NCBI GenBank assembly: GCA_032433765.1
Contig: JAVIAB010000051.1
Span: 152,518,114 to 152,582,113, forward strand
Direction of reading: 5' to 3'
From: Megaustenia siamemsis
Lineage: Eukaryota; Mollusca; Gastropoda; Stylommatophora; Ariophantidae
DNA: 64,000 nt
In this document: in pieces, positions 1 to 64,000 of the stretch
Position numbering within the stretch: position 1 is the first letter of the stretch
How the letters are laid out: each line of letters starts with the position of its first letter
Made by a program: the position numbers and the translations under genes
The notes under the pieces: model-generated
Databases searched by the model: none
Told to the model about the DNA's origin: nothing
The model's input: the letters and a program-made list of their open reading frames with translations, nothing else

Positions 1-262
1 GCTGAATATAAAAAAAAAAGAGCTACTTAACACAATTGGGAAAAAAAACAATTAAAGTTTTTGGACATGAGAAGAGAGACATGTACACACTTCTAGAAGT
101 CATCTTAGAAGGATAGGTACAAGGTAGTCGAGGCAGACTCAGACCAAGACTAAAGTGGACTGATAACATCAAACGATGGACAAGTGAACCTATGACAACA
201 TACACCATTAAGGTAAAAGACAGAGTAAAATCGCGTTCCATTATAGCCAACCTTCGGTGCGA
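1..262 (+). mobile_element. LINE-A 3' tail fragment (RTE-like)
   Basis: This is the last ~85 codons of a non-LTR reverse transcriptase ORF, truncated at the window edge. Readable residues include KVFGHEKRD, GRLRPRLKWTDNIKRW and IIANLRCE, which match the C-terminal end of the better preserved LINE-A copy at 50979-52376 (KFLGHVKRHN, GRPRLTWTSNIKRW, MVANLRCGE). At least one stop interrupts the frame, so it is dead. The basic GRPR-type stretch followed by conserved Trp is typical of RTE-like LINE C termini. Confidence 0.7.
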
Positions 263-279
263 ATAGAGGCGACACCCAA

Positions 280-515
280 TGAATGAAAGGTGGGGATCTA
301 AAGGATAAGAATGGCAGGACAAAATCACAAACTTAAAATTATGGGAAAGTGCCAGATATCTACCAGTGGACAAAGAGCTAAGACAAAGGCGATGGCGTTG
401 GATAGGACACGCACTGAGGCTAAGATAATTACATGATGTGCCCTTTTTTGGAATCCTCAGAGGAAGAGACAAATGGGTAAGACTAAAATATACTCGGAGA
501 AGACAGGTGGAAGCA
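280..515 (+). mobile_element. LINE-D 3' coding tail
   Basis: Frame-interrupted translation reads LRQRRWRWIGHALR, then GILRGRDKWVRLKYTRRRQ and VEAEMKRLGRHGT. This is the C-terminal RRRWRWIGH ... GRPK ... EMKRLG block common to many RTE-like LINEs. The same block occurs on the reverse strand at 58975-59330 (RRRWHWIGHTLRKRNEY). Stops and shifts make it a pseudogene fragment. It runs directly into the 115-bp tandem array that follows. Confidence 0.65.
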
Positions 516-980
516 GAAATGAAGAGGCTGGGAAGACATGGAACAATCTTAAGAGAATGAACTAAACAGGTCAGTTCAGAAAGTGTTTGTTGAAGATCTT
601 TTATGAACATAGAGTTGACAGAAAGAAACAGAAATGAAGAGGCTGGGAAGACATGGAACAATCTTAAGAGAATGAACTAAACAGGTCAGTTCAGAAAGTG
701 TTTGTTGAAGATCTTTATGAACATAGAGTTGACAGAAAGAAACAGAAATGAAGAGGTTGGGGAAGACATGGATCGATCTTAAGAGAATGAACTAAACAGG
801 TCAGTTCAGAAAGTGTTTGTTGAAGATCTTTTATGAACATAGAGTTGACAGAAAGAAACAGAAATGAAGAGGTTGGGGAAGACATGGATTGATCTTAAGA
901 GAATGAACAAAACAGGTCAGTTCAGAAAGTGTTTGTTGAAGATCTTTTATGAACATAGAGTTGACAGGAAGAAGCAGAAG
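516..980 (+). repeat. 115-bp tandem array derived from LINE-D tail
   Basis: There are four copies of a 114-116-bp unit starting at 516, 631, 745 and 861 with gaaatgaagagg, ending near 977. Each unit carries the LINE-D C-terminal codons (EMKRLG, then FRKCLLKIFYEHRVDRK) that follow the tail at 280-515. The array is therefore a multiplication of the element's own 3' end rather than an unrelated satellite. 981-1199 holds nothing I recognise. Confidence 0.85.
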
Positions 981-1199
981 TAGTAGAATGAAAACGTGGA
1001 ACATGACTTTATGGTTACCTTCATTTGACTGTCTCGAAATTACAGAGAAAAGATATCAAGAAGCAGAGCAGGAACTGCGCTTTCTATTGCAGGTCCTTTA
1101 CTGAAGTTAGTTATGTCCTGCGATTTTAATTGCCTTCTGATTGTATACAAACATATTATCTGTCGCATAAAGAGAAATACACAAAACGTAAAACTGTCC

Positions 1200-1950
1200 T
1201 AAGTCGATCCCTTCAACTCCCCTGATCACAAGGGCAAAGACGACATCCGTGTCACCGGTATTGTCCTTTGTCACTCTGGCGACCGCAGCCGCTATACTTT
1301 GGAAAATCGCATTATAGTCCAGTATGGTTCGCTGACCCCACGAGGTATGAATGTATCACACTCATACACATAGTTTCCTTTTGGTTGCTCCTTCCCTTTC
1401 GCATAGCCTTCTCTACTGCACATATTTGGGTTTTTTAGTCTACTTACTATGCCATGCTATTTATAGTTCTCCTCCTCGAGTCCCCAATGAGACACTTCGG
1501 TGTTCTCCTCTATACCTTTTTTCTGTGCTCCTTACCCTTATTTGTTTTTATTGTACCCCACTCTCGGACATCTCACTCTTGCTGCCTTTTGAGCACCTGT
1601 TGGTCTACTGTTCTTTTCTTTCCCCTTTGTGTTTGCACACTGACCCCTGTGTGAACTCCTCTTGTTCTGTGTGCATTTGCGCACATTTCTGCACGTTTCT
1701 TTACTTTCACGACAGCCGCACTTGGTTGCTATTTCTTTTTGTTTTGACCTCGGTTTACACACAGGATAGACAATTTTGTTTTCTTTAACACATTTCGATT
1801 GTTTTTGTTTTGGTTGTTTCGTTATTAGTTTTGTGTGTGTTTTTTTTTTTTGTTTGTTCCTGCTGAAAGGCCTATTGGGCCGAAACGTCGTTTGGTCTGT
1901 GTCGTCAACTTATCACGTAAAGCTTCTTACATACCATTTTTTTTCTATTT
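1200..1950 (+). mobile_element. Penelope-like element, 3' fragment
   Basis: The start of this fragment reads DHKGKDDIRVTGIVLCHSG and then DRSRYTLENRIIVQYGSL, TPRGMNVSHSYT, stop. This is the end of a PLE GIY-YIG endonuclease domain and matches the full domain at 17540-17830 (VLVTGLVSCSSDHHSRLTLE). About 490 bp of T-rich 3' untranslated sequence follows, then a conserved terminal block at 1858-1890 (ctgaaaggcc, gggccgaaacgtcg), the hammerhead-like motif seen at other PLE ends here. The terminal acgtaaagcttcttacata is shared with the PLE hairpin at 7524-7703. The RT part is missing. Confidence 0.8.
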
Positions 1951-2013
1951 TTTAATTTGTCATCAGTCGATCAGCAACGTAAGCAATGTTCTGTACGGTC
2001 ATTTCTTCACAGA

Positions 2014-2033
2014 AACACACACACACACACACA
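2014..2033. repeat. (CA)n microsatellite at duplication start
   Basis: Ten CA units lie immediately before the first copy of the segmental duplication. A much longer CA/CG tract sits at the corresponding position before the second copy (4672-4774). Confidence 0.9.
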
Positions 2034-2301
2034 TTCGGACTTGTATTCACGTCACGAGCCACATACTAATCTATTCTAACATGGAAAAATATGGTCAAAT
2101 AGAAACAGTATCACGCGCTTATACGTGTTATAGAATAATGTTGAGAGTCCCAGTAAAGGTCGACGTGATTAATAATGGCGTGCTGAATGCAATGTGTTAG
2201 CCACGCTTTTACCAACAAAAGATAGAGATAATAAACAATTATATTTTGAAAATGTATTTAGCTACTTGTATTATCCATAGTAATACTATGACAATAATAT
2301 A

Positions 2302-3207
2302 TATCTATCTATTGGCCTTTCGAGCCGTAGCCGGCCCATAGGGCGTAGACCAAGATACACCTCTCTTATCTGAATTTTTGTTCTAGCAGTTTTCAATTCT
2401 TTTAAAGATATTTTATCAAATCTCGCCATTTGTCTCTGTTCTGCGCAAGCAGCTCTATCACATTGAGGGAGCCGATTCCTGCTGCTCTTGCCTCTCTTAT
2501 CAATGTTCTTCTTAGTGTCTCTCTGGGTCTTCCTCTTTTCCTCTTACCTGTTGTTTCCCACATGAGGGCTTGCTTTGCTATTCGGTTTTATCTCTTCTCA
2601 TCACTTGTCCAACATATGACCATCGTCTTTTCTTGATTACTGAAGATATTAGTGGTTGATTGGCGATTTCTCTAATTTCCTCGTTTGTTTTGAATTTGTT
2701 CCACGCTATACCAAGTATTTTCCTTAGACATTTATTTTCGAATGCGTTCAACTTTGTTTCTATATCTCTTGTTGTTTTCCAGCTCTCATATACATACGTA
2801 AGGGTTGATAGTACATTGATTTGAATAGTCTAAGCCTAGTGTTTGTGCTGATAAGTTTTGATTTCCACAACTTTTCAAGGCTTCTGAAAGACATTACTGC
2901 TTAGCATTCTGATTCTAATTTCTTTGCTTGTATCCCCTTCTCGATCAATGTGACTTCCAAGATAAATAAAGTGATCGATCTCTTCCACTGGTTTGTTTTC
3001 CATGTATATGTTATCGTCTGTTGGAATTAAGCTTTTCATGACTTTAGTCTTTTCATGATTGATCTCAAGCCCGATTTTGCTGGCTATTGAGGATAGTTCA
3101 TTGTTTTTATCTGACAGCTGATGAGAACTATGTCATCAGCAAAGTCGAGGTCCTCCAAATGGTCTCCTTGTATCCATTCGATGCCTTTATTACCAGTGGC
3201 AATGATG
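2302..3207 (-). mobile_element. RTE-like LINE, 5'-truncated copy 1
   Basis: This is the reverse-strand counterpart of the element at 52394-53502. Decoded blocks include KKRRWSYVG, RGRPRETLRRTLIREARAA and KPVEEIDHFIYLGSHIDREG. The RT palm region upstream of the FADD motif is mostly lost, and several deletions and stops break the frame. The 3' end (left side) carries a TATC-type microsatellite tail followed by the family's terminal block cctttcgagccgtagccgg. A weak 9-bp AT-rich target duplication, aataatata, occurs at 2293-2301 and 3210-3218. Confidence 0.8.
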
Positions 3208-3218
3208 ATAATAATATA

Positions 3219-3490
3219 GGTAGGTAAAGGTAAAAAAAAAAAAAATAAAGAGCCCCGTCACGCCAAATGGCGTATAGAGAATATGGTGTTAGTGACCATA
3301 ATTTTTATAGACCTTCGGCACATGATTTTTGGGGTAATGTGGTCGGTATTACGCCCATGCCGCTTTACTTTCTCAGAAAAAAATCCGGTGCACATTAAAG
3401 ACTGGATGAACCCGGAAGCCGTCGGTTGGGATCGAACCCTACCTCTTGTCCTTTGTAGTCCAATTCACTAACCACTGAACTATCGGTGAT
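3219..3490 (-). mobile_element. tRNA-derived SINE-1, copy in duplication unit 1
   Basis: On the reverse strand the element begins with a tRNA-like head. The A box is tagttcagtggttagtg and the B box is gggttcgatccc. A body with cgtaataccgaccacatta follows, and it ends in ggcgtgacggggctc and a T/A-rich tail. It is flanked by ataataatata at 3208-3218 and 3491-3501, a plausible 11-bp TSD, although AT-rich. Related copies lie at 5985, 12973, 26825, 38405, 54600, 58370, 58625 and 60383. Confidence 0.85.
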
Positions 3491-3705
3491 ATAATAATAT
3501 ATGTAATAAAATATAATAATGTAGAGAACTTAGTCGTGATAACAGTAAAAGTTCATGGTGGGTGAGGCAGTGCAGGAGAGAACAAGAAAACTGAGATAAT
3601 CTTAAATCGTACATGGTATCAATAGAATTGATTAATTGATACACAACACGACAAGGATAAAACAGCGTAGAGCAGTGAGAGTCTACTAAAGAGGCAAACC
3701 GAAAA

Positions 3706-4178
3706 TGTCTCGGAGAGCTTTACAGGCGTACATATACAACTGTCTCGGAGAGCTTTACATGCGTACATATACAACTGTCTAGCAGAGCTTTACATGCGTA
3801 CACATGCAACGGTGTCGGAGAGCTGTACATGCTTATACATACAACGATGTCGGAGAGCTTTACATGCGTACATATACAACGATGTCGGAGAGCTTTACAT
3901 GCGTACACATACAACGATGTCGGAGAGCTTTACATGCGTACATATACAACTGTCTCGGAGAGCTTTACATGTGTACATATGCAACGATGTCGGAGAGCTT
4001 TACATGCGTACATATACAACTGTCTCGGAGAGCTTTACATGCGTACACATGCTTCGGTGTCGGAGAGCTTTACATGCGTACATATACAACGATGTCGGAG
4101 AGCTTTACATGCGTACATATACAACTGTCTCGGAGAGCTTTACATGCGTACACATGCAACGGTGTCGGAGAGCTTTAC
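3706..4178. repeat. 35-bp minisatellite (~13.5 units)
   Basis: The unit reads tcggagagctttacatgcg followed by tacatatacaac and a variable gatg/ctgt. The period is 35 bp. Several ORFs on both strands are open through it only because the repeat lacks stops in those frames. Confidence 0.95.
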
Positions 4179-4387
4179 GTAATCAGTACTCAATAAAGTC
4201 GAGGACTGTGACTTTGGTGCAAAATTACAATAACAAGAAGTAAATAAAGCAGCAATACTGACTATCAGAAATAATAATAACAGCAATCATGATGGTGATG
4301 GCTAATAAAATAATGATATAAGAAACACGGACGTGTTCTTGAAAAGCCTTGCAGTATCAGAGTAATAAAGCCAGCGATATCATCAAC

Positions 4388-4675
4388 GTCATTATCACCA
4401 TCATCATCATCATCATCATGATCATCATCATGTGCCATACCGGTTAGTGTAGGCGACCATGTCATTCCACAATCTTCTATCCACAGTGCATCGTATCGAT
4501 TATGATGTTGACTGTTTTCCACGTCATGACAGCAGGCTATCCAGTGTTTTCCTGCATTTTGCCTCTCTTTCCCTGCATTTTGCCAGCTGTAACCAAGCAT
4601 TCCAACTTTCATCTTCTCATAATGTCCCTGAAAAATGTTGATCGTTTCGTTCTGATGTCTTTAGGAGCTCCACAC
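4388..4675 (-). mobile_element. LINE-B 3' tail in duplication unit 1
   Basis: Reverse-strand translation gives the end of a LINE ORF, including KVGMLGYSWQNAGKERQ and NRYDALWIEDCGMTWSP. Its 3' end is a (GAT)n microsatellite, seen as TCA repeats at 4388-4433. This matches the LINE-B copies at 6862, 8085, 26218, 33745 and 43295. It is cut off by the duplication junction on the right. Confidence 0.75.
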
Positions 4676-4728
4676 ACACACACACACACACACGCACGCA
4701 CGCACGCACGCACGCACGCACACACGCA

Positions 4729-4774
<46 letters not shown>
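4672..4774. repeat. CA/CG compound microsatellite at duplication junction
   Basis: About 100 bp of alternating CA and CG dinucleotides separates the two copies of the segmental duplication. Alternating purine-pyrimidine sequence of this kind is a candidate Z-DNA former. Confidence 0.95.
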
Positions 4775-4777
<3 letters not shown>

Positions 4778-5058
4778 TCGGACTTGTATTCACGTCACGA
4801 GTCACATACTAATCTATTCTCACATGGACAATATCGGTCAAATAGAAACAGTATCACGCGCTTATACGTGTTATAGAATAATGTTGAGAGTCCCACAGTA
4901 AAGGTCGACGTAATTAATAATGGCGTGCTGAATGCAATGTGTTAGCCACGCTTTTACCAACAAAAGATAGAGATAATAAACAATTATATTTTGTAAATGT
5001 ATTTAGCTACTTGTATTATCCATAGTAATACTATGACAATAATATATATCTATCTATT

Positions 5059-5965
5059 GACCTTTCAAGCCGTAGCCGGCCCATAGGGCGTAGACCAAGA
5101 TACTCCCTCTCTTATCTGAATTTTTGTTCTAGCAGTTTTCAATTCTTTTAAAGATATTTTATCAAATCTCGCCATTTGTCTCTGTTCTGCGCAAGCAGCT
5201 CTATCACATTGAGGGAGCTGATTCCTGCTGCTCTTGCCTCTCTTATCAATGTTCTTCTTAGTGTCTAACTGGGTCTTCCTCTTTTCCTTTTACCTGTTGT
5301 TTTCCACATGAGGGCTTGCTTTGCTATTCGGTTTTTATCTCTTCTCATCACATGTCCAACATATGACCATCGTCTTTTCTTGATTACAGAAGAAGTTAGT
5401 GGTTGATTGGCGATTTCTCTAATTTCCTCGTTTGTTTTGAATTTTTTTTTACTTTTATACCAAGTATTTTCCTTAGACATTTATTTTCGAATGCGTTCAA
5501 CTTTGTTTCTATATCTCTTGTTGTTTTCCAGCTCTCATATACATACGTAAGGGTTGATAGTACATTTTATTTGAATAGTCTAAGTTTTGTGTTTGTGCTG
5601 ATGAGTTTTGATTTCCACAACTTTTCAAGGCTTCTGAAAGACATTGCTGCTTTAGCCTTTCTTATTCTAATTTCTTTACTTGTATCCCCTTCTCGATCAA
5701 TGTGACTTCCAAGATAAATAAAGTGATCGATCTCTTCCACTGGTTTGTTTTCCATGTATATGTTATCGTCTGTTGGAATTAAGCTTTTCATGACTTTAGT
5801 CTTTTCATGATTGATCTCAAACCCAATTTTGCTGGCTATTGAGGATAGTTCATTGTTTTTATCTGACAGCTGATGAGAACTATGTCATCAGCAAAGTCGA
5901 GGTCCTCCAAATGGTCTCCTTGTATCCATTCGATGCCTTTATTACCAGTGGCAATGATGATAATA
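5059..5965 (-). mobile_element. RTE-like LINE, 5'-truncated copy 2
   Basis: This is the paralogue of 2302-3207 inside the second duplication unit and shares its deletions, so it was copied by the duplication rather than inserted separately. The reverse strand reads MKSLIPTDDNIYMENKPVEE then IDHFIYLGSHIDREGDTSKE near 5790-5670, and further on KKRRWSYVGHVMRRDKNRIA. No intact ORF remains. Confidence 0.8.
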
Positions 5966-5984
5966 ATATAGGTAGGTAAAGGTA

Positions 5985-6240
5985 AAAAAAAAATAAATAA
6001 AGAGCCCCGTCACGCCAAATGGCGTATAGAGAATATGGTGTTAGTGACCATAATTTTTATAGACCTTCGGCACATGATTTTTGGGGTAATGTGGTCGGTA
6101 TTACGCCCATGCCGCTTTACTTTCTCAGAAAAAAATCGGTGCACATTAAAGACTGGATGAACCCGGAAGCCGTCGGTTGGGATCGAACCCTACCTCTTGC
6201 CCTTTGTAGTCCAATTCACTAACCACTGAACTATCGGTGA
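5985..6240 (-). mobile_element. tRNA-derived SINE-1, copy in duplication unit 2
   Basis: The same SINE as at 3219-3490, almost unchanged. The tRNA-like head is at the right end on the reverse strand and the ggcgtgacggggctc end at the left. Confidence 0.85.
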
Positions 6241-6455
6241 TATAATAATATATGTAATAAAATATAATAATGTAGAGAACTTAGTCGTGATAACAGTAAA
6301 AGTTAATGGTGGGTGAGGCAGTGCAGGAGAGAACAAGAAAACTGAGATAATCTTAAATCGTACATGGTATCAATAGAATTGATTAATTGATACACAACAC
6401 GACAAGGATAAAACAGCGTAGAGCAGTGAGAGTCTACTAAAGAGGCAAACCGAAA

Positions 6456-6648
6456 ATGTCTCGGAGAGCTTTACAGGCGTACATATACAACTGTCTCGGA
6501 GAGCTTTACATGCGTACATATACAACTGTCTCGGAGAACTATACATGCGTACATATACAACTGTCTCGGAGAGCTTTACATGCATACACATACAACGGTG
6601 TCGGAGAGCTTTACATGCGTGCACATACAACGGTGTCGGAGAGCTTTA
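6456..6648. repeat. 35-bp minisatellite (~5.5 units)
   Basis: Counterpart of the 3706-4178 array in the second duplication unit, with fewer units. The difference in copy number postdates the duplication or reflects contraction and expansion since. Confidence 0.95.
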
Positions 6649-6861
6649 CGTAATCAGTACTCAATAAAGTCGAGGACTGTGGCTTTGGTGCAAAATTACA
6701 ACAACAATAAGTAAATAAAGCAGTAGTACTGACTACCAGAAATAATGATAACAGCAATCATGATGGTGATGGCTAATAAAACAATGATATAAGAAACACG
6801 GACGTGTTCTTGAAAAGCCTTGCAGTATCAGAGTAATAAAGCCGGCGATATCATCAACGTC

Positions 6862-7425
6862 ATTATCATCATCATCATCATCATCACCATCATCATGTGC
6901 CATACCGGTTAGTGCAGGCGACCATGTCATTCTACAATCTTCTATCCACAGTGCATCGTATCGATTATGTTGTTGACTGTTTTCCATGTCATGACAGCAG
7001 GCTATCCAGTATTTTCCTGCCTTTTGCCTCTCTTTCCCCGCATTTTGGCAGCTGTAACCAAGCATTCCAACTTTCATCTTCTCATAATGTCCCTGAAAAA
7101 TGTGTTGATTGTTTCTTTCTGATGTCTTTAGAAGCTCCATTTTTTGTGTGGCCTCTTTGAGAATTTTCTCATTGGTCTTTTTATCTGTCCAGAGAATTTT
7201 CAACATTCTTCTAAGAAATTCCATATAATCGTCTTTTCATTTCTTGTTTACTGTCCATGATTCGCGTCCATATGTTAGAATTGGCTCTATATATCACCGA
7301 TGAATTCTCTTTCTCACTTCTTTTGACATCGACTTGTTTCAGAAGGCGATTTTCATTTTTTGGAAAATGATATTTTGGCTTGAGCTATTCTACTTTTTAT
7401 TTCTTTGGTGCGTCTGTCTGGTGTA
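6862..7425 (-). mobile_element. LINE-B 3' fragment (reverse)
   Basis: The reverse strand encodes FLRRMLKILWTDKKTNEKIL, then KEATQKMELLKTSERNNQHI, then KVGMLGYSCQNAGKERQ. This is the C-terminal region of a LINE-B ORF, followed by a (GAT)n tail at 6866-6895. Further upstream codons are visible, with frameshifts, to about 7425. The RT catalytic region is absent. Confidence 0.75.
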
Positions 7426-7523
7426 AGATCATTAAAAGGTTAAATCAATCAAAACAAGTTGGTCCACAGAAGAAAACCTATATGGTACAAAATCCAAAGG
7501 AAAAATAAAAAAATAAAAAAATG

Positions 7524-7703
7524 GTATGTAAGAGGCTTTACGTGACAAGTGGACGACACAGACTAAACAACGTTTCGGCTCAATAGGCCTTCATCAGGAA
7601 CAAACAAATAAACACACACACACACACAAAAATGAAGGCCTATTGAGCCGAAACGTTGTTTAGTTTGTGTCGTCCACTTGTCACGTAAAGCTTCTTACAT
7701 ACA
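7524..7703. repeat. Inverted repeat hairpin of PLE 3' ends
   Basis: The left arm 7524-7594 and right arm 7632-7703 are inverted copies of the same PLE terminal sequence, differing at only a few bases and separated by a 37-bp CA-rich spacer. Each arm carries ggcctattgagccgaaacg, the block shared with the other PLE ends. The left arm read on the reverse strand has a perfect ctgatga upstream of it. The outer ends match the last bases of the PLE fragment at 1200-1950. 7704-8084 contains no feature I recognise. Confidence 0.85.
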
Positions 7704-8084
7704 CTTTTTATTTTTTTTAATTTTTCCTCATATTCAGCTTTACTGCAGCTTCGCATTTTTATGCCTTAACCCTTTACAAAATCCAAACCAAGGCCACATT
7801 AAAAAAAGCTGCCAGCCTTTAGTACATGGATCTATGGATTTGAATTCAGGGAAACACAAAATAAAGCTAAAGTCTGCCACTTTTCCAAACTGCTGGGAAG
7901 AAAAAAAAAATCTATAATATTTCGTCATCTGTATGACCTACATAAAGCTGCATACGCTGAGTGGTTGAGGTGCTCACTATGAGCTAGCCAATGAAAAATA
8001 TAAGCACCTAGTCCATATTTACCATATGCTTAAATCGTGGAGGGAAGCCACTCCGTTATCTGTCACAACCCGCTTGGAGAAAAG

Positions 8085-8768
8085 TATCAGAATATTTTGT
8101 CTATTAAAGTTCAGGAGCGAAGATATCACGAGAAGATGCAACCAGGAGTTGGAATACAAGTGAAAACAAATCTCAAACAAGTGCAACGTGTCAAATACTT
8201 GGGCACAATAGTAACATCAGATGAATGATGCACCACAGAAATAAAAGCAGAATAGCTCAGGCCAGATTAGCATTTCAGAAAATGAAAAATATCTTATGCA
8301 ACAAATCTATGTCAATAGAAGTGAGAAAGAGAGTTCATCGGTGCTATATAGAACCAATTCTGACCCATGGAAGCAAATCATGGACAGTAGACAAACAAAT
8401 GAAAAGACGATTAGAGGTAACAGAGACATGATTTCTCAGACGAATGGTGAAAGTTCCCTGGACAGTTAAAAAGACCAATGAAGAAATTCTCACAGAGGCC
8501 AACACAAAAAGGGAACTCCTAAAAAAACATCAGAAAGAAACAATCAACATTTTTTGGGCACATCATGAGAAGAGGAAAGTTGGAATACTTGATTACAAAT
8601 GACAAAATAAAAGGAAAGTGAGATCGCGGACGATAAAGAGAGAAAATACTGGATAGCTTGATGTCATGGCAAGGAAAACAGTCAACAACAGAACTGATAC
8701 GATGCACTGTAGATAGAAGATTGTGGAAGGACATGATCGCCTACGCCAGCTGTTATGGCATATGATGA
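8085..8768 (+). mobile_element. LINE-B 3' fragment
   Basis: The readable order of blocks is VKTNLKQVQRVKYLGTIVTS, KSRIAQARLAFQKMKNILCN, RCYIEPILTHGSKSWTVD, PWTVKKTNEEILTEANTKRE and then a degraded tail ending in catatgatgatgataa. YLG, the alpha-helical KSRI...MKN segment and the YG.E.WT block are the thumb and connector features of RTE-like LINE ORFs downstream of the RT palm. Stops separate the blocks, so it is inactive. 8769-9139 shows nothing recognisable. Confidence 0.75.
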
Positions 8769-9139
8769 TGATAATAATTAATTGCTCTAAAGACATTACG
8801 GACAAATACCTTTACATGTTTCCTCTATAAACGGTTACCCAAACACAACTAGCAGACAGAAAGCAGGCATTCTGTGGTCCGGACTTCCTGCAAGGGGGAT
8901 AATACGCTGCCATTTCCATTCTTCAAGAAAGAGACAAAGGGAGACAATAATTCATAATGAAATGCGCTCTTAATGATCTTGTGTTTACAACCAACAGCTG
9001 ACTGGGCTTATTAAATTGAAAATCATTTAAGCAGAGGCTGTATAATTGAGGGCTGGCTGTAAATTTTGAGCTGAACCGTTGAAGCGTGAATACGTTCAGC
9101 TGTAATTATTTGTTGGGTTTATGGATACTTGCATGCACA

Positions 9140-9520
9140 GCAGGGGTAGTGCGAAGTGAGCAATCGACTATAGGATTAGTCTTTTTTTCTTCTCCTTTCT
9201 TTACTCATTTGTCTTTCAGTGTCGAGGGGAGATATAATTTGTGGTCTATTGCTCTTCGCGTGGCTTCTGTCGATGATATGTTTCAGGGTGTTTCTAATAT
9301 TCCATTAATCAATCTATTTCGTGGTCAACCCTTGGGTCTTGTGTTCTCAAAATGTTTACTGAAGGCTCGTTGTGTTGTGTTTTCCACTCCTGTTTTACCA
9401 CGAGGCAAATCTATGTTATGTGTTGTTTCTTTATGTATTCAATGGCGAGAATTATTCCTAGATTTGTTCTCAGTTCAACATCTCTGATCTTATTTCTGAA
9501 GCTGTTCCTGTCATGCATGT
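9140..9520 (-). mobile_element. LINE-C tail, decayed
   Basis: On the reverse strand, ILAIEYIKKQHIT and further on DHEID, LMEY and YISPRH can be read between stops. They align in order with the LINE-C tail at 12530-12915 (PAIEYIQKQHIKWFGHVI, DHRNKLIEY, IYLSPRV). The forward open frame across 9086-9487 is therefore only an antisense shadow. 9521-9843 is unassigned. Confidence 0.5.
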
Positions 9521-9843
9521 AGTACATGTCTTAGTACATTCCTTTTCGTTAGTTGTTATTTTTCTTATCGTTCTTGAGTCTAGTGTTCAGGCTTTGGTAC
9601 CACAGCGTTCAGATGAAGATTGTATATATGGTTAATAACATTATTTATTTAGAAAATATCTCAATGGATATATTCGTCATAATCATCTAACTTGTCAGCC
9701 TAGGTGATCACATCTCTCTATAACTTTCTGTTTCTATAGTTGTCTATTTTTTCTGACTTTTAGCAAACTATTCCCTCAAACTGTATCATTTTTGTCTCTG
9801 TTTTCCCATTATATTCTTCACTTTTTCCAGTTGTTTCCTTTTC

Positions 9844-10545
9844 ATATTGACATGGTCAGAGAAAGATGAGTGTATATTGACATTGTCAGAGAAAGATGAC
9901 TGCATACTGACATGGTCAGAGAAATGATGACTGCATATTGACATGGTCAGAGAAAGATGGCTGAATATTGACATTCTCAGAGAAAGATGGCTGAATATTG
10001 ACATTGTCAGAGAAAGATTACTGTAAAATGTTATGGTCAGAGAAAGATGATTACATATTGACATGGTCAGAGAAATGATTACTGCATATTGACATGGTTA
10101 GAGGAAGATGACTATAAATTGACATAGTCAGAGAAATTGATGAATGAATACTGACATAGTCAGAGAAAGATGACTACATATTGACATAGTCAGAGAAACG
10201 ATGATTACATATTGACATAGTCAGAGAAATGATGACTGCATATTGACATAGTCAGAGAAACGATGATTACATATTGACATAGTCAGAGAAATGATGACTG
10301 CATATTGACATAGTCAGAGAAATGATGACTGCATATTGACATAGTCAGAGAAACGATGATTACATATTGACATAGTCAGATAAACGATGACTACATATTG
10401 ACATAGTCAGATAAATGATGACTACATATTGACATAGTCAGATAAATGATGACTGCATATTGACATAGTCAGATAAATGATGACTACATATTGACATAGT
10501 CAGATAAATGATGACTGCATATTGACATAGTCAGAGAAATGATGA
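9844..10545. repeat. ~30-bp minisatellite (~24 units)
   Basis: The unit is tattgacatggtcagagaaa followed by gatgactgca, with frequent a/g and single-base-indel variants. The right half is dominated by the catagtcaga variant. Confidence 0.95.
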
Positions 10546-10584
10546 GTAGTTCCTTGTGATGCTTGCTACAAACCTTCTTTTACC

Positions 10585-10782
10585 GCAGTAAGATCCTCCT
10601 TACAGCAAGTGCCGGTTTAGGACTTCGCGAAACCCTTGGGGGCACAGTGGCCTGGAAAGAACAATAGAGGGAGGCATGGTTCCTGGGCGATGCCTCAGGG
10701 GCAGACCAAGAAGAAAGGGGCTTCAAGACATCAAGGGGACTTTAAACACGACAGCGGAAGAAGTGGGTGGTCTGGCCTGACA
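10585..10782 (+). mobile_element. LINE-F 3' coding tail
   Basis: The frame reads FRTSRNPWGHSGLERTIEGG, then VPGRCLRGRPRRKGLQDIKG and TLNTTAEEVGGLA. This is a GRPR-type LINE C terminus. The next codons (DSFRxAVMNATFCGRS) begin the tandem array that follows. Confidence 0.6.
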
Positions 10783-11990
<1,208 letters not shown>

Positions 11991-11999
11991 TGGTGAAAA

Positions 12000-12525
12000 G
12001 CTGCTCTTAAATCCTGTCGTCAGCACTTTCTCAACTTGCAGCAGCGCCGCCATACGCTAGTAAAAGCACTGAAAATGGTTTCATCTCACATGCCCGAACT
12101 TCGTATCACTAACAAAGATCTAGAAAATGTAGGGAGTAATTGAGTAGATCTGTATCTCTTAACATTTGTGTCCAGGCAGTAGTCATATTTGGTCTACTCC
12201 TTTCGTGAATGGGTTGGGCAACTTAATAGAAACAACAAAGGGCACTCCACCACTAGCTTGATCCAGCCACCGCCATCTATAACACAAAGTGTAATGCTTC
12301 TTCCCCTACCACATTGTATACTGGATACACTCTTTCTTACGTGGATTGATAGTCGTACTTGTTTCAATGTAAAGGCAGCATCATTTATTATGTATTTCAA
12401 ACTATGATTTAGATCAAACTAAAATACAAGGTATAACATTGACATGTTATGAATGTTTAACTTTCTTGCTCTAAAACTAAACCGTAATCTGGATTCAACG
12501 TTGTATACCAGTCCAGGCCTTGAGG
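12000..12525. other. No recognised feature
   Basis: AT-rich sequence with short random open frames on both strands. I see no repeat family, splice pattern or protein family here. Confidence 0.5.
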
Positions 12526-12529
12526 CTAG

Positions 12530-12915
12530 ATTAAAGAACAATAAGGAAGATAATCACTACAGAAATGGAATGTGTTAGACGCATGGAAGGAAACACTCTG
12601 AAAGATAAAATCAGAAAATAAGAATTGAGAAAACAGCAAAAGGAACAGTTCCCGCCATTGAATACATCCAGAAACAACATATAAAATGGTTTGGTCACGT
12701 GATAAGACAAAAAGATCAAAACATAACGAGTCTTTACTAAACGCTGACATAACACGAGAATCAAAGTTTGACCATAGAAATAAATTGATCGAATATTAGA
12801 AACATAACAGTATGAGAGACCAACAAAAGAGCAAAAGTCGCAATTTATCTCTCTCCTCGAGTCTGAAAAGCACACAAGGAAGGAAATAAGAAGATCAGAA
12901 GGAGAAATCCCTGAC
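12530..12915 (+). mobile_element. LINE-C 3' coding tail
   Basis: With frameshifts the segment reads TIRKIITTEMECVRRMEGNT, LKDKIRK, PAIEYIQKQHIKWFGHVI, RQKDQNIT and IYLSPRVKSTQGRK. The H-I-K-W-F-G-H-V block is the usual LINE C-terminal signature. A reverse-strand relative lies at 9140-9520 and a scrap at 41090-41220. Confidence 0.65.
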
Positions 12916-12972
12916 ACATCTGTATTTCGTTCTTTTAATATTTCTAAAAAAAATATGCATTTTATGCTTTTA

Positions 12973-13220
12973 TATCGGGAGCTCAGTGGTTAGTGAACTA
13001 AACTACAAAGGACAAGAGGTAGGATTCGATCCCAATCGACAGCTTCTGGGTTCACCCAGCCTTAAATGGGTACCTGATTTTTTTCTGGGAAAGTAAAGCG
13101 GCACGGGTGTAATACCGACCACATTACCCCTAAAATCATGTGCCAAAGGTCTGTAAAATATGGTCACTAACAACATATTTCCTATACGCCACTTGGCGTG
13201 ACGGGGCTCTTACTTTTTTT
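12973..13220 (+). mobile_element. tRNA-derived SINE-1 with 14-bp TSD
   Basis: The head has an A box (agctcagtggttagtg) and a B box (ggattcgatccc), so it carries an internal pol III promoter. The family body and the ggcgtgacggggctc end follow. The direct repeat attttatgctttta at 12959-12972 and 13221-13234 flanks it exactly, a clean 14-bp TSD showing LINE-mediated insertion. Confidence 0.92.
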
Positions 13221-13234
13221 ATTTTATGCTTTTA

Positions 13235-13795
13235 CATCTCTAACAAATCTATATTTCATGACTTTTGCATCTCTAACAAATATATATTTCATGACTTTTG
13301 CATCTCTAACAAATATATATTTCATGACTTTTGTATCTCTAACAAATCTATATTTCATGACTTTTGCATCTCTAACAAATATATATTTCATGACTTTGCA
13401 TCTCTAACAAATATATATTTCATGACTTTTGTATCTCTAACAAATCTATATTTCATGACTTTTGCATCTCTAACAAATATATATTTCATGACTTTTGCAT
13501 CTCTAACAAATCTATATTTCATGACTTTTGTATCTCTAGCAAATCTATATTTCATGACTTTTGTATCTCTAACAAATCTATATTTCATGACTTTTGTATT
13601 TTTAACAAATCTATATTTCATGACTTTTGTATCTCTAACAAATCTATATTTCATGACTTTTGTATCTCTAACAAATCTATATTTCATGACTTTTGTATCT
13701 CTAACAAATCTATATTTCATGTCTTTTGTATCTCTAACAAATCTATATTTCATGACTTTTGTATCTCTAACAAATCTATATTTCATGACTTTGGT
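13235..13795. repeat. 33-bp minisatellite (~17 units)
   Basis: The unit is catctctaacaaatctatat then ttcatgactttt. It starts right at the downstream TSD of the SINE. 33 is a multiple of three, so both strands show repetitive ORFs. 13800-14225 has no recognised feature. Confidence 0.95.
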
Positions 13796-14227
13796 ATATA
13801 TAACATACCCGCATTTAATGTTTGTGGAATGCTAATCATTTTTATAATAATTATTTAAATAAACAAACTATGATCGTTAGGTGGTATTTGGTTTCTATTG
13901 GCAGAATCAGCCACGAGAAAAGCTTTGTCCAAAAATAGACCTGACAGGACCTGCTGACATTTACTGCTACTGAGCTGAATACTCTCAGCCAAGACAATCA
14001 CACATATAGGAATATAAATATATGAGAAATGCTCTATTTAAAGTGAATGTGATAGTTCTAAAACAGGGAAATGCATTTAGATGATATGATTAGCCAAGTG
14101 AGAATGCTTCGTAAATGCGTACCAATGGGAGGTTAAACGAAAGGGGTTTGAACTCAAGACATTAATCTGAAGTGACAATATCAATGATTTTCTACTGCAG
14201 ATCATATAACACTAAGTGAAGCTGTCA

Positions 14228-14510
14228 GGAAAAAAAAAACAAGAACCAGAACATCCGCAAGAGGAAAGAGGAGAGCAGGAAGAAGAGGAAGAAGTAGAAG
14301 AATAAGAAGATTAAGGAGAAGAGGAAGGAGAAGAGGAAGGAGAAAAAGGGGGAGAAGAAGAAGGAGAAGAAGGAGAAGTAGAAGGAGAAGAAGAAGGATT
14401 AGAAGTAGAAGAAGCAGAAGAAGGAGAAGGAGAAGAAGAAAGAGAGGTGAAGAAGAAGGAGAAGAAAAGAAGAGGAAGAGGAGGAAGAAGAAAGAGAAGA
14501 AATTCAAGGA
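14228..14510. repeat. Polypurine GAA/GGA tract
   Basis: About 280 bp of almost pure purine on this strand (gaagaggaag and variants). Mirror-like purine runs of this kind can form triplex DNA. No coding role is evident. Confidence 0.95.
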
Positions 14511-14607
14511 AATCAGCGGCGAATATTCAGAGGAGACAAATGGAGGCCACGATTCCTCTAATGTTTCATCAGAATACATAACACAATCACGTTCCAGCTC
14601 AATGAGT

Positions 14608-15574
14608 CAGTGTACAACCAGCCGCCGTATTCCCTAGTATAACCGTGATATAGTTCAATGTCAGTGTACAACCAGCCGCCGTATTCCCTAGTATAACCGT
14701 GATATAGTTCAATGTCAGTATACAACCAGCCGCCGTATTCCCTAGTATAACCGTGATATAGTTCAATGTCAGTGTACAACCAGCCGCCGTATTCCCTAGT
14801 ATAACCGTGATATAGTTCAATGTCAGTATACAACCAGCCGCCGTATTCCCTAGTATAACCGTGATATAGTTCAATGTCAGTGTACAACCAGCCACCGTAT
14901 TCCCTAGTATAACCGTGATATAGTTCAATGTCAGTGTACAACCAGAAGCCGTATTCCCTATTATAACCGTGATATAGTTCAATGTCAGTATACAACCAGC
15001 CGCCGTATTCCCTAGTATAACCGTGATATAGTTCAATGTCAGTGTACAACCAGCCGCCGTATTCCCTAGTATAACCGTGATATAGTTCAATGTCAGTATA
15101 CAACCAGCCGCCGTATTCCCTAGTATAACCGTGATATAGTTCAATGTCAGTGTACAACCAGCCACCGTATTCCCTAGTATAACCGTGATATAGTTCAATG
15201 TCAGTATACAACCAGCCGCCGTATTCCCTAGTATAACCGTGATATAGTTCAATGTCAGTGTACAACCAGCCACCGTATTCCCTAGTATAACCGTGATATA
15301 GTTCAATGTCAGTGTACAACCAGAAGCAGTATTCCCTAGTATAACCGTGATATAGTTCGATGTCAGTATACAACCAGCCGCCGTATTCCCTAGTATAACC
15401 GTGATATAGTTCAATGTCAGTGTACAATCAGCCGCCGTATTCCCTAGTATAACCGTGATATAGTTCGATGTCAGTGTACAACCAGCCGCCGTATTCCCTA
15501 GTATAACCGTGATATAGTTCAATGTCAGTAACAACCAGGCGCCGTATTCCCTAGTATAACCATGATATAGTTCA
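14608..15574. repeat. 54-bp minisatellite (~18 units)
   Basis: The unit starts cagtgtacaaccagccgccg and ends gatatagttcaatgt. The period of 54 is divisible by three, giving 289- and 311-codon reverse ORFs (YTDIELYHGYTREYGGWL and a second frame). Two frames staying open equally argues against coding. Alternating units carry gtgtac or gtatac, hinting at a two-unit higher-order period. Confidence 0.97.
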
Positions 15575-15635
15575 AATATCTCAAGCTGTTACTAATAAAT
15601 AGGCTTCAATGTCTATGATAGCAAAGTAAAGTGCC

Positions 15636-16192
15636 TCGATGATGTCAGAGAGAGAACAACATGGTACAGGAAGAAACAGATGGATGATGCCGGACAGAGA
15701 ACAACATACTAGAGGGAGAAACAGATAGATGATGCCAGATAGAGAACAACATGGTAGAGGAAGAAACAGATAGATGATGCCAGATAGAGAACAAACATGG
15801 TACAAAAAGAAACAGATAGATGATGCCAGATAGAGAACAACATGGTACAGGACGAAAGAGATAGATGATGCCAGATAGAGAACAACATGGTAGAGGAAGA
15901 AACAGATAAATGATGCCAGATAGAGAACAACATGGTAGAGGAAGAAACAGATAGATGATGCCAGATAGAGAACAGCATAGTAGAGGGAGAAAGAAATGGA
16001 TGATGTCAGACAGAGAACAGCATAGTAGAGGGAGAAACAGATGAATGATGCCAGACATAGAACAGCATGATAGAGGAGAAACAGATGAATGATGTCAGAG
16101 AGAGAACAACATACTAGAAGGAGAAACAGATGGATGATGCCAGATAGAGAACAACATGGTAGAGGAAGAAACAGATGGTGATGCCAGATAGA
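15636..16192. repeat. 45-bp satellite, left block (~12 units)
   Basis: The unit is gatgatgccagatagagaac followed by aacatggtagaggaagaaac and agata. The same satellite resumes at 21657 on the far side of the PLE palindrome, so the two blocks were probably once one array. Confidence 0.95.
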
Positions 16193-16263
16193 GGAGCCAA
16201 TGGTGGGGTGTGCTAAACACTCCAAGGTATGGTGACAGCTTTACAAATAAAGAACACAACACA

Positions 16264-16300
16264 ATACTGACGTTTCGGCCTGTGGCCTTCTTCAGAATAC
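16264..16300 (-). ncRNA. Hammerhead-like ribozyme motif, left PLE arm
   Basis: Reverse-complement twin of the motif at 21504-21540: ctgaaga, a ggcc/ggcc stem with an aca loop, gaaa, then cgtc. See the right-arm entry for the pairing. Hammerhead motifs are known from PLEs, but activity here is inferred only. Confidence 0.5.
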
Positions 16301-17539
16301 AGGGACAACGACAACAAGCGGTGAAGCACAATTACTACATGTTAGATGATCAAGTGGAGGGCGAGGAAAGTAGGATGCAGAAATAAGAAAAGAGAGAAAT
16401 GAATTTTACATGATGAGAGGTATGATGGGCGTCAAAATATATAAAATAGAAAAAGAGAGAGAAAAATGTATAATAAATTGTACTTAGCTGAGCTCAGAGC
16501 AGGAAAACTGTAATCCGTGCTGAAACCAGTCGGAATGACTAAAAGCGCAGAGAACGTGTATAGAAAGCAACACGTGACAAAGACAGGTCAGTAAAGAGGG
16601 CAAAAAGGATCTAATATCGGGAAAACCAAAAGGGGGGGGGGGAAGGGGGATAGACGAGGACACTCCTGGGACACAACAAGCAATACATATAAATCACTCA
16701 ACAATGGAAGTGAGAGATCACGCGAGAGGTTAAGAGAAAGAAATAGAATGACACGACAAAGTAGTAAACTAGGCAGTGGGTGAGAGAGATGGACTCTACA
16801 GAATGGATGGCCTCGAACTGAAAGAGTTGAGAGGTAGGTCAACGAAAGGAAGGATTGGATACTGGAGGAAGAGATACGGTGAGGAAGAATAATAAAGCCG
16901 GTATAATGAGAAGGGCGATAGAGGGGTGGTCCGGAGGAAGTTAGTCTATCGGGAGGTAGGGAAGTATTGGAGGAGGAGGTATGGAGAGGAGGGATAAGAA
17001 GCAGGTATGTGAAAACTGGATAGGGGGAGAGGCGGTAGGTCAGAAGTGAATGGAAAAAGAGAAAGTCTGGAAGAAGTGGAGCAATAGGGGATGGTGTGCA
17101 AGAGGTATGAACCATAGGAGGTAAAGAAGTAGGGAAATGATAGAACAAAGGGGGGAATGAAAGTGGGCATCAGGATAAGGGGGATACTGGAATAGTAGGT
17201 ATAGATGAGTAGTGACTACAAGTTAATAGAGAGGAGAGGGGTGAGCTAGGAGTAGATCAGCAGAGGGGTGGTAGGAAGGACGAGGGACAATAGAGGTGGG
17301 CAGAGAGATCGTACGTACAGTCCAGGTGGAGAGGTGATATAGTGATAAAGAGGTAAAGGACATGAAGGTAGTCAGAAGAGAAAAAGGTGTAGGGAGAGGG
17401 GGGGGTTTAGGAGGAAGAAGGCAAGATGGGGGTTACTCAAAGAGGATATGAAAAGCAGGGATGGACGAGGAGTAGAGGACCCAAGAAGAGAAATAGGAAG
17501 AGAGGTCCAAGGAGGGTGGAGTCGGAGGCCGGAGGGTCC

Positions 17540-19091
17540 TCAGAGGGACAGGGATACATTGATGCCACGAGGGGTGAGGCAGCCCCAACGAGCGATCAGA
17601 CGGTGCTCAAGAGTGAGCCGACTGTGGTGATCAGAGGAGCATGATACTAGGCCAGTTACCAAGACATCAGTCTTACCTCGATGGCCCCTCGAGTTAAAGT
17701 GGGCTGCTACAGGAGTGTCCGCTTCTTGGGTGATGTCATTCAAGTGTTCACGGCACCTATCGCCGATTCTGCGACCAGACTGACCGATGTAGGTCAACTT
17801 GCATCGCTTACAGATGATGGCATAAATGATGTTCCGCGATGTGCAAGTGAATCCCTCTCTGATCTCGAAAGGACCATTAGGGAAGAGGACAGTGTCGGTC
17901 TGGAGAACGTGGTCACAAGTTTTACATACTCTCCGGTTGCAGCGGATAGTGCCTCGATGGCTGAAGTGGTCAGCAGGAAGACGGCCCCTGACAAGAAAGT
18001 CTCGGAGGTTCCGGTCACGTCTAAAGGCCACTAGTGGTGGGTCAGGGAAGAGCAGACGAGTAGTAGGGTCAGATCGAAGAATAGGGAGGTAGCGGTGGAT
18101 GGTCCTAATAGCGGCGTAGTGGTGAGGGTGATGGGTGAGAGCGAGCACTACTCTATCAGAGGGGGGATGAGTAGAGGGGGTAAGAGCAGACTGACGTGAA
18201 GTGTGGAGAACTCGACGCAGGGCAGGGAGGAGAGCTGATTCAGGATAGAGACGTCGGCGGAAGAAATCAAGCATAAGGTGGGCATTGTGAAGGAAATCTT
18301 CGTCGTCTTGGCAAAGGCGACGAAGTCTGAGAAGCTGGGAATAGGGAAGAGAGTTCTTGCAGGATGTAGGATGAGAGGAGTCGTAGCGGAGGAAACTATG
18401 GGAGTCAGTGGCCTTGTAGAAGACCGAGGTGAGAAGATGAGAGGTGCCCAAGGAGACTAGGATGTCCAGGAAAGATACGGAGGAGGTGGAGATGTGGAAG
18501 GTGATGTGGATAGAGGGGTGGAAATGTCCGACATATTCGATGAAACGGGAGATCTCATCTTCTGGAAGGTCAGACAGACCAATGCAGTCATCAATGTACC
18601 TACGATACATGAGGGGAAGAGGGCCCTGGTAGGTATGGATGATTTGGTGCTCAAGGTAACCCATGAAGAGACAAGCATAGCTAGGGCCCATTTTAGTGCC
18701 CATCGCCTCACCGCTGATCTGGGTGAAGAAATTGCCATTGAACTCGAAAGAGTTGAGGTTCAAGACTAATTCTGCTAGACGGAGGAGGACGCCAGTGACG
18801 ATGGAGGGTTGGATCCTACGGTCCAGGAAAAACTGAAGAGCTTGAAGGCCGTCGGAGTGGGGAATAGAAGTATACAGGGAGCAGACATCCATAACGAAGA
18901 GGCGGTAGTGACGATCAGGAAGGAGGGTGATAGAGGAAAAGATGTTAAGGGCGTCGTTAGTGTCTTTGACATACGAAGGGAGGCCCATAACTATGGGTTG
19001 AAAGACACTGTCGAGGAAGTCAGAAATGAGAACAGTAGGACATGAGATGGAAGAGACAATAGGACGTCCAGGAGAGTCAGGTTTATGTATA

Positions 19092-19093
<2 letters not shown>
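17540..19093 (-). CDS. PLE reverse transcriptase / GIY-YIG endonuclease, 5'-truncated
   Basis: The protein would copy PLE RNA into DNA and nick the target through its C-terminal nuclease. The first Met is at 18988 (482 codons to the stop), but the frame stays open upstream to about 19093 and includes PDSPGRPIVSS, a conserved PLE block before the palm. The real N terminus is therefore missing. From that Met: motif A VCSLYTSIP near residue 33, motif B GEAMGTKMGPSYACLF near 95, catalytic YIDD near 130, then FLDILVS. A Cys cluster (CNRRVCKTC) precedes the GIY-YIG domain from about 387 (IIYAI, YIGQSGRRIGDR, with catalytic-type Glu in TLEHRL). No internal stop or frameshift is seen. Known PLEs are longer at the N terminus. 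Confidence 0.9.
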
Positions 19094-19142
<49 letters not shown>

Positions 19143-19160
19143 TATATATTATTTATATAT
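19093..19160. repeat. (TA)n microsatellite at the palindrome centre
   Basis: A TA tract of about 65 bp with minor interruptions lies where the 5' truncation points of the two PLE copies meet. Confidence 0.95.
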
Positions 19161-19162
19161 AT

Positions 19163-20261
19163 CCATACCTACCAGGGCCCTCTTCCCCTTATGTATCGTA
19201 GGTACATTGATGACTGCATTGGTCTGTCTGACCTTCCAGAAGATGAGATCTCCCGTTTCATCGAATATGTCGGACATTTCCACCCCTCTATCCACATCAC
19301 CTTCCACATCTCCACCTCCTCCGTATCTTTCCTGGACATCCTAGTCTCCTTGGGCACCTCTCATCTTCTCACCTCGGTCTTCTACAAGGCCACTGACTCC
19401 CATAGTTTCCTCCGCTACGACTCCTCTCATCCTACATCCTGCAAGAACTCTCTTCCCTATTCCCAGCTTCTCAGACTTCGTCGCCTTTGCCAAGACGACG
19501 AAGATTTCCTTCACAATGCCCACCTTATGCTTGATTTCTTCCGCCGACGTCTCTATCCTGAATCAGCTCTCCTCCCTGCCCTGCGTCGAGTTCTCCACAC
19601 TTCACGTCAGTCTGCTCTTACCCCCTCTACTCATCCCCCCTCTGATAGAGTAGTGCTCGCTCTCACCCATCACCCTCACCACTACGCCGCTATTAGGACC
19701 ATCCACCGCTACCTCCCTATTCTTCGATCTGACCCTACTACTCGTCTGCTCTTCCCTGACCCACCACTAGTGGCCTTTAGACGTGACCGGAACCTCCGAG
19801 ACTTTCTTGTCAGGGGCCGTCTTCCTGCTGACCACTTCAGCCATCGAGGCACTATCCGCTGCAACCGGAGAGTATGTAAAACTTGTGACCACGTTCTCCA
19901 GACCGACACTGTCCTCTTCCCTAATGGTCCTTTCGAGATCAGAGAGGGATTCACTTGCACATCGCGGAACATCATTTATGCCATCATCTGTAAGCGATGC
20001 AAGTTGACCTACATCGGTCAGTCTGGTCGCAGAATCGGCGATAGGTGCCGTGAACACTTGAATGACATCACCCAAGAAGCGGACACTCCTGTAGCAGCCC
20101 ACTTTAACTCGAGGGGCCATCGAGGTAAGACTGATGTCTTGGTAACTGGCCTAGTATCATGCTCCTCTGATCACCACAGTCGGCTCACTCTTGAGCACCG
20201 TCTGATCGCTCGTTGGGGCTGCCTCACCCCTCGTGGCATCAATGTATCCCTGTCCCTCTGA
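19163..20261 (+). pseudogene. PLE RT / GIY-YIG ORF, truncated right copy
   Basis: The frame starts within the RT palm just before the catalytic YIDD (YRRYIDDC) and runs open to the same stop as the left copy (NVSLSL). Motifs A and B are missing, so the RT cannot be functional, while the Cys cluster and GIY-YIG domain are complete. The apparent start codon at 19026 lies in antisense sequence of the other copy and the frame crosses the TA repeat, so it is not a real start. Confidence 0.85.
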
Positions 20262-21503
20262 GGACCCTCCGGCCTCCGACTCCACCCTCCTTGGACCTCT
20301 CTTCCTATTTCTCTTCTTGGGTCCTCTACTCCTCGTCCATCCCTGCTTTTCATATCCTCTTTGAGTAACCCCCATCTTGCCTTCTTCCTCCTAACCCCCC
20401 CCCTCTCCCTACACCTTTTTCTCTTCTGACTACCTTCATGTCCTTTACCTCTTTATCACTATATCACCTCTCCACCTGGACTGTACGTACGATCTCTCTG
20501 CCCACCTCTATTGTCCCTCGTCCTTCCTACCACCCCTCTGCTGATCTACTCCTAGCTCACCCCTCTCCTCTCTATTAACTTGTAGTCACTACTCATCTAT
20601 ACCTACTATTCCAGTATCCCCCTTATCCTGATGCCCACTTTCATTCCCCCCTTTGTTCTATCATTTCCCTACTTCTTTACCTCCTATGGTTCATACCTCT
20701 TGCACACCATCCCCTATTGCTCCACTTCTTCCAGACTTTCTCTTTTTCCATTCACTTCTGACCTACCGCCTCTCCCCCTATCCAGTTTTCACATACCTGC
20801 TTCTTATCCCTCCTCTCCATACCTCCTCCTCCAATACTTCCCTACCTCCCGATAGACTAACTTCCTCCGGACCACCCCTCTATCGCCCTTCTCATTATAC
20901 CGGCTTTATTATTCTTCCTCACCGTATCTCTTCCTCCAGTATCCAATCCTTCCTTTCGTTGACCTACCTCTCAACTCTTTCAGTTCGAGGCCATCCATTC
21001 TGTAGAGTCCATCTCTCTCACCCACTGCCTAGTTTACTACTTTGTCGTGTCATTCTATTTCTTTCTCTTAACCTCTCGCGTGATCTCTCACTTCCATTGT
21101 TGAGTGATTTATATGTATTGCTTGTTGTGTCCCAGGAGTGTCCTCGTCTATCCCCCTTCCCCCCCCCCCCCTTTGTGGTTTTCCTGATATTAGATCCTTT
21201 TTGCCCTCTTTACTGACCTGTCTTTGTCACGTGTTGCTTTCTATACACGTTCTCTGCGCTTTTAGTCATTCCGACTGGTTTCAGCACGGATTACAGTTTT
21301 CCTGCTCTGAGCTCAGCTAAGTACAATTTATTATACATTTTTCTCTCTCTTTTTCTATTTTATATATTTTGACGCCCATCATACCTCTCATCATGTAAAA
21401 TTCATTTCTCTCTTTTCTTATTTCTGCATCCTACTTTCCTCGCCCTCCACTTGATCATCTAACATGTAGTAATTGTGCTTCACCGCTTGTTGTCGTTGTC
21501 CCT
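20262..21503 (+). other. PLE 3' untranslated region (right copy)
   Basis: About 1.25 kb of pyrimidine-rich sequence lies between the PLE stop codon and the terminal motif. Its mirror is 16301-17539. Open frames here on both strands are composition artefacts (Ser/Pro/Leu-rich). Confidence 0.75.
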
Positions 21504-21540
21504 GTATTCTGAAGAAGGCCACAGGCCGAAACGTCAGTAT
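21504..21540 (+). ncRNA. Hammerhead-like ribozyme motif, right PLE arm
   Basis: The order is gtatt, ctgaaga (21509-21515), a, ggcc-aca-ggcc hairpin, gaaa (21528-21531), cgtc, agtat. The core matches CUGANGA...GAAA...GUC, with stem II from the two ggcc blocks. Stem I forms from gtatt with agtat (five pairs, two of them G-U). Stem III would be only two pairs, as described for minimal hammerheads in PLEs, which may need dimers to cleave. One extra A between core and stem II is atypical. Confidence 0.5.
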
Positions 21541-21656
21541 TGTGTTGTGTTCTTTATTTGTAAAGCTGTCACCATACCTTGGAGTGTTTAGCACACCCCA
21601 CCATTGGCTCCTTGCTACCAGCTTTACCGCAGCATTGCAATTATTTGCCTGTTCCC

Positions 21657-24600
21657 ATGCCAGATAGAGAACAACATGGTAAAGGAAGAAACAGATAGAT
21701 GATGCCAGATAGAGAACAACATGGTAGACGAAGAAACAGATGGATGATGTCAGAGAGAGAACAACATGGTAGAGGAAGAAACAGATAGATGATGCCATAT
21801 AGAGAACAACATGGTAGAGGAAGAAAGAGATGGATGATGTCAGATAGAGAACAAAATGGTACAGGAAGAAACAGATGAATGATGTCAGACAGAGAACAAC
21901 ATACTAGAGGGAGAAACAGATAGATGATGCCAGATAGAGAACAACATGGTAAGGGAAGAAACAGATAGATGATGCCAGATAGAGAACAACATGGTAGAGG
22001 AAGAAACAGATAGATGATGCCAGATAGAGAACAACATGGAAGAGGAAGAAATAGATGGATGATGTCAGAGAGAGAACAACATGGCAGAGGAAGAAACAGA
22101 TAGATTATGCCAGATAGAGAACAACATGGTAGAGGAAGAAACAGATGGATGATGCCAGATAAAGAACAACATGGAAGAGGAAGAAAGAGATGGATGATGT
22201 CAGATAGAGAACAACATGGAAGAGGAAGAAACAGATAGATGATGCCAGATAGAGAACAACATGGAAGAGGAAGAAAGAGATGGATGATGCCAGATAGAGA
22301 ACAATATGGTAGAGGAAGAAACAGATAGATTATGCCAGATAGAGAACAACATGGTAGAGGAAGAAAGAGATGGATGATGTCAGATAGAGAACAAAATGGT
22401 ACAGGAAGAAACAGATGAATGATGTCAGACAGAGAGCAACATGGTAAGGGAAGAAACAGATAGATGATGCCAGATAGAGAACAACATGGTAGAGGAAGAA
22501 ACAGATAGATGATGCCAGATAGAGAACAACATGGAAGAGGAAGAAAGAGATGGATGATGTCAGAGAGAGAACAACATGGCAGAGGAAGAAACAGATAGAT
22601 TATGCCAGATAGAGAACAACATGGTAAGGAAGAAACAGATAGATGATGCCAGATAGAGAACAACATGGTAGAGGAAGAAACAGATAGATGATGCCAGATA
22701 GAGAACAACATGGAAGAGGAAGAAAGAGATGGATGATGTCAGAGAGAGAACAACATGGCAGAGGAAGAAACAGATAGATTATGCCAGATAGAGAACAACA
22801 TGGTAGAGGAAGAAACAGATGGATGATGCCAGATAAAGAACAACATGGAAGAGGAAGAAAGAGATGGATGATGTCTGATAGAGAACAACATGGAAGCGGA
22901 AGAAACAGATAGATGATGCCAGACAGAGAACAACATGGAAGAGGAAGAAAGAGATGGATGATGTCAGAGAGAGAACAACATAGTAGAGGAAGAAACAGAT
23001 AGATTATGCCAGATAGAGAACAACATGGTAGAGGAAGAAACAGATGGATGATGTCAGAGAGAGAACACCATGGTAGAGGAAGAAACAGATGGATGATGCC
23101 GGACAGAGAACACCATGGTAGAGGAAGAAAGAGATGAATGATGCCAGACAGAGTACAACATGGTAGAGAAAGAAACAGATAGATGATGCCAGATAGAGAA
23201 CAACATGGTACAGGAAGAAACAGATAGATGATGCCAGACAGAGAACAACATACTAGAGGGAGAAACAGATAGATGATGCCAGATAGAGAACAGCATAGTA
23301 GAGGGAGAAAGAAATGGATGATGTCAGACAGAGAACAGCATAGTAGAGGGAGAAACAGATGAATGATGCCAGACATAGAACACCATGATAGAGGGAGAAA
23401 CAGATGAATGATGTCAGAGAGAGAACAACATACTTGAAGGAGAAACAGATGGATGATGCCAGAGAGAGAACAACATGGTAGAGGAAGAAACAGATGAATG
23501 ATGCCAGACAGAGAACAACATACTAGAGGGAGACACAGATAGATGATGCCAGATAGAGAACAACATGGTAGAGGAAGAAACAGATAGATGATGCCAGATA
23601 GAGAACAACATGGTAGAGGAAGAAAGAGATAGATGATGCCAGATAGAGAACAACATGGTACAGGAAGAAAGAAATGGATGATGTCAGAGAGAGAACAACA
23701 TGGTACAGGAAGAAACAGATAGATGATGCCAGATAGAGAACAACATGGTAGAGAAAGAAACAGATAGATGATGCCAGATAGAGAACAACATGGTAGAGGA
23801 AGAAACAGATGGATGATGCCAGATAGAGAACAACATGGTAAAGGAAGAAACAGATAGATGATGCCAGATAGAGAACAACATGGTAGAGGAAGAAACAGAT
23901 GGATGATGTCAGAGAGAGAACAACATGGTAGAGGAAAAACAGATAGATGATGCCAGACATAGAACACCATGGTAGAGGAAGAAACAGATGGATGATGTGA
24001 GACAGAGAACGCCATGATAAAGGGAGAAGCAGATTAATGATGCCAGACAGAGAACAACATACTAGAAGGAGAAAGAGATGGATGATGCCAGACAGAGAAC
24101 AGCATAGTAGAGGGAGAAAGAAATGGATGATGTCAGACAGAGAACAGCATAGTAGAGGGAGAAATAGATAGATGATGCCAGATAGAGAACAACATGGAAG
24201 AGGAAGAAAGAGATGGATGATGTCAGAGAGAGAACAACATGGCAGAGGAAGAAACAGATAGATTATGCCAGATAGAGAACAACATGGTAGAGGAAGAAAC
24301 AGATGGATGATGCCAGATAAAGAACAACATGGAAGAGGAAGAAAGAGATGGATGATGTCAGATAGAGAACAACATGGAAGAGGAAGAAACAGATAGATGA
24401 TGCCAGATAGAGAACAACATGGAAGAGGAAGAAAGAGATGGATGATGTCAGAGAGAGAACAACATAGTAGAGGAAGAAACAGATAGATTATGCCAGATAG
24501 AGAACAACATGGTAGAGGAAGAAACAGATGGATGATGTCAGAGAGAGAACACCATGGTAGAGGAAGAAACAGATGGATGATGCCGGACAGAGAACACCAT

Positions 24601-25690
24601 GGTAGAGGAAGAAACAGATAGATGATGCCAGATAGAGAACAACATGGTAGGGGAAGAAACAGATAGATGATGCCGGACAGAGAACAACATGGTAGAGGAA
24701 GAAACAGATAGATGATGCCAGATAGAGAACAACATGGTAGAGGGAGAAAGAGATGAATGATGCCAGACAGAGTACAACATGGTAGAGAAAGAAACAGATA
24801 GATGATGCCAGATAGAGAACAACATGGTACAGGAAGAAACTGATAGATGATGCCAGACAGAGAACAACATACTAGAGGGAGAAACAGATAGATGATGCCA
24901 GATAGAGAACAGCATAGTAGAGGGAGAAAGAAATGGATGATGTCAGACAGAGAACAGCATAGTAGAGGGAGAAACAGATGAATGATGCCAGACATAGAAC
25001 ACCATGATAGAGGGAGAAACAGATGAATGATGTCAGAGAGAGAACAACATACTTGAAGGAGAAACAGATGGATGATGCCAGAGAGAGAACAACATGGTAG
25101 AGGAAGAAACAGATGAATGATGCCAGACAGAGAACAACATACTAGAGGGAGACACAGATAGATGATGCCAGATAGAGAACAACATGGTAGAGGAAGAAAC
25201 AGATAGATGATGCCAGATAGAGAACAACATGGTAGAGGAAGAAAGAGATAGATGATGCCAGATAGAGAACAACATGGTACAGGAAGAAAGAAATGGATGA
25301 TGTCAGAGAGAGAACAACATGGTACAGGAAGAAACAGATAGATGATGCCAGACAGAGAACAGCATAGTAGAGGGAGAAAGAAATGGATGATGTCAGACAG
25401 AGAACAGCATAGTAGAGGGAGAAATAGATGAATGATGTCAGAGAGAGAACAACATAGTAGAGGAAGAAACAAATGGATGATGTCAGAAAGAGAACAACAT
25501 AGTAGAGGAAGAAACAAATGGATGATGTCAGAGAGAGAACAACATAGTAGAGGAAGAAACAGATGGATTATGTCAGAGAGAGAACAACATAGTAGAGGAA
25601 GAAACAGATGGATGATGTCAGAGAGAGAACAACATAGTAGAGGAAGAAACAGATGGATTATGTCAGAGAGAGAACAACATGGTAGATGGC
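21657..25690. repeat. 45-bp satellite, right block (~89 units) with higher-order structure
   Basis: The same 45-bp unit as 15636-16192. Variant units occur in a fixed order that recurs. About 22695-23700 is repeated at about 24180-25320, with an offset near 1485 bp (33 units), rising to near 1620 bp (36 units) after a three-unit insertion around 24600-24740. Reverse ORFs of up to 733 codons (LFLPLPCCSLSGIIY repeats) exist because 45 is divisible by three. Overlapping frames are also open, so I do not call a gene. Confidence 0.95.
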
Positions 25691-25699
25691 CAATAGCAA

Positions 25700-26215
25700 T
25701 ATTCACAAACAATTGTAGAGACAAGATCTGGTGGAAACATCATCCATGTAAATGAGGTTGGAGAAGATAAAAATCACATTTCTTTTCTTGTTTTCAAAAA
25801 GTCCATAATTATTAGGGTACTGTATTTTTAAATCTGTATTTGTTTAGGTTTATTAAAGATATGCATGGACTTGTGTTCGAACCTGTAGAAAATAAAACAA
25901 GACTTTCTCTTCTTCTCCATTCCCACCTTTTATTTCTTTTTTTTTTACATCATCATCTACTTCTTCTCCACCTAATTCATCATCATTTTCTTCTTATTCA
26001 AAGTTCTTGTTAGCGTTCATCCATTGAGAGGGTGTGGACAAACCGCGAAATTTGCATCCTTTGACTCAACACATCTGTCTTCAACACGGATACATTTTTA
26101 TTTTAATATTTTTTCCAGGGTAGCTGCCATTTCTGGCCTGTTCAGTTCGACATTTAACTTCCACGGGTTCTCTGACATGAGCGGAAGATATAGCAGAAAA
26201 TAGTTGCTTATTGCG
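25700..26215. other. No recognised feature
   Basis: Low-complexity T-rich and TCTTCT-rich sequence with no protein or repeat family that I recognise. Confidence 0.45.
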
Positions 26216-26217
26216 TT

Positions 26218-26540
26218 ATGTTGAAAGTTCCCTGGACAGCTAAAAAGACCAATGAGGAAATTCTCAAAGAGGCCAACACAAAAAGAGAGCCCATAAGAAA
26301 CGTCAGAAAGAAACAATCGACATTTTCCTTGCACGTTATGAAAAGAGGAAAGTTGGAATACTTGGTTACAACTGGCAAAAAAAAAAAGAGAAAGAGAGAT
26401 CGCGGACGACAAAGACGACATATCTTGATGTCATGGCATGGAAAACAGTCAACAACAGAATTGAAACGATGCGCTGTGGATAGAGAATTGTGGAAGGATA
26501 AGGTCACTTACACCAACATGTATAGCAGAGGATGATAATA
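26218..26540 (+). mobile_element. LINE-B 3' fragment
   Basis: An almost open frame reads MLKVPWTAKKTNEEILKEAN, TKREPIRNVRKKQSTFSLHV, KRGKLEYLVTTGKKKK and HGKQSTTELKRCAVDRELWK. It is 5'-truncated and ends in gatgataa. 26541-26824 has nothing recognised. Confidence 0.75.
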
Positions 26541-26824
26541 CATCACTTTCTATTCAGTGAGGCTGATGTGTGACCTTCAGCTTAGTGAGGTTCTCTAACA
26601 CATTTCTGATGATTTGTCTACATTTCCATTGGGTACAAATATGGAGAGCAAGCTGCAGCGATTGAACTGATAATTTCGTTGGTTGTAAGACTGCAAGTAC
26701 AGTCTCATCTAGTCACCACAACCAGAGAGATCTCAGAAACATCGTCCTGAAATCTCTGCTTAGGTCAAATGTTTGATGATCTGTGGTTATGACATGTGAT
26801 TGTTGAAAGTAAGGAAAGGATCTC

Positions 26825-27010
26825 GGTCGTGAAGTGCATGATGTTAGTGTCCGTACTTACTTTACAAACATCGACTGTACATTTTATGGGCACTGTGGTC
26901 GTATCACATCAGCCCCCCCCCCCACCTCCTCCTCTTTTCGCCACACAATTTCTCAGAAAATGAACGTTGGTACACATTTTCAGAGATTGAGTAATCTTTT
27001 AGAAAGAAAC
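26825..27010 (-). mobile_element. SINE-1, highly degraded
   Basis: The order of blocks follows SINE-1 in reverse: gttagtgtcc, ttactttacaaac, a changed gggcactgtggtcgtatcac, a poly-C run, then tttctcagaaaatg and ggtacacatttt. The poly-C/CCT stretch near 26910 is an insertion relative to other copies. The tRNA head is not clearly readable. Confidence 0.45.
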
Positions 27011-27659
27011 AAAAATCGCCGGAATTAATCCCAAACTTTCGCGGTCAATAGCGAACGCACTAATCATTCAAACCAATGTGGATTCCTTAACTTTTAAAGT
27101 AACTTCCAACAAACCTCTTGGGTAAATAGCTTTTCACAACTATTAACATTGAAAAGTATGGTCAGACAAATGAAGAAACAAAGAGCTCAAGAGAAGCTAA
27201 AAAAAATGTAAACAGAAAAGACAAGCCAGTATCGTGACATTGTTGTAGACAAGACAATACATGTGGAGGCTTCAGCACGTGGACAGGCAGTGGAGGCTTC
27301 AAGTAATTGCTCGTTACTTAACAAGATGGCTGAAGATGATAGAGATAATAAACAAATAATTTAACTCTAATCTCTTATTTATACTTGTTCTCCCGGATCT
27401 TCTTGACTCACAAAACATCTCTGTACAAATGCTAGCACATTCAGTTCCAAGATAATATGTTCAACCAGCTTAGCAAGCTTACAGCTCAGTCTGTTTTTAT
27501 ACATTTCTGGAATTCTGAAAACAGAAATCGGAACAGGCTAGACACACGATTCGAGAAAGTCTGCATGGGGTAGCCATCTATTGATCTAAATTTATCAAGA
27601 CGCCCGTTCATGAGATCCGGTTTGCCAGGGGAGGAAAGCAAACATTTAACACCGATGCC

Positions 27660-27750
27660 TAGCTTCGGCTTATGGACTAGAAATTGGGTTAGTGGTAGTG
27701 CTGGTGAGCTGGGGAGACCAGTTCAAGTCTGACCAGAGAGAAGCTGTCGG
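27660..27750 (+). mobile_element. Possible tRNA-derived SINE head
   Basis: gggttagtggtagtgctgg resembles an A box and agttcaagtctgacc a B box, about 30 bp apart as in tRNA genes. The flanking stem sequences do not pair well, so this is not a functional tRNA. The remainder of 27060-27955 shows nothing I recognise. Confidence 0.3.
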
Positions 27751-28042
27751 CAGATTCAAATGAAAGAGAAAATTACAGTGTTTTATTATCAGCATTTTCT
27801 TTTATCGAAATAAAAGTTTCCGAGTTCTGGTGTATCGCTTACCTCAATGAGAAGGCAAATCTCAGGCTAGGAGCGAAAGAATAAAGGCAGAGCAGTGAAA
27901 TTATTACTTTTGACGTATTATTATCAAATACTCTGTAATATTTGTCATTTCTTTTATAGAAAATTATAAAAACATAAGTAGAATAAACATTCCAAAAGAC
28001 CAACAGAAGACTGCAAGAAAGGAAAACCGAGACGCAAAACAC

Positions 28043-29330
28043 ATGCCTTTAGCATCAGAAGAATACCAGACGACTATCTTTACACCAACAAAACTAGATG
28101 TAGCCCTCAAAGGATTAAAGCTCAAGAGTTCCACTGGAAAAGATGGAATCACCAACGAAATGCTCATAAAACTGGGACAGAAATCCAAGGACCAGCTTCT
28201 AAGTATAATAAATGCAAGCTGGAAGAGAGGTTAAATGCCCGCAACCTGGAAAAAAGCCATTATGGTGCCCATCCACAAACATGGAAAAGACCCACTGGAC
28301 CCAAGTAGCTACAGACCAATTGGCTTACTGAACTGCCTGAGAAAACTCACGAAAAGGCTGGTCAACAGAAGACTCAAATGGCATTTGGAGACAAAACAAC
28401 AATTCATACAACAACAAAGTGGTTTCCGTCAGCACAGATCAACTGAAGACCTGATCACCTACATCGCACAGAAAATAGAAGATGCTCTACAAGAAAAGAA
28501 ACACACACTGACAGTGTGGGTCGACATGGAGAAGGCTTTTGATAAGGTTTGGCGAGAGGGTTTAAAGAACACGCTTTCTAGACTTGGCATACAAGGCCAT
28601 TTATTAAACTGGATATCTCAATACCAACAAGACAGAAAGGCCAGAGTACAAGTACATGGATAACTAAGTAAGAAAGCCAGAATCGAACAAGATGTCCCAC
28701 AAGGTGGAGTCCTATCCCCAACGCTCTTTTTAATTTTCCTAATTGACATCGTAATGGACATTCCACCCAGGATACACTCAGCAATGAACGCATACGACCT
28801 TGCGATATGGACACTTGAAGAATCTGTCAGTGGCTAGCTCCAGAATGCAAGATGCCCTAGGAAAACTTGAAAAATGGACGAACATCTGGTTACTACCAAT
28901 TAACGAAAGAAAAACTACATACACAATTGTCAGCCTATCAAGAAACACACTCTCTGCAAAATTGAAGATAAAAGACCATACACTTCCTATTGACCAAAAC
29001 ACAACATATCTTGGCGTCACCATGGATCGTATAATGACATGGATAAATCAGAGACACAAAGCATACAAAAGAGCCAGAAAACGTACAGATATTATGAAGA
29101 ATTTGGCAGGAACGGACTGGGCAGCAGACAGCAATATCTTGAAACGATTATACGTAGGAAGAGTAAGACCAGTCCTAGAGCATGGAGTCACAGCCTGGGC
29201 TACAGCTTCCAAATCACACCTTAGCAAAATTAACAGAACACAAAACCAGGCTGCCCGTATCATCACTGGTGCTATGAAATCTACACCTATCGAGACTCTA
29301 AAAACATTAACAGGTTTGCAACCATTATAA
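28043..29330 (+). pseudogene. LINE reverse transcriptase domain, broken
   Basis: Blocks in order are LKSSTGKDGITNEMLIK, a stop, MPATWKKAIMVPIHKHGKD, SSYRPIGLLNCLRKL, SGFRQHRSTEDLITYI, motif A VDMEKAFDKVW, motif B PQGGVLSPTLFLIF and then AYDLAIW where Y-A-D-D-L-A-I-W is expected. One catalytic Asp codon appears lost and the frame shifts near 28795. The thumb follows: KTTYTIVSLSRN, TYLGVTMDR and VRPVLEHGVTAWATAS. The catalytic lesion and stops together show it cannot act in cis. Confidence 0.85.
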
Positions 29331-29456
29331 GACAGATGGACAACTAAAGTAATGCAACAAGAATAAATGGTTTCGGAAAAGGAAGACTAAAGAGGAGCAA
29401 CTTCGCTGCAATATCTAAAAAAACTGGCAGCTAGTGACCCAGTACTGTCCCAATCA

Positions 29457-30386
29457 ATGCCCCAATCTGATATGACTCCTCATGGGAAACACAAAATACC
29501 AGAACTTAAGGAAGACATAATAGGAATCATGAAAAAAGGCACCGAAACAGACACAAAGAGAAGACACATAGCAGAAAAATACACAATCAACAACTACCCA
29601 CACGACTCTTGGTCACTTATATACACAGATGGCTCTGCTACAAATGCCACCAGAAATGGAGGAGGAGGTGTGTTATTGGGGCTGAATAACCAGGACGAGA
29701 TCCCCAAGTCAATAGATACTGGGAAATTCTGAAACAACAATAAAGCAGAAAGTAGAAGCCCCAAAGACGCTCCAAAACTGGCTATCCAACACAAAAATAA
29801 CATGCACAAAACATTAGTGATACTGACTGATGCACTGTCAGTCCTAACAGATCTTAAAACTCACAGGAACAGTGAGCTAGATGACTTGAGAACAACCCTA
29901 GACCAACTGTACAATAACTTCCAGAGAATGGTCATCCAGTGGATACCATCACACTGTAATATACAAGGAAACGAACGCGCAGACAAATTAGCTAAAGAGA
30001 GAGGGAGATTACCACAAGAGAACTATCTGGTCAGCTACGACGAAGCCAAATCCATCATCAAAGGCCAGTACCATGAAAAATGGAAACAAGAACACCCAAA
30101 GTATAACGAGAGGGACGGATACCACCAACTATCAGGGAGGGATCAAGTCATCATACTTCGCCTACGCACTGATCACAACCGAATGAGAAACCACATGTTC
30201 ACCACATTCAAAATAGGAACTACCAGCCAACGCCACTGTACACTGGATAACATGACAACAAAACATGTTCTACAGGATCGCCCCCGGTACACAGACCTGA
30301 GAAGGACAATGTGGTCTACACCCACCTCCCTGGAAGAGAAACTATATGGGCAACCGAATCACTTAAACAGACAGCTGCCTTCATAA
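29457..30386 (+). pseudogene. LINE RNase H domain and C terminus, broken
   Basis: The RNase H start is SLIYTDGSATNATRNGGGGV, with catalytic-type Asp in YTDGS. A stop near 29730 and a degraded stretch follow. The frame then reopens with LVILTDALSVLTDL and QWIPSHCNIQGNERADKLAK, the His/Asp end of the fold. The C-terminal part reads GRDQVIILRLRTDHNRMRNH and HCTLDNMTTKHVLQDRPRY, the usual Cys/His region of this LINE group with key Cys residues decayed. Confidence 0.8.
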
Positions 30387-30445
30387 GAAAGTCCGGAATC
30401 CTAGTCTGAATGAACCATGATCGCAGAAGAAGAAGAAGAATTGGA

Positions 30446-30562
30446 ATTTCTTTTTTAAAGTAGTAACAGGAATGCTCCTGTTAACGGGAATGCTCCTGTT
30501 AACGGGAATGCTCCTGTTAACGGGAATGCTCCCGTTAGTACTTTAAAAGAAATTCTTCTTGT
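30446..30562. repeat. Small fold-back element with internal 20-bp repeats
   Basis: Outer inverted arms (gaatttcttttttaaagtag and ctttaaaagaaattc) flank three and a half copies of aatgctcctgttaacggg. The shape resembles a mini foldback or MITE remnant. Confidence 0.55.
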
Positions 30563-31085
30563 ATTCATTGGGTGCTGTCTCCACATCGAAGTTTGGCTAC
30601 AATGAAGAGACATTTTAATGTCTTTTGCCTTGATAGTGCATGTTATCAAAGGTTCACCAGTCCATCTTGTGATGTTATGGGTCCACTTTAGTCTTGATCT
30701 GTCTCTGCCTCATCTACTTTGTACTTTTTACTTCAAGATGGAGATGCGCGTGGCCGTGCGGCTAAAACCACTGTTCTGCTAGCTGAAAAGCTGGCGTACG
30801 GTGTTCGAATCCGCGGTAGACAGAAAGGATTTTTTCTATCGGGGGTGAAATAAAATCCTGAGTCTCACACGTCGTGGCGACTACTTGGATCAAGCGGCCT
30901 TTATCCCTCTGGTTCTATCGTGAGCACCCCCGTCATAGACCATCAGTGTATGTGTCGTAAAGATAGTTTTTTTTTTTTTACTTCAAGATGACCTTTAGTA
31001 AGGTATTATGTTTCTACACATGCCCTACATATTTCACTTTTCTATTTCGAATTTGTGGTAAGTGAGAATTCCTTTTCTTTTGCTT
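30543..31085 (-). mobile_element. LINE-A fragment interrupted by a SINE
   Basis: The reverse strand gives GHV, KHNTLLKVILK, RLKWTHNITRWTGEPLITCT and IKAKDIKMSLHCSQTS, matching the LINE-A end at 52130-52370. The SINE at 30741-30974 splits it between the KVILK and GRDRSRLKW parts. Confidence 0.6.
30741..30974 (+). mobile_element. tRNA-derived SINE-2 (Leu/Ser-type head) with 16-bp TSD
   Basis: The head gcgcgtggccgtgcggctaa has the look of a class II (Leu/Ser) tRNA A box, and a B box ggtgttcgaatccgcgg lies about 45 bp on, including an extra-arm-like stretch. The body ends in a T tract. The direct repeats tttttacttcaagatg at 30725-30740 and 30975-30990 are a clear 16-bp TSD within LINE-A. This family is unrelated in body to SINE-1. 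Confidence 0.88.
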
Positions 31086-31300
31086 ATTTCTTCCTTTCTT
31101 CTTGTACCCATTCGGATGTCGAAGGAGATGCACAGTTTTCGTTCTCGCCCTCTGGCAGCTTCAATCATCGTCAGTTGATGTTGTAGCGTTTCTTTGATGT
31201 TGTCTGCCATCTTACTCTGGGTCTGCCACTTGCTCTTCTCCTCCCTTTTTAATATATGCTTTGTATGGTGAGGAATCACACGCCATTCTTTCTAGATGGG
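31080..31300 (-). mobile_element. LINE-E 3' tail, uncertain
   Basis: The reverse strand has an 81-codon frame with SKWQTQSKMADNIKETLQHQ, LTMIEAARGRERKLC and a basic end. ADNIKETLQ...EAA..R is reminiscent of LINE C termini of the type G-R-P-x-x-x-W-x-D-N-I-K-E. 31300-31835 shows nothing further. Confidence 0.4.
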
Positions 31301-31837
31301 CAAACATTTTTATTTGTTATTTCTGTATGTAGTTTAGAATTGGTTCATTATCTATTTATTCATTAATTTTATATAGCAGCTAAATAAATGGTCTAGTCTG
31401 CACACTACGAGACGACTGCACTGGTCATTTAACTTAAATTTCGGGTACGTTGGTTCACACCCAGACAAATGGCGATTAGACTGTTAATTCAGATTTGCTG
31501 TTGTTTTTATTTTTCAACTGGCATCCTAACAACGAATGATATTACCTTAAGCATAAGCTTATAACCAGGTACTATAACAACATACAAGTCAACAGTGAGA
31601 GCGATCGACGACTCATAGCTGACTGTTTTTATCGGGATTTGTGAACCAGAAGTGATGAAGATCCTACTTTACCACTCCGAATAATTGATCGGTCAAGCGA
31701 GTTGAGACAGGACAGACAACACGTTACTAACAAATGTCATGCTGGATACAGATGTACTGAGCCGAATGGCGCAGAAATACGATATTTTAAGGACGGGCAG
31801 TGAAGAGATGGTGTCTTGCGAATGAAGAACAAATACT

Positions 31838-31950
31838 GTAACTATCTATCTATTGACCTTTCGAGCCGTAACCGGCCCATAGGGCGTAGACCAAGATACA
31901 CCTTCTCCTATATGAATTTTTTGTTCTAGCAGTTTTCTTTTAAAGATAAC
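31838..31950 (-). mobile_element. RTE-like LINE, extreme 3' end only
   Basis: The terminal 100 bp of the family at 52394, including the TATC tail and cctttcgagccgtaaccgg. It is severely 5'-truncated, a usual outcome of target-primed reverse transcription. Confidence 0.8.
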
Positions 31951-32089
31951 CGTTTCCGGTTGTTTCCAAAATGGAGGAATTATTTTTCTCCGGCTTGGTA
32001 TATAACCGTTGATCAGAGGTTTAACAAGCCGCTATCGTAAAAACGATGTTGTTAATGAATACTGTAACTGCTACCTGAATATTTCAAAA

Positions 32090-33390
32090 TGTAGCCCTCA
32101 ACGATAACTACTATTTGAAGAAATGTAGCCCTCAACGATAACTGCTACTTGAAGAATATTGCCACCAACGATAACTGCTACTTGAAGAAATGTAGCCCTC
32201 CACGATAACTGCTACTTAAAGAAATGTAGCCATCGACGATAACTGCTACTTGAAGAAATGTAGCCCTCGACGACAACTGCTACATGAACAAAATGTAGCC
32301 CTCGACGATAACTGCTGCTTGAAGAAATGTAGCACTCAATGATAACTGCTTCTTGAAGAAATGTAGTCCTCAACGATAACTGCTACTTGAAGAAATGTAA
32401 CCCTCAACGATAACTGCTACTTGCAGAAATGTAGCAATCAACGATAACTACTACTTGAAGAAATGTAGCCCTTAACGATAACTGCTACTTGAAGAAATAT
32501 AGCCACCAACGACAACTGCTTCTTGAAGAAATGTAGCCCTCAACGATAATTGCTACTTGAAGAAATGTAGCCCTCAACGATAACTTCTACATGAAGAAAT
32601 GTAGCCCTCGCTGATACCTGCTACATGAAGAAATGTAGCCCTCGACGATAACTGCTACTTGAAAAAATATAGCCACCAACGACAACTGCTTCTTGAAGAA
32701 ATGTAGCCCTCAACGATAACTGCTACTTGAAGAAATGTAGCCCTCAACGATAACTGCTACTTGAAGAAATGTAGCCCTCAACGATAACTGCTACTTGAAG
32801 AAATGTAGCCCTCGACGATAGCTGCTACATGAAGAAATGTAGCCCTCGACGATAACTGCTACATGCAGAAATGTAGCCCTCAACGATAACTGCTACTTTA
32901 AGAAATGTAGCCCTCGACGATAACTACTACATGAAGAAACGTAGCCCACGACGATAACTGCTACATGAAGAAATGTAGCCCTCGACGATAACTGCTACAT
33001 GAAGAAATGTAGCCCGCGACGATAACTGCTACTTTAAGAAATATAGCCACCAACAACAACTGCTTCTTGAAGAAATGTAGCCCTCGACGATAACTGCTAC
33101 ATGAAGAAATGTAGCCCGCGACGATAACTGCTACTTTAAGAAATATAGCCACCAACAACAACTGCTTCTTGAAGAAATGTAGTCCTCGACGATAACTGCT
33201 ATTTGAAGAAGTAGCCCGCAACGATAAGTTCTACTTTAAGAAATGTAGCCCTCAACGATAACTGCTTCTTGTAGAAATGTAGCCCTTAACGATAACTGCT
33301 GCTTGAAGAAATGTAGCCCTCCACGATAACTGCTACTTGAAGAAATGTAGCCCTCAACGATAACTGCTACTTGAAGAAATGTAGCCCTCA
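32090..33390. repeat. 34-bp minisatellite (~38 units)
   Basis: The unit is gaagaaatgtagccctcaac followed by gataactgctactt. Sub-variants (cgacgataac; accaacgacaactgcttct) recur at intervals, for example near 32505, 32680, 33050 and 33150, indicating local higher-order duplication. Confidence 0.95.
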
Positions 33391-33744
33391 GTAACAAGTG
33401 ATGAGCGTCAAGGTAGTAGCTACTTTATGACTAAAGCTGAGGTTTTGGACTTTACTTCGATACCGTGATCACGTGACTGCAGTTAGTGTTGTGATTGTCA
33501 CACAACTAGAAGATACCCTGTTCAAGTCAAATCCATGGCATTTGAAAATAAATATTAAAAAAACTGCAGGCTGTATTCCCACGCTTGTGAAACATTTTAA
33601 TAATAGCAAAATAGAAAAGCAACATTGCTAGCAACTTTTCTGTTGATTTCCATTTGCCCTATGGGTCTTTGCTGGAGTCGCGGAAATCGTGCTCTGTGTT
33701 TTAATATTCCTGTGTTATTTGGAACAGTTAATGTCATGCAGCAT

Positions 33745-34345
33745 AAAAATAAACAGAACAAATCTGAAACAAGTCAACGCGTTAAATACTTGGGCAAAAA
33801 AAAAATCAGTTGGAAGATGCACCACAGAAATAAAAAGCAGAATAGCTAAGGCCAAAATAACATTTCAGAAAATAAAAAAAAACGTCTTACGCAACAAGTC
33901 TATGTCAATATAAGTGAGAAAAATTTCATCGGTGCTACATAGAGCCAATTCTGACCTTTGGAAGCGAATCATGCACAGTAAACAAAGGAATGGAAAGATG
34001 ATTAGATGGAATTTTTCAGAAGAATGTTGAAAATTCCATGGGCAGCTAAAAAGACCAATGACGAAATTCTCAGAGGCCAACACAAAAACGGAGCTCCTAA
34101 GAAACATCAGAAAGAAATAATCAACATTTTTTGAGCACATCATGAGAAGAAGAAAGTTGGAATACTTGGTCACAACTGGCAAAATAAAAGGAAAAGAGAT
34201 AGCGAACAACAAAGAGAGACGATACTAGATAGCTGGGTGTCATGGTATGGAAAACAGTCAACAACAGAACTAATACGATGTAATGTTGATAGAAGATTGT
34301 AGAAGGACATGATTGCCATCGCCAACCGGTGTGGCACATGATGAT
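33745..34345 (+). mobile_element. LINE-B 3' fragment, decayed
   Basis: Blocks KINRTNLKQVNALNTWA, KSRIAKAKITFQKIKKNVL, RRMLKIPWAAKKTNDEILR and WSTTELIR-like sequence are seen between frameshifts. The end is catgatgataatg. 33395-33740 and 34350-35090 contain no recognised feature. Confidence 0.65.
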
Positions 34346-35094
34346 AATGTTATCTGGAAATAGATCGGGAAGCTAAAGTCTGGTGCTGATGGCGGCGCTG
34401 ACACGAATACAAGGTCATGTGATGTAAACTGTTTCCTGTCTCACTTATCTCCCTATCTAGTTGTTACCATGGAATCTAGAGAACCAGTACATGAACTGAT
34501 GTCTACTAACGACTCACAGCTGATTGTTTATGTGGTTGATTATAGAACAGAGCTGGCTCAAATCCTGATGCACTTCAAAGTAGCGATACTGGTACGACGG
34601 TGCTCAGTCTGATCAAATGAGAAAGGTTGAAGGTGGAAGGCGAATCAGGTCTAAAAATTTCGTGACGAAGTCGGAATGTAGGATCAAGAGGTGTAGAAAT
34701 AGAACCTCGCTGTAAATTGCGACACAACGCATGAAGCGCCTGTTTATTTCTCTTCTGTGATTAAGAGTACTTTGGAAGCGGTGTTCCTGATCTCGCCCCA
34801 GTCAGAAAAAAACATCAATGAGATTAGCAGCTGAATCCTACACGATGCCATCAGTTAATAGCCGGTTTATTGCAAAATCTGTTCTCCCTAAGCCCTCGGT
34901 CTTCTTAAGTATGAATAGTAACATTATGGAGCTAAAGTAGTATAGAAAGAGCTGCTTGAGGTGCAACAAATATGATCAAACATCAAGAAGTGCTAAACAG
35001 ATGCAGCAGGAAACGAATACGCACAAACGCTTGAGCTGGATAAGTTATATTCTGTGAAGATGGGCTGAAATCATGGCAAGAACTATCAGGCAGT

Positions 35095-35945
35095 GGACGT
35101 TTGAAGATAAGCAGGCTGTAGAGCTAGTAGAGTACAGTGAAAGTTGATGTGATGAGAGTTTGAAGATAAGCAGACTAGAGAACTTGTCAGAGTAAAGTGA
35201 AAGCTTATGTGCACAAACTTTTGAAGATAAGCAGACTAGAGAACTTGTCAGAGTAAAGTGAAAGCTGATGTGTACAAACTTTTGAAGATAAGCAGACTAG
35301 AGAACTTGTCAGAGTAAAGTGAAAGCTGATGTGTACAAACTTTGAAGATAAGCAGACTAGAGAACTTGTCAGAGTAAAGTGAAAGCTGATGTGTACAAAC
35401 CTTTGAAGATAAGCAGACTAGAGAACTTGTCAGAGTAAAGTGAAAGCTGATGTGTACAAACTTTTGAATATAAGCAGACTAGAGAACTTGTCAGAGTAAA
35501 GTGAAAGCTGATGTGTACAAACGTTTGAAGATAAGCAGACCAGAGAACTTGTCAGAGTAAAGTGAAAGCTTATGTGTACACACTTTTGAAGATAAGCAGA
35601 CTAGAGAACTTGTCAGAGTACAGTGAAAGTTGATGTGCACAGACATTTGAAGTCTGCAAGCTAGAGAGCTTGTCAGTGAGCAGTGAAAGTTGATGTGTAC
35701 AAACTTTTGAAGATAAGCAGACTAGAGAACTTGTCAGAGAACAGTGAAAGTTGATGTGTACAAATTTTGAAGATAAGCAGACTAGAGAACTTGTCAGTGT
35801 ACAGTGAAAGTTGATGTGTACAAACTTTTGAAGATAAGCAGACTAGAGAACTTGTCAGAGAACAGTGAAAGTTGATGTGTACAAACTTTTGAAGATAAGA
35901 AGACTAGAGAACTTGTCAGAGAACAGTGAAAGTTGATGTGCACAG
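35095..35945. repeat. 61-bp minisatellite (~14 units)
   Basis: The unit is gtacaaacttttgaagataa, gcagactagagaacttgtca, then gagtaaagtgaaagctgatgt. Left units end agctgatgt while right units end agttgatgt, and one diverged unit lies near 35650. Confidence 0.95.
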
Positions 35946-36119
35946 ATGTGGCGAAGAATGGCTGGGGACTCAACAAAGTACAAATATTAGTTTTTGTTCT
36001 ACAAAAGAGTGTTGGCCACTGACAGATCAATGTGTCTAGATAAGCTCACACATCAAATGTACACAACAATGAAATTATATGCGGGGCTGCAAGCAAAGCT
36101 GCGGGTATCATTTTAAATA

Positions 36120-36330
36120 AATATTAAATGTAATATTGTGTATATTTGATATGTGTACTTATCTCCATTTACATACTGCCGCTACTTATTGCTTATAGTT
36201 TGCTTGTTATACCTGTTGAAGGCTATTGCCGAAACGTTGTAGTTTGTCTATTTTTCTATTAGTTTAGCTTGTCCATGACACTTTATGTCTATTTTAGTGT
36301 CCGCGGTTACAGATAACGTGGAGGGATTAG
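36120..36330 (+). mobile_element. PLE 3' end fragment
   Basis: cctgttgaaggctattgccg followed by aaacgttgtagtttgtc repeats the layout of the other PLE ends (ctg-tga, ggc/gcc stem, gaaacg). No GIY-YIG codons are readable upstream, so only the tail remains. The core has a substitution in the ctgaxga block. 36331-37870 contains no feature that I recognise apart from a poly-C/CA stretch near 37305-37340. Confidence 0.5.
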
Positions 36331-37874
36331 CGATACACATATTTCTTCTTCTGCGATTTTAAATTCAATTTCTATTGTCGCCTCTTGTTATTTTACTTTG
36401 TTGTTTTTCTTTGTTGAATATCAACACATTCCACTGCTCGTTCATTCTACACAGCAGCTGTATCTGCAAGCATATCATCTTCTCTTACTTCATCTAATTA
36501 TATTCTCTATTTTATAACAACACAATCCTGCATATCTGCTCCTTTAACAGGTTTGTGCATTAGTTTCAAAGTGTAATTTGTTTCCGTTTGGTTTTCTTAT
36601 AAATTATCTATTAAAATTGCTGGTATACCTATCCCCCACAATATTTCAGTCTGTAAGTCAAGCCGCAGTATCACGACATACCTACCATACTATGGCACAT
36701 ACATGGAGCTTTCCCGGCACGTCACCATCTATACTTCCAACATATACTGATACTATTGTCTACGCGACAGAACATACGCCACTTGGAAAATGCCAAAATT
36801 CTACGGTAAACAAGTTAAAGACACAGCGGTTAAGGTACAAAGTCGTAAACAAAACTGAATTGAAAGTAGTACTAGCTACTATTAAAAAGTAGTACTAACT
36901 ACTACTAGAAAGTAGTACTAGTAACAGTTGGGTTGGAAGTAAACGGCGTTAACATTGCTTGAACACTGAGCAGTGAAGAAAGAGCTGAAAGGAAAGATCA
37001 CGGTTACGTCATAGTTTAAGCAAGCACATTGATCGACAAGTCCGGCTTGCTACAGGAAAGAATCAATGATCCCCACTGATCTAATGCATAATCTCTTGAA
37101 ACTTTTCTCAAGTGCGGTTTTAATATTTCTAAACTGTGGTTTAAATTCTTAGAAACTGTGATATCATTTTTCCCTGAAATGTGGACTTTCATATTTATAA
37201 TTTGTGATTAAATTCTTAGAAATTGTTGTGTTATCGTTTCATGGAATAAAGGTCTAATTCTCTTGACCGGGTGCAAATTTGAAACTTTAACTCTTCAACC
37301 AAACCCCCCCCACCCCCCCCCCCAAACACACACACACACTAGAACAAATAACCTAAGCAAACCTGATCTAGACTCTGCAGTGACTGTAACTATTTACACA
37401 CCAAAGACAACGCTCTATGAAGTTTTTTTTTGCTTCCATCGTCTGTGGCACACTGCCCAGTCCGTGGATTCTCAAACTTTACAACTTCGGGCATCCTTGC
37501 TTCCATACAATTTGTATTTGGTCCACCTCATATATTATTGTTTAACATTATATACATTCTGTGCACATTTAACACCTCTCACATAACTTAATAACAAAAT
37601 AAAACACTGCACTTCTAGTGGGGCACGTTTTAAAATTGCTCAGATCAACATATAGTAACTATTATTTAAAGGCGAAACAGAAAGTGAACATGTCTGAATG
37701 AAATGAAATATTGTTGACTGTAAATGACAAATAAAGAATAAACAAAATCAATTAATGTCGTGCAATGTTTTGGTATGTTCGGTCAATTGTGGGTATGCGA
37801 GCGAGAGTTAATAAATATGTGACAAATTGCAGTAAAAAACAAAACACTAAATACGATAATATTTTGAAAACTTT

Positions 37875-38290
37875 GTTTTGTTTGCACTTCCATTATCCGT
37901 CTGTTTCTCAACATAATTACTACCAACATTGATGAACTTTATATCCCATCGTTTTATCAGTGATACGATTCCTGAAGTATAGAATTCTTTGTTCTGCTTC
38001 CGCTTTCCGAGCCAGAATTTCACTTCACATCTAACCTTTTCATCACTCGAGAAACGTCCACCGCCAAGGTGGGTTTTCAGTGGACCAAACAGGTGGAATT
38101 TTAAACTATGCAGTTGCTACACTGTCTACCGTTACTAGCCTAACATCTCTAATCATTTCCTGCACCCGCCGCATAGACGCTTCTGTTACAATCTGAACAG
38201 GACGCCAAAGTCGAGTTTCATTAACATTTTTGTTGTGCTCTTGAGACACTTTTTCTACCTTGCAATGCAGCACTTCAAGGAAAAACAATT
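37875..38290 (-). pseudogene. mariner-like transposase, internally deleted
   Basis: Reverse-strand frame 1 (MFFLEVLHCKVEKVSQEHNK, then RPVQIVTEASMRRVQEMIRD, VRLVTVDSVA) resembles the N-terminal helix-turn-helix and linker of mariner transposases. After a stop at 38106 the same frame gives FHLFGPLKTHLGGGRFSSDE, VKFWLGKRKQNKEFYTSGI and KRWDIKFINVGSNYVEK, which is the C-terminal end of mariner transposases (H-L-F-G-P-x-K-x-H-L-G-G ... YVEK). The whole catalytic D,D core between them, about 200 residues, is missing. It is a dead, MITE-like derivative. I did not find its terminal inverted repeats. Confidence 0.8.
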
Positions 38291-38404
38291 GTCAACATAA
38301 ATAGAAAACATTTTATGAAAGTCTTTTGCAGAGTTCTCTTTCTCCATAATTTCCATGGAGTTTTTCTACAAGGCAAATCTCTCCATAAAGTAAAGTTAAG
38401 ATTC

Positions 38405-38670
38405 CATCCCCTGCTTGCTAAGCGTATTGGGAATATGGTGTTAGCGACCATATTTTTCTATGACCACGGCACATTTTTGGGTCATGTTGTTGGTATCACG
38501 CCAGGCCGTCTTTTCAAGAAAAATCTCTAGTACCCATGTTCAGAGGCTGAGCAAACCCCGGAGCCTTGTTAGTCTGAAAAAAAATATCCGCCACTGCTGG
38601 GTACCGGGTCCTTCTGGTCAGGGAGCGAGAACACAAACCACTGAGCCACCGAGGCTCCAATCATTACATA
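38405..38670 (-). mobile_element. SINE-1 relative, diverged
   Basis: It follows SINE-1 in reverse: gggaatatggtgttagcgac, cacggcacatttttgggtca, ggtatcacgcc, then a longer spacer and accactgagccaccgaggct, which is the A box of the tRNA head read backwards. It differs enough to be a separate subfamily. 38700-39237 is unassigned. Confidence 0.6.
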
Positions 38671-39237
38671 AACCGTTTATAATTTTTTTTTTTCACATTT
38701 TTTGTTCTGGAAGACTTACATGGTTAAAAAATGTGCTAATTTTTTTAGGACACCGCTTTCCGAAATATCCTGGCACATCAGTTGGGAATCAATGATGTAC
38801 ACCCCTCTCCTTGGTTTTAGCTGACCGGAATGGCCAGCAAGGTTATTTGACGTGTACACAAAGACGGGTCTAGTTTCGGAGAAATCAAGTGAAAGATGAC
38901 CTTTTGATTGAAGTTCATTGGACTCAGCAAGCAGACAACATTTACGCGATCGACGTGAAAGATGCAACGTCAGAACCGAAGAAGAAAGTCTTACTTCAGC
39001 GCCCTCTGTTCAATCTAAAAGAAATGAAAGCTTAACATTACAGCTTTTGATAACATAGAAATGACTGGGAGCACACATATAAAGAGCACAAATAGAGATT
39101 CCCAGTCAGTCAGAACTGTCACTACTCGAAAGCGATGCCAAGTTTACATTCAAGATAAATATACCCAAGATATAGGGCAGGTTTGCCTCGATCACACGAG
39201 GAATCGATTTTCACAACTTTGTACTTTTTTTTAAGCA

Positions 39238-40790
39238 GATGTACCAATCGTTACAACCATAGATCTTTATTTTAATGAATGTACCAACTTGTACAACCAT
39301 TGATCTTTATTTTAATGAATGTACCAATCTTTACAACCATTGATCTTTATTTTAATGAATGTACCAACTTGTACAACCATTGATCTTTATTTTAATGAAT
39401 GTACCAATCTTTACAACCATTGCTCTTTATTTTAATGAATGTACCAATCTTTACAACCATTGCTCTTTATTTTAATGAATGTACCAATCTTTACAACCAT
39501 TGATCTTTATTTTAATGAATGTACCAATCTTTACAACCATTGCTCTTTATTTTAATGAATGTACCAATCTTTACAACCATTGCTCTTTATTTTAATGAAT
39601 GTACCAATCTTTACAACCATTGTTCTTTATTTTAATGAATGTACCAACTTGTACAACCATTGATCTTTATTTTAAGGAGTGTACCGATCTTTACAACCAT
39701 AGATCTTTATTTTAATGAATTTACCAACTTGTACAACCATTGATCTTTATTTTAAGGAGTGTACCAATCTTTACAACCATAGATCTTTATTTTAATGAAT
39801 GTACCAACTTGTACAACCATTGACTTTATTTTAATGAATGTACCAATCTTTACAACCATTGTTCTTTATTTTAAGGAATGTACCAACTTGTACAACCATT
39901 GATCTTTATTTTAATGAATGTACCAATCTTTACAACCATAGATCTTTATTTTAATGAATGTACCAACTTGTACAACCATTGTTCTTTATTTTTAATGAAT
40001 GTACCAATCTTTACAACCATAGATATTTATTTTAAGGAATGTACCAATCTTTACAACCATTGATCTTTATTTTTAAGGAATGTACCAATCTTTACAACCA
40101 TTGATCTTTATTTTAATGAATGTACAACTTGTACAACCATTGATCTTTATTTTAATGAATGTACCAATCTTTACAACCATTGTTCTTTATTTTTAAGGAA
40201 TGTACCAACTTGTACAACCATTGATCTTTATTTTAAGGAAATGTACCAATCTTTACTACCATAGATCATTATTTTTAAGGAATGTACCAATCTTTACAAC
40301 CATTGATCTTTATTTTAAGGAATGTACCAATCTTTACAACCATTGATCTTTATTTTAAGGAATGTACCAATCTTTACAACCATTGATCTTTATTTTAAGG
40401 AATGTACCAATCTTTTCAACCATTGATCTTTATTTTAAGGAATGTACCAATTTTTACAACCATTGATCTTTATTTTAAGGAATGTACCAATCTTTTCAAC
40501 CATTGATCTTTATTTTAAGGAATGTACCAATCTTTACAACCATTGATCTTTATTTTAAGAATGTACCAATCTTTACAACCATTGATCTTTATTTTAAGGA
40601 ATGTACCAATCTTTACAACCATTGATCTTTATTTTAAGGAATGTACCAATCTTTACAACCATTGATCTTTATTTTAATGAATGTACCAACTTTTCAACCA
40701 TTGATCTTTATTTTAAGGAATGTACCAATTTTTACAACCATTGATCTTTATTTTAAAGAACGTCCCAATCTTTTCAACCATTGCTCATTA
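39238..40790. repeat. 40-bp minisatellite (~39 units)
   Basis: The unit is aatgtaccaatctttacaac followed by cattgatctttattttaatg. Units alternate early between caatctttac and caacttgtac, and the right half is dominated by a ttaagg variant. 40800-41085 has no feature. Confidence 0.96.
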
Positions 40791-41089
40791 TTTTGATTTT
40801 ACAATGAAATTTTTTTTTTAAAGGAATAATGTGGTATGGTTGCATCTTTACGTAGGCGGGGAACAAAACAAAAGCAGAAGGACATTTCGACTAAGTTAAA
40901 TGTTCAGCCTAATGTTAAGGAGTTGGTAAACCGTTCAGCCTCCAATCGGGGCTTTGTTTAACCTCTTGTTGTTAACAAATTTGTTCAGCTCCCATTCCCC
41001 TTAAGAGGAACGTAACAAAGAACGAAGTTTAATTTTGTAGTTGTTTGGAAATAAAATATGAAAATGTATCAAACATCGACTACCCCAAC

Positions 41090-41220
41090 GTTTTTGTGGT
41101 CTCGTTTCTTTCCTCATTTGTTTTTCAGCGTCGAGGAGAGATATGATGTGCGGTCTTTTGCTCTTCTGTTTACCTCTCTGTCCTTATGTTCCCTAGTGTT
41201 TCTAATATTCCAGAATGAAC
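41090..41220 (-). mobile_element. LINE-C scrap
   Basis: tttttcagcgtcgaggagag and gtttctaatattcc match reverse LINE-C sequence at 9200-9310 (tttcagtgtcgaggggagat; gtttctaatattcc). Confidence 0.45.
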
Positions 41221-41287
41221 TATTTAATTATTAAATAGTACATATCACAAATAATATAGTAAGGCTGACATATAATATAGTTAGGTC

Positions 41288-41510
41288 CTCATATATTATC
41301 GCAGAGTTCAGAATAATATTGTAGAATTCACATATAATATTGTAGAATTCACATATAATATCGTAGAATTCACATATAATATCGCAGAGTTCACATATAA
41401 TATCGTAGAGTTCACATATAATATCGTAGAGTTCACATATAATATTGTAGAATTCACATATAATATTGTAGAATTCACATATAATATCGTAGAGTTCACA
41501 TATAATATCG
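41288..41510. repeat. 21-bp minisatellite (~10 units)
   Basis: The unit is acatataatatcgtagagtt plus c, with ttgtagaattc variants. Confidence 0.93.
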
Positions 41511-41598
41511 TTGGGCAGTGAAATGTTCACATGCATGAGAAGGCCAGACGTTAAGAGATTTTGAAGGAAGGAAAACCATGACACTTTCTCGATGTAAT

Positions 41599-41671
41599 AC
41601 GCTCGTCATTTGTATAGTGGTTGGTTCGTTATCTGGCGAAAAAGGGATCGGAGTTCAACCCAAACCTGGCA
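41599..41671 (+). pseudogene. tRNA-Asp-like sequence
   Basis: ctcgtcatttgtatagtggt at the left matches the 5' half and A box of eukaryotic tRNA-Asp, and ggagttcaacccaaacc the B box/T arm. The acceptor and anticodon stems are not intact and no clear GTC anticodon loop is present, so I call a pseudogene or SINE head. Confidence 0.5.
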
Positions 41672-41673
41672 CT

Positions 41674-42070
41674 CCAGGGCCGGGTGGTTTAGAGGTAAGA
41701 CGTCGACCCTTAGACAGGAAGATCATGGGCTCAAGTCCTACTACAGACGTTGGGAATATTTTCAAGAAATTAAATCCGTGGTTTCTTCGTGGTGTAACCC
41801 TCCGTTGGTTTGTGCGTAGTGAAAATCAATGTTTAGCCCTCTCAGAAACGACGAATAACAGGGAGGTTAAGTGTTGCATTCGCGCACGTTAAAGAATACT
41901 TGGCGGTGAAAAGTCGAAAAGACGAGACCAAAATGGCTGTTGACCGGGTACAAATTGGCAAGCAAGTCTAACTACGCCGAAGACGGATTTGTCGGGCGTA
42001 AAGGCGTAAATGACGTGGCTTTGTCGTAAACTAGCGACACAACGCGTCCACGTTCACTTAACGGGTGAAT
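41674..42070 (+). mobile_element. tRNA-derived SINE-3
   Basis: gggccgggtggtttagaggt forms an A box and tgggctcaagtcctac a B box with tRNA spacing. A body with a conserved look follows (cgcacgttaaagaatacttg; gcgacacaacgcg at the end). It begins three bases after the tRNA-Asp-like block, giving two tRNA heads in series. Confidence 0.65.
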
Positions 42071-42074
42071 TATA

Positions 42075-43290
42075 AAAAAGAAACGTGACATTCTAGTTGG
42101 GCAAAGAGAGAATTCACCTGATTCTTTACTTTGGGGACAATACATTCACGTAGATTTCATCATCTCCACAAAGAAACAGCATAGCAACATTGCTGTGCAC
42201 TGAGTGTAATGAGATTGTTTTTGATAACTAATCACCAAACAAAACACGTGACGTGACGTTAAACTCTAATATTTGACTTCGTTGAACACATTAAATCTGA
42301 CGTTGAGTGCGTCTTTCGTGCATTGTTGACCAATGAGATTTTCACTTTTTTTGGGGCAAGCTAACTCGCGGTGACGACTTTTCTTTGTCACGTTAAAATA
42401 ACGCGCGTGACGATTAAATTAACTTGCGACAGGCACCGGAAGCAATCATTTAAAAGTTTAAAATTTGACATTCTGCGTGTGCCCAGCATGCGTTAGTCTC
42501 CAGGCAGGCCTTAGATGGCGATCATGGACTCGGGTAAGAAACACACAAACCGTTTTCCAGTTCTTTGCTCAAGTATGGACGAAACGATTTACGATTCAGG
42601 AGATGCGCATCTTTTCTTCCTCTGCCCTCAATATCTTCATTTTTAATGCCCGTTTCTAGCCCCGGAAAAAGTCTTGCTTTTATTTATTAAAAGATATAGT
42701 TAGAACCAGATTTCTTTACTGGAAAGAGGTTTCTTGTTTTCAAGAATGCAGACAACAGTTTTCCTCCAACCCTCAAGAAGGTTCAGAGTCTTAGAACGGA
42801 ACTCTTTCCTTATGGAAGCTTTTTATCGATACAACAAAAGAGATTTCAGAGACAAAATGTTTCATGTTTTAAGAATCAATCTATATGTCTATATTTATCT
42901 AACATATAATATATAACATATGAATTTTTAGATAATTGAACAAGGTATATTAGATTTCACAAATACCAAGATGATACAAGACATGTAAAACGATATGGTT
43001 TCATAACGGTTCACACTCATCAAATTGAGAGTGACGCAATATGTAGCGAAACGTGCACTGCCGAAATCGTCATGGCGCACATTACATCGAAACGTACGGA
43101 AAGAGTTATATGATTTATTAAAGAAACAAAACAAGTCAACATAATTGGTAAATTCAAAACAAATCAGTATGGAAAGACTACAGTATTGTGTTCCGATATA
43201 CAAAGATAAATGTCAAATCGAATGGTCAGTAATGGTCATATCGAATGGTCAGTAATGGTCATATCGAATAAAAAAATCATCATCATCACG
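42075..43290. other. Mostly unassigned; one dispersed-repeat scrap
   Basis: 43025-43115 in reverse matches the unit of the 41-bp array at 50548-50895 (aactctttcc, then tgcgccatgacgatttcggc). A possible short first exon is noted at 42480-42537. Nothing else is recognisable. Confidence 0.4.
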
Positions 43291-43294
43291 CACC

Positions 43295-43902
43295 GTTAAA
43301 TAAACAGGACAAATCTGAAACAAGTGCAACGCGTCAAATACCTGAGCACAATAATAACATCAGATGGAAGATGCACCACAGAAATAAAAAGCAGAATAGC
43401 TCAGGTCAAAAAGCATTTCAGAAAATGAAAAACGTCTTATGCAACAAATCTATGACAATAAAAATGAGAAAGAGAGTTATCGGTGCTATATAGACCCAAT
43501 TCTGACCTATGGAAGCGACAATAGGACATCATGGACAAGAGACAAACAAATACGATTAGAGGCCACAGAGATGAGATTTATCAGAAGAATGTTGAAAGTT
43601 CCCTGGACAGCTAAAAAGACCAATGAGGAAGTTCTCAAAGAGGCTAACACAAAAAGGCAGCTCCTAAAAAACATCAGAAAGAAACAATCAACATTTTTCG
43701 GGCACATCATAAGAAGAGGAAAGTTGGAATACTTAGTTACAGCTGGCAAAATAAAAGGAAAAAGATATCGCGGACGACAGAGAGAAGATAGCTTGGTGTC
43801 ACGGCATGGAAAACAGTCAACAACAGAATTGATACGATGCACTGTGGATAAGTTTGTGGAAGGACATGATCGTCTACGTCAACCGGTGTGCACATGATGA
43901 TG
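43295..43902 (+). mobile_element. LINE-B 3' fragment, best preserved
   Basis: The frame reads RCYIDPILTYGSDNRTSW, RDKQIRLEATEMRFIRRMLK, VPWTAKKTNEEVLKEANTKR, KQSTFFGHIIRRGKLEYLV and GKQSTTELIRCTVDKFVEGH, ending cacatgatgatgataa. Upstream, QVQRVKYL-like codons start near 43315 in another frame. This is the longest uninterrupted LINE-B reading (152 codons from 43439) and still lacks the RT palm. 43905-44495 is AT-rich and unassigned. Confidence 0.78.
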
Positions 43903-44499
43903 ATAAGGATAAGAATTAAAGGTGGATTGTAGTATATCATAATGAAAATATAATTTTAGAAGCTACATCATGAGAAAGTGGCAAATGAGAATGTGACATA
44001 TTACAATATAGCAAACTAACAAAAGGAAATGTGACGAAATACAATATAACAAAGTATCAAAGAGATTAAAGTATAACATAGTGATAAAGGGAATTTGACA
44101 GCTTTAGTATAACAACATATTGATATAAATGATTGTGACAGACTACTTTCAACAAAGTGACAAAAGCGATGTTACAGACTGCTTTTCATTCTTTCATTAT
44201 TCCTCCTGTGTTTACTCGAAATCTGAAAGAATAAATAATCCACTCGGTCGTCCATCCCGTAAAAGGGCGTTAAATGGACGTAGATGCTCTGTGGTGTCGT
44301 TTGCAGCAAAGCTGTGAAATTTACGCTTTTTGGCCCATTACATCCAAATCCAGCATGATGTTTTTGAGCACCGGGTTGTCTTTCCTTTCAATCCTTGCTC
44401 ACTGAGACTGGCTGGTCTATTCAAGGGGCACCGCAAAGAGGTGGTGTGGGATATCGGTAGTTTATGTTCGTCGATCCTGTCGCAATCAATCTGTTATGA

Positions 44500-44995
44500 G
44501 GTGCTCCCTGATAAATTGCTTGCAACATGGTGCTCCCTGACAAATTACTTGCAACATGGTGCTCCCTGACAAATTACTTGCAAAAAGGTGCTCCCTGACA
44601 AATTACTTGCAACAAGGTGCTCCCTGACAAATTACTTGCAACAAAGTGCTCCCTGATAAATTGCTTGCAACATGGTGCTCCCTGACAAATTACTTGCAAC
44701 AAGGTGCTCCCTGACAAATTACTTGCAACAAGGTGCTCCCTGACAAATTGCTTGCAACAAGGTGCTCCGTGACAAATTGCTTGCAACATGATGCTCCCTG
44801 ACAAATTGCTTGCAACATGGTGCTCCCTGACAAATTACTTGCAACATGGTGCTCCCTGACAAATTACTTGCAACATGGTGCTCCCTGACAAATTACTTGC
44901 AACAAGTGCACCCTGACAAATTACTTGCAACAAGGTGCTCCCTGACAAATTGCTTGCAACAAGGTGCACCCTGACAAATTACTTGCAACATGGTG
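44500..44995. repeat. 29-bp minisatellite (~17 units)
   Basis: The unit is ctccctgacaaattacttgc followed by aacaaggtg, with aacatggtg variants. Confidence 0.95.
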
Positions 44996-44999
44996 ACAC

Positions 45000-45655
45000 A
45001 GGACAAAAACATTAAGTTGGCAGACTCACCATCAAGTACCGTATGTGCAGGTGTAGATGATCATAGACCTCTCTATATATCCGTGTACTATTTACTAACC
45101 GGACGATTACTACTTCGTTGTTGAATCCAAGGATAATGGTTGTTATCCTGAGCCGTGCTAGAGGTAGCCCGTCTCCTTTAGTTCTGTAACTGGATGCGCG
45201 TTCACTGGAGCTCTTAGAAGACTGTCGTTTTCGAACGGCGATCTGCCTCGATCGTACGCCTTCCAGTAGGCAACCTTGGATGTCACGTCTGATGTGTTAG
45301 ACTAACGCCTAACGACTTGGCCGACCCTAACTTCTCGGCCACAGGCCCCTTTTCTAGTGGAGAGCTTGTTTCTAACCCCTTGCAGGTGATTATATTCCTC
45401 GCCCTGTAACCAATCAAAACTCACTTCCTTAGTCTCCCCTCCAATAGGTTTCTACTACGTCATCCACTCAACTCCCATGTTTATCCCTTTTTTTCAGTCA
45501 CGAGATTCCTGCTCTTCATCTGAACACAGTTCTATTTGGATTTCTCGTGACCGTCCCCTTACTATGTTTTCCCCACTCTCTCTCAACTGTCTCCTACCCT
45601 CCTTCTCTACCTACACCCACACATTCACTGCTACATATAAACAAATATCACTTTG
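45000..45655. other. Unassigned, higher-GC segment
   Basis: 45130-45480 has more balanced composition than its neighbours and includes acgacttggccgaccctaac and cttctcggccacaggcccc. It could be part of an LTR, a SINE or single-copy DNA. I find no coding or TSD support. Confidence 0.3.
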
Positions 45656-45659
45656 AGAA

Positions 45660-45795
45660 GATAATCATGTGACCTTAGGTAGATGATCATATCATTTCCC
45701 ATAGATGATCATATCACTTTCTATAGATGATTATATCACTTTATACAGATGATTATTTCACTTTCTATAGATGACCATATCACTTTATACAGATG
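45660..45795. repeat. 22-bp minisatellite, left block
   Basis: The unit is tagatgatcatatcactttc plus ta. It is continued at 47066-47232 beyond the inserted LINE. Confidence 0.9.
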
Positions 45796-47065
45796 ATTAC
45801 GTCGACCATGTGATAACAAAATCCCGCAAAGGATTAGCCGCCTTGAAGGTCATGGCAGCTGCCAACATCGAGCAGAAGCTACTTACTCTTCTGTTCCAGG
45901 GATTAGTCCTCGCACCAATCGAGTATGCCCTGGCCATTCTTACTGTCAGTACGACTCAAATTGATAGACTGGAGAAAATACACAATGAAGCTATGCGCAT
46001 TATCCTGGGATGTACGAGGGACACTCCCTGTGTAGCAATGAGGTATCTTCTTGACTTTCCAACCATGGATGACAGAATCAAGATCTGGAGAGCACGAGCA
46101 TACCTGAAGATTAGTACAGATACAGAGCATCCATTGCACCACGTGCTCAACACAGAGAAAGGTACCAGGCTAAAAAGAGGCAAATCATGGGTGGGCCGGG
46201 CAGAAGATGTCATCAAACAGGTCTGTGGGCTTACCAATATCAGCGTTTGTGAGGAGTGGATACCGGTGCCTACGTCATTCAAGGGGACTTTCTCATGTAT
46301 TGTCACACTCGACAGGAAAAGTAGGGAATAGAACCCGGTCGTGGTTAATGCTGAGGTCAACGGTCTCATCTGCGATAATACCGATGAGAAAGATGCAGTC
46401 ATCTATACAGACGGATCTGTAAGACGACACGAAAGAAGTGCATGGGCATTTACAGCACGCTCGGCAGGCAGAATAGCCAAGGAAGACAGTGGTGCATACG
46501 CCATGACCACGCGTAGCATGACAATGGAGGTGATGGCAGTGACCAAGGCATTCAAATGGTTAGAGTCACAAGACTACATCCATGCATGTATACTGAGTGA
46601 TTCGATGAGCATGATAAAAAAAGTGGAGTTGGGCTTTGTACGCATGCAATGGGTAGAGTCGTTGCAGAAATCCAAAATACGTAAGGTCACCTTTGTCTAT
46701 GTCCCTGGACATGCGGGAGTACGGGGAAATGAGAGAGCGGACAGGTTGGCTAGCTGCGATGTCGTTGAGGACGGGCAACCGATGGATCGGGCGGACATCA
46801 TCAATGCACTCCGAGATGTGGGAAGAGCAAGGACTTCGACAAACACAGATCAACGTCACTTCTTCGGATGATGGAAATGGGAGTTAAGATGGGCACGGCC
46901 AGAAATGAGAACTTGGTGGCCGTGTAAGAAGACTTATCAACCAACATAGAACTGGAGTCGTCAGTCGCTGGACACTGAGGGAATTGCTGAGGAGGGGATC
47001 TGAGCACCTATGGACATGTTCGGAGTGCAATGATGATGACCCGCAAATAACTCAATAACTCAATA
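45790..47065 (+). mobile_element. RNase H-bearing LINE, 3' part
   Basis: This is the thumb, RNase H and C-terminal part of a LINE, 5'-truncated just past the RT palm. The first frame is DHVITKSRKGLAALKVMAAA, ALAILTVSTTQIDRLEKIHN, EAMRIILGCTRDTPCVAMRY, ending at a stop at 46329. The next frame from 46341 carries RNase H: VIYTDGSVRRHERSAWAF, MEVMAVTKAFKWL, HACILSDSMSMIKKV and VPGHAGVRGNERADRLA, so the Asp, Glu, Asp and His/Asp positions are all visible. A Cys-containing end (HLWTCSECNDDD) and an aataactc tail follow. It sits within the 22-bp minisatellite. Confidence 0.82.
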
Positions 47066-47232
47066 ACAGATGATTATTTCATTTTCTATAGATGATCATA
47101 TCACTTCCTATAGATGACCAAATCACTTTATACAGATGATTATTTCTATTCTATAGATGATCATATCATTTCCTACAGATGAACATATCGTTTCCTACAG
47201 ATGATCATATCACTCTCTATAGATGATCTCTG
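47066..47232. repeat. 22-bp minisatellite, right block
   Basis: The same unit as 45660-45795. acagatgatta occurs at both edges of the LINE, compatible with a TSD but not diagnostic because it is part of the unit. Confidence 0.88.
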
Positions 47233-47289
47233 TAGCTGTTTATCATAACTGCCTCTGACTTCCTCTCTAATCATTTCTTTAAACTATCT

Positions 47290-47785
47290 ACTATATACTA
47301 CAGTATAAGAAAGAAACTATCCGTCACATACTACAGTATAAAAAACTGTCCGTGAGAGACTACCGTGTAAGAAACTATCCGTGACAGACTACAGTATAAA
47401 AACTGTCCGTGACAGACTACAGTGTAAGAAACTATCCCAGACTGACTACAGTGTAGGAAACTCTCCGTGACCGACTACAGTGTAGGAAACTGTCCGTGAC
47501 AGACTACAGTGTAAGAAAATCTCCGTGACAGACTACTGTTTAAAAACTTTCTGTGACAGACAACAGTGTAAGAAACTCTCTGTGACAGACTGCGGTGTAA
47601 AAGGCTCTCCGTGACAGACTACAGTGTAAGAAACTCTTCGTGACAGACTATAGTGTAAAACACTCTCCGTGACAGACTACAGTGTAAGAAACTCTCCGTG
47701 ACAGATTACTGTGTAAGAAACTCTCCGCGACAGACTACTGTGTAAGAAATTCTCCGTGACAGACTGCAGTGTAAGAAATTAACAA
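47290..47785. repeat. 29-bp minisatellite (~17 units)
   Basis: The unit is gtgacagactacagtgtaag followed by aaactctcc. Left units are more degenerate. 47786-48395 includes a 90-codon reverse frame (48084-48356) without recognisable features. Confidence 0.93.
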
Positions 47786-48399
47786 AAGCATGTGGCAAGA
47801 AAACAGACTTATAAAGTGACAGACAAGTTTAGGAAGACAACATTGAGTTATTAAACATCAGAATCTAGAGCGACCTTATTGTATGACACAATGCTACTAC
47901 TTCAGTGAGTTACAGTTATTTTCCCTTTAAAAAAATAGTCGATAAATTGACATAATGACAAGATAAGATTAATGAGCTCACTTCTCATTTATCAAATGTC
48001 ACAGAGTAATCGTCGATAATCAGAGAGGAGTTGAGTCATCGGGGTGCCAATGAAGAGCATCTCCTTAACGGGCCTAGTAATGATTAATAGAGGGAGCTTT
48101 TGCAGAATGATCCTGGTAACATGTCGGTCTCTGGGGACCGTGAATTTAACGCTCGAGCACGGATTGGTCCGGATCTGTTGAAAGCTGCCTTTTTATGGCC
48201 AGGAGTCACATTTGTGGCAGATTGAGAGTTGCAAGGGGGTGTGAGGCCATCACTTAGAGTTTGATTCCAGATGATCCAGCCTTGACAAGCTCTTCCCAGT
48301 CCGTTGTGCTCATGTCGCGGCCCGTAGATCAAGTTTGTGGAAATCTTTCTAGCCAAAGAAGAGGTTCACTTTATTTTTGATGCAGAACGCGAGCCCTTT

Positions 48400-49165
48400 G
48401 AAAGAATAAGGGTAACACGAATCCCTTGATAAAAAATGGAGACATGGATCCCTTGGCATAACGAGGGTGACATGTGCCCCTTGCCATAACGAGGGTGACA
48501 TGTACCTCTTGGCATAAACGAGGGTAACATGTACCTCTTGGCATAACGAGGGTGACATGTACCCCGTGACATAATGAGGGTAACACGGACCCCTAACATA
48601 ATGAGGAGAAACGCGAACCCCTAGACATAATCAGGGTGACATGAACCCCTTGGCGTAACAAAATTTCCTTTTCCCACTGACATAACGAGAGTAACACGAA
48701 CCCCTTAACATAATTAGGAAAACACGAACCCCTTGACATAATGAGGGTGACGCGAACACCTTGACATAATCAGGGTGACGCAAACACCTTGACATAATGA
48801 GGGTGACGCAAACACCTTGACATATGAGAATGACGCGAACACCTTGACATAATGAGGGTGACGCGAACACCTTGACATAATGAGGGTGACGCAAACACCT
48901 TGACATAATGAGGGTGACGCGAACACCTTGACATAATGAGGGTGACGCGAACACCTTGACATAATGAGGGTGACGCGAACACCTTGACATAATGAGAGTG
49001 ACGCGAACACCTTGACATAATTAGGGTGACGCGAACACCTTGACATAATGAGGGTGACGCGAACACCTTGACATAATGAGAGTGACGCGAACACCTTGAC
49101 ATAATGAGAGTGACGCGAACACCTTGACATAATGAGAGTGACGCGAACACCTTGACATAACGAGT
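48400..49165. repeat. 28-bp minisatellite (~27 units)
   Basis: The unit is aacaccttgacataatgagg followed by gtgacgcg. The left third is a diverged version (acatgtaccycttggcataa). Reverse ORFs with SRCSRHPHYVKVFASPSLCQ repeats arise because three units make 28 codons. No promoter or signal supports a gene. Confidence 0.95.
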
Positions 49166-49406
49166 CTCTTAAATGAGGATCCGTACTGAAACGTCCATGA
49201 TGGAAATCTTCAAGCATCGTGTCTCCTGGCGGAGATGATCATGACTCTCCACAACTCTCTACATCTACAGCGGACTATTCATCTCTGTTGTCTACTTCTT
49301 AACACTTTGTTTTATCTCTGCTTACCTTTGTCTCTTCTTCCATCATCTTTTCAATGTAACACAGGTATTCCATCTGATTTTTTTTTACTACAAGAGTCTT
49401 CTTCCT

Positions 49407-49677
49407 CTTCTTTTCTCTTTCACTGATACCTAAAAGGTGTCGTAGTTTATATCATTTGTCGTTCTTGAGCTGCTCGAACTGTCTGAATTTGTGATTTTCC
49501 TTTGTTGTTACATGTCTCTGTCACTGCATCTATCCATCTTCTTCTTTTCTCTTTTCACTGGTACCGAAAAGGTGTCGTGGTTTATATCATTTGTCGCTCT
49601 TGAGCTGCTCGAACTGTCTGAATTAGTGATTTCCCTTTGTTGTTACATGTCTCTGTCACTGCATCTATCCATCTTCT
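49407..49677 (-). repeat. 135-bp direct duplication at LINE-G 3' end
   Basis: Two copies (about 49407-49541 and 49542-49677) share aaaaggtgtcgtngtttata and the run to catctatccatcttcttct. The right copy is continuous with the LINE-G coding tail, so the 3' end of the element has been duplicated. Confidence 0.85.
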
Positions 49678-50500
49678 TCTGGGTCTTCCTCTTGGTCTTT
49701 TTCCATGCATTTTCGAGAAGAACGTCCTTGATGGTGATTGGTAAGGATTCATTCTGACCAGGTGGCCAAACCATTTAAGTTGTTGTTCTATATCTTCTTG
49801 GCAGGGTTTTGTTCCACCCATTTTTCTTATGGTTTCATTTGGTATTCTATCTTTTCTTGTGTTGTTTGTTACTTTTCTCAAGCATCGTATCTCACATGTA
49901 TTGATCTTTCTAAATTGTGATTTAGAAAGGGTCCATGTTTGACTTTCGTAGCACAAAGTTGATATGAAAATGCTATTTATCATTTGTTGTTTAGCTGGCA
50001 TAGAAATGTTTGGATGTCCTAGCAATGGTGAAAGCTGGTATGTGACAGCATTTGCTTTTCGTATTCTCATGTCAATTTCTCTGTCAAATTTTCCATCTTT
50101 TGTGAACATTGTGCCCAAATACTTGAATTCCTCTACTTGTTTTATTTCTTTATCTTGATCTTAATGTTTAATGGGTGTCTTAATTTGCTTATTCTTATAG
50201 CCTCTGTTTTTGTGGTGTTAATTTTCATACTGTATTTTGTGCAGCTTTTATCAAGAGATGTTAAATGCTGTTGTAGCAGGTTTTCATCCTCATATATTAG
50301 GCATTGGTCATCTGCGAAGAGTAGCTCGTTGATGTTGGAGTTTTCTATCTCTATGTTATTATTTGATTTTTCCTTATTGTTGGTTGTTTCTTGATTTATT
50401 TTGCCCATATATATGATGAAGAGGAGTGGTGAGAGGACACATCCTTGTCTTACACCTGTTATTACAATAGTGAATGTTACAATTGTATGCGATACTGTAC
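49564..50500 (-). mobile_element. LINE-G (RTE-like), 5'-truncated
   Basis: The reverse strand from about 50480 reads VITGVRQGCVLSPLLFIIYM (RT motif B), INELLFADDQCLIYEDENLL (catalytic FADD intact), KCYSMKINTTKTEAIRISK-like sequence and, after a stop near 50142, MGTMFTKDGKFDREIDMRIR, CYESQTWTLSKSQFRKINTC, CLRKVTNNTRKDRIPNETIR, QLKWFGHLVRMNPY and KRPRGRPRRRWIDAVTETC. Motif A and everything upstream is missing. Confidence 0.85.
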
Positions 50501-50547
50501 TAGTTATATCCAGAAACGATCTGTGTAAGCAAAGTAACGATCACGAG

Positions 50548-50895
50548 ATGAACTCTTTCCCTACGTGTCGACGCACCATGCGCTATGTTGATTTCGGTCA
50601 TGTACGTTTAGACGCACCATGCGCTATGTTGATTTCGGTCATGTACGTGTCGACGCACCATGCGCTATGCTGATTTCGGTCATGTACGTTTCGACGCACC
50701 ATGCGCTATGCTGATTTCGGTCATGTACGTTTCGACGCACCATGCGCTATGCTGATTTCGGTCATGTACGTGTCGGCACACCATGCGCTATGTTGATTTC
50801 GGTCATGTACGTGTCGGCGCACCATGCGCTATGTTGATTTCGGTCATGTACGTGTCGAAGCACCATGTCCTATGTTGATTTCGGTCATGTACGTT
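50548..50895. repeat. 41-bp minisatellite (~8 units)
   Basis: The unit is gacgcaccatgcgctatgtt followed by gatttcggtcatgtacgtttc. The single-copy relative at 43025-43115 (reverse) extends beyond one unit on both sides, so the array grew from a dispersed repeat. Confidence 0.93.
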
Positions 50896-50978
50896 TAGCC
50901 GCAAGGTGCACCACTCCCAATTTAATTATTGTAAATCGTCATCAAACCATATTCTTTTTATATGTCTTGTATCATTTT

Positions 50979-52376
50979 TAGATAAAGATGATACAGGCTC
51001 TAGAAGAGTTTGGCGTCGAAGTGATCACAGACATATGCAATGACATATACCATACATGATACATACCAAACGATCTAAAAACATCAACTTTCATTGCATT
51101 GCCTAAAAAGAGTGGTGCAGTTGAATGCAGTGACTTAAGAACAATAAGCCTAATGAGCCATGTAACACAAATTTTACTAAAAGTTATACAGGGAAGGATT
51201 CAGAATAAAATCAATACTGAATTAGATGAGCAACATTTTGGATTCAGGAAAAAGTGGGACAAAAGAAGCCATATTCTGCATGAGAACATTGATTGAAAAG
51301 TACACAGAAGTAAACAAACCAATATATGCCTACTTTATAACTACACCAAAGCTTTCAATAGAATACACCATAACCAACTCATAGACTGCCTAACGTGCCT
51401 TTGTACTGGAGCAAACAGCAATAATAAGATAAAACAAGGAGAACTCTACACCCATGGACATAAAAAGAGGAGTAAGACAAGGATGCATCCTATCACCAAG
51501 CTTGTTCAATCTATACACTGAGCAAATCTTTAAAAACATCTCAGAGATACCAGGCCTAAACATTAATGGAAAGATAATCAATAACCTAAGATATGCTGAT
51601 GATACTGTTCTACTAGCAGAAAATCCTAAAGATCTACAACAATTGCTTAATGTGATAAACATAACAAGCAAAAAATATGGACTAGAAATGAATATCAAAA
51701 AGACTAAAACTATGATCATAAACAAAGAAAATTCTCAAGACCTACAATTAAATATCACAGTTGAGGGGAATACATCTGGAGACAGTCCAGAGTTACAACT
51801 ACCTGGGACATACTATAATCAATGATGGAAAATGCAAAACTGAAATAAACAAAAGAATATGTTTGGCAAAAAGTAATTTTAATGCCATGAAAAATATACT
51901 AACAACAAAACAAATATCAGCAGGGCTGAAACTAAGAATGGCAAAATGTTGCATCTTCTCAATATTCCTGTATGGTGCAGAAGCATGGACATTAGACAAG
52001 AAAACAGAACAGAAAATTGAAGCCTTTGAAATGTGGATTTTATAGAAGAATAGGTAGAATTGGATGGAAACAAAAGATAACAAACGTTGAAGTTTTAAAA
52101 CAACTGAAAATAAAAAGAGAACTACTAAATACAATTAAGACGAGACAAATGAAATTTTTGGGGCATGTTAAAAGACACAACAGCCTACTATAAGTAATAT
52201 TGGAAGGAAAAATACAAGGTAAAAGAGGCAGACCAAGACTAACATGGACGAGTAACATCAAAAGATGGACAAGTCAGTCTATGACAGCCCGCAACATCAA
52301 AGCAAGAAACAGAGTAGAATGGCGATCCATGGTAGCCAACCTTCGTTGCGGAGAAGGCACACGATGATGATGATGA
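50979..52376 (+). mobile_element. LINE-A (RTE-like), 5'-truncated, 11-bp TSD
   Basis: Frames together give FIALPKKSGAVECSDLRTIS, QHFGFRKKW, a damaged motif A region, MDIKRGVRQGCILSPSLFNL (motif B), NNLRYADDTVLLAENPKDL (catalytic YADD intact), YNYLGHTIINDGKCKTEINK, GAEAWTLDKKTEQKIEAFEM, RQMKFLGHVKRHNSLL and GRPRLTWTSNIKRW. The end is a (GAT)n tail. tgtatcatttt at 50968-50978 and 52377-52387 is a TSD. Frameshifts near 51290, 51780 and 52040 inactivate it. Confidence 0.9.
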
Positions 52377-52393
52377 TGTATCATTTTGGTATT

Positions 52394-53502
52394 CTATCTT
52401 TCTATTGACCTTTCGAGCCGTAACCGGCCCATAGGGCGTAGACCAAGATACACCTTCTCCTATATGAATTTTTGTTCTAGCAGTTTTCTTTTAAAGATAT
52501 TTTATCAAATCTCGCCATCTGTCTCTGTTCTGTGCAAGCAGTTCTATCTCATTGAGGGAGCCGATTCCTGCTGCTCTTGCCTCTCTCATCAATGTTCTTC
52601 TCAGTGTCTCCCTGGGTCTTCCTCTTTTTCTTTTACCTGTTGTTTCCCATATGAGGGCTTGCTTTGCTATTCGATTATTATCTCTTCTCATCACATGTCC
52701 AACGTATGACCATCGTCTTTTCTTTATTACTGAAGATATTAGTGGTTGATTGGCGATTTCTCTAATTTCCTCGTTTGTTTTGAATTCGTTCCATTCTATA
52801 CCAAGTATTTTCCTTAGACATTTATTTTCGAATGCGTTCAACTTTGTTTCTATATCTCTTGTTGTTTTCCAGCTTTCACACGCATACGTAAGGGTTGATA
52901 GTACATTTGATTTGAATAGCCTAAGTTTTGTGTTTGTGCTAATGAGTTTTGATTTCCACAACTTTTCAAGGCTTCTGAAAGACATTGCTGCTTTAGCCAG
53001 TCTGATTCTAATTTCTTTGCTCGTATCCCCTTCTCGATCAATGTGACTTCCAAGATAGATGAAGTGATCGATCTCTTCTACTGGTTTGTTTTCCATGTAT
53101 ATTTTGTCACTTGTTGGAATTAAACTTTTCATGACTTTAGTCTTTTCATGATTGACCTCAAGCCCAATTTTGCTGGCTATTGATGATAGTTCATTTGTGT
53201 TTTCCTGCATCGTTTTTATCTGATTGCTGATGAGAACTATGTCATCAGCAAAGTCCAGGTCCTCCAAATGGTCTCCTTGTATCCATTCGATGCCTTTATT
53301 ACCAGTGCAGCATTTCTTCATTATGAAGTCCATAACAATTCCAAATAACAAGGGCGATAAAATACATCCTTGTTTAACCCCAGTTTCTATTGGAAACATT
53401 CGCTCAGTCCTTCCTCTGTTCGAACTGCACATGTGTAACCATCATACATGTCTTTGATAATATTTATGATTTTTGATGGTAAGCCATAAAAATTTTTTTT
53501 TC
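52394..53502 (-). mobile_element. RTE-like LINE, best copy, 12-bp TSD
   Basis: Reference copy of the family at 2302, 5059 and 31838. It is bounded by cattttggtatt at 52382-52393 and 53503-53514. The 3' end (left) has a short TATC-like tail after cctttcgagccgtaaccgg. It is 5'-truncated within the RT and inserted next to LINE-A in opposite orientation. Confidence 0.92.
52491..53432 (-). CDS. RTE-like reverse transcriptase C-terminal ORF, 5'-truncated
   Basis: 313 codons from the first Met, without stops. RT motif B is ETGVKQGCILSPLLFGIVMD (residues ~17-36) and catalytic FADD lies in DLDFADDIVL near 66. The thumb has SKIGLEVNHEKTKVMKS, and YLGSHIDREGDTSKEIRIR lies near 128. The connector has LSTLTYACESWK and CLRKILGIEWNEFKT near 210. 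The C-terminal DNA-interacting block is RRWSYVGHVMRRDNNRIAKQ then KRKRGRPRETLRRTL. Motif A and the APE endonuclease are absent, and codons before the Met (YDGYTCAV) continue only to about 53480, so this is a remnant that has stayed open. Confidence 0.88.
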   Translation of the reverse strand: MCSSNRGRTERMFPIETGVKQGCILSPLLFGIVMDFIMKKCCTGNKGIEWIQGDHLEDLDFADDIVLISNQIKTMQENTNELSSIASKIGLEVNHEKTKVMKSLIPTSDKIYMENKPVEEIDHFIYLGSHIDREGDTSKEIRIRLAKAAMSFRSLEKLWKSKLISTNTKLRLFKSNVLSTLTYACESWKTTRDIETKLNAFENKCLRKILGIEWNEFKTNEEIREIANQPLISSVIKKRRWSYVGHVMRRDNNRIAKQALIWETTGKRKRGRPRETLRRTLMREARAAGIGSLNEIELLAQNRDRWRDLIKYL

Positions 53503-53514
53503 CATTTTGGTATT

Positions 53515-53995
53515 GGTGAAATATAATTCCTTGTATAATTTTCTAAAAAATGCATAAATAATATCTTACGTTTTACATAAATATAAATATGTAAATTAAT
53601 ATTTACAAACATCACACATTTTGTCTCTGAAATCTCTACCGCTAAAGAATGATAAAAACCTTCCGTACTGAAAGAGTTAATGAATGATATGAGGTAACGA
53701 AAAACACAGAAACAACCCCATTACAACCTGCTCTGTGTGTGTGGATAACGATGTGTGTGAGCATATGTTGTACCATCAGTACATTTTTGGGATATGTAAT
53801 CAGCTTTATGGAAGCACAGCTTTATGGTACTTCTTTTATTTCACATAACTAATTGCAGTACCCATTTACGGTTGAATGAACATATAAACTGTCGAGTGGG
53901 ATTGAACAAGAACTTTAATGCTCAAGAAACTCAAAATATTATTCTCTTATTCGCGCCACCGTGTTTCAAGTGATCTAGTTTTTACTTGAAATTAC
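53515..53995. other. No recognised feature
   Basis: AT-rich. 53640-53690 includes ctgaaagagttaatgaatg, which resembles the edge of the dispersed repeat at 43025-43115, but the match is too short to call. Confidence 0.4.
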
Positions 53996-53997
53996 TA

Positions 53998-54265
53998 TCC
54001 TTAGCATCTATCTGTCTGCCTGTCTATCTGCCTGTATGCTTGTCTGTCCGTCCGTCTGTGTCTGTCAATCTGACTATCTTCAATCGATCTGACTATCTGC
54101 TTGTCTGCTTGCCTGCCTATCTAGTTGTCTGCCTGCCTATCTATCAGCTTGCCTGCCTATTGACCTGCCTGCCTATCTATCTGCCTGCCTATCTGCCTAC
54201 CTTCCTGTTTATCAGTCTGTTTGTCTGTCTGTCTATCTATCTGTCTGTCTATATGTCTGTCTATG
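53998..54265. repeat. Degenerate CTGT/CTAT/CTGC tetranucleotide tract
   Basis: Imperfect CTNT-type tetramers (ctatctgcctgcctatctgc). The 101-codon frame through it is an artefact. 54270-54595 has no recognised feature. Confidence 0.9.
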
Positions 54266-54599
54266 TATACGTCAAAATTGACCCAATATAAGATGAAAGA
54301 CCTCCTCACACCCGATGATAAAGAAACATCGCACTGAATGACCTTTTTTCTGTGATGCTGTTATTCAAATGCCAATTTGTCACTGTTTTCTTTTTTAAAA
54401 TTCTAGCTATATTTTCTGCTGTCGGATGTTATCAGCGTCCCAAGATGTCCAAATACGAATATTAATTGTGACATTGTTTCCACAGTCGTCCCATATTGCC
54501 ATTGGAGAGAATTCTATTTGTTTGAAATAAACATTAATTTCTTCTTGCTTGGCAATAGACCTAATTTTATCTTATTTTTATACAAGAGAAAAGTAAAAA

Positions 54600-55310
54600 A
54601 AAAGTAGAGAGCCCCCGTCACACCAAGCGGCGTATAAAGGGAATATGGTGTTAGTGACCCGTCACACCAAGTGGCGTATAAAGGGAATATGGTGTTAGTG
54701 ACCCGTCACACCAAGCGGCGTATAAAGGGAATATGGTTAGTGACCCGTCACACCAAGCGGCGTATAAAGGGAATATGGTGTTAGTGACCCGTCACACCAA
54801 GTGGCGTATAAAGGGAATATGGTGTTAGTGACCCGTCACACCAAGCGGCGTATAAAGGGAATATGGTGTTAGTGACCCGTCACACCAAGCGGCATATAAA
54901 GGGAATATGGTGTTAGTGGCCGTCACACCAAGCGGCGTATAAAGGGAATATGGTGTTAGTGACCCGTCACACCAAGCGGCGTATAAAGGGAATATGGTGT
55001 TAGTGACCGTCACACCAAGCGGCGTATAAAGGGAATATGGTGTTAGTGACCCGTCACACCAAGCGGCGTATAAAGGGAATATGGTGTTAGTGATCCGTCA
55101 CACCAAGCGGCGTATAAAGGGAATATGGTGTTAGTGACCCGTCACACAAGCGGCGTATAAAGGGAATATGGTGTTAGTGACCATAATTTCACAGACCTTC
55201 AACATATGATTTTTGAGGTAATGTGGTCGGTATTACGCCCGTGCCGCTTTACTATTGCAGAAAAAAAATGCAGTACCCATTTAAGGCTGGGGAACCTGGA
55301 AGACAGTAAT
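54600..55310 (-). mobile_element. SINE-1 with expanded 3' end
   Basis: On the reverse strand the SINE body (55170-55300: cataatttcacagaccttca, gtaatgtggtcggtattacg) is followed by its 3' terminal 44 bp repeated about 13 times, then the usual tail at 54600. The tRNA head is truncated or decayed at about 55300. Confidence 0.85.
54613..55185. repeat. 44-bp array made from the SINE-1 3' end (~13 units)
   Basis: The unit is gtcacaccaagcggcgtata followed by aagggaatatggtgttagtg and accc. The same 44 bp occurs once in every other SINE-1 copy. Units are very similar, differing by gcggc/gtggc and single-base gaps, so amplification looks recent. Confidence 0.93.
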
Positions 55311-55335
55311 TGTTGCAGCTTCGCTGTCAAGGGAC

Positions 55336-55665
55336 AATACAGACATCTTCTTTAGACAATACAGACATCTTCTTTAGACAATACAGACATCTTCTTTAGA
55401 CAATACATACATCTTCTTTAGACAATATAGACATCTTTTTTAGACAATACAGACATCTTCTTTAGACAATACAGACATCTTCTTTAGGCAATACAGACAT
55501 CTTCTTTAGACAATACAGACATCTTCTTTAGACAATACAGACATCTTCTTTAGACAATACAGACATCTTCTTTAGACAATACAGACATCTTCTTTAGACA
55601 ATATAGACATCTTCTTTAGACAATACAGACATCTTCTTAGACAATACAGACATCTTCTCTAGACA
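55336..55665. repeat. 22-bp minisatellite (~15 units)
   Basis: The unit is cttctttagacaatacagac plus at. It starts directly after cttcgctgtcaagggacaat (55320-55339), which resembles the LINE end at 63280-63300 (cttcggttcgaagggacaat). Confidence 0.93.
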
Positions 55666-55674
55666 TTACTGTGG

Positions 55675-56027
55675 TTTCGGTAAAAAGCCGGGAAAAGACA
55701 AATAAATGCAATGCTGCGGTAAAGCTAATTGCTGCAAACAAGTCGTGGGATGTAACATACACTTGTATAAAATATGGTGCCAACTTTAGAAAAAGGACAA
55801 TACAAAAAAAAAAATACTTGACGTTTCGGCACACTTGCGGCCTTCTTCAGAAAACGTTGACAACACAAACAGACAATGAAATGAAGACGTACTAACGATA
55901 TGTTCTGGAGTTATAAAACTAATACTAACATGAAGGAAGAGATAAAACAATAAGAAAATACGTAAGGAGTTTTACATATTACATGCATATTACATATATA
56001 TATTTATATATATTATATATATATATA

Positions 56028-56064
<37 letters not shown>

Positions 56065-56100
56065 AAGAGAGAGAAAGAGAGAGAAAGAGAGAGAGATAGA
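55675..56100 (-). mobile_element. PLE 3' end fragment
   Basis: In reverse, ttctgaagaaggccgcaagt and gtgccgaaacgtcaag (55818-55855) form the PLE terminal motif. The outermost block at 55685-55725 (gcaatgctgcggtaaagct) is the reverse complement of the terminal sequence after the right PLE arm near 21625. The interior runs into a GA microsatellite at 56036-56103, as in the PLE UTR at 16380-16470. No coding part remains. Confidence 0.7.
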
Positions 56101-56103
56101 GAG
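56036..56103. repeat. (GA)n microsatellite
   Basis: GA dinucleotides with a few AA and CA interruptions, preceded by a TA-rich palindromic stretch at 55990-56035. Confidence 0.95.
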
Positions 56104-56380
56104 AGGACACACTTTATATTTTAAAAAGTGTTTAAAATGAGTCATTTAGCTGAACCGTCTCGTGTCCTGTCGTAAAGTTGAGTGTGGAAATGTGAGAAAA
56201 AGAAGAAGAAGGAGAGAGGGACCAGGCATGTGTTAGGACAAAATCTGGCATGGGTGGCGGATAAGGGGAGATAAGATGACGAGGGAAAGAGGGTCAGACA
56301 CCGTAATTAACCTTCGTAATAAAGCTTCACAAGAAGGAACACACATTAACACACACTAGTGTCAGTGTTAGTGCCGACTT

Positions 56381-57010
56381 TCAGTCGGGCTGTGATGAAT
56401 GCAACGTTCTGTGAGAGACCTTGCTAGTGACGATTATTCTTTCAGTCGGGCTGTGATGAATGTATAGTTCTGTGAAAGACCTTGCTAGTGACGATTATTC
56501 TTTCAGTCGGGCTGTGATGAATGCAACGTCCCGTGAGAGACCTTGTTAGTAACGATTATTCTTTCAGTCGGCTGTGATGAATGCAACGTCCCGTGAGAGA
56601 CCTTGTTAGTAACGATTATTCTTTCAGTCGGGCTGTGATGAATGCAACGTCCCGTGAGAGACCTTGCTAGTAACGATTATTCTTTCAGTCGGGCTGTGAT
56701 GAATGCAACGTCCCGTGAGAGACCTCGCTAGTGACGATTATTCTTTCAGTCGGGCTGTGATGAATGTATCGTTCTGTGAGAGACCTTGCTAGTGACGACT
56801 ATTCTTTCAGTCGGGCTGTGATGAATGTATCGTTCTGTGAGAGACCTTGCTAGTGACGATATTCTTTCAGTCGGGCTGTGATGAATGCAACGTTCTGTGA
56901 GAGACCTTGCTAGTGACGACTATTCTTTCAGTCGGGCTGTGATGAATGCAACGTTCTGTGAGAGACCTCGCTAGTGACGATTATTCTTCAGTCGGGCTGT
57001 GATGAATGCA
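56381..57010. repeat. 61-bp satellite related to the LINE-F tail (~10 units)
   Basis: The unit is tcagtcgggctgtgatgaat, gcaacgtcccgtgagagacc, then ttgctagtgacgattattctt. The first 40 bp match the LINE-F-tail units at 10783-11990. The frame SFSRAVMNATFCERP is visible. 57010-57455 has no recognised feature. Confidence 0.92.
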
Positions 57011-57459
57011 ACATTATGTTTGTCCTGTCAAAGAACAATCGACCTAACGATGATTATTTGTCAGTAAAACCTTGTAATCATTGATGAAAGTTATGGATGC
57101 ATGTCATAACATGATACACGACGCACACAAAAGCCTTCTTTGAAAACTTAAGCCTGATATACATGTGAAATGATGAGCAAGAAATTGACACATATTGACA
57201 TGTGATAATAATTACTTTTGGCTGAGCTATTTAAATTCAACTGCTTTAGAGAGATCATAGCCTATAGATTCTTAGTGTGTTTTATACGTGTTCTTAATGA
57301 AGACTAGTTTTGAGCCTCAACGTCGTTTGTGTCTTTCTTTATTTTGTGTAAAGATGAAATCATCTCATGACTTGTTTCCTTCTCCTTCCGCTAGTAGGCG
57401 ATATCAGTGATTGGTTGCTATCTTGGCAATCAGGTCACGTGGGTTATTGTAAGCGTAGG

Positions 57460-57990
57460 AGAAGTGGGAGGAAAAGAAGATTATGATGATAATGAAGAGG
57501 AGGAAGAAGAGAAGATTATGATGATAATGAAGAGGAGGAAGAAGAGAAGATTATGATGATAATGAAGAGGAGGGAGAAGATAAGATTATGATGATAATGA
57601 AGAGGAGGAGGAAGATAAGATTATGATGATAATGAAGAGGAGGAGGAAGATAAGATTATGATCATAATGAAGAGGAGGAGGAAGATAAGATTATGATGGT
57701 AATGAAGAGGAGGAGGAAGGGACGATTATGATGGTAATGAAGAGGAGGAGGAGGAGGAGAAGATTATGATGATAATGGTGAGGAGGATGAGGAGAAAATT
57801 ATAATGATAATGATGAGGATGGGAGAAAGTAAAGAATATGATGATGATTTTGATGAGGAGGAAGAGGAGGACGGCAAGATAATGATGATGATGATGAGGA
57901 GGAGGAGTAGGAGGAGGAAAAGAAGATAATGATTATGATGAGGAGGTGGTGGAGGAGGGGGAGGAGGAAAAGAAGATAATGATGATGATA
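57460..57990. repeat. Purine-rich ~36-bp minisatellite
   Basis: The unit is aagattatgatgataatgaa followed by gaggaggaggaagat. It becomes irregular after 57780. Confidence 0.93.
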
Positions 57991-58369
57991 ATAAAGATGA
58001 TGAGGCGGGTGAATAAAACGAACAGAAGGGAAAAGATGAATTTGAGTTTTTTACAAAGTCAATTTGCTTGATAAAGTCAGCACGGACTGCAAGTATATGC
58101 ATGAGTAATGCCTGAATCCATTGGCGATTCAGTGCAGACAGAGGGAAGATTTGAACAGACTCTTCGCCTGCCAGCACTCATTAACTACCTCATTAAACAG
58201 CTTCTTTAGCCATAAGACCACGCACGCTGTGCTGTATATTTTAAGACTTTCTGTTTAGTAAGTTATTTCATTCTCTGCAAGAATTATGGGCATCTGCTTT
58301 TGTAAGTGTTGAAATATCTCGTTATTGTGCTTTCTTGTATACATCTATATGTACATATAAAAGGGTAAG

Positions 58370-58530
58370 TAAGTAAAGTACCCCCGTCACGCCAAGTGGC
58401 GTATAGGGAAATATGGTGTTAGTGACCCTATATTTTACAGACCTTCAGCACATGATTTTTGGGGTAATGTGGTCGCTATTACGCCGTCCTGCTTTACTTT
58501 CCCTGAAAAAAATCCGGTACCGACATAAGT
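58370..58530 (-). mobile_element. SINE-1, head-truncated
   Basis: The body matches SINE-1 in reverse from gtcacgccaagtggcgtata to aaaaaatccggtacc. The tRNA-derived head is missing, consistent with 5' truncation. Confidence 0.8.
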
Positions 58531-58621
58531 ACCATATAAAACGGTATTTACAATTAATAAACATATCTTTGTGCATATATATAATGTTAGTTTATTATTA
58601 TTATTAATATTATACACATAT

Positions 58622-58870
58622 ATGGGAGCCGGGATAGCTCAGTGATCAATGAACTCGACCACAAAGTACAAGAGGTTGGGTTTGACACTGTTAAACAGTT
58701 TCCAGGTTCATCTAGCCTTAAAAAAGTACTGAAACTTTTCAGTTAAAAAAACGGCACGGGCGTAATGCTGACCACATTACCACCAAAATAATATGCCGAA
58801 GATCTATATAAAATATGAGCACAAACACCATATTCCCTATATGCCTCGTGGTGTGACTGGGCTTTTTTCT
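58622..58870 (+). mobile_element. SINE-1, full-length but mutated
   Basis: The head gggagccgggatagctcagt keeps a good A box, while the B box is decayed (ggtttgacactg). The body and the gtggtgtgactgggct end follow. It is opposite in orientation to the copy at 58370. Confidence 0.82.
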
Positions 58871-58894
58871 TCCTTTATATGTGTGTGTGTATAA

Positions 58895-58960
58895 GAATAA
58901 TAATAATAGTAATAATAATAATAAAATAATAATAATAATATATATATATTTTTTTTCTTC
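58895..58960. repeat. ATA-rich low-complexity tract
   Basis: aataataataata with a short tatata run and a T tract. Confidence 0.9.
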
Positions 58961-58974
58961 TACTTCTTCTTCTT

Positions 58975-59330
58975 CCTTTCTGTTTCCTGTGGAGCATAGG
59001 TCTTCATCAAACACTTGTCAAGTCGTTCTGTTTCTTGCCAATTTTTTAAGATCATTCCATGTCTTCCCCAACCTCTTCATCTTTGCTTCTACCTGTCTTC
59101 TCCATTAATATTTTTGTCTCCCTCATTCTCTCTTCCCCTGGGGATTCTAAAAAAGGTCCTGTTGTGTAATATACTCATTTCGCTTCCGCAGTGTGTGACC
59201 TATCCAGTGCCACCGTCTTCGTTGTATCTGTTTGTCCACTGGTATTTTAACTGATAGTTTCCCATAATTCCACCTTATTAATCTTGTCCTGCCATGTCCA
59301 TCCTTCATCTAACCAACCTATTTAAAAGTC
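58975..59330 (-). mobile_element. LINE-D 3' coding tail (reverse)
   Basis: The reverse strand gives RLIRWNYGKLSVKIPVDKQI, QRRRWHWIGHTLRKRNEYIT, QQDLF, NPQGKRE, WRRQVEAKMKRLGKTWNDLK and QVFDEDLCSTGNRK, with two stops. A (GAA)n-type tail follows at the left. It is a single-copy relative of the units in the 516-980 array. Confidence 0.72.
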
Positions 59331-59335
59331 TCTAC

Positions 59336-59495
59336 ATCAACAGCAGCTACACAGTCAGAACAGCAGCAGTCTGCACAGTCAAAACAACAGCAGTCTGCGC
59401 AGTCAAAACTTCAGCAGGCTGCACAACCAAAATAGCAGCAGTCGGCACAGTCAAAACTTCAGCAGGCTGCACAACCAAAATAGCAGCTGGCTGCA
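59336..59495. repeat. Short CAG/AAC-rich imperfect minisatellite
   Basis: Units of about 24 and 51 bp such as gcacagtcaaaacttcagca and ggctgcacaaccaaaatagc. It ends where the PLE fragment begins. Confidence 0.85.
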
Positions 59496-59499
59496 AAGA

Positions 59500-60790
59500 C
59501 CACTTGCAGGTTAGATCATGATTTAATATCAAGGAGGGATATGTCTATTCTTTACGCCATAATATGTCAGCGTTGCCAGATGACCTACATAGGCCTGTCT
59601 AGACGATGTCAAGGTGACATATTTTGTGAGCATCTTCGTGATGTTGAGCAGAAGTCTGGCAGTCCGGTGTCGTCCCATTTCAATTCCCCATGTCATAGCG
59701 GTAAACCCGACATGCATGTCGCAGGCATTGTCTAATGTCACTCCAGCAGTCGTAGCCGGTTAGCCCTTGAGAAACGTCTCATAGTACAGTTGGGCTCGCT
59801 GTCCCCACAAGGCATGAACATATCGCTCTCATATACCTAGGATACCTGCTACACATTTCTTACCCTCAAGCGCACCCGCACCTTTATATATGTATGTATA
59901 TTTGTCTGCTTGTGTACTTGCACTTTTGGACACCTTCGGGTTTTTTTTTAAAAATGAGCTTTATGGTAATATATACAGCCGTATTCATTTATGAATGTAA
60001 GGTTATGCACGCACGCGTTTGTGCACATCGTTTTGGTGCGCACACCCATAGCTACAGATATGCACAGATTTATGATTCGCTTGTGTACGTAATAAAATGT
60101 TCCACATGGATAAACTTATTGAGAATCAATTCATATAAACGCTTCCAGTAATAGTAAAGTTTGGGTCTTGTACCCACCTCCACATATTTTAGAACCCTTC
60201 CATTGCACTATATTTCACACCTGTGTCCTGCCATGTCCGCCGGCCAATATTAATTTCAGTCCAATTGGTGCCTGACCAAGCTCAAGACCACAGGGAAGTG
60301 GCTTATTTTCCTTTTTTTGAGAGCCTAGCATATTTTCACCATGTAGTTAGTTTTCTGTGTATATCCTTATATATTTTTGTGTAAAAAAAAAGTAAAGTGC
60401 CCCCTTCACGCCAAGTGGCGTATAGGGAATATGGTGTTAGTGACCATAAATTTTACAGACCTTCAGCACATGATTTTTTGGGTAATGTGGTCGGTATTAC
60501 GCCCGTGCCGCTTTACTTTCCCAGAAAAAAATCCGGTACCAATTTTAAGGTTGGGTGAACCTGGAAGCCGTCGGTTGGATCGAACCCTACCTCTTGTCCT
60601 TTGTGGTCCAGTTCACTAACCACTGAGCTATTGCGGCTCATATTTTTGTGTGGTTGTTTATTATTCCAGCTGAAGGCCTACCTGGCCGAAACGTCGTTCT
60701 ACTTTTGTTTTGTTTCTCACCTACGTAAAGCTGATATCATACCACTTTTTCGTTTTAAAAAAAACAAAAACAATTTGTATTGCTTTAAGC
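59500..60790 (+). mobile_element. PLE 3' part with GIY-YIG domain, SINE inserted
   Basis: From 59541 the frame is SILYAIICQRCQMTYIGLSR, then RCQGDIFCEHLRDVEQKSG, SPVSSHFNSPCHSGKPDMHV, a stop, SSSRLALEKRLIVQLGSL and SPQGMNISLSYT, stop. This is nearly a whole GIY-YIG domain (IIxYAI, TYIG, EHL, and Glu in ALEKRL) with a single stop near 59734. The RT is missing. The 3' region contains a reverse SINE at 60383-60639 and ends with the terminal motif cagctgaaggcc ... ggccgaaacgtcg at 60668-60695 and acgtaaagctgatatcata. Confidence 0.82.
60383..60639 (-). mobile_element. SINE-1 inserted in a PLE, 12-bp TSD
   Basis: Full-length in reverse: the tRNA head at the right (gatcgaaccctacctcttgt ... actaaccactgagctattg), the body, and the ggcgtgaagggggc end with an A/T tail at the left. 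atatttttgtgt at 60371-60382 and 60640-60651 is the TSD. Because it splits the PLE 3' region, it is younger than that copy. Confidence 0.92.
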
Positions 60791-61026
60791 TGTGAGTTTT
60801 TGTTTTAATTATTATTTAATATCTAATGATTGATGATGACATTATTTCACAACAATTGTGTTCATCTTGGAAACTTCTAGAACAAGATGTATTCATTTGT
60901 TATTATTGCAGTTCTTCTTCTTATTATTATTACTATTATATTACTTCTTCTTCCCCTTTTCTTCTTCATCCTCATCTTTTCTTCTTCTATTTTTCTCCTG
61001 CTTCTTTTCTTTGTTATAATTATATC

Positions 61027-61360
61027 ACAATTATGTCACCAGTCATAGTATCACCAGTCATGGTATCACCAGTCATAGCATCATTAGTCATGGTATCACC
61101 AGTCATGGTATCATCAGTCATGGTATCATCAGTCATAGTATCACCAGTCATGATATCACCAGTCCCAGTATCACCAGTCATGGTATTACTTGTCATAGTA
61201 TCATCAGTCATGATATCACCAGTCATGGTATCATCAGTCATAGTATCACCAGTCATGGTATCACCAGTCATAGGATCACCAGTCATGGTATCACCAGTCA
61301 TAGGATCACCAGTCATGGTATTACCAGTCATAGGATCACCAGTCATGGTATCACCAGCTG
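61027..61360. repeat. 15-bp minisatellite (~22 units)
   Basis: The unit is tcaccagtcatggta with atagta and ataggа-type variants. It is open in several frames on both strands (VSPVM and GDTMT repeats) because 15 is divisible by three. Confidence 0.93.
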
Positions 61361-61588
61361 GATGTTGTTGTTGATTGAGATGCTGGTTACATCTGTACCG
61401 AATGTTGTACCGTCTGTTGCAAAAATTTAATAAGGGTTCCAAGGGACATAACTACTTCTTTTACAAATACAAAATATACCTTCAAGAAACGTTGCAAGGA
61501 AACTCGAATGTGAATGCAACCGCATCTTTGCCGTTTGACTATCAATATTTGCTCATCTTCCCTCGACTCTGATGGTAACTATGGATTT

Positions 61589-61808
61589 CAACAAAGCTCT
61601 GAGTTATCGAGGTTATTATGACTGTCATTCAAGCAAGGCTTGAGGAACAAATCGTGCTGAGCTATCAATAGTTCCTTCACACGTTTCCTCCCATCGACCG
61701 TGTCCCAAAGAGGGGCCACGGAGACAATAACGTGATCGAAACTTGTTCCTGTGTGACCTAAAACTCGAGGAAAGTACTTTATCTCTGGAATCATCGATAT
61801 TTCCTTCT
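61589..61808 (-). CDS. Possible terminal exon of a host gene (hypothetical)
   Basis: On the reverse strand a T-rich tract ending in ccgag (about 61809) looks like a splice acceptor. From it the frame KEISMIPEIKYFPRVLGHTG, TSFDHVIVSVAPLWDTVDGR, KRVKELLIAQHDLFLKPC and LNDSHNNLDNSELC runs to a stop. Composition is balanced and non-repetitive, unlike the shadows around it. I do not recognise the family. The Ile/Val-rich strand and amphipathic KELLIAQHDLF helix look like folded-protein sequence. It may equally be chance. Confidence 0.3.
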
Positions 61809-61915
61809 CGGAAAAAAAAAAATAAATACAAGCCTGGACAGAGAGTCAGAAACAAACTTTGGCTCACACGAACGTCTGCTAATGCAGATCTGACATATTG
61901 ATCTAGCGCTGGACT

Positions 61916-61993
61916 CACGCGACCAAGTCCCGCTCTCTCGGCGGTGTCTAATGAGCTGATACCAGGAACCATCACCACTAGTGGATCTTCGTC
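61916..61993 (-). CDS. Possible internal exon upstream of 61589-61808 (hypothetical)
   Basis: The reverse strand reads DPLVVMVPGISSLDTAERAG LGR-type sequence in frame, bounded by a pyrimidine-flanked acceptor near 61994 (gacgaag) and a consensus-like donor cgc/gtgagt near 61916. The donor and coding look are suggestive only. Phase with the next exon was not established. Confidence 0.22.
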
Positions 61994-61994
61994 A

Positions 61995-62815
61995 AGTAAG
62001 GGTAAACGAATCTACTCACCGGGGGCAACACACTTGAAACAGTTATCCTTGATTCAACAACTGGACTTTGTCTTCGGTCTATGAAGATAAATGAGTATTG
62101 CACGTGTCTGATGTGATTATTATCACAGACGCAGGACCGCTTCTGTGGCTGACAAGTTCCCAGCCACTAATCATACTGGCCGAATGTTTTCACACATGAA
62201 AAGTACAAGAACCTTGTCCGGATTGTACAAGTTACACGCCTAACTTCTATTATTTCTGGAAGAGATAGCCGATCCTTATTAAGGACCTACGTCATTTGTC
62301 AACACCGCTCCTTTCACTTCTACACTCATTAACCAGGTTCTTGTATTCTACCAACCGTCTCACCTTCCGACCAACATTCAAGAATCACAATGTAAACTTC
62401 TTAGTTGAAATATTATTTATTGTGAAAGGCTGGCGCCGACATTGTGTACGTTTGTGTACACAATCATTCTCAAGCCTTTCCTTCGAACAACATTTCTCTC
62501 TCAGGATCTGATCTATAATTATCTTCTGTTGAATGCGCCTTGTTTTTGTTTCATTTATTTGCGCCCTCACTTGTACACAATCTTCTAATAAATATTGGTC
62601 GACTTTTTATTTCACCTTTAATGTGAACACTTTAAACTCGCCCACGAACGGAAATGACGAAGACTATTTTTGCTCATTATAAAGAATGTAATTGCAAGCT
62701 TTCATACTCTAACATTTCAATAATTTTAAGTAATGCTGCACGCCTTTCTTTATTCAAATGTTTTCAAAATTACTAAGCACAAAAACAAAGCTCACGATTT
62801 TCTAATCAAATGTAT
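61995..62815. other. No recognised feature
   Basis: Non-repetitive AT-rich sequence. Short frames exist on both strands without family resemblance. Confidence 0.4.
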
Positions 62816-62819
62816 TATA

Positions 62820-63301
62820 TATACTTGCGAAAGCTGGAAATGAGTTAAAGAAGCAGAAAATAAATTGAATACATTAAAAAAAAAAAAACGCCTGATGAAA
62901 ATACTTCGTAGACCATGGAACAAATTCAAGGCTAGTTCAGAAATAAGAAAAATGACAAACCACTAAAAATACCAACTATAGACAGTGAAGAAGGTGGTTA
63001 TATGTTGGCCATGTGGTGAGAAGAGACAACAAGAGAATCTCAAATAAAGCCATCAAATGGGAACCAGAGAGCAAAATAAAAAGAAGTCGATATAGAAAAA
63101 CAATAAAAAGAACACTGAAGCGAGAGGAAAAAACAGCAGACATCAGCTCCATCGCCGAAATTGAACAGCACATCCTGAACAGATACGTATGGCGAGATAC
63201 AATGCGGATCCTGTGGAAGGTCTGCTGCTTTATAACAGAGATCTTCAGACACAGAGAGTCTAGAATTTGTGTCACGTGTGCAGTCTTCGGTTCGAAGGGA
63301 C
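62820..63301 (+). mobile_element. RTE-like LINE tail, second subfamily
   Basis: TCESWK at 62822 begins the connector. Then come LMKILRRPWNKFKASSEIRK, YVGHVVRRDNKRISNKAIKW, EPESKIKRSRYRKTIKRTLK, REEKTADISSIAEIEQHI and WRDTMRI. It aligns block by block with the RTE copy at 52394-53502 but is clearly diverged (SRYRKTIKRT instead of GRPRETLRRT). Frameshifts near 62880 and 62990. It ends ggttcgaagggacaatag before a pentamer repeat. Confidence 0.75.
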
Positions 63302-63369
63302 AATAGAATAGAATAGAATAGAATAGAATAGAATAGAATAGAATAGAATAGAATAGAATAGAATAGAAT
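63302..63369. repeat. (AATAG)n microsatellite, LINE 3' tail
   Basis: About 13 perfect pentamers directly follow the LINE end, as expected for LINEs that terminate in short tandem tails. Confidence 0.93.
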
Positions 63370-63469
63370 CTACAGACCTAGAAATACTTGGGCAACGGGT
63401 GTGACCGAGTAATTCAATCTTCAAATTTGTCTGCAAATACTACTAGTGTGAAACATGTTCTCCAACAAT

Positions 63470-64000
63470 TCATTAGTCATTGACTGAGAACGTTGACAGC
63501 TGTTGTTTAAGAAACGTCATTAGTAATTGACTGAGAAACGTCATTAATTATTGATTGACAAACGTCATCAGTTTTTGACTGCGAAACGTCATAAGTTGTT
63601 GATTCAGAAACATCATAATTTATTGACTGAGAAACGCCATTAATTTTTGACTAAGAAACGTCATTAGATGTTGCAAAGAAATGTCATTAGTTGTGATTGA
63701 GAAACGTCATTAGTTTTTGACTGAGAAACGTCATTAGTTGTTGACTGAGAAATGTCATTAGGTGTTGATTGAGAAACGTCATTAGTTGTTGATTGAGAAA
63801 CGTCATTAGTTTTTGACTGAGAAATGTCATTAGTTGTTGACTGAGAAATGTCATTAGTTTTTGACTGAGAAACGTCATAATTTATTGTCTGAGAACCGTC
63901 ATTAGGTTTTGACTGTGGGACGTGTTAACTGTTGACTGAGAAGCGCTATTTGTTGTTGATTATTAAACGTCATAATGTATTGACCGAGAAACGTCATTAG
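63470..64000. repeat. ~24-bp minisatellite, runs off the window
   Basis: The unit is gactgagaaacgtcattagt followed by tgtt, with many single-base variants. It continues to the window end, so its true length is unknown. Confidence 0.92.

What the first reader, a model, noticed from the sequence alone, without database searches (positions are those of the whole stretch)
16193..21612. Near-perfect 5.4-kb palindrome of two Penelope-like elements inside a satellite
Arms of about 2.45 kb (16193-18640 and 19161-21612) carry the same RT/GIY-YIG ORF and 3' region in opposite directions, with only a few differences. The two 5' truncation points meet at a TA microsatellite and a 450-bp piece of RT unique to the left copy. 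3' ends face outward into the 45-bp satellite on both sides. PLEs are known to insert as tandem or inverted partial copies. This one is unusually long and clean, and one arm still has an open RT.
Basis: partly seen in the sequence, partly recalled or inferred. Interest (0 to 1): 0.75.

Follow-up and report, generated by a model that had tools for sequence, protein, structure and literature searches.

The report
Two-sided Penelope retrotransposon insertion, long palindrome
A jumping gene of the Penelope type appears to have copied itself from both sides of one chromosome cut, leaving a near-perfect 5.4-kb mirror-image insertion whose unequal ends may record how these little-understood elements integrate.

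Summary
The palindrome is real in the assembly: arms 16192-18640 (antisense) and 19161-21612 (sense) align over 2,452 columns with 3 mismatches and 3 gap columns. They encode the C-terminal part of a Penelope-like (PLE) RT/GIY-YIG protein. The insertion is larger than reported: the right copy has a further 44-bp 3' 'tail', found on two other copies in the window, and a 13-bp target-site duplication brackets the whole.

The left copy has 450 bp that the right lacks; the right has a tail that the left lacks. So neither arm is simply a copy of the other, which argues against fold-back artefact, hairpin self-priming and later inverted duplication. A smaller, older head-to-head insertion at 7486-7787 repeats the plan: 13-bp TSD, one tailless and one tailed arm, same inner stop.

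Best explanation: one integration in which both 3' ends of a staggered cut primed reverse transcription on two RNAs, at the two start sites known for PLEs in vitro. The general architecture is published; the long, clean arms and the paired, mechanism-separating examples are the new part. Reads were not available and the host-genome search did not complete, so misassembly is unlikely but not excluded.

The parts
15638..16193 (+). 45-bp satellite array, left flank
   Evidence: TRF; same orientation as right flank
16181..16193 (+). left copy of 13-bp target-site duplication ATGCCAGATAGAG (last 2 bp shared with the arm alignment)
16192..18640 (-). left palindrome arm: PLE 3' part, ends at the inner start site (no tail)
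   Evidence: 99.755% to right arm
16226..16244 (-). left copy of the conserved GTAAAGCTG..CATACC motif, upstream half of the possible tail stem
16269..16280 (-). GGCCGAAACGTC, hammerhead-ribozyme-like core (motif recalled; no Rfam hit)
   Evidence: Rfam negative
17540..19093 (-). open reading frame, 517 codons: RT from IHKPDSPGRP on, plus C-terminal GIY-YIG
   Evidence: (RVT_1 E 9e-6, GIY-YIG E 3.9e-4, both under Pfam's cut-offs)
18641..19090 (-). 450 bp of RT coding sequence present only in the left copy
19084..19162 (.). TA-rich tract (TRF limits) at the junction of the two 5'-truncated copies; does not fit the expected coding sequence
19161..21612 (+). right palindrome arm: PLE 3' part
19203..19214 (+). 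RT catalytic YIDD (mirror at 18587-18598 on -)
19161..20261 (+). 366 codons in frame to the same stop, with GIY-YIG
21524..21535 (+). GGCCGAAACGTC, hammerhead-like core in the right copy
21613..21656 (+). 44-bp 3' tail, only on the right copy; holds CAGCTTTACCGCAGCATTGCA (21619-21639)
21657..21669 (+). right copy of the 13-bp target-site duplication
21657..25686 (+). 45-bp satellite array, right flank
7486..7498 (+). second insertion: left TSD TACAAAATCCAAA (last base shared with the arm alignment)
7499..7631 (-). second insertion: left, tailless arm, including 37 bp (7595-7631, with a CA run) absent from the right arm but matched by the copy at 1829-1961
7632..7774 (+). second insertion: right arm with 46-bp tail (CAGCTTTACTGCAGCTTCGCA at 7735-7755)
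7775..7787 (+). second insertion: right TSD TACAAAATCCAAA
55690..55868 (-). old PLE 3' end with the same tail, ends in TTCCC
1829..1961 (+). single PLE 3' end whose match stops at about the inner site; no tail found at up to 3 mismatches

Best explanation
It is one integration event of a GIY-YIG-bearing Penelope-like retrotransposon in which both DNA ends of a 13-bp staggered cut primed reverse transcription. The element's endonuclease cut both strands of the satellite. The exposed 3' end on the left primed cDNA synthesis at the inner start site of one element RNA (no tail). The 3' end on the right primed at the outer start site of a second RNA (with tail). The two cDNAs grew towards each other, stopped at different 5' truncation points (450 bp apart), and were joined through a TA-rich filler. 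Fill-in of the staggered ends gave the 13-bp TSD around the whole. Shown here: arms, tail asymmetry, TSD, reciprocal unique ends, and a second insertion with the same layout. Inferred: two RNAs, simultaneous priming, end joining, origin of the TA filler. Published in vitro for an anole PLE, not shown here: cutting and extension of both strands, and two internal start sites that bound the tail.
For: One 13-bp TSD brackets the pair and none of its 8-mers occurs inside the insert; with random break points in the two satellite arrays a match of exactly 13 bp arises in 82 of 20,000 draws and of 8-16 bp in 923 of 20,000. Reciprocal unique sequence: left-only 450 bp, right-only 44-bp tail. The tail is element sequence: 3 matches to its core in the window at up to 3 mismatches, against a mean of 0.01 in 100 shuffles, all at PLE 3' ends. 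The 7.5-kb insertion repeats the layout outside any TRF array: 13-bp TSD, tailless left arm, right arm with 46-bp tail, and a left-only 37-bp centre that matches another copy. The inner stop lies at the same homologous place in both, after ..CCT and 6 nt before CAGCTTTAC; the match of the single copy at 1829-1961 stops within about 1-2 nt of it. Frangieh et al. 2024 (PMC11167929; text parts 1-2 of 4 read): the anole PLE cleaves and extends both strands, and its tail lies between two RT start sites. Arkhipova et al. 2013 (PMC3846280; passages and Discussion): rotifer copies with inverted pLTRs, a tail on one of them, and TSDs of 8-10 bp in three described cases.
Against: Only two head-to-head cases, both from one window. 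No reads; the host-genome search was unanswered 7 of 7 times. The nick sites deduced for the palindrome (GATAGAG^AACAAC; GGCAT^CACC on the other strand) are not the ATT motif reported for the anole enzyme. For 4 single 3' ends I found no convincing TSD within 9 kb at 10 bp or more (three 10-mers for one end, nothing for three). The centre of the long palindrome does contain a short palindrome, because the TA run is self-complementary (19-bp arms), as the self-priming model would have it. The tail stem is predicted in 2 of 3 copies, not in the old one. No hammerhead reached Rfam thresholds. In the rotifer paper some Penelope insertions have no TSD, so a TSD is not universal.
Confidence: 0.72

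Rival explanations
1. Self-priming: an antisense element RNA folds back on itself and primes its own copy, giving a head-to-head hairpin that is then integrated. This was proposed for rotifer Penelope elements.
For: Arkhipova et al. 2013 infer it from palindromes at head-to-head junctions. The TA tract here is self-complementary (19-bp arms without a loop).
Against: The copied arm should be contained in the template arm, but each copy has an end the other lacks, in 2 of 2 head-to-head insertions found in the window. The centre of the 7.5-kb insertion (7585-7650) holds no perfect inverted repeat with arms of 8 bp or more and a loop up to 30.
Confidence: 0.08
2. [quoted passage not shown]
For: PLE mRNA is proposed to span several copies (Frangieh et al. 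2024). It would also give one TSD around the whole.
Against: The left end would then be a random 5' truncation or carry donor flank, yet in both insertions it stops at the homologous inner site.
Confidence: 0.07
3. Two separate insertions side by side, or one insertion followed by inverted duplication of the DNA.
For: PLEs occur in tandem and may nick their own pLTR (Frangieh et al. 2024).
Against: No 8-mer of the TSD occurs inside the insert, so there is no TSD around a single arm. DNA duplication cannot create the right-only tail and the left-only 450 bp without further deletions.
Confidence: 0.05
4. Assembly artefact: a fold-back read chimera, or a misjoin at the TA tract of two genuine single insertions in the same satellite.
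For: Near-identical palindromes and satellites are hard to assemble; the rotifer study reports that long tandem or inverted Penelope structures could not be assembled at first. Two of the six differing columns lie in a poly-C run. TA runs are weak joining points.
Against: A fold-back would invert the flanks, but the satellite runs the same way on both sides (core 7 and 36 times on +, never on -). The ends differ by element-specific sequence, a 13-bp TSD fits, and a second, older insertion has the same plan.
Confidence: 0.08

Closest known systems
Head-to-head Penelope copies with inverted pLTR, e.g. Pen2a_Av in the rotifer Adineta vaga (PMC3846280, passages and Discussion seen)
   Same: RT/GIY-YIG element, outward 3' ends, short TSD around the whole (9 bp for Pen2a), optional tail on one of the inverted ends
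   Different: For Pen2a the inverted piece is about 0.2 kb; here both arms are 2.45 kb at 99.755% identity with a TA-rich junction. The same paper mentions long inverted structures for Pen3/Pen4, so length alone is not unique. It does not, in what I saw, score reciprocal against contained ends
Anole Poseidon element PAc, in vitro system (PMC11167929, parts 1-2 of 4 and a term search seen)
   Same: Two internal RT start sites that bound a 30-40-nt tail; both DNA strands cut and extended
   Different: In vitro on a defined target with a preferred ATT motif not seen here; a term search of the main text gives no mention of head-to-head or palindromic insertions
LINE-1 twin priming, 5'-inverted insertions (PMC2912911, passages seen)
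   Same: Both DNA ends prime reverse transcription; TSD around an inverted junction
   Different: In L1 both ends anneal to the same RNA (passage), so the pieces are different parts of it (recalled); here the same 2.45 kb is present twice, which calls for two RNAs and priming at defined start sites on both sides

Membership tests
Penelope-like elements, GIY-YIG-bearing (canonical) | RT with C-terminal GIY-YIG endonuclease in one ORF | tested here: met
   RVT_1 (E 9e-6, 26 bits, cut-off 29.6) and GIY-YIG (E 3.9e-4, 21.1 bits, cut-off 22.6), both under Pfam's cut-offs; 49-63% identity to 7 aligned homologues chosen from 120 listed; YIDD present
Penelope-like elements, GIY-YIG-bearing (canonical) | Optional 30-40-bp 3' tail on some copies | tested here: met
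   44 and 46 bp, on 1 arm of each of 2 head-to-head insertions; a third tail core at 55707-55727 on -. Slightly longer than published
Penelope-like elements, GIY-YIG-bearing (canonical) | Short TSD and 5' truncation | tested here: met
   13-bp TSD at 2 of 2 head-to-head insertions; for 4 single ends none convincing; both copies of the palindrome 5'-truncated
Penelope-like elements, GIY-YIG-bearing (canonical) | Hammerhead ribozyme in the pLTR | tested here: inconclusive
   GGCCGAAACGTC found by pattern, CTGAAGA upstream of it by eye; no Rfam hit; activity not testable
Penelope-like elements, GIY-YIG-bearing (canonical) | Tandem or partial-tandem copies making pLTRs | tested here: inconclusive
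   No direct second copy found in the window, but both copies are 5'-truncated, so a pLTR-ORF-pLTR unit cannot be expected here
Endonuclease-deficient PLEs | No GIY-YIG domain | tested here: not met
   GIY-YIG match present, under the curated cut-off
LINE-1-type twin priming | Two different pieces of one RNA | tested here: not met
   The two copies overlap over 2.45 kb

The most novel reading that the evidence does not exclude
PLE integration is intrinsically two-sided. A dimeric enzyme primes from both cut strands, one half starting at the inner and the other at the outer start site, so that one tailless and one tailed arm around a 13-bp TSD is the default product, and single copies are those in which one cDNA failed or was trimmed. 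The TA tract would then be made by the telomerase-related RT itself by repeated copying of TATA at the 5' truncation point.
Probability: 0.25. Interest if true: 0.75.

Novelty: new member of a known kind. Interest (0 to 1): 0.5.

Why it matters
How Penelope-like elements, retroelements that share an ancestor with telomerase, integrate is still open. Test-tube work showed cutting and extension of both strands and two start sites; an earlier genomic study favoured antisense self-priming for head-to-head copies. This locus and the smaller one beside it are natural insertions whose end points separate the two models: reciprocal unique ends with a single TSD are expected from two-sided priming but not from self-priming. 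The test is simple (score both arms of every head-to-head copy for contained versus reciprocal ends) and can be run on any genome rich in these elements. A transcribed 2.45-kb inverted repeat could also be a source of double-stranded RNA against the element (inference, untested).

Tried and rejected
Chance inverted repeat: rejected. A whole-window scan for inverted repeats (E up to 1e-4, 50 columns or more, low-complexity filter on) found no other pair as long or as close in sequence; the next longest has 558 columns at 79.9%. The 7.5-kb insertion appears there as a self-overlapping match of 232 columns. Fold-back artefact: disfavoured by non-inverted flanks and unequal ends. L1-style twin priming from one RNA: rejected because the copies overlap. 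Hammerhead by Rfam: no hit at gathering threshold for the window, and at E up to 10 for 21400-21700 only a lncRNA match at E 9.9. Relatives in viral contigs: none by protein or by two patterns. Solved structures: no sequence match at E up to 0.01. TSDs for 4 single PLE ends: none convincing. Tail stem GTAAAGCTG/CAGCTTTAC: predicted in 2 of 3 copies, so only suggestive. The alignment of the three tails does not align the upstream stem half of the 7.5-kb copy, so I used it only for the tail itself.

Literature: in the listings of 8 paper searches and the passages that I opened I saw no derivation of head-to-head PLE copies from priming on both strands. This is weak evidence of absence: the library holds open-licence papers only, Craig et al. 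2021 was not held, and the older Penelope papers (2001-2006, known to me from reference lists and recall) were not looked up.

Full report
What is there. The window looks like animal DNA (inference from the element and its relatives, below) and is full of minisatellites (78 TRF rows). Between 16181 and 21669 a 45-bp satellite is interrupted by two copies of the 3' part of a Penelope-like element (PLE) in opposite directions, 3' ends outward. The arms 16192-18640 and 19161-21612 align over 2,452 columns with 3 mismatches and 3 gap columns. One mismatch lies in the ORF and is synonymous by inspection (CTC/CTT); the other two lie downstream of the stop. Both copies keep an open frame through the catalytic YIDD of the RT and the GIY-YIG domain to the same stop. 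The left copy begins at IHKPDSPGRP in the RT, the right one just before YIDD. Five of the seven relatives aligned are 794-904 aa long and carry several hundred residues more at the N-terminus.

Relatives and host. The 517-aa ORF has 459 hits at E up to 1e-3 among 7,995 scored candidates, 120 of them listed. The best is labelled Arion vulgaris, a slug (63% identity); Bradybaena, Biomphalaria and Physella are among the best named hits. Arion and Bradybaena are stylommatophoran gastropods.

The ends. The right copy runs 44 bp beyond the arm, to 21656. This stretch is element sequence: its core occurs 3 times in the window at up to 3 mismatches (7735, 21619, and 55707 on -), against a mean of 0.01 in 100 shuffles, each time at a PLE 3' end. 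It corresponds to the optional 'tail' described for PLEs (31 bp in A. vaga Pen2a, PMC3846280 passages; 30-40 bp, PMC11167929). The left copy lacks it. Outside both copies lies ATGCCAGATAGAG, once on each side (16181-16193, 21657-21669), and none of its 8-mers occurs inside the insert. Because the flanks are a satellite, a direct repeat could be an accident of register. Drawing random break points in the two arrays gave exactly 13 bp in 82 of 20,000 draws and 8-16 bp in 923 of 20,000. The left TSD and the arm alignment share 2 bp (AG), a possible priming microhomology. The satellite runs the same way on both sides (exact core 7 times left and 36 times right on +, never on -).

A second case. 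A pattern scan for the PLE 3' motif and a scan for inverted repeats showed another head-to-head insertion at 7486-7787. Its TSD TACAAAATCCAAA (13 bp) is not in a TRF array; a direct repeat of 8 bp or more at two random positions arises in 23 of 20,000 draws. The left arm is tailless, the right arm has a 46-bp tail. The arms match at 90 of 97 columns, so it is older or less homogenised. The left arm has 37 bp at the centre, including a CA run, that the right arm lacks; it matches the copy at 1829-1961, so it is element sequence. In both insertions the tailless arm stops at the homologous point, after ..CCT and 6 nt before CAGCTTTAC. Of eight PLE 3' ends seen in the window I could assign six: three stop at this inner site (left arms of both insertions; the copy at 1829-1961, whose match stops within about 1-2 nt) and three at the outer one (two right arms; 55690). 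The two others (40.8 kb on -, 60.7 kb on +) resemble each other (82% over 79 columns) and were not assigned.

How it most likely arose. The strongest argument is containment. A palindrome made by copying one arm from the other (fold-back read, hairpin self-priming, inverted duplication) has one arm contained in the other. Here the left has 450 bp that the right lacks and the right has 44 bp that the left lacks, and the 7.5-kb insertion shows the same reciprocity (37 and 46 bp). Each arm therefore needs its own copying from an RNA, unless deletions followed in both. With one TSD around both arms, the simplest route is that both 3' ends of one staggered cut primed reverse transcription, at the two start sites, and the cDNAs were joined at the centre. 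Frangieh et al. 2024 showed for an anole PLE in vitro that both strands are cut and extended and that the tail lies between two start sites (parts 1-2 of 4 read); a term search of the main text gives no mention of head-to-head or palindromic copies. Arkhipova et al. 2013 interpret head-to-head copies as self-priming on an antisense template (Discussion read). The present loci speak for the first and against the second, on two examples only.

The TA tract. The left copy's sequence ends at ATACATAAACC (IHK codons). The tract then consists of TA repeats with interruptions and joins the right copy at ATCCATACC with a 2-bp overlap (AT). It does not fit the expected coding sequence (LPKIHKP in relatives), so it is probably untemplated: slippage by the RT on TATA, end-joining synthesis, or later microsatellite growth. 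Nothing here separates these. The run is self-complementary (19-bp arms), which the self-priming model would also expect; the centre of the 7.5-kb insertion has no such repeat (arms of 8 bp or more, loop up to 30).

Tail structure. GTAAAGCTG upstream of the inner site can pair with CAGCTTTAC in the tail, so the inner start would lie in the loop. The minimum-free-energy fold shows this in 2 of 3 copies (z -2.6 and -3.5) and not in the old copy (z 0.6). Suggestive only.

Limits. No reads, no genome, one window. The deduced nick sites do not show the ATT motif of the anole enzyme. TSDs were not found for 4 single ends. A misjoin at the TA tract remains possible. The age statement is relative only; gene conversion between the arms could also keep them alike.

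Verdict. It is notable for its long, clean arms and because its ends, together with the 7.5-kb insertion, give natural evidence for priming from both sides of one cut.

Noticed in passing
7486-7787: Miniature head-to-head PLE insertion with 13-bp TSD, one tailless and one tailed arm, arms 90 of 97 columns alike; used as the key comparison.
   Followed up: yes
55690-55868 (-): Old PLE 3' end with tail, close beside a 22-bp minisatellite (55333-55669).
   Followed up: partly
1829-1961 (+), 40811-40889 (-), 60687-60764 (+), 59551-59600 (+): Further PLE remnants; the 40.8 and 60.7 kb ends resemble each other and run into A-rich stretches; the 59.5 kb piece matches the GIY-YIG region and seems by eye to continue to about 59850.
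   Followed up: partly
whole window: Very dense minisatellites (31, 33, 34, 35, 40, 45, 54, 61 bp units and others), including an 874-bp TAGA tract at 11022-11895.
   Followed up: no
6880-7414, 8227-8778, 33815-34345, 43369-43910, 26218-26536: A dispersed repeat of about 0.5 kb present several times at roughly 76-81% identity; unidentified.
   Followed up: no
3224-3481, 5976-6232, 12980-13235, 60385-60629, 58355-58529: A dispersed repeat of about 0.25 kb at roughly 74-89% identity, SINE-like in length; unidentified.
   Followed up: no
52491-53441 (-), 49582-50160 (-): ORFs that look like LINE reverse-transcriptase fragments (by eye; not searched).
   Followed up: no
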